DNA of 64,000 nt, from assembly GCF_905475395.1 (NCBI RefSeq), contig NC_058340.1, positions 59,436,181-59,500,180 of the forward strand. The letters are read 5' to 3'. The position numbers and the translations under genes are program-made. A model generated the notes under the pieces. It was not told where the DNA came from, did not search any database, and saw only the letters and a list, made by a program, of their open reading frames with translations. This DNA is from Chrysoperla carnea. Its lineage: Eukaryota > Arthropoda > Insecta > Neuroptera > Chrysopidae. The first letter of the stretch is position 1. Each line of letters begins with the position of its first letter. Of this stretch, positions 1-64,000 are shown one piece after another.

Positions 1-1800
1 ATCCACCACTGGATATCAGTACTATTGTAAACATAATTTTTTTATTGAGATATTACTTTAGCAAAAAAGTTGATGAATTGTGTTAAATTTTTTTTTTTTT
101 TTTTTTTTTTTTGAGGTTTACAAGTTATGGGTGTATTTTTTATAAAATTGAACGAGTATCTTACTAATTTAATTAATACCACCTATTTCTAAAAATTTTC
201 CAGGCTACAAACATACAGAGATTAGACATGTTTCTAACACGAGGCATTTTATATTTCAGAAATTTATCAATACAAATAAATATAACATAAACAAATTAAT
301 AAGTTTTAAAAACTTTTTATTTATCATTTTGAATGTATCCAAAAGTCACATTATTTTCATGCTAATTTAAGTCATGACTTATATGCGCAAAATTTCAGAT
401 TTTTTTTTCCGTACACATAGTTGATACTTTGATACATCACTCTATAATTTATTCTATATTCTAATTTTTTTATAAACGCTTCAAGCAATTATTTTTCATA
501 TACAATTTTCGATATTTTGAAAAACTAGAATTTATCCCAAAAAAAAGAAACTAAAACAAGTTAAATTATTTAATAAGTTTGGTCCTTTGTGGCGCTATCG
601 AAGCCAAACGCGCTAGCCGGTTTTAATGATTTAAAAAAGTCAAATCAATTGCTACTCAATGATACGACACTTAACATGATTCGTGGATTTCATTTTGGTT
701 CTTTTTATCAATATGGCTTTTGGTGGTCGCCATATTGAATTTTCTTTACAGCCTTATCTTCAGTGACACTCGCAAGATTAATACAAGCCAATTGACGTTA
801 GAATCATCTAGATGGGCCCACGCTTTTGGTCTCGTAGTGTGCCAGAATGGAACACACATAAATGTATGTATGTATGTATGTACATGCATACATAGACTGA
901 TAAACACATAACCACTTCTTTCCGTCGCGCAGTCGGGTAAAAAGTAAATACTTTCTTGGCTTACAAGTTTACAACAACCGTGCTAAATACAGTCTAAGAA
1001 TATTGTTATTAACAAAATATATTTTCATGTTGGTTTACAATTATGAATAAATTGTTTATTTTTACGAAACTTTCGAAAATGTTTACCTTTGGAGCCGCTG
1101 AAGCTGCCTGCCCTTGTTTAACTTTTAACTTTAACTTTTTCGCTAATAATAATAATACAATATTATAAAAAATTTCGCTAATAATAGAATTATAAAACTT
1201 TTTTGGTATGGATATCCATAACTACATAATGGAATTATCAAAAGTAGTTAAAACTCAAAAGCAAATGAGAATATGGTGGGCAGAATAAACCATGATAAAC
1301 CAAGACGGAAACACAAATGTTTTAGGCTACTGAAAAATAAAATTTAACTATAAGATACTTAATTTCAAAACAAAATTAAATTTTAACTTAATGTTACGTC
1401 GAAATTTTGAATCAAATATATAACGAATACTTTTTTGCAAAATGTTGCAAAAATTTTTTGTAATATTACGCAGGAGGAATACCTGTTTCTAAATATTGTA
1501 CAAATAATTTTTGTGTATATTTTTATTTTGCTACGGTCATTAACTAGTGTAATAACCTCAATAAACCATATAATAATGGATTAATAATAATAGACTGTGT
1601 ATTGGTCATTATTAATATACGAATCACCGTTAAAAAATTTGAGTCTATTGATAAAAAATTTTCTGTTAGATATAATTTGATTTTTTTTACCCATGTCTGC
1701 AACAAGGGCAATCACACTGCTAGGCTATTGATTATGTCATATAGAAAGGAATTGTGGTGTTCGCGGGTTTTTCAGAAAAAAATCACGGTGTGCTATTAAA
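1..1800. other. Non-coding AT-rich intergenic DNA
   Basis: No frame here looks like a gene: the open frames are short, rich in low-complexity residues and lack recognisable domains. A poly-T run sits near 90-112 and a short TATG microsatellite near 864-885. No promoter, RNA gene or named repeat could be supported. Confidence 0.6.
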
Positions 1801-1801
1801 T

Positions 1802-2190
1802 GAGAAGGTGAAATTAACGATAGGAGTAAAAAAGCACCCCTTTTGGTTTTTCCCAAATATCTTGTAAAATAATCAAAAGTTCAAGAAATTTTATATAAAT
1901 TTTTTTTTCAGAGGATCACATTTTATTAGTATTATTTTTAAAATGAAAACTTTATTTTTTTATGGCAAACAGTCTAAACAAGCGGGAAAAAAAAATTTTT
2001 ATTTTTTGTATTTTTTTTTCTTGTATCTTATGCCTGGATCTTTTTTTGGGGCAGTGATAGGTATAGACATTGCTTCAGACAAAAAAAGGAGACTTTATTC
2101 GGTTCTATAAAATTTCTCGAAATTTTACTTAATTTACGTGAAAAAAAAACAAAAGGCGTCCATTCTACCCCTATCTTCAATTTCCACCCT
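1802..2190. mobile_element. Fold-back / MITE-like element with long imperfect inverted arms
   Basis: The segment starting near 1802 (GAAGGTGAAATTAACGATAG) reappears as reverse complement ending near 2190. The match continues about 100 bases inward on each side and includes the shared core AAGAAATTTTATA. The arms are imperfect, roughly three-quarters identical by eye. This geometry fits a non-autonomous fold-back DNA transposon. I could not define a target-site duplication, so the ends are approximate and the superfamily is unknown. Confidence 0.5.
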
Positions 2191-4550
2191 CCAATTTATA
2201 TTACTCCGCGGTTAATATAATATTTCATAGCATTTCGTGGTTTTTCTTTCTTTTATAGCCCATTGAAGGATTTCTGCAATAAAATCCCTTCTTAGAACTT
2301 CTTAGTTCCTTTGTATATGATCTTCGAGCAATAAGTAATAGATGGATTATAAACATTCAAACCATTGATTATGCTTAAAATAATAAATGTTACCTGCAAT
2401 CTTGAATATTTATCTCTTTAATCCGCGTATAAAATATTTATTATAGAGGTAATGATTCCTTTTAATAGTGTTTTTCACCAATGAAGACAAAAACCAGAAA
2501 AAATGCCTTTTTTGTTTAATTTTAGATTAAATAGTCATAGTTCCTTCCTGTCAAGAAAATAGAAGAGTGTCTCTCCAGTAATATAAGTAATTTGCCATAA
2601 AAAATCATATCAGTTCTCCTGTAACTTTCTTGAAAGATGTGAAATTGTTTCTAATTTTCATTAGCCAATCTACCGAAATCCTTATAAAATCACATATACG
2701 TAAATAAACAACAATACTTTAATTAGATTTTTTAGGCTTCCAATTTCAAAGGATTAATTACTTTTGTGGATATTATTTCATAATGTTTACAAACCCAGAT
2801 GAGATTAAATTGAAAGTTTGAGTTTTGTTTGAAGCGAATTGGAATAGTACTAACTTTTTGTAATCCAGTGATTCAAACTATCGGCTATTTGATTAAAATT
2901 TTAGAAAATACAAAGGCAAGCTCCTCGATTCATCGATATATGCCAAACATTTCTAGTTATAACTATGAATTTCAACAAATTACAAAAAAAATAAAAAATA
3001 CAAGTATTCATACAAACGAAATCTCACAAAACAAGTTAAAGACAGAATTCAAACGTTTATCTTACTTCGCTCCCAATTATTGTCAATGAGGACCCATACT
3101 GCTCTTATTCATTAAAATTTTCATTTTCGGCAAATTTTAGAAAAAAATTAGGATCAGACAATAGATCGAATCAATGCTAAAAAAATTTTTGTGTGATTAT
3201 AATTAGTGAGGAATCCTTTATGATAATTACTTTTAATTACCCCTATACGTTACCATTGGCATTATTTTAATTAATCCATGTAAATGACTGATGGACATTA
3301 ACATTAAATACCTATTTAGCATATTTTAAATGAATCTATCAGTAATACCTATAGGTATGACCTTCAGCATTCAAATGAATTTTTATTATTCGCTATTATA
3401 CTGATGTGTAATGACTGTAATTCATGATTTTTGTCAATATTATAATTAATATTGTCTACCTAATTCTTTTTTTATTGCAATAAACAATTGTATAATTGTT
3501 CTAATAATAATTATGATTAATAATTTTAATTACTATTATAAATTGAATTATTATACAGAATTTAATTATACGTGTAACATTCGATACACTTTGTTAATTC
3601 TTTTTAAAACTGCTCACAAATACAAAAAAGTAATTAAGTTTAAACAATTTATCATAATTGTGATAAATTCTTATCAAAGTTTTGGCTTGGCCATCATACA
3701 ACTATTTTTTATTATACTATTGTCCTTTCAATTTGGGATAGATAGATCATTAACATTTTTTTTAAAAGTAATTGGCTTCAGAGAGTTTTTTCAAAGATCG
3801 CCGGGTTCAATATTTAAAGCCGCATTTGATATATATAGTGCTTTAACCTTCGGTCATGCACCTCTTTCTATTTATTCATTTTCTAGACGGATATTAACAA
3901 AAACGTAAATAGGTATATTGAATTGCTATTTAATTTATTTTCGGAGATTATATATACTTGATCATCAACAGTTCAAGGAGAGATGTTAATATATTTTTGA
4001 AAATAGATTAGAAATTGCGAAAACTTTGTTTTCGGCATTTAGAAAAATTTTTCCCCACTGCTCGAGAAGAGAATTATGTACCTTTTGTTTATTCGTAAAT
4101 GGGTGTTTGTTTCTTCGTAAATTCATTCAAGACAGACGAAGATTCCATCAGATAAAAGGATGGAATTTTAAAGTAAAAAAATTATTACAAACAAAGTATT
4201 AAAATTTTTTGACGTTATCTTGTTAAGTATATACATAAGAAGGACTCGACGAAGCCAAAAAAATTACGAAAATTATTTACAAAGTTTTTTAGTTTACAAT
4301 GTAAACGAATCCAGAAAATTTTTTGAGTAAACAATTGCTTAACTTGTTGAAAAATTCATTTTAAGATAAATTTCCAGCGAAAATAAATTCTTTAAAGTAT
4401 TCAAAATACACCATAGTTTTTCCAATTTTTTAAACAAATATTTCATACCTTAAAAAATTATTTAGTGTGAGATACTCGTTTTTGAGAATATAACAACAAT
4501 CTAAAAAGCACGCAAAAGGACCTATTTTCAGCGGTAAATTAAAATTATAA
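2191..4550. other. Non-coding AT-rich intergenic DNA
   Basis: I see no supportable gene. The longest open frame (3513-3908, plus) starts in a near-homopolymeric Asn/Tyr/Ile stretch, has no recognisable domain and is not flanked by convincing splice sites or a poly-A signal. I read it as chance in very AT-rich DNA. Confidence 0.5.
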
Positions 4551-4835
4551 GTAACTAGCGACTCTCCCCTGCATCGCACGGGTGCTATTCTGATACTAAA
4601 TATACTAAAGAATGTCTTTATGTACAAAAATGTGTTTATTTACGACATCACATTAGAAACCTCTAAAATTATCAGTATTTCTCTACTATATTAAGCATAT
4701 TATACATAAAAACTAACTTTCCTCTTGAATCACTATATCTATTAAAAAAACCGCATTAAAATCCGTTTCGTAGTTTCTAAGATCTAAGCATTCATAAGGC
4801 AAACAACAGGACGCGACTTCCTCTCCTTTAAGAAT
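4551..4835. repeat. Dispersed transposon-derived repeat, copy 1 (family A)
   Basis: This stretch contains the phrases ACTAGCGACTC, TTATACATAAAAACTAACTT, TTCCTCTTGAATCAC, AAATCCGTTTCGTAGTTT and AAGATCTAAGCATTCATA, in that order. The same order, in diverged form, recurs at 62,098-62,530 in this window. From general knowledge, very similar text occurs as a high-copy dispersed element in many insect genomes. No coding capacity remains. The ends are approximate. Confidence 0.55.
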
Positions 4836-5540
4836 CTTTTAAACTTTCTTAAATATTCATATTTTATGAAAAATTGACGAGAAATGAAATACCCTTTTTT
4901 CATCTTTAATTATTTATAGCTCTTGCAATTTATGTGATAAAAAATTTTTCTAGCACAATTTTCTAGACATCATTTTGAATCCAACGAGCGATCACACGTA
5001 TTTTCACGACCATTATTTCTATGTTTCACCAAATTGAACTTAATTACAAGAACACCTAATATTTGTCCTTTATATAGCGAGTTTATTTTTTTCCATTTTT
5101 AATGCATACAAAAATTATTTTGTACTTTTTAGTCCATACTTCATCATAATCATTTTGGGCAAGATTTTTTTAAATTTTAATGTTTTAATTTAGAACAATT
5201 TAAACAATTTAAATTAATTATTTTTATTTTCCCATCGCTCCCACCAAATTTCCATAATGTATTGTCAAATTCCATTATGGTAGTATATTAATGTTTTGTC
5301 CAATAATTGCTTTGTTTTTTATTATATTATATTCTTAGGGGATAAAATATATATTCGATTCTTTTTTTATCAAAAAATTAAGATGCATATATAATTTTGT
5401 ATTTGATTGCGAAAAAAATTGGCAATCATAATTTTATAAGTACATATACCAAATTAAAGCAAATCACTCTTTACCTCAATGACCAGAAAAATATGTAATT
5501 AAACTACAATTATTTTATTGTTTTGTTCAATAATACATTC
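4836..5540. other. Non-coding DNA with a short shared repeat fragment
   Basis: No gene is visible. A segment near 4988-5044 (CACACGTATTTTCACGACC and following TTTCACCAAATTGAACTT) resembles 12,116-12,170 in the same orientation, so both are probably decayed copies of one unnamed repeat. Confidence 0.4.
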
Positions 5541-5554
5541 TATAGACTGTATAC

Positions 5555-5640
5555 AGGCTGTTTTTTTAAGTTGACATATGCTTGAAACTCGGAAAAAAAG
5601 TTTTATCGATAAAAATGCTTCAAGCGATAAATGCTGGGTA
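5555..5640 (+). repeat. Dispersed repeat fragment (family B), copy 1
   Basis: The text TTTAAGTTGACATATGCTTG, followed by GAAACTCG and then TAAAAATGCTTCAAGCGA, recurs as reverse complement at about 11,728-11,806. A shared block of about 85 bases in opposite orientations points to a mobile-element remnant. No protein is encoded and the superfamily is unknown. Confidence 0.5.
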
Positions 5641-5725
5641 TGAGGCGCACATATTAAGAGCAATGAGGCGCACAATAACTTTCTAAACGGGGAAGTTAAA
5701 AAAATGAATAGTTGGACCCAAATTA

Positions 5726-6653
5726 ATAATTAATTAATAATAATTAGCCACTGGACCCACTAAGTGGGTATGGGCCTCTCCTCCATTTTTAAGGAAAAGT
5801 AATTTTAAATTTTTTATGTTTTTAGATTGCTGGCAAGATTTTTATGGCATTTTTCCACGCATGTCTGTCCCTTGCAAATCTGGTCCACTCGTTACCAGCA
5901 TAGCGTTTAAATTCGTCCATCCATCTTATATTCTGCCTTCCTTGCCTTCTTTTGCAGTAATTAGGTGTCCAATATATTAGTTTTTTAGTCCATCGGTCAT
6001 CTTGCGTTCTTAGAATGTGACCGGCCCAAGACCACTTGTTTTTTTGCCATGAAGACCGCATCTTTAAGATCTGTTTTACGACGGATACTGTTGTTTGTTA
6101 TTTTATCGCGTAGTCGTATATTTAGTATTGCTCTTTCCATTTTTCTTTGACACACTCCTATTGCTGTGTTTGTTGTGTCTTTCCTAGACCAAGTTTGACA
6201 TCCGTAGAGCATTACCGGTAAGATGCATGTATCCATGACTTTCTGCTTAATTGACCAATGAAAGTTTCCTTTTAAAATTTCTTTTAAGGACCAGAATTTC
6301 TTCCAAGCTGTAATACATCTTCTTTGCACCTCTTTTGTTTCCTTGTTGACGAAACTAACTAGCTGTCCTAAGTAAATGTAATCTTCGGTGTATTTCAATT
6401 CATACCCTTCAATTGATATTTTTCTGTGTGTACCGTTGGTAATGATTGCAGTTTTATTATAATTGATGGATAGCCCCGCTTTTTTAATCTCTGTAGCTAG
6501 TTCCATTAACATAGTCTCCAGCTTTTCAGCTGATTCAGCAAAGATTACTACATCATCTGCAAACCTGAGATTGGATAGATACTCTCCATTTATATTTAAG
6601 CCATAACTATCCCATTCCATATGTCTGAATATAGTTTCTAGGATGCAGTTGAA
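5726..6653 (-). mobile_element. 5'-truncated RTE-type non-LTR retrotransposon (LINE) with target duplication
   Basis: The minus strand encodes the C-terminal part of a LINE reverse transcriptase. From 6662 down to 5997 it reads the FADDVV catalytic box, then a YLG thumb-like segment and the QTW region. The family's C-terminal WAGHILR and GRQNIRWMDEF motifs continue in another frame, 6061-5822, so there is at least one frameshift near 6050. The endonuclease and N-terminal RT are absent. After the coding end comes a GAGGCCCATACC-type trailer and an AAT/ATTA-rich tail (5726-5750), typical of RTE elements. The 13-bp sequence TGGACCCAAATTA occurs exactly at 5713-5725 and 6654-6666, which fits a target-site duplication. 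The copy is dead and the domain is seen directly; the RTE assignment rests on motif knowledge. Confidence 0.8.
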
Positions 6654-6662
6654 TGGACCCAA
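5822..6662 (-). pseudogene. Frameshifted reverse-transcriptase C-terminal fragment
   Basis: This is the coding remnant inside the RTE-type LINE. The upstream part (6662-5997, about 220 codons) carries the RT palm box FADDVV and a fingers/thumb-like continuation. The downstream part (6061-5822, about 79 codons) carries the RTE C-terminal region with WSWAGHILR and WMDEFKRYAGNEW. The frames overlap by about 65 bases and differ, so one indel separates them. The natural protein would begin with an apurinic endonuclease domain, of which nothing is left here. No function is expected. Confidence 0.75.
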
Positions 6663-7870
6663 ATTAGTGGGGTTTAAAAAAAATTGATTTTTTGAACTTT
6701 ATGATGTCATCAAAATCCAACAAATTGAATTTTGCTTTACCACATTTAAATTATATCCAATTTTAATCAACTAAATATGGAATTATAATAATTTTGTGTG
6801 ATACTTTTCAAATTTGTGGTTAAATTAAGCCTATCTCTAAAAGTTTTGAAGAAAGTGGAGTCCTGGTATCGGTATTTTGTACAAAGCTCAAGTTTAGCGC
6901 AATTATAACATTAAAAATGATAAGCTTGACAAAAACTTGACCCAAAATTAGTGGATTTCAAAAAAAAATTCAAATCGGAAAAATTTGGGTGTATTATGAA
7001 AATAATTGATTTTTTGAACTTCAAAAATCAAATCAAATTCATCAAATTCAAAAAAATTGAATTTTGCTCTATCACATCCTAATTATATCCAATTTTAATA
7101 TACCAAGTATGGAATTATACTAATTTTCGGTCATACTTTTCAAATTTGTGGTCAAATTTAACCTCTAAACGTTTTGAAGATAGTGGAGAGATAGTGAGCT
7201 AAAACGTCAATTTTAGCTCAATTATAACATCAAAAATGAAAAGCTTGACCTAAAATTAGTGAGGTTCAAAAAAAATTTCATTCAGATCGGATAAAATTTG
7301 GGTGTATTGTGTAAAAAATTGATTTTTTGAACTTTATGACGTCATCTAAATCCAAAAATTGAATTTCGCTCTATTACCTCCATATTTTATTCAATTTTAA
7401 TAAACCAAGTATGGAATTATACTAATTTTGGGTCATATTTTTTTAAATTTGTGGTCAAATTTAACCTCTAAACGTTTTGAAGATAGTGGAGAGATAGTGA
7501 GCTAAAACGTCAATTTTAGCTCAATTATAACATCAAAAATGAAAAGCTTGACCTAAAATTAGTGGGGTTCAAAAAAAATTTCATTCAGATCGGATAAAAT
7601 TTGGGTGTATTGTGTAAAAAATTGATTTTTTGAACTTTATGACGTCATCAAAATCCAAAAATTGAATTTCGCTCTATTACCTCCATATTATATTCAATTT
7701 TAATAAACCAAGTATGGAATTATACTAATTTTGGGTCATATTTTTTAAATTTGTGGTCAAATTTAACCTACCTCTAAAAGTTTTGAAGATAGTATGAGGC
7801 TGGTACCGATATTTCACACAGAGGTATATTTTAGCTTAATTTTAACATTAAAGAAATTTCATTCAGTTGA
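6654..7870. repeat. Satellite-like tandem array, about 300-320-bp units, about four copies
   Basis: The marker GATTTTTTGAACTT occurs at 6686, 7008, 7321 and 7624, giving spacings of 322, 313 and 303 bases. Each unit also carries AATTAGTGG-like, TTGAATTT(T/C)GCTCTA and TATGGAATTATACTAATTTT blocks in the same order. The last two full units (about 7254-7860) are the most alike, and the first two have diverged. No coding potential is seen. The RTE fragment sits at its left edge and shares the TGGACCCAAATTA text, so the LINE appears to have landed in this array. Confidence 0.75.
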
Positions 7871-8918
7871 AATATTGGTGTGTTGAGAGATGACGGATAA
7901 AATTTGGGTATTGAGAAATGACGTAATCGACAGGCAACAACAGTTAACTTGTAGCATGCAGCATGGAGACATATTTTTTGTCGCTTTGAGTTTCTTCTAT
8001 TGAAAGACTGTGCGTACCATGCGTCAATGTCGCATACTACATGTTGCCCAAAATTTGCCTTAGTGGAATTTTGCCTTTACGTTTAAAAATTGGACTGTTT
8101 GCATTGTAGGACTGTTCGTTGAATTATTTCGTTTATATTTATAAACACCATGTATTATAAAACATAGTTTAAATGTATTACTCACGTTAGTAATACTATT
8201 TCTATGTTACAAAATTATATGCATAACGCAACCCAGCACCTGTTGGCATGTAATAAAAAAACGCCATCAAGTTTTACCAATTACACTTATATGCCATTAT
8301 TATTATGTGTGATGATGCTGTTGCTTGCCAATGATGATGATGATATGATGATAATGATAGCAATCACAAAATATTATGTTTGGGGTCACTGAATGATATT
8401 TTTTTTACTATTATATTCTGTTCCGGGAAATAAATACAGAGCGGGGTGACATATCCGGCTGGACACAAGGGCATTGACGATAGCCACCAATAATGGACCA
8501 AACATCATAAACGAATCAGTTTCAAAATAAACATTGTTTTGGCAACATCACAAATCATTTTTTATTCTAGTGATTTTTTATATTCTTATGTTGTGATAGT
8601 GAAAGTATTATTTAATTGACTGTATGAGACGAACAACTATTAGTGATATTTTAAAAGTTTTTTTTTATTTTTTTGTTGGAAAAGTCCTTATTTGGCAACT
8701 CGTAAGTAAAGTGTTGTTTACGAAAATTTTTCAATATTATAGAAATGAAATCTGATAAATTGCACGAATATTTTCAAATACCCACCTATTAAAAATATTT
8801 AAAAAATAGTAAATAATTAAAATTAACCTAAGCTTAGTTTACAATCCTTCAAGATTATTATACGAGAAGTAACAAAAAAGCACGTTCATAAGAAACAAGT
8901 TGTCAATTCTTCAAAATG
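7871..8918. other. Non-coding intergenic DNA
   Basis: No gene was recognised. There is a short GATGATGATGATATGATGAT microsatellite near 8327-8352. The nearby 62-codon open frame (8204-8392) has no recognisable features. Confidence 0.5.
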
Positions 8919-9160
8919 CTTAAGGATGTACAAGTACCAGACCTATCACCAGACATCAAAGAAATACTAGGAAATGACGAACAAAACCTACGAAAATTAT
9001 TTAAATTCCTTAAGTCTACAAAATTACAAAATAAACTCTAAATTAACCTATATAGTATAATTAATATATATATTTATATATACATACATCTAAACTGTGT
9101 AAATGACCATAGTTGTTAAACACACAGTATAAAAATATATTTAAAAAAAAAAAAAAAAAA
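8919..9160 (+). mobile_element. 3' remnant of a poly-A-tailed LINE (jockey/I-like, tentative)
   Basis: An open stretch from the ATG at 8916 ends at a TAA near 9041 and encodes about 40 residues, including PDIKEILGNDEQN and LFKFLKSTKL. This resembles the extreme C-terminus of jockey/I-group LINE polyproteins. It is followed by a roughly 100-bp AT-rich trailer with TATA-type repeats and an 18-base A run at 9143-9160. A C-terminal coding stub plus a 3' poly-A is the classic 5'-truncated LINE shape. I saw no clear target duplication. The clade call is inference. Confidence 0.45.
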
Positions 9161-9244
9161 GTACCAAGGCTATTTTAAATAAAAAGCTTGATTTTTTTAT
9201 ATGAAGTTGCACTAAGTCTAAATCAATTTTGAAAATTTTAGGGG

Positions 9245-9610
9245 AGAGACTTCAAAAGTAGGCATATTTAACATTAGTTTTATGGGAAAACGGTAGATGG
9301 ATGATGTTTTCACCAATTTCTCCAAAACTAGTCGGTGGAAATTTAAAAAAAAAAAAAACATTTAAAGTTAAGACTATTAAATTATTACAAAAAAAAAAAA
9401 AAGAAAAAAAAATCGTTGTGCCCGACTTATTAATTATTTATCTTTCGATATTTCGAAAACCAAGGCAGATATCGAAAAATTGTATTCTTATTTGTCATCA
9501 ACATTAATGAAGTTATAACAAAATTCATCTTCAAAGTTGAAATAGAGGTATAAATAATTTCAAGCCTAAATCTAAAATTGCCTTGGTGCTCATACTACCT
9601 TAAAAGTATA
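9245..9610 (+). repeat. Dispersed repeat (family C), copy 1
   Basis: The segment starts AAGTAGGCATATTTAACATT, contains ACTAGTCGGTGG followed by an A-rich run, and ends with TTGCCTTGGTGCTCATACTA. The same series of blocks recurs at about 30,830-31,315, inside intron 1 of the giant chitin-binding gene. The internal A-rich tracts differ in length. It is non-coding; the 68-codon open frame here is an artefact of the A tracts. Confidence 0.6.
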
Positions 9611-11720
9611 TAAGTACGGGTAAATTACTACTTCTAATTAGTGAATGAGCAAATCAACATTAACACATACATTAGGGTGGTATCCGTAAAGATTAATAAA
9701 AGTGTTAAAAAGTGTAAGATATTTGAAAAAAAAATTAATTATATAAATAAAATATTCGCAAACAAATGCTCGATAATCCATAATCTATAGTTTCCAAAAG
9801 AGGTTTGAGAAAGATAGCAATATTGTTTGTTATTCATACATGCTTACACGAGAAAGATATAGTGGAATTTGCTACAACTTGAATTCTATAAATTGTTTTA
9901 AGTTTTATTAAAGTTATGAACAAGAAAAATTGATTAAAAAAACCGTTGAGAGGCGGTTATTTTTTAAATAAATCTAAATTTTCTTTTAATAAAAGGTCGT
10001 GATCAACTAATATCTTTTGATAAATTGAGGAGAGCTAAAGATAAAATCCAAGACAAAGAAGCATGAATTTCTATTCTTTGAAAAATTTTGTAATAGTTTT
10101 TTAAACAAAAAAACTCATTTACTTACCTCAAAAATCAAAGAAACTTTTTGAAAAAGAGCTTTCATTAATTTACTAACTACCTTTGCACGCTTTTAACGTA
10201 ATAAAATTAATTGAATAACACAAAAAACCAATTTACATTTTTATCGCTAACTAAAACAAGAGTGATTTCGCCGTAATTTTTTTATTATCTATTATGAAAA
10301 TCTTATTATTAAGGTATTCAAATTTTCATCTTAACAATAATAAAGGCCCACGTGCAGGTAGTTGTAAACTGTATAAAGTGTCTAGTAATAAACGCGTCGG
10401 TTCAAGTACGCGTCGGTTCAAGTGTAAAACATTACAATGTAATGTTCTATGAAGAACTTCATTTCGTTAAAAAATATGATGTGAGATGAACACTCTTAAA
10501 ATACGCTGCCACAGCTAAAAATTGCTTCTTGAAAATGTTTTAATACTTTCGATATTTTTTGTCACCTAGTAAGACCAAGTTTTATAAATTACGGTTTTTT
10601 ATATATAAACACTTGCAAATTGAAGCCTTAAGCAATTTTATATTCAAAAAATTAGGTCATAAATGTGCATGTACTAACTTCTTAAGTATTTATCCTTATC
10701 CTAGTATCCTTAAAAAAAAGATATCAAGAAGTCATAAAGTTTATGGTAATAACAGAACTGTAAAGGAGGAGTGTTCAGCAGTCGTTAAGCGTGGATGTAC
10801 AACTCCTATTATTTGCTTGCGAATTACATGTAATGTTTAGGGGATCATTCTTGTTATTTTTAGCACATTAAGTACATGCATGATTCATTTTTAGATTAGT
10901 TTAATTAATTTTATTTTGATATGCTATTATAGTACCTACGTGATACTTTTCTGTTACTTACAATTTGTACTAGGAGTAACGTTCTTTTAATTTGTCCATA
11001 TTGTCTACTTACGGCAATTTAACGTGGATTTAACAAACCACTCTACAGAAGTGATAAGTGTTTATCATATGAGAATTGTTATTATTTTAAATACCGAAAA
11101 GGGTTCGTGAAAGAATTTTTAAGATTTTTTAAAATGTCCCACCTTTTGTCAAGAAAAAAATTTATTTCGTAAGGAATATTTGTGAAGTAAAATTAATTTT
11201 TTATATTTCCAAAACAAAATTTTTTCCAAAAAGTAACGGAATTACTCCAATCTCCCTTAGATTTCGTTTCAGTGTATTAATTATGTGTATTAATTTACGT
11301 AAAAATTTGCATATTAAAAACCTCTCGTCTGCCAAAAAAGTAATAACCCCATATATTAACCAAAATCAATCAGGGTCATTGACATAAATGCGTGGGGGTT
11401 ATTGTGGGTCATTATCCCCTCTTTTATTAAATATAAAAATATATTGAAACATATAATTACCAAAAATAAATAAATAATTAACATAATTGGACACCATAAC
11501 TGAATACTTGGATGAGTGTCTACTCATATTCGATTATAGTAAGTGATAATCCCCATTCATTGTTTCCAGAGTACAGAGTATTCAATAAATATATTAAACA
11601 TCGTTCGAGTGATACCGTCGCTTTGTTGATACAGTTATGAAGTAGAGTGGGCTTTTCATTGAGCTTGAAAACCTAGGTCAAGTTTAAGGTCTGTGTAAGA
11701 TGTACGCCAACTTAGCCAAC
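9611..11720. other. Non-coding intergenic DNA
   Basis: I see no gene with domains or convincing splice structure. A short direct duplication (ACGCGTCGGTTCAAGT twice) lies at about 10,391-10,422. The remainder is AT-rich and unremarkable. Confidence 0.5.
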
Positions 11721-11727
11721 ATTTTTC

Positions 11728-11806
11728 GCTTGAAGCATTTTTATCTATCTATAAAAGTTAGTTTTCGAGTTTCAAGCATATGTCAACTTAAAAAAGGCAC
11801 TTTGTA
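11728..11806 (-). repeat. Dispersed repeat fragment (family B), copy 2, inverted
   Basis: This is the reverse complement of the block at 5555-5640, sharing CTTGAAGCATTTTTAT and GAGTTTCAAGCATATGTCAA. It is a non-coding mobile-element remnant. Confidence 0.5.
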
Positions 11807-12821
11807 TATCAATCTTTCAAAATACATATATTCTTTCAGAAGATATGTTTTACATGTTTTTGTATAATATCGATATATGGATATTGAAGTTATCTTTTGC
11901 CATCCCTACTCATTACCAATGGTATTATGAAAATAGTACTATATACTTCTAGAATATAGAGTGGGATACCCTCTACCCCACCATTTGATACCCAATCATA
12001 TTCCACGTGTGATACATATTAAGGGAGTAGGAAATGAAAAACAAAAGGAAGGATCAAATGTCTCCAGTCTCTCACATATGTAGGTTTATTTTATTACTAA
12101 CTAATAAAATATACGAGTTATCACACTATTTTTACGACCCTTATCTCTATATTTCACCAATTTGAACTTGTAGGCTAGACTAATCACTGATACGGTATGG
12201 TTTAGACATTTATTGCGTAATTTACACTCTATTAGAATAATCGAGTTCATCAAAAAAAAAATTATTTTTCATATTTAGAAGTAACTGATAATAAATTATT
12301 TTTTTTTTCAATTTTGTTATGAATCAATCATATTTTTACCTAGCACTCACATTGCTTAGTACCTTGTCACCAACTCTTCGACTATTTGTGAATTATGGCT
12401 AGTTGCATCAAATGTGTAGTCAAAAATTTATCACCAAATCTTCAACTATATGTATTTCTTTTAAAAGTAATAATTAACATTCGTACTCATTTGGAGAAGC
12501 AATATTATAGTAGGAAGCATTGTTTTAGATAGATATATGTAAATGCATGTCTATTTTACATATATATATGAATATATATGTAAATAATTGACCTTATTTG
12601 GTCACCTAGAATCTTATCTTAAAATAACGGAAGACGGATGTTTATCAAGAAACCCAGATTTTCTAACTCACTCTCATTATAAAACTTGTACAACACAAAC
12701 CAATACACTATACTGCGAGCGAAGTTAATTCGCTAAGACGCCGCGCTGAAGACTAGCTTAGAGGCTAATGAATGATATAACAAAAAGAATACAAATTTAA
12801 GTTGGGTTTAACTATGAGATT
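11807..12821. other. Non-coding DNA downstream of the COX5A-like gene
   Basis: No gene is seen. The segment near 12,116-12,170 is a relative of 4988-5044 in the same orientation. TTTATT at 12,822-12,827 reads AATAAA on the minus strand, 136 bases past the COX5A-like stop, and could be its poly-A signal. Confidence 0.45.
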
Positions 12822-12827
12822 TTTATT
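12822..12827 (-). terminator. Candidate poly-A signal of the COX5A-like gene
   Basis: It reads AATAAA on the minus strand, 136 bases beyond the predicted stop. It is the first canonical hexamer I noticed downstream. Confidence 0.35.
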
Positions 12828-12962
12828 GTAGGAAATTATATAACTTTTATAATCTCTATAAAAGTCAGATTGAAAATAAATTTAAACTCAATAATTACAA
12901 CAACATTAGAATTTACTTAATTAATCCATATAAGGTAATATGCCAGCAACAATTCACAAATT

Positions 12963-15409
12963 CTACTTTTTAGGCTTTTTTTTGGAAGTTTCTTCTTCTT
13001 CCTCGCATTCTTCTTCAGGTCCATCTTTACCTGATACCATACATGGTGGCGGAGGTTTCTTTGAAATATCTTCCAGTTCTATCTCTTTTTTACATGGTGG
13101 TGGTGGTTTTGTTGCGATTGGTACTTCTTTCTTAATAATTTTTTCCGGTGCTTCTAGTGGACCAAAATACATTGGATCATATGAATTATCTAAATATAGT
13201 TCAGGTACGTCGTAACATAAGTCTTCAGGACTCTCCATTCCTAGTTCTTCATAAACAACATCTTCATTTGATTATTAATCCATTTATATGTTTCCTTGTG
13301 ATTGCCACATTTATATCGCACCATTTCCATGAATCGTATTCCTAATGCATAATCATTCAAACGCCGACATGCTCTTAAAGCTGCTTGGCATATTAATGGA
13401 TGAGGTATCAAATCCATACCAGCTAAATCTGTCATATGTTTCCTGGTCCACCAACCGTCAATATCACAATCATCAAACAATTGAGTGTACCTGAAATGTA
13501 AAGAGATTTAACCAAAAAGGGACTTGCTACTTTTTATTTAAAAAAAGTAGCAAGTCCCTTTTCAAAAGTAGCAATGTTGTTGTATAAAAACAGTTTCAAT
13601 AGGCCTTCGGCTCGATGACCCAACAAGTAAAGGCACAATCATCTTTAGCCGTTTGACTACTGACTTGGAGGTTGCGAGTTTGAATCCAGGCAGCGGCAGA
13701 ATTAATTGGGCGGTAAATTGATCACACTGTCGTCGCTTGGATAAGAACGAAATAACCGACTCCACCCACATCAAAAATTAAATTGTATTACCTCTGTTAT
13801 AAATGGATGTCTGAAATGAGTAGGTTAAACCTCATTATTAGAATTAATACAAGAGGCCTCATTTTAACGATAAAGGAAAGAAGATGTCACTGGTACAATA
13901 CATTTTTCAACAGAAGCAACCGAAAGTTCAGATCCATGCTCTTGTAACTTGTTATTAGTACGAAATCGAAACTATTTTCTATCGTGGAAATCTTTTTTCT
14001 ATCAAATTGAACTTGCTGATCACGAAAATCTAACCAAGATTTTTCTAATACGTCACGTTTTTAATGTATGGTGTCAAAACTATTTTCCATGAGTTCAAGA
14101 TAATTGTTCCACTAAAATTGCTTCAAGAACTGCCTTTTCATGTTTTAAATGAAAATTTATGACACAAATCAAGTTTATACACAAATTGGGTATATAGGAT
14201 ACTTTATTCATTGAGTATAAAATACGTAGCGTACATAAAATAGTTTTCACATCATAACTCAAAATCGCAACTTTCAGTGATATTAGTCGAAGTAGTGACA
14301 TTGGGCTGACATTTCAGCCGCTTACTATCTAACCTCTGTAGCCAAATTAAAGTAGCAAAAAAAAAACACGATTTCATTTTGTTTAGAATTGTCAAGACCA
14401 AAATGTAACTACTGAACTGCTGCGGTTACGAACTGTTTGATTACGAAAAAAGTTAAAGAAAATTGATTTTATCTAGACAATTAACAATTACTGTAAAAAT
14501 GACGTCATCACCCTTACCGGGAGAACAAAAAGTTATAGAGTGATAAAATATAACAAGAGAAAAGAAATAGAGCTTTTTGTAAGTATAACCGACGACCCCA
14601 AACCTTTTGCGTATTATGCGTAATAATGCCGTATTTCAGACCGGCGCGGCGGCGCTGTCTTCTAGTCCTCATCATAATCTTTAAGACGTCGAAATTTTCC
14701 CAAATTATCCTTATATTTTGCGATACTTCCAGTAAAAATATTTCAAATCAGCGCCGACTTCAAGTTCACGTCTTATCTTCAAAATGAACCCTGACAAGCC
14801 TAAAGTACAACGAGGATTTATGCATATCTTTGTATCCCCGTATTATTTATTTAATAGACAAAATTTGGTTAGTTAGCTTATACCGTATGTAATCCCAGCT
14901 TTTATAAAATTGTTTCTAAGATTTCAGATTTCTCGGAGCCGTTTTTAATATATTGGTGTAGCAATATATTTTTTGTTTAATTCATGATCTTTCATTTTGT
15001 ATAAATCCTAAAGGATATATACGCCATAGGTTTTAATTCTAGTCGGTATAATTCCTGTGGAGAAATAGATAACTCCCGACCATAAAAAGCTGTAGATTTT
15101 TTACTTGACAGAATAACACCCCGCTCTTATATAATATGTATTGTACATGTATATATAGATACGTATATAGCTAGATAGATACCTGTTAATTTCGGTTTCA
15201 GTTTCATGTTCTGTCTTTGCAGCAAGGTTATCTATAAATTTACTGAACTTATTTGTAATAATAGAATTGAGATCAATCAATTTTCTGTTCAAAATAATTA
15301 TTGGAAGTTTTGATAATGTACTATGGAATTTATTTGCGTCAATTCTCTTTAACAAATCATTTTTCTTAATATAATTTAATGCTTGAGTAATTAATTGACG
15401 ACGAAACAT
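12963..15409 (-). CDS. Cytochrome c oxidase subunit 5A-like protein, divergent, with an apparent frameshift
   Basis: COX5A is a nuclear-encoded matrix-side subunit of respiratory complex IV. Exon 1 runs 15409-15183 (start MFRRQL, ending HETETEIN plus a split Arg codon) with a GT donor. Exon 2 starts at 13490 after TTTCAG. The join restores the family motifs HETE, DIDGW, DLAGMDLIPHP, ALRACRRLNDYA and HKETY. Near 13,263-13,270 the frame breaks: upstream would stop at 13,241, while the next frame continues with YEELGMESPEDL and NSYD, matching the family's ELGINTPEEL and C-terminus. A 1-base loss or 2-base gain would explain it. Unlike ordinary COX5A, the protein then runs on about 65 residues with two PPPPC motifs, an EEECEEEEE tract and a KKKPKK end. 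It is a diverged paralogue or recent pseudogene; an assembly indel is possible. The N-terminus is basic, as for a mitochondrial presequence. Confidence 0.8.
13515..13562. repeat. Perfect 21-bp inverted repeat (hairpin) in the COX5A-like intron
   Basis: The arm at 13515-13535 (AAAAGGGACTTGCTACTTTTT without its last base) is exactly complementary to 13542-13562, with a 6-base loop. On the transcribed minus strand it ends about 25 bases before the acceptor AG of exon 2. It might be a minimal fold-back element, or an RNA hairpin near the splice site. Confidence 0.75.
13575..13775 (+). mobile_element. tRNA-derived SINE-like element (tentative)
   Basis: Within the COX5A-like intron, the plus strand carries GCGAGTTTGAATCCAGGC, which resembles a tRNA T-arm / RNA polymerase III B box. 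About 35 bases before it is TTAGCCGTTTGACTACTGAC, in the position of an A-box/D-arm. A non-tRNA body follows (GGGCGGTAAATTGATCACAC and later CGACTCCACCC). It is not a functional tRNA, since I cannot fold a full cloverleaf. The SINE call is inference from spacing and the B-box. Confidence 0.4.
13776..15182. other. Remainder of the COX5A-like intron
   Basis: Intron 1 spans 13491-15182 on the minus strand. Besides the hairpin and SINE-like stretch, I see no coding exon or recognised repeat. A short relatively GC-rich patch (GGCGCGGCGGCGCTGTCTTC) lies near 14,642-14,661 and is unexplained. Confidence 0.5.
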
Positions 15410-16402
15410 TTCCTAAACACAAACAATGGAATTAGTAACACTTATGTCTAACATTTGAATACATGCTATTAATACCTTATTTGCATTCAATTAAATTCTT
15501 TAATATTTAAATTATTCGTTCTATTTTATAAGTCAAAATCAGGAAAACTTATTTTTTAAATTACAAACATAAGTTGTCAAAGAAACACAATTCATGTTTA
15601 TTTTCACTGCTAACTAATAATAACATGATTTGAACAATGCGTGAAAACGTAAAGCTTAAAAATTTACTTTAACAAATATCATTTATATCGATTCAGATGC
15701 ATACCTATATCATCTACTTTATTAATTCGGTGAAGTACAGGAAAACCAAATGCTTTTTTGACCGCTATGTGTATGTGTCTGCCTTCCTATGGTATCGCAG
15801 CGCCTAAACGGATGAACCGATTTTTTTTTGTTTCTTTTGAATGGTAATTTAATGGCGAGTGTTCTTAGGCATGTTTAAAGTGCGAGTATAGGGTTCTGCA
15901 CCTGAAAAATTTGTCATGGGTTGTAAATTTGTTATGAGTTGTGAATTTCACTTGCTGTAGTCCGTTTCTTAACTCTAAGTCTTCCTTTTCCAGTTGTCAC
16001 CATCGTGTTTCTCTGAATAACCCATATTTGAGTATGAATATTTCAATTTCAGAGGAGTAAGACAGTGACTTCGGTACAGCGTTAGTTTTACTGGAGATTT
16101 AATATCAATCGAACCAAAATGGCAATGTTCCCACCCGAAGCACAATCTTTCGTTGGTTTAATCATTTTAAATAAATAATAAAAAATTTGCTTCTTTTTCA
16201 TTATTGAGGCTTCTGTTCGATTGTTTCTTACATTTCTGTCTTTGATGTTTCAAAACTCACAATGTACCGAAATGATTGCTTCGTCGCTCCGAGTAAAGCA
16301 ATCACACTCGAAAGTGCATTATTCTAGCGCCTACGATGATCTGAAACTCAACATCAAAACTGAAAAAGAAATACTTCCAGTTAAGGAATGTGTTATAACA
16401 AA
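15410..16402. other. Intergenic DNA with a dispersed repeat copy
   Basis: Upstream of the COX5A-like gene. The stretch 15,785-15,902 is, in reverse complement, a relative of 56,280-56,398 (family D): it shares AGAACCCTA..CTCGC, TAAGAACACTC and ATCGGTTCATCCGT. An 80-codon open frame (16,221-16,463) runs into the hAT-type MITE and has no recognisable domain. Confidence 0.5.
15785..15902 (-). repeat. Dispersed repeat (family D), inverted copy
   Basis: Its reverse complement reads GAACCCTATACTCGCACTTT, then CTAAGAACACTC, then AAATCGGTTCATCCGTTTAG. The same order occurs at 56,280-56,398, with partial copies at 57,030-57,085 and 57,145-57,226. It is non-coding. Confidence 0.65.
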
Positions 16403-16771
16403 CAGGGCCGGATTTAAACTTCTGCCGCCCTTGGGCATTGAAAAAATGCCGCCCCATAATTGAAATAAAAGTTATGTAGTTTTGATATCTTATTTAAAAA
16501 AATTAAAATATCTAATGTATATTGGAAATAATTTACTATATATAATAAACTTTGATATGACATAAAAAAATATTTGTTTTTGTTCTTAGAGTTATACATT
16601 TTGCACTCAGCTTGACTCATAAATATATTATAATAATTTTTTTCACTGGCAAACACGTCTGACCTTTTGAATTGCGAAAAAAAATTTTCCCACTTTCTAA
16701 ATTTTGCCGACCTAGAAAATTTACCGCCCTGGGCACTAGCCCCGACTGCCCCTAGAGTAAATCCACCGCTG
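16403..16771. mobile_element. Non-autonomous hAT-superfamily MITE (369 bp) with 8-bp target duplication
   Basis: The left end is CAGGGCCGGATTTA; the reverse complement of the right end is CAGCGGTGGATTTA, giving imperfect terminal inverted repeats. Subterminal CTGCCGCCC...GGGC and CGCCCTGGGCACT blocks are also roughly inverted. The flanks ATAACAAA (16395-16402) and ATAACAAA (16772-16779) are identical. The 8-bp duplication and CAG...CTG termini are hallmarks of hAT elements. There is no transposase, so it must have been mobilised in trans. The perfect duplication suggests a fairly recent insertion. Confidence 0.85.
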
Positions 16772-16779
16772 ATAACAAA

Positions 16780-18945
16780 CCGTACAGCCCTCTCTCTCTC
16801 TCTTCTTACCTGTTGTAATGATGGAATAAACTTGCGATTATTTCACAAGCTGAGTTTACACAAGTAAAGTGCGGGTAGAAAAGAAGTTGGACTGAACGCA
16901 TGCATAAACCCTAACATTTTGCTACTCAGTAGAGCGCATTCTCTATTACACTCTCTATTTGACCTGTTTAAATCCGCCTTTCCCTCTGTGCTTGACAAAG
17001 TTATCAAGCTACTGCACTTTGAAATACGATATTCGTAAAAAAAGTTTATGAACTTATGCTTTTCTTTTGTTTTATGGGTGTATATTCGCACCCTTTATTA
17101 GACGAGAAAATTTTAATTTAGAGAAGATTACTTGATCACAGTGTAAAAAACTCAGGAGTTTTACTACTAAATCTAGTAGTTTTAATCTCTCTTTAGTTGG
17201 AAACATTTTTTTTAGAAGCTGATAGTTTTTTTGTAGTTAATGCCTTTGGAGGGTAGCATACTTTTAGTTATTAATTTACAAAATAGTTAATAGAAAAAAT
17301 ATAATTTCTGTATTAGTAATACTACAATTTAATTTTTATTAAGCAAAAATAATATTATATTTTAATATGCTAATTATTGAAAATAATCTTTTATTTGAAT
17401 GCTCGGTCAATCATAATTCCTAAGCTGACTAGAACATAGGCTTCATCCAAGAATATATACACCGTGGGTGAATTTAAGGCGCCTATCTGTACGGGGTCTC
17501 TACATCGGTTGTTGCGTACTTTGTACTGCGCATCAGGCTGTCTAAGTGATTGACGAAAACAAAAGACAGTCTAATCCACTGTTTTTACTTTCTATACTCA
17601 ATGAACTTGTCCTGCAACCCTGAGCCCCTGAATACAGCATGTCGCTTTCACACGCCAAATAATGTAACACAAGAATTCGATACATGAATAATACAATTGA
17701 ACAAAATTGATTCACACGCCGCCAATAAAATATTTGAATACAAAATTTTCAATATTATTATAATTAGAAAGCTTTTCTATACCTACATTAGGTAGGATTA
17801 GGACACACTTTTTATGCATACAAAATTAATTCATTCATAATCATTCATTATTATTAAAATCGAATTATAAATCAATTCGAAAATAATAAATTGAAATAAT
17901 AATAATATAATTATTACGATTATTATTAGCAATATTATAATAATGCATGAAAAATAGGTATATATAGTACTCTAGTCAACGTATACATACCAATGGTGTT
18001 GTCTTTCCCAGCACAGTAAAATAGAAGCAGGTGGTCAGTTCCGGTCGATGTAAAAAGATCACCGGAAGTTATAGCATCCGTGCTATTGTTACATCAAACA
18101 AAACGGGACGTGCTGCTCTCTCTAATAAGCTCGCACACATATCACAAAAAAAAGAAAAAAATATTAATCTAATTGTATTGCATGTATCTCGCGGATAATT
18201 TTATTATTATTATTATTATATTTTATATATAATCGCAAACTAATTTAAAAAGATAAAGAGAGATATATTTTTGTATATGGTTTGCATTCCGTTATAAAAT
18301 AAACAATATGGTTTTTTGTTTGTTTGTTCTTTTTCTAAATAAACGATAATAATCGAAAAAGAATCGTTAAAAAATTGAATCATAAAATTATGTGTTGCGA
18401 ATTTTGTTTATTCAATACACAATTATTATTATTTGATTTATATATATCCGATAACGGCACAAATAATTCTCACAATTAAATCGATTTATACTTTTCATGC
18501 CTTTTATTAAATTTTTTTTAGGTAGGGATAAAATTATTGTCATTTGATGGACATGTTCGATTGATCGATTTATAATTTAAATCAGTTATCATTTTGTATC
18601 TCGAACGTTTCGCAACTTTTATTTGAACTTATAGTGCAAATTTGTTTTTTCGTGTTGTGTTATGCAAATTTATTTATAATCAAGAGACTTTAAATAATTA
18701 CATCACTGCGAATTTAACAAACTATTACGTCGAATTTATAAATTACAGTAATTAACAAATACACTGAAGCGTAAATGTATTTGGCCACAAAAATAACAAA
18801 AAAAGTTTTAAAATAATTTAATTACTAAATGAATTAAAATATCCTCGAGGACGTTATACCAAAACATTTCGTGGAAGTAATGATTAAACTTTTTTTTCAT
18901 TTTCCTTTTATTTCAATAATATTTTAAAATGCCTACTTGTTTTAG
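16780..18945. other. Region upstream of nompA; possible distal promoter or 5'UTR
   Basis: No coding gene is recognised. A relatively GC-richer block (17,990-18,130) has TCAGTT at 18,035-18,040, which resembles an arthropod initiator, followed by GGAAG at about +28, in the position of a downstream element. This could be a nompA start site, but the spacing argument alone is weak. CTTGTTTTAG ending at 18,945 looks like an acceptor for a 5'UTR exon running into the nompA start codon. An ATT/TAT-rich microsatellite lies near 18,200-18,225. Confidence 0.3.
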
Positions 18946-19013
18946 GAGGACAAAAGACATGTCCAATGAGTAACTTGCCATAGCAAAATTTATAACACCA
19001 TCAAGTACTCAAA

Positions 19014-22000
19014 ATGAAAATAATATCATATATATTTACCAGTATGGTTCAAGCAATTACGGTGCTGACTGTCCTCAAGATGATGGCCAAAGGTATTTTT
19101 TTTGAAGGTTTTTGGAGTATAGAGCAAAAATTTTTATGCATTTTTGTTTGGTTGTAGCTCAAACAACATGTAATCAAGGTATGGGCCGTGTTATGTATGA
19201 AAGACTTCCTAATCAGCAATTACAAGGATTTGATGACGATGTAGTAAGTAATCATCTTCTTACTTTTAATTAATATTTTAGCTGAATACAACATATTTAC
19301 TTCATTTTTGACTGCATTTTGGACTATGTCGACTGAATGCAATTATAGTGTGGCATAACTTTGATTAAGTTCTGAAAGAAAATGGTTTATTATCGACAAA
19401 TGTTCTAGCTTAAAACCACTGTAAAAATATAAATAAATGCAATTTTAAACAACAAAATTTAAATTTTTTTTAGGTAAGAGACTCAGCGCCACCATTTCAA
19501 GTATTAGAAAAATGTCAAGATTTATGTTTAAGAGATCGAACAGCGGCGAACAATATAGTAAGAGCTTGTAGTTCTTTTGATTTTCAACCAGGTAGTCGAA
19601 TAGCATCATTTAGTGGGACGCCAGAATATGAAGAATCTACTTGTTATTTAACAAGGGAACAAGCAGCTCCTGAAGGGATTGGGCAATTAATGCTTGTGCC
19701 GAATAGTGTACATTTCACTGAAGTTTGTATTACTTGTAAGAATTCGTTCCAATTTAGTGACAATGTTTCCCAAGTGCAAATCATAACATTCAAATTTTTA
19801 TTATCTAGCTAATAGACCAGAACGCGAATGTCCAATGCGAAGGTATATCTTCGAACGACATCCTAGGAAGAAGTTGAAGCTACCTGCTCCGGACATTAAA
19901 GAAATGACAGCAGCAAATCGAAGTGAATGCGAAGATCGTTGTTTGAATGAATTTAGTTTTGTTTGTCGCTCAGCATCATATGACGCAGCGATGCGAATTT
20001 GTTCTCTAAGTCGATTTACAAGGCGTACTCACCCTGAGTTACTAGAAGATGATCCAAATTCAGATTATTTGGAAAATACTTGCTTAAATGGTTTGTTTTT
20101 TCCTTTTTCTGTAAGGAACTAAAATTAATCAAAATATTATTATTTTCCAGCTGAACGTAGATGCGACGGTTTGGCTGTTTTTATAAAAGAAGAAAATAAA
20201 CGATTGGGAGGACCATTTGAAGTAGACTTGTTTACTAATATGACGCTAGAAGAATGCCAAGCAATGTGCATTCGAGCAGAAAAGTAAGAAACAAAATAAA
20301 AGGTGTAACCATTTGACACATTTTCAAAATTATTCAATGTTTTCAGATATTTTTGTCGTTCGATTGAGTTCGATGATATGACAAAGCAATGTGTGATTTC
20401 AGAAGAAGATTCGGTGTCTCAGAAAGATGATTTGGGTATTAGCAGCAGTCCAACGAATAACTTTTATGATCTTGTTTGTCTAGACAATCGTAAGTCTTGA
20501 ATTAAATTATACATACACCTGCTTTTATTCTTCTAACCTTAATTAAATTTCTTGCAAGCTATATAACTTCATTTCATGGAGTAATTTGTACTACTTCCAT
20601 CCAGCTTCCAGTCTTTCAATTTTGCTTAAACATAGCAAATTTAATTTTGATTGAACTACATAATTTATATCTATCATTTCCTCTTTTCTCTCCTAAAACT
20701 TCTTACAGCAAGTGGATTTGAATACCCCGACAATTCCTTACGTTTGTACATTACAGCCCGTGGCAGTGAGTATCCAGATAATTCAGTAACATCACATCTA
20801 TTTGGATCAAATGGACGACGTCCTGATACAGCCTTTCAAAGATACCGAAATAGTCGATTATCTGGTGAATTTCATTCAGAAATCACCGGACGTTCATTAA
20901 GTGAATGTTTGGATGAATGTTTACGGCAAACAAGTTTCCAATGTAGATCTGCGGTTTACAGTGATCGATATCGAACATGTCGATTGAGCCGATTTAATCA
21001 GAGAGATGGAATGCGTATTATTTACGATGCCGATTATGATTATTATGAAAATTTAATGCGTAAGTTATTTAGAAATGAAGGTATTTCAATAATTTAGTTA
21101 CAGTTAAGGAAAAATCAAGAAAAATTGCAAAAAGCAAAATTAATCACTAATTAGCATATTTCAATAACTAAAGCAAATTTGATAATATTTTCGATTTTCA
21201 CAAACAGTTGTTAATTTTCCAATATTCGGTGTATTACAATATCATGAACATTGTTTTAGTACTACATTATTCGAGAGACGTAATGTCATTGCAATTCAAA
21301 TATCACAGCGGAACAGCAGTAGTGGAGACCTAAAATAAGCCCAAAGTAAGACAAGAAGACAAATGAAAGATTTTTTGAGAGTTTTTCCAAATATTTACTT
21401 TTCCTCAAGTGAAATTAAGACCATTCTACCCGTATCGAAAAACTGTTTCGTCTACTTATTGCATAGACCTAAAAATCCATTTCTGACTTAAGTTCATTTT
21501 GACTCTAAACAGAGGTGCCCAGCCCCGACTATACGTTTTAGATAAATTGTTGCTTACAACGTTCTTAAAAATCTCTTAAGTTGACACTACAATCTCAGAA
21601 CTCTATACAGGGTGTTTCAGACTTTTACAACAATATTTTACGTATGTGTCTCAAACTAATTTACTAATGAGATATGTAATTATTAATTAAATTTACTAAT
21701 GAGGCATAAATATATCTATTTGATAATATAACCCTCAGAGTAACTGTTGCTGCCACGTTTCCAACTCCAGACTTTATCCATTTCCACACACTTTATCCAA
21801 CTCCACACAAAATAATTCAGTGGCATCCATTTTTTTTTTTTTTTTTTTTTTTTTGGTTTTGAGCTAGAAAGCACAACGTAATTAACTCGTTCTTTACTAC
21901 GTAAAATAATGCAGTGCAATTCTGAACATTAGGTATATTCAATAAAGGCAGAACTCTTAGTAATCTTTCTGTACAAGCCTCATACTAAAATAAAAAACGA

Positions 22001-25000
22001 AAATAATATCAAATTAATATCATTTAATGCAATTAAAAATAATCATTCACAAATAATAAGCCGCTTTTAATAAAAATCGTTGCCTATACAATTTTCGAAC
22101 AACGGAAAAATATTTTAGAATAAAATTATTTTTTAACTAACAATTAGTAATAACGCTTCTATGGCGCGTTTATGTATGTGGTAGTATTAGCAATATAATT
22201 TTTTAGATCATCTTGTCATGGGAATAGATGGTGAAGGTAACACGGCTTCTGGCAGACCCGATCCAGTTAGTCCTGATAATACAAGGCCTACATATCCAGC
22301 AGGTATAAACGAATTTTAACATTTTAACATCAAGCTTAAAAATTAATTATTATATCCAATTACTCTAAATGAATTCGGCATTTATATTCGTAAACATACG
22401 AACATCATTTAGAGATAATTCTCACAATTAACAAAAAAACAAAATATTTTTCTTATAATGTAGGAGGTGGAGGTGGTGTTGGTGGTGGAAGAGATCCTTA
22501 CGATGATAGAACAAGGCCACCAATAGGACCTGATCGATTTCCAGATCGATATCCGTCAAGATATCCCAATTGGTATCCAGCAGGAAATGGCGGCGATCCT
22601 TATGATAGATATCCTCCAGGAACTAAATATCCAGTAGGACCACGGTTAGTATTGTTGCTATTTTAATCAATGACTAACAATATTCTTTAATAATCATACT
22701 TTTCATATTATTTTTTAGATATCCCCCAGGTGATAGATATCCTCCAGCTCCAGATGGTGATCGATATCCCGTAGGAGGTGGTCGTTATCCACCCGGTGGG
22801 CGTTACCCTCCAACAGCTGGAGGTCCATATCCCCCATCAGGAGGTGGTGATAGATATCCACCATCAGGTGGTGGAGGAGGAAGGTATCCCCCAATTTCTC
22901 CTGGGAGGTATCCTTTATATGAAAATCGATATCCAGCACCAAATTATCCACCTTCTGGAGGAGCAGGCGGCAGATACCCACCAGGTGACAGATATCCCCC
23001 AGCTCCAGTAGATAGATATCCACCTGCGCCAGTAGATAGGTATCCTCCAGCACCAGCTGATAGATACCCTCCAGCACCAGCGGATAGATATCCTCCAGCA
23101 CCAGTTGATAGATACCCACCAGCACCAGTTGATAGATATCCAACTTCACCAGCGGATAGATACCCTAGTCGTGGCCCACCCGAATATCCCCCTAAATATC
23201 CTGTAGGCGGACGTCCACCTTATGATGACAGACTTCCACCCAATGACATTGGTCGTTATCCAGGTAATCACATTTATTTTAAAGGTTATTTATTTGTATA
23301 AACGTTTGTTTTCCTTTAGCAACTGGTAGCAGATATCCCGTTGCAGGCGGCCGACCACCATATGATTATGATCGTTACCCAGTAGATAGATATCCAGGTA
23401 TAAACATAATGTTTCTTAATTTAAGCGAAATGTTTAGACAAAAGATTCTTTAAACCATTATATGAGGATTTGCCCTTTAATATTTTTTCGATTTCAATTA
23501 ATGTAGCAAACATGAGACCAAAACTTTTCAAAAATATTTTAGGCATCGAACCGTTACCAGGGATACTGAACATTATCTGTCTTGCGGGATTCTCGAAATG
23601 AAAATATCCTCATAATTTTATTGACACTCTATATAATCTCTAACTGTGTGGATAATTATACATCAAATGCCTAATCGATTTTTTATGCCATTTTTAAAAT
23701 AATTTAAATTTTTGGTCTCAAACAGAAATCATATATGTTACTACTGACATGTAATATACTTTCCAACATACTGTAGCTACTAAATATCTGGGCGTATTTT
23801 CTAGCATGCAAAAAAAGCAAATTGTCATGAAACCGCCAAAATTGTACACATTTTATTCATATCCAAAATTGTGTGTATAAATTTTAGCTGATCGATATGC
23901 ACCAGATGATGATCGTTACAATCGAGGCCGATATCCAGGAGGTGATCGATTTGGTGGTGACAGATATCCACCATCAGGTGGAAATCGTTGGGGATATGGA
24001 CGGCCCGTTTATGATGGACCTGGTAAAACATGCATTAAAACTTAAAATAAACAATAAGTTTCCTTTTTTTAATTATAGAAGACTGTACTTGTCTAGTCTT
24101 ATTTTTGGATACATGGTTGTCATGAAATTTGTCTATTATGAAGTAGGAATTTTCTTTATATTTTGTAGTAATAGTTTATATTTTGGGAATGTAATTCATT
24201 TTATGAAAGAATAAAAATAATTAATACCTACTGTTCTGCTTCTTATTTAGTAGTATATTAGAATCAGAGTTCCGTATTCGAAGTAAAAATATTACCCGTG
24301 AAAAATAATTCATAATTGTCGCATTTTTCAAACCATTCCATGCAAGTACAATCATTAACTGGCATAAACATACATTACTAAAAATCTAGGCATCTCAAAA
24401 TACTCATTCAATTTTTAAATTCATTCAAACTTATAGAATATCCCGGTGTCCGGCCAGGATATGAAGACGGACCGGGGCCGGGTGGTCCTGGTGGTTTTGG
24501 ACCCGGTGGCTATGGGCCACAACGTCCCATTGCTGGCGGAACACGATGTGACGAAGGCGGAGATAACTTTAAACAAATTGGAGCACATCAGAGAGTTCGA
24601 AGACAATTCGTTCGTCGATTTACAACAGTCCCATCATTGATGTTATGCCAACGTGAATGTGCAGAAGCTAGAGATTTCGTGTGTCGGTCATTTAATTATC
24701 GGTAAAAAATTATACGGTGTTTTCGAGAGAACTTGAATTGAAATGACTTTAAAAACTATTCTAGCGATCCAGTCACACCTTCATACGATGGTGATCGAGA
24801 TAATTGTGAACTAAGCGACCGAGATACCAGAGATTTAGACATTAACAATCCAGCATTCTTTGATTCGGCGGGAAATTATGATTTCTATGAAAGATCAGCT
24901 GCTCGAAATGGGGTTGACGGCGATTGCTTAGATGGTAAGAAGTATTTTTATAGCTTACATACTAACTCTAATATTATTTCAAAGTAAAACAATTCCTGTT

Positions 25001-27183
25001 TATTCACATTTACACTGACTTTTACTAATTTAGTAAGCCAAGAGTGTAACGAGGATGGTATGACATTCACATTACGCACTCCGGAAGGTTTTGTCGGACG
25101 AATATACACCTATGGATTTTATGATCGTTGCTTCTTCAGAGGAAATGGTGGTACTGTAAATGTTTTAAGAATAAGTGGAGCCCAAGGATATCCCGAGTGT
25201 GGAACACAACGTGTAAGACTTAAAATACTGTTTTATGATTATTTATTAAATTAATAAAATTTTTTTATTTCTTAGTATGGGGATACAATGACTAACATAG
25301 TCGTTGTACAATTCAGTGATTACGTTCAAACTGGAAAGGACAAACGTTTTAATTTAACTTGTTTGTTCCGTGGTCCAGGTGAAGCCGTCGTAACATCAGG
25401 TTATATTGGAGCTGGGTATGAAATTTATTTTATTTTCGATTTTTAAGTTCATATAACAAGTATTAAATTTCAGATAGAAACTCGTTGCTAATTTTTAACA
25501 AAAGTACATTTATTTTAACATATTTTTGTTTACTTTCGCTTTTTAACTAAGTATTTCGTTACATTCCTTTTACCAATTCATTGCCAACATTGAATTAAAA
25601 GTAATTAGTAATAGAAACCTCTAAGTAGTATTTAAAAAAACACAGCTCATCCACTATGGATCCACTTAGTCTGTAACCAAACTAATTATTCGAAAGGCTA
25701 TTGGTTACTAATAACTAACTAATTATATAACTTTAAACAAATTCTAGCACAAATAATGTGTGATTATTAAAGAATTTATTTAAAGTTTGATTTATTAAGG
25801 ATTTGAATTAAATTGATCTGAGAGTAGTTGGGATTTGGATTCACCTATGTCTAGGTCTGGAAGCCCAATTCCGATTGAGTATCTACCTGCAGAAAATTCA
25901 TTGAGTTCGAAGGTACGATTGATGATTCTATATCAAGGGCGGCCAACTACAACCATTGCCGTTGGAGATCCTTTAACGTTCCGATTAGAAGCTCAAGATG
26001 GATACAATTATTTGACAGACATCTTCGCCACAAATGTAATAGCTAGAGATCCATATTCTGGTAGATCCGTACAGTTAATTGATAGATATGGGTAAGTTAC
26101 ATGCATAAACGGTATTCTTATTAACTTTCATTACTTAATTATTTGTTTTAATTGCAGATGTCCTGTCGATACTTATGTATTCCCAGAGTTGGATCGCTTA
26201 AGGGACGGAGATACACTGGAGGCAAGATTCAATGCATTCAAAATTCCTGAATCCAACTTTTTAGTTTTCGAAGCTACAGTAAGAACATGCCGAGATGGAT
26301 GTCAACCAGCATATTGTACAAGTAACACCGGGCGTTCAGAGCCATCATTTGGAAAGCGACGACGTCGATCGCTAAACGACACTGATTCAGATTTAGACAA
26401 TATGTTGGATGGAAATTCCACAGTTGTTGTGAATGCAACGGCCGTCAATTTTATTGCTCAGTTAAATGATACAGATGAAGATAATTTTGAGACAAATGTT
26501 GAGTCTGATCAATCAGAATTTCCAGAACATGTTAGAGAAATGATTGAAGTTTTTGATTCAAGAGAGGAATTGCAAATGGAAGCCAGAAAAGTAATAGCTT
26601 TACCAGAAACAGTTTGTCTGTCAAATGGAGAATATCATGCATTTATCAGTGCGATATTGATATTAATAATACTATTGTTGGGTCTAACTATCGCCGCAGG
26701 ATGGGTTTACAGGTATAATGAAATGCACACATTAATAACTCGTATCTAACAGGATTTAACTAATACCATTGTTTCAGACGTTACTGGTCCGTCATAAGTA
26801 AAAATTTAGCAGTTGATCGTTTATCACCATCAATAAATTCAAGTCATGCTTATCCACAATCGAACTCACAATCTCAACGTTCTAATATTTTATCCTATTT
26901 TGGAGGAGGTTCTCAAAAACCTTTCTCAGCCAGGTAGGTGCATAGATATAAAATCGAAAAAGGATTATCCTTACACAAATTAATCTTGTATATTTTTAGT
27001 GGCTTACCTCGTGTATGTGATTTTGGTCAATCTGATCAAACTGCAACTCCAGGCATTGGAGCATTTGAGGATCCAAGTGAACCAATTTATACCGACCCAT
27101 CATTATTTGAACGATCTAGAAGTTTATGCAGTATATCCGTAGCGCAAGATCGACACCGTGCAAGAAGTAATGAACGTATTTAG
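19014..27183 (+). CDS. nompA: NompA-like PAN/Apple and ZP-domain transmembrane protein (1,427 aa, 20 exons)
   Basis: NompA is the apical-matrix protein that joins mechanosensory dendrites to cuticle. Exons: 19014-19092, 19158-19243, 19474-19735, 19809-20090, 20151-20283, 20347-20489, 20709-21059, 22207-22302, 22464-22644, 22719-23263, 23320-23397, 23888-24022, 24437-24701, 24765-24934, 25034-25212, 25276-25415, 25828-26091, 26158-26712, 26778-26933, 27000-27183. All have GT/AG borders and the sum is divisible by 3. Order: signal peptide (1-27), four PAN modules (to about 445), Gly/Pro/Arg-Tyr linker (about 450-800, RYPP repeats), a fifth PAN (about 825-935), ZP domain (about 939-1183), KRRRRS furin-type site (about 1196-1201), a transmembrane helix near 1290-1312 and a cytoplasmic tail of about 115 residues. 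Five PANs plus ZP match NompA. The acceptor of exon 17 (GAGAGTAG) has a poor pyrimidine tract. Confidence 0.85.
21060..22206. other. nompA intron 7, with a poly-T run
   Basis: This is a 1,147-bp intron. A T run of about 25 lies near 21,831-21,855 and could be the reversed poly-A tail of a retroposed fragment. CAGGGTGTTTCAGACTTTTA near 21,608 resembles common transposon text. No exon was seen inside. Confidence 0.4.
22987..23163 (+). repeat. In-frame 24-bp tandem repeat (DRYPPAPV) within nompA
   Basis: Seven 24-base units begin at 22987, 23011, 23035, 23059, 23083, 23107 and 23131, then a decaying eighth. Each encodes DRYPPAPV or DRYPPAPA. The surrounding exon 10 is filled with looser RYPP/RYP motifs separated by glycines. 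The array makes a flexible, Tyr/Pro-rich linker between PAN4 and PAN5. Confidence 0.9.
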
Positions 27184-27252
27184 AAGGATTTTTTATAATT
27201 TACCAAGTGCAATAACATACATATAAAGTTTACTCCCATAATAACCAATTTA

Positions 27253-27258
27253 AATAAA
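27253..27258 (+). terminator. Poly-A signal candidate, nompA
   Basis: AATAAA lies 70 bases after the nompA stop codon and is the first canonical hexamer downstream. Confidence 0.6.
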
Positions 27259-30200
27259 AAACTGTTACTTTGTGTTAAAAAAATTATATATTTACACTAA
27301 GATCATAGGTGTTGAAATTTTCATTAAACGACAATCTGTGACATAAATGAATCGCAACACCATTTATAACTCTTTTGTGTAAATAAAACAGGGCTTTCAA
27401 GTTCAAAACATATAACAATTAACTAAAATAAGATTTTACTCAGCTTAATAGAATGCTGTTAACTATTTTTGAAAGATCTCTATAAACTTTGTAAATTGAA
27501 TTGAATGTTAAAACTTTTACTAATCGAATTCTTTTTGGACAATTTGTTATTTATATTGTAGATATAAAATGCACAATAGAAAAAAAAATTAAGTAATTTG
27601 AATAAGAAATTAACCAGTATCATAGTTTTTATAAATTTGCCTAGAAATATTATCTCAGAATAAAAGGAAAGAAATATGAACTGCCAATAAATATGATAAA
27701 CCGAAAACTGCCAATAATGCATTTAAAATACACTAAACGAAAATAGATTCGATCGGTAAATATTTGTAAACCGACTCAAGTCAAATAGTATTCTCTCACT
27801 AAAATTAAAAAATCATTAGTTGCTCTAGCTGTATTTTAAATATCTCACAGCGATCTAGACACGCTTATAATCGTTCCGGAATTAATTATGATCGAAGAGT
27901 GTGAAAATCTTATATTTGTTAAGGTTGGATTGGCAGCCGTTGCTGACAATAGACAATCCGAAAATCAATTACAACTTGATTATGAAATTGGAACGATCAT
28001 AAACATTTTTAGAGCTGTGAACAAAATACGAAAATCATTAATTAATATTTCGCTAAAACTTACTCTTCTCTTTGAGTTTAAAAGAAAATAATTCGTAATT
28101 TTCCTGTATTTAATAAAAATAATTTAATGCACATAATAACCACGCCTCATTATTAATTAATTTTTTTTTTTAATAAATTATTGATTTTGTAAGTTTCAAT
28201 TTGATATTAGAGTAAGTAAAATCGATTATTTATAATCATTTAAAAGATACTTAAAAGATACTTTAATAAAAAAATTATTCATGCACTTTAGTTTAGAATT
28301 GCACTGCTGGCTGCTACATCTACATGATTTTTGTATATTTATAAACTTATTTGTTTTTTTCTGTAAATAAAAATCTAATTTTCAATAAAATGCAAATATA
28401 AGACGATTGTGTCATTTTTTTATCCTGTTTTATATTTGGTAAGTTCGTCACTTAGTGAGATCGAGAAAAACCGTTTGTATTTAGATAGATAAATCTTTGG
28501 TAATTGTTTTACGGCCCTCTGCCTTAATTATTAGTATCATTTTTCGGACTCAATTCGATCTAGATCCTGCTTAACATTGTTCATCCTTCGTATCCTTGGT
28601 CTTCCTACATCAACGTCCAAAATTTTATTTCAAAAAGACAAGGGTAAAGGAGATAAATAACAATTTTAAGTTCTTCTACATCAAAAAATCTTTAAAAATT
28701 TTGAACTAGAACCAAATAGTTTGGAACAAAATTGACGTCTCTCAATTTATCAATTGAAATGATTTATGCGGTTTATGGTTGAGAAGAAAAGTTTTGTATT
28801 CACCAAAAATTGTGATTTTTTAAGTTCATGGAAAACATATTCCCAATAATTTTCTCTATTTATTTACATTATTTAAAAATAAAAATATATTAAAAACGTG
28901 ATTATTCGGAATTTAAAAATATTAATGATTACGTGAGAAAAATGTATACAAGATAACACCTAAGAAATTTTGGCGTCATTAGCCAAAAATAAATGCAAAA
29001 ATATCTCTTGCCGTATGATTTGAACGAATTAAAACTGTATTAACTTAGAATACGATACAGCGTGTAATACTACCAAATTGATGTTTAATAAATAGTACAA
29101 CTAGTAAGCCGGGATGCATAGGAAGAGTTGGGAAACAGCACCGGTTGTAATGAAACTTTTTGTAACGTGTTTATAGAACCCGAAGGAGCATTCAGCCAAC
29201 TTAACCTAGTTATAAGGGAACGCAGGGCTCCAGCGGGGGGCCATATGTAGCCCAATTTATTTTGAAATGCTTATTTTGGCCTACAATTTCCATAGTAGAT
29301 ATTTTTGGTCGCTGAATACGAATCTGATGTCAGATTAACGGATTATGTAACGCATTCCGAAAACCGTGCCATTTTTGGACAAGAATTTTATTTTTTTTGG
29401 CACAAAAACGGCAAACTAAATATTTATCGTCCAATTTTCTAGAAGGTATTTTTGTTACATGATGTACCGACTATGGTACAACAACGTAATATACCATGGT
29501 TTACACTCGAATGTACCTAGAATCGCCCCAATAGTACCTGAAGAGGGTCTTTTTAACAAGTACAGTTCACTTTAGGAAATACCATGATATACTGTATGTG
29601 ATTGAAACACTGAAAACTCTACACGTTTCTCTTACAGGAACAGCTTCAACTGGTATTTTTAACGACGCGTGGTGAATGGTTCTTCTTTTTTTCAATAATA
29701 CTTTGCTTACCTATACTTGAAATTTCATAAAAAAAAACACGAATATTATTGTAAAATTTAATGCATACATATAGGCCCTTTCATCGATTTGCTATTGCTT
29801 TAGACAATTGTCGAAAAAGTATTCAAGTAAAGAAAGTAATATTTACCTTTAGTATAATTTACCTTTATTAAACACCGCTTTTTGGCAAAGATATGGCTTT
29901 ATTGGAACTATTTTTAAACATCTGCCCGAAACAAAAAATAATTATTTTTTAAATGTAAAGGCCCATTACCATGGAAAAATAACCATGATGTGTTGAGTAT
30001 GATTTATAAAACAATATAATCAAAACATTTTACTTTTTTTCGCAAACAAACTTAATAATTCGTTTATTCGAAAACAAAATCAAACAGCTTAACTGCCTTT
30101 ACATAAAATACTCTCATTTAAAAACAAATGTTGTCCAGTAAATAGAAATATCAGTATATAGACTACAGAATGTTTCAAGGTATATTTGATCCCAGGTAGG

Positions 30201-30340
30201 TACAACATCTTACCCTACTCAATAATTTTTGTTCACACAAATTAACGAATATATCAATAATATTGAATTGTCACGTTTATAAATTTGCGTGTTACATTTT
30301 TTTTTTTTATTATATAAAATTTGATAAAGTTTGAACTGTT
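27259..30340. other. Intergenic DNA between nompA and the giant chitin-binding gene
   Basis: I found no supported gene. The open frame 27,888-28,091 has no domain and no splice context. Part of this stretch (28,440-29,640) has text of mixed composition that may be old transposon DNA, but I could not pair it with another copy in the window. Confidence 0.45.
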
Positions 30341-30348
30341 TATATAAA
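30341..30348 (+). promoter_or_regulatory. Candidate TATA box of the giant chitin-binding gene
   Basis: TATATAAA begins 66 bases before the start codon. A start site about 30 bases downstream (near 30,371, CTGTTTACTG) would give a 5'UTR of about 35 bases. The position is plausible, but AT-rich DNA offers many chance TATA strings. Confidence 0.35.
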
Positions 30349-30406
30349 AACAAAACTTTAAAACCTGTTTACTGTGCTTATGACAAGCGCATAAGAAAGT
30401 CCAATA

Positions 30407-30919
30407 ATGGAATTTCCTTTTCCAAAAGTGAAAAATTTGTTTTTTGTGCTTTTATTTGTTATACCGTTTTCTGAAACTATTTCTAGTGATTCCGTAGTTA
30501 TACCTGTAAGTTATACAATATAATTTTAGCACTGTTTGTCTAGAAACGCAAACAACTGTACCTAATTGTGTTTCCTAAGCTAGTGAATTGTGTATCATTA
30601 TTTCGTTAATGTGAATATGTTGTATGTTTATATGTATGTGTGTTTTATATTGTAGTGTCCGACAAAAAACACAATTTCAACCGAAACCGAATATTCGGCT
30701 TATCCTCGAGTTTTTGTTTCGATTTTATTATACGTCGACGAAAAAAAAAAAAAACTTCTTTGATAAAAACGCTGATTTTGATAGTTATTTTCTCATTTTG
30801 ATGGGTTGATCGATTAAATAAATGACTACAAAAGTAGGCATATTTAACATTAAGTCTTATGGGAAAACGGTTGATGGATGATAAGTTTTCATAGAATTCA
30901 ACAAAACTAGTCGGTGGAA

Positions 30920-30953
<34 letters not shown>

Positions 30954-33900
30954 ATTTAAATTAAAGTTTAAACCTTAATAAATTATTGAAAACAACGGTA
31001 ATGGGGGACCAAATTTAAAAAATTTTTATTTCAATTTGATGGTGAATTATGTTAGAACTTAACAATATAAGACGAAAAGTAAAAATAAAATTTTTCATCA
31101 TCTGGAGCAATTTTCAAAATATCGAAAATTTTGTTTAATTGTTTAGCTTTCGATGTTTCGAAAATCAAGATATCGAAAAATTGTATTCTTATTTTTCATC
31201 AACATTCATGAAGTCATAACAAAATTAATCATCTAAGTTGAAAATAAGGTACAAATAATTTCAACCACAAGTCTCAACTTGCCTTGGCGCTCGTACTACC
31301 TTAAAATGCACGTCTAACTAAATTAAGTGCTTGCATCTTTTTGGACAATATGTCTCTCCCATTTAAGTGGTAACATATTTTTTCGGCAAAATGTTTATCA
31401 TTTGCATGTTAGCATTTTATTGAACGACCCTGTACATTAACAATAGAAATTTCGAATTGTGCCAGACTACCGAGTAGAATTGATTACCGTTGATTAAAAA
31501 TAAATGTACTATTATTAATATAATATTTTCTTTGATTTTATGTACTATTAATATAATATTTTCAATAAATATTTGCACAAGTTTTAGATTGTTGAAAGGA
31601 ATGTAAAAGTAAAAATTTTATTCGTAGGATATTCATTGGCGAGATACGAAATGTGAAGGAGAGACAAATTTAAATAATTTTGAGGGTAGTGGTCCAAGAA
31701 GATACCATCGATGTGTGAACATAAATGGTCAGATGATATTATCTTCAAAAATATGTGCTAAAGGATTAGTTTATGATAAGACGATAAAAAAATGTGTTAA
31801 TGTACCGGGTAATGGATACGCTCTGTATATTGACTACGAACCACATTGCCCAAATAATTACAATGGCCTTTTAAAACATCCAACTCAGTTTCAATATTAT
31901 TATATATGCCGAAATTCTTCAACAATAGTAGCGAAATGTGGACATTTACAGCTTTTCGATAATACAAATAAAAGATGCCAACCACTGCCATTATCTGCTT
32001 TGTGTACAATTAAGATCTATGATGCAAGTCAGGGAACATTAGAAGTTCCAGACTGCCATTCAAGTGGAAGATTTTCGTTACCAAACGAATGTGCATTTTA
32101 TTATATATGTATATCAAATCTGAATATATATTATCAATATATTCATAAATGTCCTGGAAGAACTAAGTACGATCCAGTTAAAAAATATTGTACATACAAC
32201 GCCAAATGTGAAAAGCCACCTACAACTACACCTAGTTGGGTATTTTTGGAGGATCCTTATCCCCCTTGTACATCACATGGAAGATTTCGATCACCAACTG
32301 ATTGTAGTTTATATTATACTTGCAGTGTTAAAACCAACGGAACATTTTATCAAGAAAGATTTGAATGTCCTACTGGAACAATATTTAGCAATTCACATAA
32401 ATTTTGTGTATCAGATCAAGTCGAGAACTGTACCCTACCACAGCCATTTCGTAAATGGCCATTTCTGATTACGTCCACAGTGAATTCATTAGAAAATAAA
32501 CAAACTCAAAACACAATAAAATATTCGGAAATAACACATAGTCATGAAAGAACGAGAAAAAAGAATCATTCGAACGTAACCATAGGATTATCCACTAGAA
32601 AAAATACGAGACTAACAACAGACAAGTTTGACAAGACAAATGGAATTACAACAGACAAAGTTGGAAGCACAATCATTAAATCCTGGAAAGATCGTGATCA
32701 CTCAATTTACGAATCAACAAAACATCATACGACCTCACTGGAAAAACATCATACCTCCCAAACAACCCATAATAGGAAACGTACAAGTCATCACACTGCA
32801 TCCCAATCAACCACCATACATCATTCATCAAGTAAAAAAGACAAATACAGGAACGAAATAATTCCGTTAGCTGTAACTTCAAATGATGATGCAACTTCAA
32901 GTCGCCGTATACATACTAGGAGTAAGGGTACAAGAACTCCACACAAAACAAGAATAGTAACGGATAAATATGGAAGTACAAGAGTTGTCACGAGTTCGGA
33001 AGATACAGACGACACCGGAGCAGATGCACCACACAAACCAGGTACAGGACACCGGACCCATAAACCACGTACTTATACATCTATAAGTGACAACAAACCA
33101 CATGGAAGCAGACATACAAGACTTCCACACAGCACGAGAATAATAACAGATAAATATGGAAGTTCAAAAGTTGTTACGAGAACTGAAGATTCCGATGATT
33201 CTCGTAACGATTCACCGCACAAACCAGGATCAAACCACAGAACTCATGTGCCACGAAATCATACATCTTCTGTTGATGATAAACCACATGGAAGTAGACA
33301 TACAAGAACTCCGCACAGCTCGAGAATAATAACGGATAAATATGGCAGTACAAAAGTTGTTACGGTTCCTGGAAACTCCGATGATTCTGGAAACGATTCA
33401 CCGCACAAACCAGGATCAAGCCACATAACTCATGTACCACGTAATCATACACCTATTAGTGGTAATAAACCACATGGAAGTAGACATACAAGAACTCCAC
33501 ACAGAACGAGAATAATAACGGATAAATATGGAAGTACACAAGTTGTTACGAGTCCTGAAGATTCAGATGATTCTGGTAAAGAGACACCACACAAACCAGG
33601 TTCAAGCCACAGAACTCATGTACCACATAATCATTCATCTATTAGTGGTGATAAACCACATGGAAGTAGACATACAAGAACTTCACACGGAACGAGAATA
33701 ATAACGGATAGATATGGAAGTACACAAGTTGTTACGATTCCTGGAAATTCCGATGATTCAAGTAAAGAGGCACCACACAAACCAGGTTCAAGCCACAGAA
33801 CTCATGTGCCACGAAATCATACATCTATTGGTGGTGATAAATCACATGGAAGTAAACATACAAGAACTCCACACAGAACGAGAATAATAACGGATAAATA

Positions 33901-36900
33901 TAAAAGTACAAAAGTTGTTACGAGTCCTGGAGATTCAGAAGATTCAGGTAAAGAGACACCACACAAACCAGGATCAAGCCACAGAACTCATGTGCCACGT
34001 AATCATACATCTATAAACGGCGATAAACCACATGGAAGTAGACATACAAGAACTCCACACGGAACGAGAATAATAACGGATAAATATGGAAGTACAAAAG
34101 TTGTTACGAGTCCTGAAGATACCGATGATTCCGTCAAAGAGACACCACACAAACCAGGATCAAGCCACAGAACTCATTTGCCACGGAATCATACATCTGT
34201 TGGTGGTGATAAACCACATGGAAGTAGACATACAAGAACTCCACACGGAACGAGAATAATAACGGATAAATATGGAAGTACAAAAGTTGTTACGAGTCCT
34301 GGAGATTTAGATGATTCAGGTAAAGAGACACCACACAAACCAGGATCAAGCCACAGGACTCATGTGCCACGTAATCATACATCTATAAACGGCGATAAAC
34401 CACATGGAAGTAAACGTACAAGAACTCCAAAAAGAACGAGAATAATAACGGATAAATATGGAAGTACAAAAGTTGTTACGAGTTCTGGAGATTCAGATGA
34501 TTCAGGTAAAGAGACACCACACAAACCAGGAACAAGTCACAGAACTCATTTGCCACGTAATCATACATCTATAAACGGCGATAAACCACATGGAAGTAGA
34601 CATACAAGAACTCCACACAGAACGAGAATAATAACGGATAAATATGGAAGTACAAAAGTTGTTACGAGTCTTGAAGATTCAGATGATTCTGGTAAAGAGA
34701 CACCACACAAACCAGGTTCAAGCCACAGAACTCATGTGCCACGTAATCATACATCTATTGGTGGTGATAAACTACATGGAAGTAGACATACAAGAACTCC
34801 ACACGAAACGAGAATAATAACGGATAAATATGGAAGTACAAAAGTTGTTACGAGTCCTGGAGATTCAGATGATTATAGTAACGATTCACCGCACAAACCA
34901 GGATCAAGCCACAGGACTCATGTGCCACGTAATCATACATCTATAAACGGCGATAAACCACATGGAAGTAAACGTACAAGAACTCCAAAAAGAACGAGAA
35001 TAATAACGGATAAATATGGAAGTACAAAAGTTGTTACGAGTCCTGGAGATTCATATGATTCAGGTAAAGAGACACCACACAAACCAGGATCAAGCCACAG
35101 AACTCATGTGCCACGTAATCATACATCTATAAACGGCGAAAAACCACATGGAAGTAGACATACAAGAATTCCACACGGAACAAGAATAATAACGGATAAA
35201 TATGGAAGTACAAAAGTTGTTACAAGTCCTGGAGATTCAGATGATTCTGGTAAAGAGACACCACACAAACCAGGTTCAAGCCACAGAACTCATTTGCCAC
35301 GTAATCATACCTCTATAAACGGCGATAAACCACATGGAAATAGACATACAAGAACTTCACACAGAACGAGAATAATAACGGATAAATATGGAAGTACAAA
35401 AGTTGTTACGAGTCCTGGAGATTTAGATGATTCAGGTAAAGAGACACCACACAAACCAGGATCAAGCCCCAGAACTCATGTGCCACGTAATCATACATCT
35501 ATAAACGGCGATAAACCACATGGAAGTAAACGTAAAAGAACTCCACACGGAACGAGAATAATAACGGATAAACATGGAAGTACAAAAGTTGTTACGAGTC
35601 CTGAAGATTCAGATGATTCTGGTAAAGAGACACCACATAAACCAGGTTCAAGCCACAGAACTCACGTACCACGTAATCATTCATCAATAAGCGGCAACAA
35701 ACCACATGGAAGTAAACGTACAAGAATTCCACACAGAACGAGAATAATAACGGATAAATATGGAAGTACAAAAGTTGTTACGATTCCTGGAAATTCCGGT
35801 GATTCGAGTAACGATTCACCGACCAAACCAGGATCAAGCCACAGGACTCATGTGCCACGTAATCATACATCTATAAACGGCGATAAACCGCATGGAAGTA
35901 AACGTACAAGACCTCCACACGGAACGAGAATCATAACGGATAAATATGGAAGTACAAAAGTTGTTACAAGTCCTGGAGATTCAGATGATTCTGGTAAAGA
36001 GACACCACACAAACCAGGTTCAAGCCACAGAACTCATGTGCCACGAAATCATACATCTATTGGTGGTGATAAACCACATGGAAGTAGACATACAAGACCT
36101 CCACATGGAACGAGAATAATAACGGATAAATATGGAAGTACAAAAGTTGTTACGAGTCCTGGAGATTCAGATGATTCTGGTAAAGAGACACCACACAAAC
36201 CAGGATCAAGCCACAGAACTCATTTGCCACGGAATTATACATCTATTAGTGGTGATAAACCACATGGAAGTAAACATACAAGAACTCCACACGGAACGAG
36301 AATAATAACGGATAGATATGGAAGTACAAAAGTTGTTACGAGTCCTGAAGATTCAGATGATTCTGGTAAAGAGACACCACATAAACCAAGATCAAGCCAC
36401 AGAACTCACGTACCACGTAATCATTCATCAATAAGCGGCAACAAACCACATGGAACTAAACGTACAAGTGTTTCACACAAAACGAGAATAATAACGGATA
36501 AATATGGAAGTACAAAAGTTGTTACGATTCCTGAAGATTCAGATTATTCTGGTAAAGAGACATCACACAATCCAGGTTCAACCCACAGAGCTCATGTGCC
36601 ACGTAATCATACATCTATTGGTGGTGATAAATCACATGGAAGTAAACGTACCAGAATTCCTCACAGCTCGAGAATAATAACCGATAAATATGGAAGTACA
36701 AAAGTTGTTACGAGTCCTGGAGATTTAGATGATTCTGATAAAGAGACACCACACAAACCAGGATCAAGCCACAGAACTCGTGTGCCACGAAATCATACGT
36801 CTATTGGTGGTGATAAACCACATGGAAGTAGACATACAAGAACTCCACACGGAACGAGAATAATAACGGATAAATATGGAAGTACAAAAGTTGTTACGAG

Positions 36901-39900
36901 TCTTGGAGATTCAGATGATTCTGGTAAAGAGACACCACACAAACCAGGAGCAGGACACAAAACTCATGTGCCACGAAATAATACGTCTATTGGTGGTGAT
37001 AAACCACATGGAAGTAAACGTACAAGAATTCCACACGGAACGAGAATAATAACGGATAAATATGGAAGTACAAAAGTTGTTACGAGTCCTGGAGATTCAG
37101 ATGATTCTGATAAAGAGACACCACACAAACCAGGATCAAGCCACAGAACTCATTTGCCAAGGAATCATACATCTATTGGTGGTGTTAAACCACATGGAAG
37201 TAGACATACAAGAACTCCACACCGAACGAGAATAATTACGGATAAATATGGAAGTACTAAAGTTGTTACGAGTCCTGGAGATTCAGATGATTCTGATAAA
37301 GAGACACCACACAAACCAGGATCAAGCCACAGAACTCATTTGCCACGGAATCATACATCTATAGGTGGTGTTAAACCACATGGAAGTAGACATACAAGAA
37401 CTCCACACGGAACAAGAATAATAACGGATAAATATGGAAGTACAAAAGTTGTTACGAGTCCTGGAGATTCAGATGATTCTGATAAAGAGACACCACACAA
37501 ACCAGGATCAAGCCACAGAACTCGTGTGCCACGAAATCATACATCTATCAGTGGTGATAAACCACATGGAAGTAGACATACAAGATTTCCACACGGTACG
37601 AGAATAATAACGGATAAATATGGAAGTACAAAAGTTGTTACGATTCCTGGAGATTCAGGTGATTCTGATAAAGAGACACCACACAAACCAGGATCAAGCC
37701 ACAGAACTCATTTGCCACGGAATCATACATCTATTGGTGGTGTTAAACCACATGGAAGTAGACATACAAGAACTCCACACGGAACGAGAATAATAACGGA
37801 TAAATATGGAAGTACAAAAGTTGTTACGAGTCCTGGAGATTCAGATGATTCTGATAAAGAGACACCACACAAACCAGGATCAAGCCACAGAACTCATTTG
37901 CCACGGAATCATACATCTATTGGTGGTGTTAAACCACATGGAAGTAGACATACAAGAACTCCACACCGAACGAAAATAATAACGGATAAATATGGAAGTA
38001 CAAAAGTTGTTACGAGTCCTGGAGATTCAGATGATTCTGATAAAGAGACACCACACAAACCAGGATCAAGCCACAGAACTCATTTGCCACGGAATCATAC
38101 ATCTATTGGTGGTGTTAAACCACATGGAAGTAGACATACAAGAACTCCACACGGAACGAGAATAATAACGGATAAATATGGAAGTACAAAAGTTGTTACG
38201 AGTCTTGGAGATTCAGATGATTCTGGTAAAGAGACACCACACAAACCAGGAGCAGGACACAAAACTCATGTGCCACGAAATAATACGTCTATTGGTGGTG
38301 ATAAACCACATGGAAGTAAACGTACAAGAATTCCACACGGAACGAGAATAATAACGTATAAATATGGAAGTACAAAAGTTGTTACGAGTCCTGGAGATTC
38401 AGATGATTCTGATAAAGAGACACCACACAAACCAGGATCAAGCCACAGAACTCATTTGCCACGGAATCATACATCTATTGGTGGTGTTAAACCACATGGA
38501 AGTAGACATACAAGAACTCCACACCGAACGAAAATAATAACGGATAAATATGGAAGTACAAAAGTTGTTACGAGTCCTGGAGATTCAGATGATTCTGATA
38601 AAGAGACACCACACAAACCAGGATCAAGCCACAGAACTCATTTGCCACGGAATCATACATCTATTGGTGGTGTTAAACCACATGGAAGTAGACATACAAG
38701 AACTCCACACCGAACGAGAATAATAACGGATAAATATGGAAGTACTGAAGTTGTTACGAGTCCTGGAGATTCAGATGATTCTGATAAAGAGACACCACAC
38801 AAACCAGGATCAAGCCACAGAACTCATTTGCCACGGAATCATACATCTATAGGTGGTGTTAAACCACATGGAAGTAGACATACAAGAACTCCACACGGAA
38901 CAAGAATAATAACGGATAAATATGGAAGTACAAAAGTTGTTACGAGTCCTGGAGATTCAGATGATTCTGATAAAGAGACACCACACAAACCAGGATCAAG
39001 CCACAGAACTCGTGTGCCACGAAATCATACATCTATCAGTGGTGATAAACCACATGGAAGTAGACATACAAGATTTCCACACGGTACGAGAATAATAACG
39101 GATAAATATGGAAGTACAAAAGTTGTTACGATTCCTGGAGATTCAGGTGATTCTGATAAAGAGACACCACACAAACCAGGATCAAGCCACAGAACTCATT
39201 TGCCACGGAATCATACATCTATTGGTGGTGTTAAACCACATGGAAGTAGACATACAAGAACTCCACACGGAACGAGAATAATAACGTATAAATATGGAAG
39301 TACAAAAGTTGTTACGAGTCCTGGAGATTCAGATGATTCTGATAAAGAGACACCACACAAACCAGGATCAAGCCACAGAACTCATTTGCCACGGAATCAT
39401 ACATCTATTGGTGGTGTTAAACCACATGGAAGTAGACATACAAGAACTCCACACCGAACGAAAATAATAACGGATAAATATGGAAGTACAAAAGTTGTTA
39501 CGAGTCCTGGAGATTCAGATGATTCTGATAAAGAGACACCACACAAACCAGGATCAAGCCACAGAACTCATTTGCCACGGAATCATACATCTATTGGTGG
39601 TGTTAAACCACATGGAAGTAGACATACAAGAACTCCACACGGAACGAGAATAATAACGGATAAATATGGAAGTACAAAAGTTGTTACGAGTCCTGGAGAT
39701 TCAGATGATTCTGATAAAGAGACACCACACAAACCAGGATCAAGCCACAGAACTCGTGTGCCACGAAATCATACAACTATCAGTGGTGTTAAACCACATG
39801 GAAGTAGACATACAAGAACTCCACAAGGAACGAGAATAATAACGGATAAATATGGAAGTACAAAAGTTGTTACGAGTCTTGGAGATTCAGATGATTCTGG

Positions 39901-42900
39901 TAAAGAGACACCACACAAACCAGGAACAGGACACAAAACTCATGTGCAACGTCATCATACCTCTATAAACGGCGATAAACCACATGGAAGTAAACGTACA
40001 AGAATTCCACACGGAACGAGAATAATAACGGATAAATATGGAAGTACAAAAGTTGTTACGAGTCCTGGAGATTTAGATGATTCTGATAAAGAGACACCAC
40101 ACAAACCAGGATCAAGCCACAGAACTCATTTGCCACGGAATCATACATCTATTGGTGGTGTTAAACCACATGGAAGTAGACATACAAGAACTCCACACGG
40201 AACGAGAATAATAACGGATAAATATGGAAGTACAAAAGTTGTTACGAGTCCTGGAGATTCAGATGATTCTGATAAAGAGACACCACACAAACCAGGATCA
40301 AGCCACAGAACTCGTGTGCCACGAAATCATACATCTATCAGTGGTGATAAACCACATGGAAGTAGACATACAAGAACTCCACACGGAACGAGAATAATAA
40401 CGGATAAATATGGAAGTACAAAAGTTGTTACGATTCCTGGAGATTCAGATGATTATGATAAAGAGACACCACACAAACCAGGATCAAGCCACAGAACTCG
40501 TGTGCCACGAAATCATACATCTATCAGTGGTGATAAACCACATGGAAGTAGACATACAAGATTTCCACACGGTTCGAGAATAATAACGGATAAATATGGA
40601 AGTACAAAAGTTGTTACGAGTCCTGGAGATTCAGATGATTCTGATAAAGAGACACCACACAAACCAGGATCAAGCCACAGAACTCATTTGCCACGGAATC
40701 ATACATCTATTGGTGGTGTTAAACCACATGGAAGTAGACATACAAGAACTCCACACGGAACGAGAATAATAACGGATAAATATGGAAGTACAAAAGTTGT
40801 TACGAGTCCTGGAGATTCAGATGATTATGATAAAGAGACACCACACAAACCAGGATCAAGCCACAGAACTCATTTGCCACGGAATCATACATCTATTGGT
40901 GGTGTTAAACCACATGGAAGTAGACATACAAGAACTCCACACCGAACGAGAATAATAACGGATAAATATGGAAGTACAAAAGTTGTTACGAGTCCTGGAG
41001 ATTCAGATGATTCTGATAAAGAGACACCACACAAACCAGGATCAAGCCACAGAACTCGTGTGCCACGAAATCATACATCTATTGGTGGTGTTAAACCACA
41101 TGGAAGTAGACATACAAGAACTCCACACGGAACGAGAATAATAACGGATAAATATGGAAGTACAAAAGTTGTTACGAGTCTTGGAGATTCAGATGATTCT
41201 GGTAAAGAGACACCACACAAACCAGGAACAGGACATAAAACTCATGTGCAACGTAATCATACCTCTATAAACGGCGATAAACCACATGGAAGTAAACGTA
41301 CAAGAATTCCACGCGGAACGAGAATAATAACGGATAAATATGGAAGTACAAAAGTTGTTACGATTCCTGGAGATTCAGATGATTCTGATAAAGAGACACC
41401 ACACAAACCAGGTTTAAGCCACAAAACTCGTGTGCCACGAAATCATACATCTATCAGTGGTGATAAACCACATGGAAGTAGACATACAAGATTTCCACAC
41501 GGTTCGAGAATAATAACGGATAAATATGGAAGTACAAAAGTTGTTACGAGTCCTGGAGATTCAGATGATTCTGATAAAGAGACACCACACAAACCAGGAT
41601 CAAGCCACAGAACTCATTTGCCACGGAATCATACATCTATTGGTGGTGTTAAACCACATGGAAGTAGACATACAAGAACTCCACACCGAACGAGAATAAT
41701 AACGGATAAATATGGAAGTACAAAAGTTGTTACGAGTCCTGGAGATTCAGATGATTCTGATAAAGAGACACCACACAAACCAGGATCAAGCCACAGAACT
41801 CATTTGCCACGGAATCATACATCTATTGGTGGTGTTAAACCACATGGAAGTAGACATACAAGAACTCCACACGGAACGAGAATAATAACGGATAAATATG
41901 GAAGTACAAAAGTTGTTACGAGTCCTGGAGATTCAGATGATTCTGATAAAGAGACACCACACAAACCAGGATCAAGCCACAGAACTCGTGTGCCACGAAA
42001 TCATACATCTATCAGTGGTGATAAACCACATGGAAGTAGACATACAAGAACTCCACACGGAACGAGAATAATAACGGATAAATATGGAAGTACAAAAGTT
42101 GTTACGATTCCTGGAGATTCAGATGATTATGATAAAGAGACACCACACAAACCAGGATCAAGCCACAGAACTCGTGTGCCACGAAATCATACATCTATCA
42201 GTGGTGATAAACCACATGGAAGTAGACATACAAGATTTCCACACGGTTCGAGAATAATAACGGATAAATATGGAAGTACAAAAGTTGTTACGAGTCCTGG
42301 AGATTCAGATGATTCTGATAAAGAGACACCACACAAACCAGGATCAAGCCACAGAACTCATTTGCCACGGAATCATACATCTATTGGTGGTGTTAAACCA
42401 CATGGAAGTAGACATACAAGAACTCCACACCGAACGAGAATAATAACGGATAAATATGGAAGTACAAAAGTTGTTACGAGTCCTGGAGATTCAGATGATT
42501 ATGATAAAGAGACACCACACAAACCAGGATCAAGCCACAGAACTCATTTGCCACGGAATCATACATCTATTGGTGGTGTTAAACCACATGGAAGTAGACA
42601 TACAAGAACTCCACACGGAACGAGAATAATAACGGATAAATATGGAAGTACAAAAGTTGTTACGAGTCCTGGAGATTCAGATGATTCTGATAAAGAGACA
42701 CCACACAAACCAGGATCAAGCCACAGAACTCGTGTGCCACGAAATCATACATCTATCAGTGGTGATAAACCACATGGAAGTAGACATACAAGATTTCCAC
42801 ACGGTACGAGAATAATAACGGATAAATATGGAAGTACAAAAGTTGTTACGAGTCCTGGAGATTCAGATGATTCTGATAAAGAGACACCACACAAACCAGG

Positions 42901-45900
42901 ATCAAGCCACAGAACTCATTTGCCACGGAATCATACATCTATTGGTGGTGTTAAACCACATGGAAGTAGACATACAAGAATTCCACACCGAACGAGAATA
43001 ATAACGGATAAATATGGAAGTACAAAAGTTGTTACGAGTCCTGAAGATTCAGATGATTATGATAAAGAGACACCACACAAACCAGGATCAAGCCACAGAA
43101 CTCATTTGCCACGGAATCATACATCTATTGGTGGTGTTAAACCACATGGAAGTAGACATACAAGAACTCCACACGGAACGAGAATAATAACGGATAAATA
43201 TGGAAGTACAAAAGTTGTTACGAGTCCTGGAGATTCAGATGATTCTGATAAAGAGACACCACACAAACCAGGATCAAGCCACAGAACTCGTGTGCCACGA
43301 AATCATACATCTATCAGTGGTGATAAACCACATGGAAGTAGACATACAAGATTTCCACACGGTACGAGAATAATAACGGATAAATATGGAAGTACAAAAG
43401 TTGTTACGAGTCCTGGAGATTCAGATGATTCTGATAAAGAGACACCACACAAACCAGGATCAAGCCACAGAACTCATTTGCCACGGAATCATACATCTAT
43501 TGGTGGTGTTAAACCACATGGAAGTAGACATACAAGAACTCCACACCGAACGAGAATAATAACGGATAAATATGGAAGTACAAAAGTTGTTACGATTCCT
43601 GGAGATTCAGATGATTCTGATAAAGAGACACCACACAAACCAGGATCAAGCCACAGAACTCGTGTGCCACGAAATCATACATCTATCAGTGGTGATAAAC
43701 CACATGGAAGTAGACATACAAGATTTCCACACGGTACGAGAATAATAACGGATAAATATGGAAGTACAAAAGTTGTTACGATTCCTGGAGATTCAGATGA
43801 TTCTGGTAACGATTCACCGCACAAACCAGGATCAGGACACAGAACCCGTGAACCACGTAATTATACATCAATCAGTGGCGATAAACCACAAGGAAGTAAA
43901 CATGCAAGAACCCCACACAGCACGATAATAATTACGGATAAATATGGACGTACAAAAGTTGTCACGAGTCTTGGAGATACAAACGAAACTGATAAGGATA
44001 CATCACATAAACCAGGATCTGGACACTCAACGTATGTTCCAAGGAATCATACATCTATAAGCCATAATAAACCACATGTTAGTAAACAAACAAGGACTCC
44101 ATATGCCACAAATCTTATTACGGATAAATATGGAATTACAACGCATGCAGTTGGTATTCATCAAACATCCATTGTTCATGGTACAAGAATAACTACAACT
44201 GGAGGCGTAGATAACGTAAAATCACAATCTTTATCGCAAGTACCTACAGAAAAACATAGCGATCATACTGTAATTAAAGAATCATATGGGACGTCGAAAA
44301 TTCCTGAAATTTCAAATCAGAAGCGTATTGTTAAAGATACTCAACCTCCACGATTAGGTCAAAGCACTCCTGATCATTCGACACATAGTGTTAAAACACG
44401 CCGTACACCTAGTGCTAAAAATCATTCTGAACATGGAGAAGGACACGCACGATCAACGCATACTCGAGGAGGACATACACGATCAACGCATCAAGAAAAA
44501 ACTCATAAAGATGTGACACGTCACACCAGAAATTCAACAGGAACAGTATCCACTAAAATTCATCAAACTCGTAAAAGCCGTGTAACAAAAGTTGTCCAAA
44601 TAACCCAAGTGACCGATAAAGATCATCAGATTGTAACACATCCAAGAAATAGAACGCATCAAGGACACAAAAATCATACAACTCGTGCTGGTAATCACAC
44701 ACTTGCGCCCCATACACATCGCACTCATGATTATAGTAACGCCACGGTAAAAGACGTTCAATTAGACAATTCCACCAAAATTGGCTTTACAATTAAAATT
44801 AAAAGTTACACATTTTTAAATTATGATAAAAATGTTACGGACATTGATGGAAAACATGGAGGTTTTACCGAATCACCAAACTGTACTAGATCTGGTACTT
44901 TTCTATATTCAAAGGACTGTAAGAAATATTTTCTATGTAAAGTGGGAAAGACAACACTATTTGATTTTGAAATTTATGAATGCAAAGAAGGATTGATTTA
45001 CAGTCAAAGGTATAAAATTTGCGTTTCGTTGAATTTTGAAACTTGCACGTTTCAAGTATTTGTTCCACACTTTAAACCACCCACTACTCCTCTACCCAGT
45101 TCAAAACAAAAAGTGAAATGTAAAGATCCTGGCATATTTGCATTTAATGATTCTTGTAAATCTTATTATGTTTGTGAAAAAACGAATAACAAGAGTCTTG
45201 AAGCAAACGTTCAACAATGTCCACCAAACACTAATTTTGATATTCAATACAAGAGATGTCTTCCTGAAAAAGTATCAAAATGTAACAGATTTGATAATGA
45301 AATTATTCAACCCACAAAGACGTACACCAATAATAAGGAGTTATTAAAAACAACTAGCACATCTATTAAAAATACTGAAATTTCAGTTACCGAAGGTAAG
45401 TTTAACATTAAAAAACAAGTGAAAACAAACAATTGACTGAGTTAATTGTTGAAATACCATGCATAAATTAGTGTTTACATTTAAACTTTTGTTCTATCTC
45501 TAACGGTTTACAAGATGAGTCCTACGGACCCATAGGTCAAGACCCAATTGACCTATGTTGCTCATTTAACGAACTCGACCTCACTTCTTACGCCCTGAGT
45601 ACGCTGTAACAATTTCAGCTTGATATCTTTTTTCATTTTTGGGTTATCGCGCCCACAGACGGACGTACGGACGGACGGACAACCGGAAATAGACTAATTA
45701 GGTGATTTTATGAACACCTATATAAAATTTTGTTCGTAGGATCAATATTTTTAAGCGTTACAAACTTGGGACTAAACTTAGTATACCTTGGTATATTACA
45801 TATATGCATGGTATAAAAGGAGTAATACAATGGAATTATTTAAAAAATCACAGTAACAGAGAAAAGTGTTGCATCTTGGCCACAGTTGTTTATTAGGTTG

Positions 45901-46818
45901 TAAAAACTTCGTACCTAAAAATCGAATACTCAGAGTGGGGCTTAACCCCCTTTTTAATAATTTATTTTATTTTTGTTTTTAGTCTCACCTAAAGTACCGA
46001 AGAACAACACAGATGAATGTCCTGAAAGTGGTAAGTGTTATCCAGGGCTATTAAGTTTATGTAGGAATTAAATTTGGCTACCTTCGTAAAATTTTAATAC
46101 TTGAAATTGAAAATATCGTCGAATATTAATTTAGTTACCACTACAATAAACTTTGTTAAATTATATTTAAGTGCTTAAAAAAATAATGATTTAAATACAT
46201 TTAATTTCAGACAATGACTGTCCCCATGTTGGAGCATTTCGAGTAGAAAATTCATGTCATGAATACTTTGAATGCACATATGATAGGAAATGTGATCGAC
46301 TAGTTAAAACTGATACATTAGTTTGTCCAAAATGTTTACGTTTTAATCCAGTTGTTGGTTTATGTGATTATCCACACAACGTTCCAGAGTGTGCACCAAA
46401 AATGCCCGATAAATATAACTGTACCGGTCCAGGAACATTTAAAGTAGCAAAAAATTGTACTCAATATGCTGTTTGTGAAAAAACGAGCAGCGGCACATAC
46501 AAAGGCATTCGTAAACATTGTCCGCAATCACAAAACTTTAATCCTAGTACTTTACAGTGTGAGGAGAATTTTGAATGCTTTGTTAAAAAACCAGAATGTA
46601 CAAGACCTGGATTTTTTGTTAATGAACATACATGTGAATTATATTATCAGTGTGTAGAACTGGATGATGATGGAAATTTCGATGTCGTTGAACACGAATG
46701 CCCTCCAAATTTGTTGTTTGATGTTGAAAAACAATATTGTGATTTCCCAGATAAAGTAAAAGGCTGTCAAATTGAACATCACACTTTAAAACCACCTTTA
46801 TTACCCAAGCCAAAATAA
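30407..46818 (+). CDS. Giant secreted chitin-binding (CBM14) protein with sixty 62-aa histidine-rich repeats (about 4,840 aa)
   Basis: Exons 30407-30505, 31628-45395, 45983-46030 and 46211-46818 have GT/AG borders, and the sum (14,523 bases) keeps one frame. Exon 1 encodes a signal peptide (MEFPFPKVKN then LFFVLLFVIPF). Four CBM14/peritrophin-A domains follow (about residues 40-300), with the usual six-Cys spacing and YYxC cores such as FYYICIS and LYYTCS. Residues about 302-474 are a Ser/Thr/His-rich linker. Residues about 475-4194 are sixty 62-aa units with RIITDKYGSTKVVT, HKPGSSHRTH, PRNHTS and PHGSRHTR. Five more CBM14 domains close the protein (about 4450-4840). The family binds chitin in peritrophic matrix, cuticle or tracheal lumen. 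There is no membrane anchor, so it should be secreted. I do not recognise a named orthologue. Poly-A candidate at 47,061. The repeats may be under- or over-counted by assembly. Confidence 0.9.
30506..31627. other. Intron 1 of the giant chitin-binding gene
   Basis: Phase-0 intron with a GTAAGT donor and a TTTATTCGTAG acceptor. It hosts the family-C repeat (about 30,830-31,315). Before that, 30,660-30,705 has ACCGAAACCGAATATTCGGC, a palindromic phrase resembling high-copy insect transposon text. Confidence 0.7.
30830..31315 (+). repeat. Dispersed repeat (family C), copy 2
   Basis: It shares AAGTAGGCATATTTAACATT, ATGGGAAAACGGT, ACTAGTCGGTGG, an A run, and TTGCCTTGGCGCTCGTACTA with 9,245-9,610, in the same order and orientation. 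Here the A tract is about 28 bases and the central spacer is longer. It lies wholly within intron 1. Confidence 0.65.
32951..44140 (+). repeat. 186-bp coding minisatellite array, 60 periods
   Basis: The first motif (AGAATAGTAACGGATAAATA) begins at 32,951 and the last (AATCTTATTACGGATAAATA) at 44,111. The difference is 11,160 bases, exactly 60 x 186, so there is no net length change across the array. The units all read in the same frame and no stop interrupts them. The early units (33-36.5 kb) are diverse, the later ones (37-43.7 kb) nearly identical, and both edges are decayed (e.g. NLITDKYGITTHA at the end). Larger blocks are duplicated at 5-, 8- and 9-unit offsets. Confidence 0.97.
45396..45982. 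other. Intron 2 of the giant chitin-binding gene, carrying a repeat insertion
   Basis: The donor GGTAAGTTT follows ACCGAAG, and the acceptor TTTGTTTTTAG precedes TCTCACC. If this intron were retained, translation would end at 45,436 and lose the last three CBM14 domains. A family-E repeat occupies most of it. Confidence 0.8.
45414..45820 (+). repeat. Dispersed repeat (family E), copy 1, with palindromic ends
   Basis: It opens with AACAAGTGAAAACAAACAAT and GAAATACCATGCATA, and closes with TATATGCATGGTATAAAA, so the two termini are short inverted repeats (ATACCATGCATA / TATGCATGGTAT). The interior holds AACGGTTTACAAGATG, GGACGGACGGACAACCGGAA and TAGGTGATTTTATGAACACC. A second copy is at 60,397-60,958 and an inverted partial copy at 59,338-59,575. 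It is a MITE-like non-autonomous element with no protein. Confidence 0.75.
46031..46210. other. Intron 3 of the giant chitin-binding gene
   Basis: A 180-bp phase-1 intron, donor GTAAGTG, acceptor TTAATTTCAG. No additional features. Confidence 0.85.
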
Positions 46819-47060
46819 TAGCATAATTTTTAATAATTTAGTATAGCTGATGTAAATTTTAAAAAAATTTTAATTTTTTATTGTTATTAATTTTAATAAT
46901 TTACCGTGATAAGTATGTATATAAATATGGAATGATAATTTTTGTATGAAGTTTGACTTGCTAATGAAGAGAATGAATGAATTTTAAACCAATAATCGTT
47001 ATATTTGATACATTTTAGGTTTAATTAAAAGGATTAAATTTAAAGATATTTATAACTTAA

Positions 47061-47066
47061 AATAAA
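47061..47066 (+). terminator. Poly-A signal candidate, giant chitin-binding gene
   Basis: AATAAA, 243 bases after the stop codon at 46,818; the first canonical hexamer I found downstream. Confidence 0.45.
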
Positions 47067-48390
47067 TTAATAGATTAATTAAAATGAATTTTAATCAGCT
47101 TTATGGATATCAAGTACCAATGCAGGTACGCTCGTAGTTTAGTTTATGGAATGTATACTTTTAGAAAGTAATATAATTTCGTTGCAAATGTAAAATTTAA
47201 ATATAATACTGTAATTACAATTTTAAATACCCAAAACTTCTAGTAAATAAATTAGTTTTATGTTGTCTTATGCTATGTTAAACCAATTGAAATAACATTC
47301 ATTCGATAAACACGCTTTTAAAATGAACCCAAAAAGATCCATTAGTTGATATCTGTATACCCTCCGACCCTCGCCATAGCGACACTGAACAAGTTGAAGA
47401 ATTAAAAGCTACGTAGTAGCATTAAAAATGAAATAAACAAATAGTTTTATACAACACTAATTCTTCATAACGAGGATTTTCTCAAAAACGGTTCAAATGA
47501 TAATTGTAGATTTAAGTTAGAAGGTTTTGAAGGTTTTTATTTTGAAATATTAAAATTTAATGAGAAAATCTTGCATTCCAATCGTATTAGCGCTAAATAA
47601 TTTTGTTTCATGTGATTTTCCTAAGGCATTTATTGAAAATATCTTTTGAAAATTTGAACCACACAAGTTTGGTCATTTACCAGATCAAAAATCAGATGTT
47701 TAATTTTGATATAACTTTTATTTATATGAAAACAATTTTTCCATTAAAAGCAGATTTCTTGAACAAACTATATTATTCTATAAACAAACTAAACACTAAG
47801 GTCTTTTATTTTGAGAAAACTGTCAATTTAGACACTAAATTCTATGGTAGTTCAATTGGGATCTGACATATGTGTGGGGCTAAAAAAACATGGCTGACAT
47901 AAAGTGGCAAATTTTAAAAATAACATTGATACCCTTGATACCCTTTGTGCATTTTTTCAAGAAGAGAATGATTAATATTAATGAAATTTGTTGTTGGGGA
48001 CAAACAAAACCGAGTAATCGTAATTTTATTGAAGGTGAAAGACTTTTGAAAGCAGGTCATGTGATTAAATTTGGAAAAAATCAAACTTTTTCCAGTGGTC
48101 TCGAGTAAAATTAGAAAAATTATATTTTAAATAATTACAATTTATATATGAACTGATAAGACAAATGTTGTGTAAAATAAGGATTTACCAAATTGCAACT
48201 ACAATAATTTTTGTTAGTAATTCAAAAAAGGCACACTTTTGAAATCGGAAAAAGAAAGTATACAGCGCCATGCTTTATTTAAAATTTTGAATAACACATT
48301 ATTCAAAATAACTAACCTAAAACCTAATCAAAACATAGAAATGTCATTAATGCGTGAATTATAAATGTTGAGAAGCATAATTTTATAAAA
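47067..48390. other. Intergenic DNA before CWF19L1
   Basis: No supported gene. A 72-codon open frame (47,890-48,108) has balanced composition (NEICCWGQTKPSNRN, GERLLKAGHVIKFGKN) and might be a degenerate transposon-derived or pseudogene exon, but I cannot name a family. Confidence 0.4.
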
Positions 48391-50784
48391 ATGGATGCAA
48401 ATAAAATTAAAATGTAAGTAATTTTGATTAAATTGTTATGTAAAACATCATCATACAATAAAACATTTTTAGATTAATTTGTGGTGATGTGAAAGGTAAC
48501 TTCCAAACATTGTTTTCAAGAGTTGAAACACTTAATAAAAAAGCTGGACCTTTTGAAATGCTCTTATGTGTTGGAGATTTTTTTGGAGATAATTTTAATG
48601 AATTTAAACAATATCAAGCGGGATTGAAGAAAGTACCTCTATCTACTTACATTTTAGGACCTGTTAGTCAGGAACAGGAACGATATTTTGAAGATATAAA
48701 TGGCTGTGAAATTGCGCCTAATATTTCTTATTTAGGGAAGCGTGGTTTATTTTCACCATCAACTGGTTTAAAAATAGCATATTTAAGTGGTATACAAAGT
48801 GATTCTGATGAATATGAAAAATTTACATTTCGTAAACAGGATGCAATGGCTTTAAAAGCAGCTTGTGTTCGAAGTCAGTGCTCATTTCGAGGTGTTGATA
48901 TATTATTAACATCGCAATGGCCAAAATTTATAACTAATGGCGATGACAATGTAAAAAATATTATTAATATTTAAAAAAAAGCTTTATTTTGACTTTTTTT
49001 AATCACAATTTAATTAATTTTAGGCTAAAGTAGAGTATAATGGATCAGATATTATATCCTGGTTAGCAGTTCATTTAAAACCGCGATATTTAATATCAGG
49101 TTTCGAAGACCACTATTTCGAAAGAAAACCATATAGGTAAGATTAATCATTGTTTAGTTTTAATTATTTAATCACAACATGTAAATTAATCAAAATTTTA
49201 GAAATAAAAATAAATCAGGAGATTCAATGGAGATAGCAACACGCTTTATAGCACTAGCACCCGTTAAAAAATCATCTAAAGAAAAATGGCTTTACGCATT
49301 AAGTCTAACTCCATTAGAACGAATGAGAATGACAGAATTATGTCAACGAACAACGGATGAAACAGATTCACCTTTCCCTGATGAATTGTTACGCGAAGAT
49401 ATTACAAAAGAAGTAAAATTTGATCAGTCCGAGAATAAGCAATATTTTTATGATATGAATGCATCCATGGATGATACGAAACGAAAAAGAAAAGGGGCCA
49501 ATAATCCATTTAAAGAGAAACGTCCAAAACCTGAATTCGATCAATGTAATTATTTTCGTATATCTAATAAATTTTTTAATCCAGTTTCGGAAGAGTCGCG
49601 AAAATTAAGCAAAATATCTAAAACTTTTATAATCTTTTTTTATTTTATGTTGACGAATTCTATAGAAATCGTGGCTCTAATTAAATTCGTAATTTTATTT
49701 AAAATAATAAAAACTTGTAATTTTAGCAAAATGTTGGTTTTGTCTTGGCAGTCCGAATGTGGAAAAACATCTTGTAATTAGTGTTGGAAATGAAATTTAC
49801 TTAACTCTTGCTAAGGGTGGATTAGTATCTGAACACGTATTAATATCCCCTATTACACATTTTCAAGCAACGGTTGGATTATCTGAAGAATTTCTAAACG
49901 AAATTGAACAATTTAAAAAAAGTTTGGTAAAATATTTTGATAGTAAGAATGAAGTGCCCGTATTTTTTGAAAGAAACTATAAAACATCCCATTTACAAAT
50001 ACAAGTTGTACCAATTCCAAAGCAAGCAACAAGAGAATTGAAAGAAATTTTTATAGATGAAGCTAATGGTCATGGTATACAATTAGAAGAACTCCCAGAT
50101 ATATCACAATTGCAAACAGCCATACCGAAAGGTGTTCCTTATTTTATGGTCGAATTGCCGGATAAAACTGTTTTATACTCAAAAATTCGCAATAATTTTC
50201 CGTTACAATTTGGAAGGTAAATAATTTAAAATCCAGTTTTAAACCTTATATAGAAATGCATTAAGTAAAAAGTTTTGTAAAGCAGGAAATGTTTTGATGT
50301 CCAGAAATGTGTTGTTTTAAATACCACTTCGACAATTTCTTCGTAATTTTTGATCTGAAATATGATTTGAATTGGTTAATGATTTTACAAAGTAAATTGT
50401 CAAGGTGATATTGTACAGAGTGTATTTACACATCAAAATATTTAAGCTCAAAGTACATTGTACATTGATAGAACAAAATGTCTTTAGACAAAATACTTCT
50501 TTGCTTTTGAAACGCATTTTGATCAGTTCTTATTTTATTACGCTTTGTTAGACCTCATCAGACACTACGTTACATCAGTGTGCATAAGGCATAAGAGACT
50601 AATAAAATTAAATTTTTAATATTAACGTTCAATTTTCAGGGAAGTATTAACAAGCGGCCCAATTTTAGACATGCCAGATCGAATTGAGTGGCAAGATTGT
50701 AAACTAAATGAAACTGAAGAAATTGCACTCGTTCAAAGATTTCGAAAAAGTTTCGAACGCTACGATTTTACGTTGCAAAGTTAA
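48391..50784 (+). CDS. CWF19L1: CWF19-like protein 1 (530 aa, 6 exons)
   Basis: Members of the CWF19/Drn1 family associate with spliceosome disassembly and lariat debranching. Exons: 48391-48413, 48473-48950, 49024-49136, 49202-49545, 49727-50216, 50640-50784; the sum is 1,593 bases, with GT/AG borders throughout. The N-terminal half is the metallophosphatase-like fold of the family (ICGDVKGN, LLCVGDFFG, YILGPVSQEQ, YLSGI, DILLTSQWP). A basic linker follows (KRKRKGANNPFKEKRPK). Next comes the CwfJ C-terminal HIT-like domain, with CWFCLGSPNVEKHLV, LAKGGL, HVLISPITHF, FERNY and HLQIQVVPIP, then the second CwfJ block ending at FRKSFERYDF. Human CWF19L1 is about 538 aa, so the length fits. The donor of exon 4 (CAATGTAATT) was chosen because it alone restores the CWFC motif in frame. 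Poly-A candidate at 50,862. Confidence 0.95.
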
Positions 50785-50861
50785 TGATAATTTTATAAGA
50801 TTGTACTTGACATCTAAACACTTATAGCATGAAGCGTAAAATATTTTTTAAATACATTGTA

Positions 50862-50867
50862 AATAAA
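50862..50867 (+). terminator. Poly-A signal candidate, CWF19L1
   Basis: AATAAA, 78 bases after the CWF19L1 stop. Confidence 0.6.
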
Positions 50868-50879
50868 AAAATTTATATT

Positions 50880-51675
50880 TGTAATTGTCTGTTTTTGAAA
50901 CATTTTCTTCGAATTTCAGAACTGTTAAAGTAATCTTTATATATAAAAATCTAATGTCATCGATTTCAATGAAATTTTTAGATGTGTACTTTTTGGTCCA
51001 ACATATCAGTTAGAATAGTTTTTATCTGGATTAGTGAACGTCAGTTCTTATTACGAATTAACAGTTTTTTATAGACAAAGGGTTGAATCCACTTCTAAGT
51101 TATATATAAATTTTCATTTGATGACGGTGGGAGTTTTTACAATTTCTTTTACAGTTTTACAGTATTCAATTGAAGCGAGTTTGTTTTTGAGCTAATAAAA
51201 GTATGGATTTGACACACTGATTGCACCTACGCAGAAAATTCTAATCTCTGAGTGGACGAGAATTGAACTTGCCTTAAAATGCAGACGCATGTTGACGAGG
51301 GGGGTGTATAACTCAGGGGGGAAGCAATGTGCCTACTTTTGATTGGCTGCAGCTCTCATTTGCGGGAAATTCAAATAGAACGATAATATTTCGTGCAATA
51401 TGCCTGCTTTTGATTGGCTGCAGCTGTTCGCTTTCGTAATTGCGGGAAAATTTAAATGGGTAGCGAATTCTGCGTGTGTTGTCGATTGGTCCGAGCAAAA
51501 AATCTTTCTATTTAAAGTAAAATCTTTTACCTTAAAGAAAAAAATGTATTTTTTTTTTTAAATACACTTAAAGAAGGCTTTGAGCATAATTTCAGGATGG
51601 GCCTAGTTAACACCCAATAGAAAGTAGGCACAATGATACCCTGCCTCTTCCCCCTGAGTGAGACTCACCCCAGTC
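50880..51675. other. Intergenic DNA with a partly duplicated segment
   Basis: The stretch 51,331-51,390 (GCCTACTTTTGATTGGCTGC, then GCGGGAAAT) is partly repeated at 51,401-51,460 with the same GATTGGCTGCAGCT and GCGGGAAAATT. A third GATTGG stands at 51,483. No gene is seen. Confidence 0.5.
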
Positions 51676-51825
51676 GGTTATACTCCATCCCTTTTAAAAT
51701 ATTCCTATATCCATGGTTATACTCCCTCCCTTTTAAAATATTCCTATATCCATGGTTATACTCCATCCCTTTTAAAATATTCCTATATCCATGGTTATAC
51801 TCCATCCCTTTTAAAATATTCCTAT
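51676..51825 (+). repeat. 39-bp minisatellite, nearly four copies
   Basis: Copies start at 51,676, 51,715, 51,754 and 51,793. Each is GGTTATACTCCATCCCTTTT followed by AAAATATTCCTATATCCAT, and only single-base differences (CTCC for CATC in copy 2) are seen. The unit is a multiple of 3, so all forward frames and one reverse frame stay open; these are not genes. Confidence 0.95.
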
Positions 51826-52429
51826 TCGCTTCGTGTGTGAGTTTCGTTTCCATGACAACGATACACTACTTTAATTATAGAATTGTATGGATGCATATAT
51901 AATTGTGTGGATTGCATTGAAAACTTACATTTAAAATTTAATATTCTTGTTTCACAAATTTAAATAAATAATTATGATAATTTACATTTGAAAAATAATA
52001 TTTGTACAATTTGATTTCTTATTTTCACAATTTTTAATGCATTAAGTTTAATTAATTAGTGTTTTTCAATCATTTTAATTTGACAGTTTCTATATCATTA
52101 ACATGTAAAGAATTGCAAATTAGTCATAACAGCCCCCTTTATCTCAAAAATTTTTCACTTAAAGCGCTGGCATCGATTTTATTATCCCTACCATGACTAC
52201 GCACACAACGAATATCCATGATGTAAAAGCTCTGTTTCATTAGTCTATATATATTATATACGTCTGTAGTTCATTATTCTCATGAACAGTGAATATAGCT
52301 GTTAAATATGACATGAACATATACACATATACCAGGCGTAAAATATACACAATACACATACATCAATAGACAAATTTGAAAATTGCAGTGACTTGTACAT
52401 TTTGTTTTAAAAATTTTCATTAAATAAGC
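51826..52429. other. Upstream region of proteasome alpha-5
   Basis: It includes 52,160-52,300, which shares GCTGGCATCGATTT, TTATCCCTACCATGACTACG with 61,515-61,560 in diverged form (an unnamed dispersed repeat). GCGTAAGTTTT at 52,428-52,438 could be the donor of a non-coding first exon. Confidence 0.4.
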
Positions 52430-52617
52430 GTAAGTTTTATTTAATATCAACTTATCTTAATATTATTTAGATGTCAATATTTTTTATGAAATATTTTCCA
52501 TTTGAAATATTGTATATCCAGAAATATTTTTACATTTTGCTTTGTCATAAACGTAACCTTAAATATTCAAACAATATCCGATTATTCAAAACTAATTCTG
52601 TTGTTTGTTTTGTTTAG
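52430..52617 (+). other. Probable 5'UTR intron of proteasome alpha-5
   Basis: TGTTTGTTTTGTTTAG ends at 52,617, three bases before the ATG, with a strong pyrimidine tract; GTAAGT at 52,430 is a good donor. The intron would be 188 bp. No transcript evidence is available here. Confidence 0.5.
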
Positions 52618-52620
52618 AAA

Positions 52621-53349
52621 ATGTTCTTAACTCGTTCAGAATACGATCGTGGTGTAAATACCTTCTCCCCAGAGGGTCGTTTATTTCAAGTAGAATATGC
52701 TATTGAGGCAATTAAACTTGGGTCTACCGCAATTGGAATTTGTACATCGGAGGGTGTTGTATTAGCAGTAGAAAAACGAGTAACATCAACTTTAATGGAA
52801 CCAACAACCATTGAGAAAATCGTTGAGGTAGATAAACATATTGGTTGTGCTGTATCTGGACTAATGGCTGATTCACGTACAATGCTCGATCGCGCCCGCG
52901 TAGAATGTCAAAACCATTGGTTTATTTACGATGAACGTATGACTGTTGAATCGTGCGCCCAAGCAGTATCTAATCTAGCTATTCAATTTGGTGATTCCGA
53001 CGATGATGGATCGGCCATGAGTCGACCATTTGGTGTAGCAATTTTATTTGCAGGTATTGATGAAAAAGGTCCACAATTATTCCATATGGATCCTTCCGGT
53101 ACTTTTGTACAATTTGATGCAAAAGCTATTGGATCTGGTTCAGAAGGGGCACAGCAAAGTCTCCAAGAAATGTATCATAAATCAATGACATTAACAGAAG
53201 CTACAACTGCCGCATTAACTATTTTAAAACAAGTTATGGAAGAGAAATTGAATTCATCCAATGTTGAAGTGATGACGATGACTCCAGACAAGTTATTCCA
53301 TATGTTTACTAAGGATCAGGTTGAAGAGGTGATTAAAGATATTGCTTAA
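52621..53349 (+). CDS. Prosalpha5: Proteasome subunit alpha type-5 (242 aa)
   Basis: This is one of the seven alpha subunits forming the outer rings of the 20S proteasome, in nucleus and cytosol. The whole coding region is one uninterrupted frame. It starts [20 protein letters not shown] and continues [20 protein letters not shown], the alpha-type N-terminal signature. Later blocks include [76 protein letters not shown] and a C-terminal EEVIKDIA. About 241 residues is the usual length. Alpha subunits are not proteolytic, so no catalytic Thr is expected. Poly-A candidate at 53,415. The gene stands alone between repeats. Confidence 0.98.
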
Positions 53350-53414
53350 TATTATTATCTTTTAATGTTTAAATTACGATATAATTTAATTTTTGATTCG
53401 GTAATTTTGTATAA

Positions 53415-53420
53415 AATAAA
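53415..53420 (+). terminator. Poly-A signal candidate, proteasome alpha-5
   Basis: AATAAA, 66 bases after the stop codon. Confidence 0.65.
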
Positions 53421-55346
53421 TACATGTCTATTTCATTAGGTTATTTTATGTATTTTGTGCTAACACATTTCGAAATTTCCTAAATTAAAAAAATCCTAAA
53501 TTTCCGTAATCCTTTCAAATTAGTAGTACAGTAAAATTAAACCAAAATTCTATTAAAATAAACACAAATTCCAATATTTTTTAAATTTAACGCATTCAAG
53601 TATTTGTAACAATGCAATAATATTTTTGATTTGTTCAAAAGATTCAATGAAAGAATCAAGGATAACTTACTCTTTCTATCCCTATCAAATCGACAATTAA
53701 TATTTTATTAATGTATTTAAATATTGAAATTAAAACTATGTTCGTTTTCGTATAGTAAGGCAGCTAGTGGATCCACCGAATAAAAACACCAAATGCTTAA
53801 GAAGTACTAGTTAAGCTTTTATTATTTGATACGATCCAACTCCTTCGGCGGATATATTCGAATATTTAATCGACAGTTTGAAATATAAGTCTATTATATT
53901 TCTCAATCCTTTTTAACACATACTTGGTGTCTAAGTCAAGGTATTTTACTTCAGTCAATAAACTGATATAACTTACAATTTTTTAAATGCGCTCGGCTAC
54001 AGGTGTTTCAGGAGTAATAGTAGATATTTTAGGGCTATATGGAGGAATGAAAAATAAACATAAAAGTTCCTATAAAAATGGGTTTTATCTCAAACGTTAC
54101 ATAAATAAAGACAAAAGTTTATGCCTGTAACAGAATAGAACCTATCTTTATAAGAACATGTTCATTTTGATTCTTAATACGAACCTAAAATAAACATAAA
54201 AGTTCCTAAAAATATTAGATTTATAGAAATGAAGACAACCCTGTCTTACTATAACGATTATAAGTCCGAGTGTAAAATATAATTGTATAGTTCAGGTATT
54301 TGGCCATATATTTATAAATATCCCTTGAAAATGATTTCGAGAGATGATAAATATCGATAAGTATCTGTTAATTTTGATTTTGCGCTTCTAGGGCCAACTC
54401 GAAATTAAATATGAAATGAAGCCGGTCTATTAGAAAGTAGTTTTTCTTTCTTTTACAATCTAGCTCAAAAACATATTTTGTTTTTTGTTAAAAAAGACAT
54501 TACTTCTGACGAGAAATTTTTTGGGGAGAATGTATATTTCGTCCAGAAAATAAGTTTTTGAGCTAAATTTGAAATAAGTAAAGACATTCCAAATTACTTA
54601 TTCATTTATAACCTAATTTGTTAGAAATTTTTTAAAATGATTATTAATGCATGTGTATTACAAACTAAAACAGAAAATCTAAAAAATCCCTTTTGGGGAT
54701 TGTGTAATTAGTTTTTTTATTTAAAATTTATTGCGAAATTTAAACGTGCCCAAAATAAAATCGAATACAGTAACGACATATGCATTAGAGCGTGTTGACG
54801 TGTTGTATTTAACTACCGTCAACCTAGGAGTTAAACCAAATATTCAAGGCAGCTAGTGTAGGTAGTATATTAATAGATGACACTATGTGTTAAATTTACC
54901 CGATTTACGTATACAATTGTTTGAAAGCAAAATTATGCTGCTAATTATAGCAGAGGTATAGTTTCGCTTTTGCCAAATATATATTACGAACTCCCAATTT
55001 TTGAGTATAAATTCCTATAACTTAAGTTCCAGTTTTTCTTTAATACTCTTTTTGTGTAAGACGTAATTTAAAATTAAAATTTCCAAGTCACAAATTCGTT
55101 GCATTGTTTGTGGTTTGAAAATATTTCGTACATACGACATATTATCATATGGACTATCTATAAATTTAGCATGCCTATACATCGGCTGGGCTCAGGAGAA
55201 AGCTCACGGACTATAAAAACAGTCGCAATTTTTAAGTGATCGCATTCTTTTGTACTTTGCTCAGATTTTTACATCCAAATTACATCAGGCTCCGAGCCTC
55301 ATTAATTTTTCCAAAAAATTTACCGAACTAAAGATGGTAGAAGCTT
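53421..55346. other. Intergenic DNA
   Basis: No gene recognised. AAATAAACATAAAAGTTCCT occurs near 54,051 and again near 54,188, about 137 bases apart, a minor direct repeat. AAGGCAGCTAGTG occurs at about 53,757 and 54,847. Confidence 0.45.
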
Positions 55347-55437
55347 TTGTCCAGTTTTTACATTCCATGGCACATTAGTTAAAAAATTAAAATAAACTTT
55401 TATAGCTAGTGTGCTGTGGAATGTAAAAACTGGACAA
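55347..55437. repeat. Inverted repeat: 32-bp arms, 27-bp loop
   Basis: The left arm 55,347-55,378 (TTGTCCAGTTTTTACATTCC, then ATGGCACATTAG) matches the reverse complement of 55,406-55,437 at about 29 of 32 positions. It is a compact hairpin-forming unit, perhaps a solo-end fold-back element. Confidence 0.75.
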
Positions 55438-55854
55438 ATTGATAATTTAATAGTTTTATGTATTCAAATATTTTAATAAGCTTGTTAATAACTTTGAGTA
55501 AAGACTAAAATAGTGAAAGAATTAAAAATGGGAACTTTGTCATGAAAATTGGCATATGGGTATAGAAAAATTCTAAGCAATTTTTTCTAATAGTTTTTTC
55601 TTGCGATGTCTCTAACCATCTATGACGCTAGGCAAAATATTAAAAATTGGCCGTATTTGTCCATTTGTAGTAAGCTGAGTTTAAAGTTCTGATTTCGGTT
55701 AAGTATCCCAAAAATGTGATCCATCACCCAGTAGTATGACAGTGCAAAATTTCAAGTCGATATTCCTAGAAAATCACGAAAATATTAAGGTGTCTTCATC
55801 TTAAATGCGACGCACTGTTTATGTTACGATATTAATTTATTGAATTGGTTGCAG

Positions 55855-55980
55855 GCTTTGAAATTGGTTGTTTCATTGGATGCAAGAGATTCAAAAACAA
55901 CAGTAGACAAGGCATCACCGATTGCGTCATCTCAAGGTTCCGCAGAGATTGCAGCTGCGCAGTGTGATTGTGTTTCATAA
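55855..55980 (+). CDS. Orphan candidate 3'-terminal coding exon (41 aa)
   Basis: After the acceptor TTGAATTGGTTGCAG, 41 codons read without interruption to a TAA: ALKLVVSLDARDSKTT, then VDKASPIASSQGSAE, then IAAAQCDCVS. AATAAA hexamers follow directly (55,986 and 55,991). Composition is richer in Ala/Ser/Val and in GC than the surrounding DNA, as in a real exon. I cannot name the protein and found no obvious partner exon within the window. It could be the last exon of a gene whose other exons lie far upstream across a long intron, or a retrocopy remnant. Confidence 0.3.
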   Translation, partial: ALKLVVSLDARDSKTTVDKASPIASSQGSAEIAAAQCDCVS

Positions 55981-56279
55981 AATACAATAAAATAAATATA
56001 ATGCATTAATTTAAACTGAAAATAATTTAATAAAAAAAATGAAATTCTTGGCAGTTTCGTTTTTTTCTTATCTGTTTCTAATATCATGATGTGGAAAGTT
56101 TATAAAAGTGTAAGGGTGAGATTATAATCTTTCGCAAATCATATTATGGTAATAAGATGTTTTTAACAAGATTTCCAACAAACGACAAACTTTTTGGGTA
56201 CGGAGCCTTTCCCTTTTTTCTTAGAGCCTTTTCCAAACTCAGCTAATTTTTTTGACAATAACCAATTTTTTAGTTTTTT

Positions 56280-56398
56280 CAGGTTCGGAACCCTAAACTC
56301 GCGCTTGAAACATAGCTAAGAACACTCCATTATATTACCTTTCAGACGAAACTAAAAAAAATCAAAATCGGTTCATCCGTGTAGGCTCTACGATGGGA
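56280..56398 (+). repeat. Dispersed repeat (family D), copy
   Basis: It holds GGTTCGGAACCCTAAACTCG, then CATAGCTAAGAACACTCC, then AAAATCGGTTCATCCGTGTA. It matches the reverse complement of 15,785-15,902. Confidence 0.65.
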
Positions 56399-57029
56399 GT
56401 TAAAAAGAAACACCTAGCGACTTCGATTTTCAAATTCTAGGTGTTGCACATAATATTGCACAAATTCTAGGTGCTGCACATGATCTCTGGTGAGATATTG
56501 GTTTGATATTCTGGCAAATGATATATATCAGAATTTCTGATAATCTTCCAGCAGACATCAAACATATCTTGTTTATTAATTTTAAACAGTTTTTTTGTAC
56601 CGCCAGAATTTCTGAGTTAAGGGTGGAGGGCATCTTTAAATATCCAGAAATTTTTTGAAGCTGGTATTATTGTCGCTATTAAACTAAATTCAACATAGTG
56701 TTATAAAATATTGAACTGAAAAAGTATAACAAATATATTGAAGTCATAATCATAATTGTAAATAGGGTTTATGAATGGGAAGATCATATGATATGCAGCC
56801 ATATTGTGTCAAAATGAAATTTCAATTTGCGCTTATAACTGTCATACACATGGTTGGTATTTGTATTTAATTTAAAATTATTAAAACCATAGAATTATTA
56901 TGCATATCTAGAAATTTACTTACTATTTAACAAGAAAATAATATATTTTTGTAGTATCTCGTTACGTAGCACATAATTATATATATGAAAAAGTGAAATT
57001 TACAAAATTTGTAAAACCTCCGACAAAGT

Positions 57030-57226
57030 ATTCGGGTACGGAACCCTAAACTCGCCCTTGAAACATATCTTAGAACACTCTTCATGAAGTTATCTTTTTC
57101 CTTAGAGCCTTTTCCAAACGGAACCGATTTTCATGACCTATTTCAGGGTTGTTCCTGGTACGGATCCCTAATTTCGTGCTTGAAACATAGCTAAGAACAC
57201 TCTCCATTATAACACCCCTTAGGCTA
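57030..57226 (+). repeat. Two partial family-D repeat fragments in tandem
   Basis: GGTACGGAACCCTAAACTCG with ATCTTAGAACACTC (57,030-57,085), and GGTACGGATCCCTAATTTCG with ATAGCTAAGAACACTC (57,145-57,215), repeat the same two blocks about 115 bases apart. Both lack the ATCGGTTCATCCG end. Confidence 0.6.
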
Positions 57227-57329
57227 TGGAGCCCATTGTGATATCATATATGTGTTTTACCACCTGTTCTGATGATAACTTCATTTATCAACTACTCAAG
57301 ATATTTTGAGAGGCCTATCACAAATATTA

Positions 57330-57430
57330 ATTAAATTAATAAATAATTTAGTTTTGACGCCGAGGATCGAACCCGCTACCTAGTCATTAGAACTTTTTAA
57401 GTCATTGTATATTGAGCATGAACAAGATGC
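57330..57430 (-). mobile_element. tRNA-like SINE fragment (tentative)
   Basis: On the minus strand, AGTTCTAATGACTAGGTAGC leads into GGGTTCGATCCTCGGCGTC. This reads like a tRNA anticodon stem followed by a T-arm with a near-consensus polymerase III B box. I could not find a matching A box or a closed acceptor stem, so it is not called a tRNA gene. Confidence 0.35.
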
Positions 57431-57489
57431 CAAACAGTTTTAAATCTTCCCGTGATTAAACTACATAAATCTAAGTAGACGTAGAAATG

Positions 57490-57730
57490 CAAAAGGCATA
57501 GTTTAGGAGTTATTACACAGAAACTTGGGCTATCGAGATCGACCTCAAACTCAAACAATGAGGAATCACAAATGATACGTAATGCAGGGAATGCGAAGAA
57601 AAAGAAGAAATAATATGCCATCTGCTCTGTCGATGCCCAACATTAGAGGACAGGTGTTGTGAAACTTTAGAACAAAGTTTTCTAAATAGCTTGTAAGAGT
57701 TGGTGAAAATGGACATAGTGAAAATAATTT
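57490..57730 (+). pseudogene. Decayed LINE C-terminal remnant (jockey/R1-type zinc-knuckle region)
   Basis: In one plus-strand frame (about 57,585-57,690) the text reads CRECEEKEEIICHLLCRCP, then TLEDRCCETLEQSFLNSL and a stop. This is the CxxC...H...C...CP pattern found after the RNase H or RT region in many non-LTR retrotransposons. The upstream part is broken by stops and frame changes. It is a dead fragment. Confidence 0.5.
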
Positions 57731-59337
57731 GATTTGATAATGTAAACGCTTCAAAGGTTTAGGCTAAAAGGTTTTTTTAATATAGGGAAACGTAAATAGC
57801 TTCATGTACCCGATTAACCAAATCGAACCTGTCTGTTCTACATCGTTTAACGTACAAATGTTGTGAGCTCTGGCAATATACGAGGACTCTGCTTACGCAC
57901 GAGAAGATATGGAGATAAAAACATAGAAATTGAATTTTTCCCGTGATCGAATTTTTTAAAACTAATGGAGATTATCCTATCCCGTAAAGAATAGATAACA
58001 AAGACGAGGCGAAAATGTAACCATTGGACTTTATGAGAAAAACGACAGATTATACACCATGCAATTATTGAAAGAAAATTTTTAGAACTACTTTGTTTTA
58101 TTAACGATTTCTCATAGAAAATACAGCATAGAATATATTAAACTTTAAATACTTAAAAGAAATTTATAGAATATTCGAACAAAGAAAAAGATATAATAAA
58201 AAGGAAATAACTAAAATATGTTATAAAATACAAAATTGTATTTGTGTAGAAATCTATGATCAAATATAATAACAGTTAATGCTACTCTGGCATAGATTTG
58301 CTTGCTTGTTGTCGACCGATAAGTGTATGGTATGAGTATCAATGTATGTGTGTAGGGCGGTACTGAAAGGGTGTTGCGCTAACATTGGATTAAACCGAAG
58401 CGCCCGGACTGGAACCAGCAACCCTGATGAATGCTGCTGCCGGAGCCAGATATCAGCTCTCCGGGGAATTCACACTATTGTACGAATAATTAAACACCGC
58501 CATTTGCAATTTATCCTCTGTCGCCGTTTAATAAATATTATTTTCCATTTTCATGTAGATTGTATGTTCTCAAATGTTACTGGCAATATTAAATATACGA
58601 CTTTTAAAATTTTTTAAAATTTATATGATAACAGATTATATACGTCATTTTTTAAAAAGTGTCCACCCTTTTATTTCCAAAACGGAAAGAAAAAACGGAA
58701 AAATACATATCGGCTCATTTTTAAGGGCAATGAAAATATAGTATTTAATTTTTTTGTACAGGAACGTTTTCGTGGTAAAACGGGGGTCAACTATGTATTT
58801 TTTTAAAGCAATTTTTGTTTGAAATTTTTTTCCTAAACCTCAATTTTCGGTATCTAGTGTTTCAATTTTGTATGGCAGTTAAGATTCAAATGCTACGAAA
58901 ATCCAGTTCCTATTCCTATTAGACAAATACTTTCTAGGATATTGCCTGAAATCGATCTGAGAATTCGATCTTCGCCTGGGATTTTGGACGAATTATCAGA
59001 CATTACGCAATTCAAACATCAAATAAACGGGCTATTTACATTTTGGGGTCAAAATTTTCTTATGTACCGAGTTTTATCGAAATTATAGCGGAGACAAAAT
59101 ATGTTTTCGATTCTTTTGCAATTTTTCTAAGGGGGAAAAAATCGAATCACACATAACCTTTTATTTCAGATTTTGATAAAACTAGGTTTATAGAGTAATA
59201 TTAATAAATAAATATGATAATCGGGTTGACTTGACGGTTGATTGAGTGTTTTGTCGAAATTGCCTTCAATCGATCTGAGAATTCGCTTTTCTTACGGAAG
59301 TTTTGCGATATCTGAGACACTATTATCGAAGTGTACA
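57731..59337. other. Intergenic DNA with a GC-richer patch at 58,340-58,480
   Basis: 58,342-58,480 is markedly less AT-rich than its surroundings (GTGTTGCGCTAAC, GAAGCGCCCGGACTGG, CTGCCGGAGCCAG). A 91-codon frame crosses it, but I recognise no domain on either strand. The rest is ordinary AT-rich sequence. Confidence 0.4.
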
Positions 59338-59575
59338 TTTTTATACCATGCGTATATGAAATAAAATATTGATGCACCTAAATAGGCCATTTCCTTTTGT
59401 CTGTCTGTGGACACGAAAACTTAAACACGAAAAGAGATATCAAGCTAAAATTTTTATAGCGTGCTGAGGAAGTAAAGTTCGTAAATGAGCAACCTAGGTC
59501 AAGGTATTAGATCCGAAGGACCCATCTTGTAAACTCTTAGAGATAGAATAAAAGTTTAAATTAAAAAATGTTCAT
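59338..59575 (-). repeat. Dispersed repeat (family E), inverted partial copy
   Basis: Starts TTTATACCATGCGTATATGA and contains TGTCTGTCTGTGGACACG, GAGATATCAAGCT, GACCCATCTTGTAAACT. Its reverse complement follows the order of the copies at 45,414 and 60,397 but lacks the GGACAACCGGAA core. Confidence 0.65.
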
Positions 59576-59789
59576 CTTTTGTGGTCAAAATTATCAAATA
59601 TACTGAGTTTCATCAAAATTGGAGGCAAAAATATTCTAAATTTTTTACAACTTTCTTAAGGGGTAAAATTAAACAGGATCAGCTTTCGTCAGTATAGGTA
59701 CAATAATCTTGCACGAATCATTACTGCAGAAATATACCTACTGTTAAATGCTTGTAAATGGAATTCGTTCTACATTCAGTTTCTGATGG

Positions 59790-59815
59790 CAATATATATA
59801 TATATATATATATAA
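59790..59815. repeat. (AT)n microsatellite
   Basis: A pure dinucleotide run of about 12 AT units. Confidence 0.9.
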
Positions 59816-60396
59816 TTGACAAAATGACATCCATGATGAAAAAAGCTCATCTGTGAATTATTATTGCGAACAACGTTCTATATCATTCTATGAAATTCTA
59901 TATTATAGAATACACTTCATCATCGTTCTGTTTTTGTACAGATATGTGGTGTTTTTCAATTTACTAAATAAATGGAAATATACATGTTCTTTTTTCTGAT
60001 GAAATAATTTTGTTTCATACCAACAATGTTTATAAAATTTAGCTTGTACATTATTATATATTTTAAAATTTCATGTAATGTTTTGAAATTAATTTATAGG
60101 TACGAATATTTACACTTGAAATGTTCATCACCACATCACCATTATTTATTTTATAGTCGACGACTAAAAATATTAAAACAAGTGAAATTTGGAAAATTGA
60201 AATGAAAATTATTATAATTTTTTTATAGAAATAAAGGAATGAAGGAATGTATTTTATTTTTCACAGTGCTGCCACATTACTTAAGCCACATTAGTTCCTA
60301 CATAACTAGGAAACTGTGAATGCTTTTCGAAAATGGCTGAATAAAACATTCATTATAGATTATTGAACTATTCGATTTAAAACAGTACTAAAATAA

Positions 60397-60958
60397 AACA
60401 AGTGAAAACAAACAATTGACTGAGTTAATTGTTGAAATACCATGCATAGTCAGTGTTGATTTCTTTATCACATTACACATACAAACATATGACAGATACA
60501 TAACTGATAATCAAGTATAGTACATATTATAAAATTTCCGCCTAATTGGCGCCCTCACGGGTAAACAGTGATGTTTATGAAAAAATGTTTCAAACAAAAG
60601 TTGTTTAATTTTTGATAAGAAATATTTTTTATATTTAAACTTTTGATCTATCCCTAACGGTTTACAAGATGGGTCCTAGGGACCCAAGACCCAATTGACC
60701 TATGATGCTCATTTACGAACTTGACCTCACTTTTTACGTCCTGAGTACGCTGTAAAAATTTCAGCTCGATATCTTTTTTCGTTTTTGAGTTATCGTGTCC
60801 ACAGACGGACGGACGGACGGACAACCGGAAATGGACTAATTAGGTGATTTTATGAACACCTATGACAATTTTTTCCTAGCATCATTATTTTTAAGCGTTA
60901 CAAACTTGGGACTAAACTTAATATACTATGTATATTTCATTTGTACATGGTATAAAAA
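60397..60958 (+). repeat. Dispersed repeat (family E), full-length copy 2
   Basis: It starts with the same AACAAGTGAAAACAAACAAT and GAAATACCATGCATA as 45,414, and ends GTACATGGTATAAAAAG. An extra block of about 150 bases (60,450-60,630), absent from copy 1, sits after the head. The GACGGACGGACGGACGGACA run is longer here. Confidence 0.75.
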
Positions 60959-62097
60959 GTCCGATTTAAAAATCAAATGAATTTTTGCAAGCAAAAAAAA
61001 TTTTGTATAAAAAAGAAAAATGTGAAGAGCTGAATATATTCGAGATAAATTCATACAAACGTCACGTCGAAATTAGTCAAAAAAAATGTCACCCAAAAAA
61101 AAAAAAAGTCTTCTACCTTTTATTATCGGTGGGCACACTGTACCTACAAATTCAATCTACCCCGGAAGTTCTTAACTGCCCTATGCACATTTAAACCGGA
61201 GGCGAATTTTCAAATTGGGCATAAGATATGGCTATTGGGAGGACTATGTGGAATAGCGGGGTACATTTTTTCTTTTCTCCCTCAAGAAACTAAAAAATGT
61301 TGATGAACTATTTAACTAGTTGGTCTATATGGCGTTCTGAATTGGAAACTTTCCGAATGGAATCCCATATTTCATAGTAAAATTTTTAAGGGCATAATTT
61401 TCTTAAGTTCACGGTTTCCCTTCAGAACACAGAGGCTGGCTAAAGAGTAAGAATTTTTAGGACAGACTGTATACAGAGTAGAGTTGACCGTTTACGCCAA
61501 AATTACCCACTGGAAGCACTGCCGTCGATTTAATTATCCCTATCATGACTACGCGATATGATATACTCCCAAGATTCTTTTAGCCGAACGGATATTTCAT
61601 AAACATTTGTGCGTTTTCTTCAATTTTATTCTCGAAAACTCTAATTGTATAGGAATAGAGAATATATACAGAAAATTCTGATAATTACATGTATTGATTT
61701 TTTTCCCTTACATACATATAAGTTTAAAACAATAGAAATGATATTGGTGTAAGAAACTAAACTAGCTGACTTTATCTTAATGGAGAGGCTTTAAAGAAAG
61801 TTTTAATCTACAGATTTAGAAATAAATTAAAGATGGATTTAAGTTTTTGTTGAACAGATTATATATTCCAAACCTTAAACAATTGATAATCTTCATGAAT
61901 GAGTTAGTCAATCATTCATACATAAATGAAATGTGACGTATTTAATTGAAAACTATTTAACTTTTAGAAAAGATGTTATGCAACTTTACAAAACAGTTTA
62001 ACACATTCATATACACTTTTTCCTTTGTATATAATATTCTCTAGCAAAAATCGATGATTAGTTTTGACTACTGACTAGTTTTTAGTTTATTGTTTAC
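60959..62097. other. Intergenic DNA
   Basis: No gene. 61,515-61,560 (GCCGTCGATTTAATTATCCC, then TATCATGACTACG) is a relative of 52,165-52,205. Confidence 0.45.
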
Positions 62098-62530
62098 TAG
62101 CTGTGAACTACCCGCTTTGCTGGGCAACATCCCCACTTGCACCCCTCCCTCCACATTTCCTTGCGTGGGATAACAGTTTTGTAATGTACACGTCATGCTC
62201 TTTTATTTGATACCCCACTTAGGTATATTTGTAAATATTCGATAATTCCTTCCCACTTTCTCGCTACACCTTTCTACCCTCCGAAGGTTAAAAGTAGATA
62301 AAAACAATAGATCTTTGAAGCTGGTTGTATATCGTGTCAATATTTGAGCTTAATCGATGCACAACTTTTTTAGTTTTTTAAGCATATCCCTTTCAACCCC
62401 TATTTCAACCCCTTACTCTACTATAATATGGATGTATTATACATAAAAACCTTCCTCTTGAATTTTTCAAAGATTTAAGCATACAAAGGGACATAGGGAC
62501 AGAGAAAGCGACTTTGTTTTATACTATGTA
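62098..62530. repeat. Dispersed transposon-derived repeat (family A), copy 2
   Basis: It opens ACTAGCTGTGAACTACCCGC and ends with ATTATACATAAAAACCTTCC, TCTTGAATTTTTCAAAGATT, CATACAAAGGGACATAGGGA and GACTTTGTTTTATACTATGT. It is a fuller version of the element at 4,551-4,835. Confidence 0.6.
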
Positions 62531-64000
62531 TTGAAGTAGTTATATTCTAACAGTCTAGTCAAAAAGATTTTAGGAATATTTTTAGTTATACTTAGATTTT
62601 TTATGTTTTCTGGCTACCTTGGTAGAAAGTGAAGAAATTCTTAAATAATACATTTGTATGGGACCGGCCAGAAAATACGGTGGAAGTGCAGTGAAAAGTA
62701 TATGTTTTAAGGGATCCGTACTCTTCTGGAAAAATCATTAAATACACACAAGAATATTTGTTTCGGAATTCAATAAAAGTTAGTAAATGGTGTAATTTGA
62801 TCCAAAAAATTTAAAGTTAGGTTACATTTAATATTTAAACAAAAGGGTTAGCACCTCGAAAGTAAATTCCAAAAAACCTTGAAAATATTTTGTCTCCGAT
62901 TTGGATTAAGTGGTTTTCTGGGGTACTTTAACTACCGAAGCAAAAAAAAAAAACCGGCTTCTTTTTACGAGTAATTTCTTTGATTGACCATTAAAAGTGT
63001 ATACGAGTGGTCACAACCTAAGATACTTGTCGTTTAATCGCAAGATGATCAGATTTTTAAATTTATCGATTATTTGGGTAATTAGAACGCAAGTAGTAAC
63101 ATAAAAATTCAGCCCACTTGACGATTATATGAACGTTTTTTGGAGAAAATTTGAGCGGTTATTTTTAACTTAACAAAAAATTAACAGACAGCACTAACGT
63201 ATTTCATAAAGGGAACTATCTACAACATCACTTCCTCTCAAGCAAAATAAACTGCTGTCGAAATACACAGCATTTTTAATTTTTTTGCCCCAAAAACTGA
63301 TGTTCGCTTAAAGTAAAACCTTTAATTACACCTTTGAATTGACAGTGTGTTTAAAAGAATTATTTGTTTGATTATTTAATCGAACATGAATATAGGTTAC
63401 CATAATATTCTAAATATTGATTTTTTCGATTATACTTAATAATTATATAGAAGAAAATATTTAAGATGTTTTCATGATACTACAAATAAATCGTGTTGTG
63501 TATGACCTGTAAAGGTCAGACTTATAAATTTCCAATAACTGGTCTAAATTTCTAATTCTGTAAGAACATTAAAATAATAAATATTTGGAAAAATATGCAT
63601 TAGAATTATAGATAACATCGTTGGATTATAAATTAGATAAGGACTATAAATAAAATTTGTTTACTACAAGTAGCAGGTTAAAATTATATAATGTAGTTTT
63701 GAGTATTATAAATACCTCAATTTTCAGTAAACATTAAGCGGAAACTTCAACACATTGTGTTTGCCCATTACTGTAAAATTATCTTATCTACGCCCTGATA
63801 ACTAGTAATCTAATAAGATTGAAAATTTCATCTGCGTTCCATGCAGGACCAGACGAATTCAATGTGAGGACCTTTCCTTCTTACCAACCCACTTTATTTA
63901 TTATATACAAAGCCGGTTGTTGTGGTGATTTTTTCCAATACCGGTTGAAGGGTAGCATGTGGGTCTTCAAAGTTGACATTATTTATATAGCAGTTTATAG
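62531..64000. other. Intergenic DNA to window end
   Basis: Nothing supportable is seen: no long frame, no recognised repeat pairing and no RNA gene. Confidence 0.5.

Follow-up and report, generated by a model that had tools for sequence, protein, structure and literature searches.

On chromosome 4 of the green lacewing Chrysoperla carnea, the 64,000-nucleotide stretch of DNA analysed here (the window) carries the gene structure of a giant protein in which a signal-like N-terminus precedes four CBM14 domains, a histidine-rich array of 60 repeat units and five further CBM14 domains. The reading we favour, at somewhat less than an even chance, is an extracellular, chitin-anchored cationic spacer that is quinone cross-linked through histidine and lysine into an apical chitinous layer such as the cuticle. 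Such a secreted matrix protein would anchor in chitin at both ends, and between these anchors a long chain, disordered, cationic and probably N-glycosylated, would space chitin fibres apart and keep them hydrated. The histidines and lysines of the array would accept oxidised catechols through laccase-2 chemistry, and quinone attachment would fix the initially soft deposit in place. Within this proposal, glycosylation, residence in the cuticle and quinone cross-linking are all putative.

The coding sequence has an exact start and stop, running from the ATG at 30407 to a stop codon ending at 46818, and its four exons, all on the forward strand, join into 14,523 nt and 4,840 residues with no internal stops. 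Exon 1 (30407..30505, 33 codons) is an open frame that holds the start codon and a hydrophobic, signal-peptide-like N-terminus and leaves in phase 0 through a GTAAGT donor, while the open frame of exon 2 (31628..45395) holds four CBM14 domains, an N linker, the array, a C linker and two more CBM14 domains. Exon 3 (45983..46030), placed by frame and splice sites, is 48 nt long with phase 1 at both ends, and its skipping would remain in frame and give 4,824 aa; exon 4 (46211..46818), placed by frame and Pfam scan, contributes the last three CBM14 domains along with the stop codon. The junctions are GT-AG throughout, with GTAAGT at each of the three donors and a terminal AG at each of the three acceptors. 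The exon 2 frame, at 4,602 codons, is the only stop-to-stop open reading frame of at least 300 aa in the whole window, and the modelled protein has a computed mass of 534 kDa. Hydropathy averaged over 19 residues peaks at 1.63 in the window from residue 14, and outside the signal-like N-terminus, where its maximum is 1.03, it showed no membrane segment. The original prediction of a frame of about 4,840 codons over four exons, with a signal peptide and no membrane segment, was thus borne out, the signal peptide as a signal-like N-terminus called by eye and hydropathy, and the protein is putatively secreted. The frequency of AATAAA was not above that in shuffles, and a sigma-70 promoter scan is not applicable to an insect gene.

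The array (32942..44101, +) consists of 60 units of 186 bp or 62 aa, as the original prediction had it, and spans 3,720 codons, an assignment based on TRF, anchor motifs and frame tests. TRF returned 60.3 copies of 186 bp with 92% matches, and the 61 anchor motifs define 60 intervals of exactly 62 aa each, so that 60 complete units are followed by a decayed 61st. This decayed unit opens the C linker (44102..44860, +; His 10.3%), as seen from the anchor motif and composition, whereas the N linker (32447..32941, +; residues 311-471; His 8.7%) resembles the repeat unit weakly, its blastp E-value of 2.6e-4 being inflated because composition correction was off. The window holds no N bases and the assembly was built on 40-fold PacBio reads, as described in PMC10116181; the assembled copy number could be off.

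Over the 60 units, the coding frame holds no stop against 112-389 in each of the five other frames, and the units differ from one another at a pN/pS of 0.60; the open frame of the array is therefore more than chance. This observation is accompanied by a modest coding constraint in a consensus placement test, in which distinct synonymous changes were in excess (54 against 42.4 expected, P 0.016), stop-making changes were few (1 against 5.0 expected, P 0.034, with no unit holding a stop) and non-synonymous changes were slightly low (108 against 115.6 expected, P 0.09). A tandem-array artefact or non-coding satellite was rejected, as one of the six frames is open through all 60 units and is continuous with CBM14 coding on both sides. 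The same data bear on whether the locus is unexpressed or mis-modelled, so that the long frame would be real DNA not translated as one protein. Without splicing at the exon 2 donor, the protein would indeed stop at 45436 and have just 4 + 2 domains, yet the stop-free array has a codon-position GC (0.48/0.55/0.17) similar to that of the first domains (0.39/0.43/0.20), the donors are uniform and CBM14 coding resumes in frame in exon 4, and we hold this explanation to be very improbable.

All nine CBM14 domains, tested singly, passed the PF01607 gathering cut-off of 22.1 bits in Pfam, with scores of 24.5-40.6. On the forward strand, the N-terminal group comprises domains 1 (31628..31828, 24.5 bits), 2 (31820..32023, 30.3 bits), 3 (32036..32224, 26.7 bits) and 4 (32246..32446, 36.1 bits), and the C-terminal group domains 5 (44861..45064, 32.0 bits), 6 (45101..45304, 30.2 bits), 7 (46213..46401, 27.2 bits), 8 (46402..46587, 24.6 bits) and 9 (46588..46785, 40.6 bits). 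Nine six-cysteine domains had been predicted; the number and the 4 + 5 split stand, but the divergent domains 1 and 2 have four and five cysteines, and the six-cysteine pattern C X11 C X5 C X13-16 C X12 C X5-8 C describes domains 3-9 (7/9). The silkworm CBM14 formula given in PMC7663561 (CX11-15CX5CX9-14CX11-12CX6-7C) fits only domains 4-6 at every interval, and the peritrophin-A formula quoted there, with a first interval of 13-18, fits none of the nine. A fold search with a model of domains 1-2, the most cysteine-poor pair (mean pLDDT 60), retrieved solved CBM14 structures, mostly with weak E-values. The top match was to a mollusc protein whose structure had been determined with tannic acid, and polyphenol binding was given zero weight on this basis, since the match may simply reflect tandem CBM14-like domains and the model is poor. 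Going by the family, the CBM14 ends probably bind chitin, and the bridging of chitin by a protein with such domains at both ends can fairly be inferred from its sequence.

The composition of the array is 10.3% His, 17.2% K+R, 26.9% S+T, 9.3% P and 10% Gly, with about six regularly spaced histidines per unit and an N-glycosylation sequon in 58 of the 60 units. Structure modelling from an alignment of 20 three-unit windows gave a mean pLDDT of 35, with low-confidence hairpins around RIITDKYGSTKVVT, and conservation within the predicted hairpin did not exceed that elsewhere in the unit (Fisher p 0.62); the alignment behind the model contains repeats of one gene only and is weak evidence either way on structure. 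A structured repeat was set aside on this admittedly weak, single-gene basis, and the array is predicted to be disordered. Consensus His sites were kept in 381 of 420 cases (0.907), compared with 0.957 for Lys, 0.947 for Pro and 0.928 for Thr; because His sites are no better kept than these, no selection on histidine in particular is visible. The lack of extra conservation in the hairpin and the ordinary retention of His sites were both counted against a cuticle spacer, and the nine CBM14 domains, the absence of a membrane segment, the open array, its His content and its predicted disorder were counted for it.

The computed charge of the array, with glycans excluded, is +304 at pH 7 and +572 at pH 5.5, and this charge, together with the predicted disorder, would also suit a soft hydrogel of a transient apical matrix such as that of the tracheal lumen, in which the polycation swells, gains charge at low pH and is not covalently fixed. 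The mechanism of such a gel is based on composition alone, and we consider it distinctly unlikely. A cationic, histidine-rich protein might tan and stick as a giant chain in an adhesive or cocoon secretion of the larval Malpighian tubules, gripping cuticle by its chitin-binding ends. According to the review PMC9697091, these tubules release a thick, dark brown exudate of protein in C. carnea larvae, the secretion of chrysopids also deters ants, and proteomics of its composition is called for. However, nothing ties the lacewing protein to that tissue and an adhesive has no need of chitin binding, which leaves this explanation with a slim chance.

A genome-wide protein search with the 62-aa unit placed all 60 scored candidates in this array, a count that is a lower bound, as a distant copy may have been missed. 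The C-terminal query scored 25 candidates in the genome, of which four matched at E <=0.01, three in the gene itself and one a weak CBM14 match at 33% identity; the N-terminal query scored 16 candidates and gave five matches, two in the gene itself and three to CBM14 at 37-39%. No close paralogue of either end was found among the scored genome candidates, and a recent duplicate of the gene was ruled out among them. Searches with the unit in non-insect collections, which are silent on orthologues, gave no relatives among viral contigs (7 stretches fitting the pattern) or prokaryote contigs (60 stretches) and no matches among phage records, and the PDB sequences, likewise silent on insect orthologues, gave one match at E 0.17. 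A literature search by title and abstract opening, with subscription journals mostly outside its scope, found nothing on this protein, and no named orthologue emerged from these papers or from the collections listed.

If expressed as modelled, the gene would encode a chitin-binding-type protein with a spacer whose length can be read off the DNA, and a single gene would then allow tests of how spacer length relates to cross-link density and material properties. The same chain would combine chitin binding with a cross-linkable His-rich array, which would be useful for the design of chitin composites. The gene also offers a definite candidate for a matrix or secretion protein of lacewings, the make-up of the Malpighian-tubule secretion being called unresolved in PMC9697091. 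A bolder version of the cross-linked spacer, doubtful but deserving consideration, is a lacewing strap with chitin anchors at both ends and a quinone-hardenable polycation of 3,720 residues between them, whose length would change by unequal exchange within the array, whose repeat number would set mesh size and which may vary between individuals.

The nearest known plan is that of complex peritrophins and insect intestinal mucins. Complex peritrophins are a recognised class with at least three chitin-binding domains (CBDs) and at least one mucin domain (PMC7663561); the nine domains found here lie well within the first part of this definition, and for the second the 60 repeats bring the S+T and P contents given above, yet also the high K+R and His. 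The Drosophila mucin screen, as set out in PMC2515642, uses S+T >25%, >300 aa, P >0.1% and more than three ten-residue repeats; set directly against these numbers, the whole protein has S+T 25.1% (a narrow pass), 4,840 aa, P 8.6% and 60 units. By manual inspection for PTS-type repeats, S+T+P makes up 36% of the array and charged residues plus His 37%, beside the glycine. A peritrophic-matrix protein of the complex-peritrophin or chitin-binding-mucin kind, with ends bound to gut chitin and an O-/N-glycosylated array that fills and lubricates the mesh, would agree with the layout, if the array counts as mucin, and with the numeric screen, but less well with so many charged residues and histidines. 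In the array, potential tryptic sites also number about 14 per 100 residues, compared with 1.0-1.8 in the Cys-free runs of the CBM14 loci L017, L018, L019 and L024 of the same genome (1.4 in the threonine-rich frame L019), which argues against life in a trypsin-rich gut lumen. This control is mixed, with L020, L021, L023 and L027 closer (6.3-10.8) and L028 above the array (15.0). We regard the peritrophic-matrix mucin as unlikely, though a credible competitor.

Among Drosophila proteins, CBM14 is present in 9 of 23 characterised mucins and mucin-related proteins, and CBM14 mucins occur in gut and salivary gland (PMC2515642). The Drosophila proteins share repeats and S+T above 25% with the lacewing protein, but they were chosen for PTS repeats, whereas the S+T of the lacewing array stands beside its charged residues and His. 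The CPAP1 and CPAP3 proteins, with one or three CBM14 domains according to PMC3504105, are alike in CBM14, in their signal peptide (signal-like here) and in the cuticle as a possible site, but unlike in domain number and in lacking a giant array. The class of His-rich cuticle proteins, at 6-45% His, includes BmorCPR152, with 45% His and cross-linking by laccase 2 and NADA/NBAD (PMC8062583); TcCP30, low in complexity, with 21% His and 171 residues including a signal peptide, is cross-linked in the same way, and TcCPR18, at 10% His, is its proposed partner (PMC4440208). The array and the whole protein (9.2% His) fall within the range of this class and may share laccase-2 cross-linking, but both are lower in His than BmorCPR152 and TcCP30, and no Chitin_bind_4 (R&R) domain was found, CBM_14 being the sole Pfam family above cut-off in the exon 2 frame (4,602 aa) and the exon 4 frame. 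The lower His, the missing R&R domain and the CBM14 mucins of gut and salivary gland were counted against a cuticle spacer.

The original prediction could name no protein with precisely this layout; that may hold for the layout in its exact form, but complex peritrophins already show its general plan. Several peritrophin-A domains, a long repeat block and a secreted type are common to these and the lacewing protein, and in intestinal mucins CBDs flank a Thr-rich mucin block on both sides. By its sequence, the layout resembles a complex peritrophin or chitin-binding mucin from which the Lys/Arg/His-rich array departs, and against the known plan the protein is unusual in its size of 4,840 aa, its exact 62-aa periodicity and this array. 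In squid beak, chitin-binding and His-rich repeat proteins cooperate in a tanned material, with the two functions on separate proteins; in the lacewing protein, both are brought together on one chain.

The analysis of the gene at 30407-46818 (+) reveals a protein of 4,840 residues from four exons, with a computed mass of 534 kDa (glycans excluded) and the donor sequence GTAAGT at all three introns, in agreement with the original prediction of four exons and a single frame of about 4,840 codons. Exon 3 measures 48 nt and is in phase 1 at both ends, so that in-frame skipping to 4,824 residues is possible, and the exon 2 frame, when read through its donor, meets a stop at 45436. GC content by codon position in the histidine-rich array of exon 2 (0.479, 0.552 and 0.167) resembles the values for the N-terminal domains (0.385, 0.429 and 0.198) and exon 4 (0.485, 0.371 and 0.183), at the third position most of all. 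Elsewhere in the window, the gene at 19474-26746 (+) encodes a PAN domain (PF00024) and RYPP-type repeats, with a hydrophobic stretch close to the end. Its product resembles an apical matrix protein of the PAN-ZP type, the ZP part being judged by eye; the two fragments run against Pfam were without a match. A CwfJ/CWF19-like gene (48462-50217 (+), PF04677), an intronless proteasome alpha subunit frame of 243 aa (52618-53346 (+), PF00227 and PF10584) and a reverse-transcriptase fragment, LINE-like by eye (6000-6698 (-), PF00078), were also found.

The array (32942-44101 (+)) consists of 60 tandem units of 62 aa, as had been predicted, with zero length changes, followed by a decayed 61st unit. 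It is rich in T (13.9%), S (13.0%), H (10.3%), G (10.2%) and P (9.3%), contains no Cys, Met or Trp, and holds 17.2% K+R against 9.9% D+E; its computed charge, without glycans, is +304 at pH 7 and +572 at pH 5.5. N-glycosylation sequons (n = 66) are spread over 58 of the 60 units. The consensus Tyr is retained in 59 of 60 units and histidine at 381 of the 420 positions where the consensus has it, with Lys, Pro and Thr sites retained equally well or better. The array is predicted to be disordered; it would measure about 1.3 micrometres when extended (computed), and a scaling law gives a coil radius of gyration of about 26 nm.

At the DNA level, the 60 units comprise 49 distinct sequences with a mean identity of 0.91. 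Pairwise identity is 0.95 in units 21-58 versus 0.88 in units 1-20, units 59-60 share a mean of only 0.84 with the consensus, and certain blocks are 99.7% alike (e.g., 24-28 with 32-36 and 39-43 with 48-52). Because central units are more alike, edge units more divergent and some blocks nearly identical, the history of the array looks like one of tandem exchange, with a young centre and old edges. Between units, pS was 0.127 and pN 0.077 (ratio 0.60; 0.55 in units 1-22). A placement test of distinct changes found an excess of synonymous changes (54 observed versus 42.4 expected, P = 0.016), a deficit of stop-making changes (1 versus 5.0, P = 0.034) and a non-significant deficit of non-synonymous changes (108 versus 115.6, P = 0.09). 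These figures are indications of a present but modest purifying selection, since exchange leaves the units non-independent.

Genome-wide, a protein search with the repeat unit returned 60 matches among 60 scored candidates, every one within the array. A CBM14 search of the same genome scored 135 candidates, of which 101 matched at E up to 0.001, this gene accounting for five. The exon 2 frame of the gene spans 4,602 aa, and the longest open frame listed outside it (locus L017) 1,725 aa; no close paralogue of either end was detected among 25 (C-terminal query) and 16 (N-terminal query) scored candidates. As composition controls, Cys-free stretches at least 60 aa long were sought in ten frames from 10 of 12 CBM14 loci (L022 and L025 omitted) and obtained from nine, where K+R ranged from 1.5 to 15.5% and His from 0.1 to 4.9%, both below the array. 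The L028 control frame comes close in K+R (15.5%) and exceeds the array in tryptic sites (15.0 per 100 aa), and it has two cysteines, therefore lacking a CBM14 domain of its own. In L019, the CBM14 frame rich in threonine has 1.4 tryptic sites per 100 aa, compared with 14.0 for the array.

Among these other loci, L017 (2245-7419), second largest in the table, has eight scored CBM14 matches with Ser/Gln/Asn-rich linkers between them; L024 (3713-6076) encodes a 788-aa frame whose single match is flanked by GPSGPSAGYP-type repeats, and L019 (1772-5173) one of 1,134 aa that combines a match with a mucin array of the TTTEAPTT type. L021, L022 and L028 (C5) each have one frame with 24 cysteines in a similar cysteine-rich layout, lying behind a long Cys-poor stretch in L021 and near one in L028, and are possibly a lacewing CBM14 subfamily. 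In L025 (3474-7394 (-)), an unbroken 1,307-aa frame between two matches was judged by eye to be a copia-like retrotransposon.

Both ends of the protein were further examined at the domain level. Tested singly, all nine segments scored 24.5 to 40.6 bits, above the PF01607 gathering cut-off of 22.1 bits, and 51 of the 54 cysteines of the protein fall in CBM14 domain sets. The prediction of nine CBM14 domains thus stands, but six cysteines occur only in domains 3 to 9 (C X11 C X5 C X13-16 C X12 C X5-8 C), domain 1 having four and domain 2 five. The silkworm peritrophin formula CX11-15CX5CX9-14CX11-12CX6-7C, as given in PMC7663561, is matched in every interval by domains 4, 5 and 6 only, the other six being off by one or two residues or missing cysteines; a second peritrophin-A formula from that paper, with a first interval of 13-18, fits none of the nine. 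A predicted structure of domains 1-2 (mean pLDDT 60) gave 125 Foldseek rows against the PDB with E up to 10. Among the 50 inspected, only two had E < 0.001, both from one Aplysia protein, and the next were chitotriosidase, Der p 23, Blo t 12, Avr4 and tachycitin (E 0.03 to 2.3). On these matches, a CBM14 fold for the divergent domains 1 and 2 is supported, not proven.

In the favoured reading, the chain, with several chitin-binding modules per end, could bridge fibres or loop on one, and a disordered, hydrated and cationic array would act as a spacer setting fibre distance. In cuticle, the array histidines may take laccase-made quinones, for which histidine is a likely acceptor. By analogy with His-rich cuticle proteins, namely BmorCPR152, described in PMC8062583 as cross-linked into films, and TcCP30, for which PMC4440208 reports NBAD-dependent multimers and proposes TcCPR18 (10% His) as a partner, the array would form a strap that can be tanned. 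A component of the Malpighian-tubule adhesive is kept as a rival, given that the C. carnea tubules yield a dark brown protein adhesive (PMC9697091).

An incomplete literature search found no paper on the lacewing protein, and no comparable layout is described in the accessible portions of a stinkbug CBM14 mucin study (PMC9095716) and a silkworm cuticle protein study (PMC9101387). The protein narrowly passes a numeric mucin screen (whole-protein S+T 25.1%; thresholds from PMC2515642), is excluded from CPAP1 and CPAP3 by its CBM14 domain count (PMC3504105) and, by Pfam, is not an R&R cuticular protein. On these grounds, we class it as complex-peritrophin-like, giant in size and carrying a cationic array rich in histidine.
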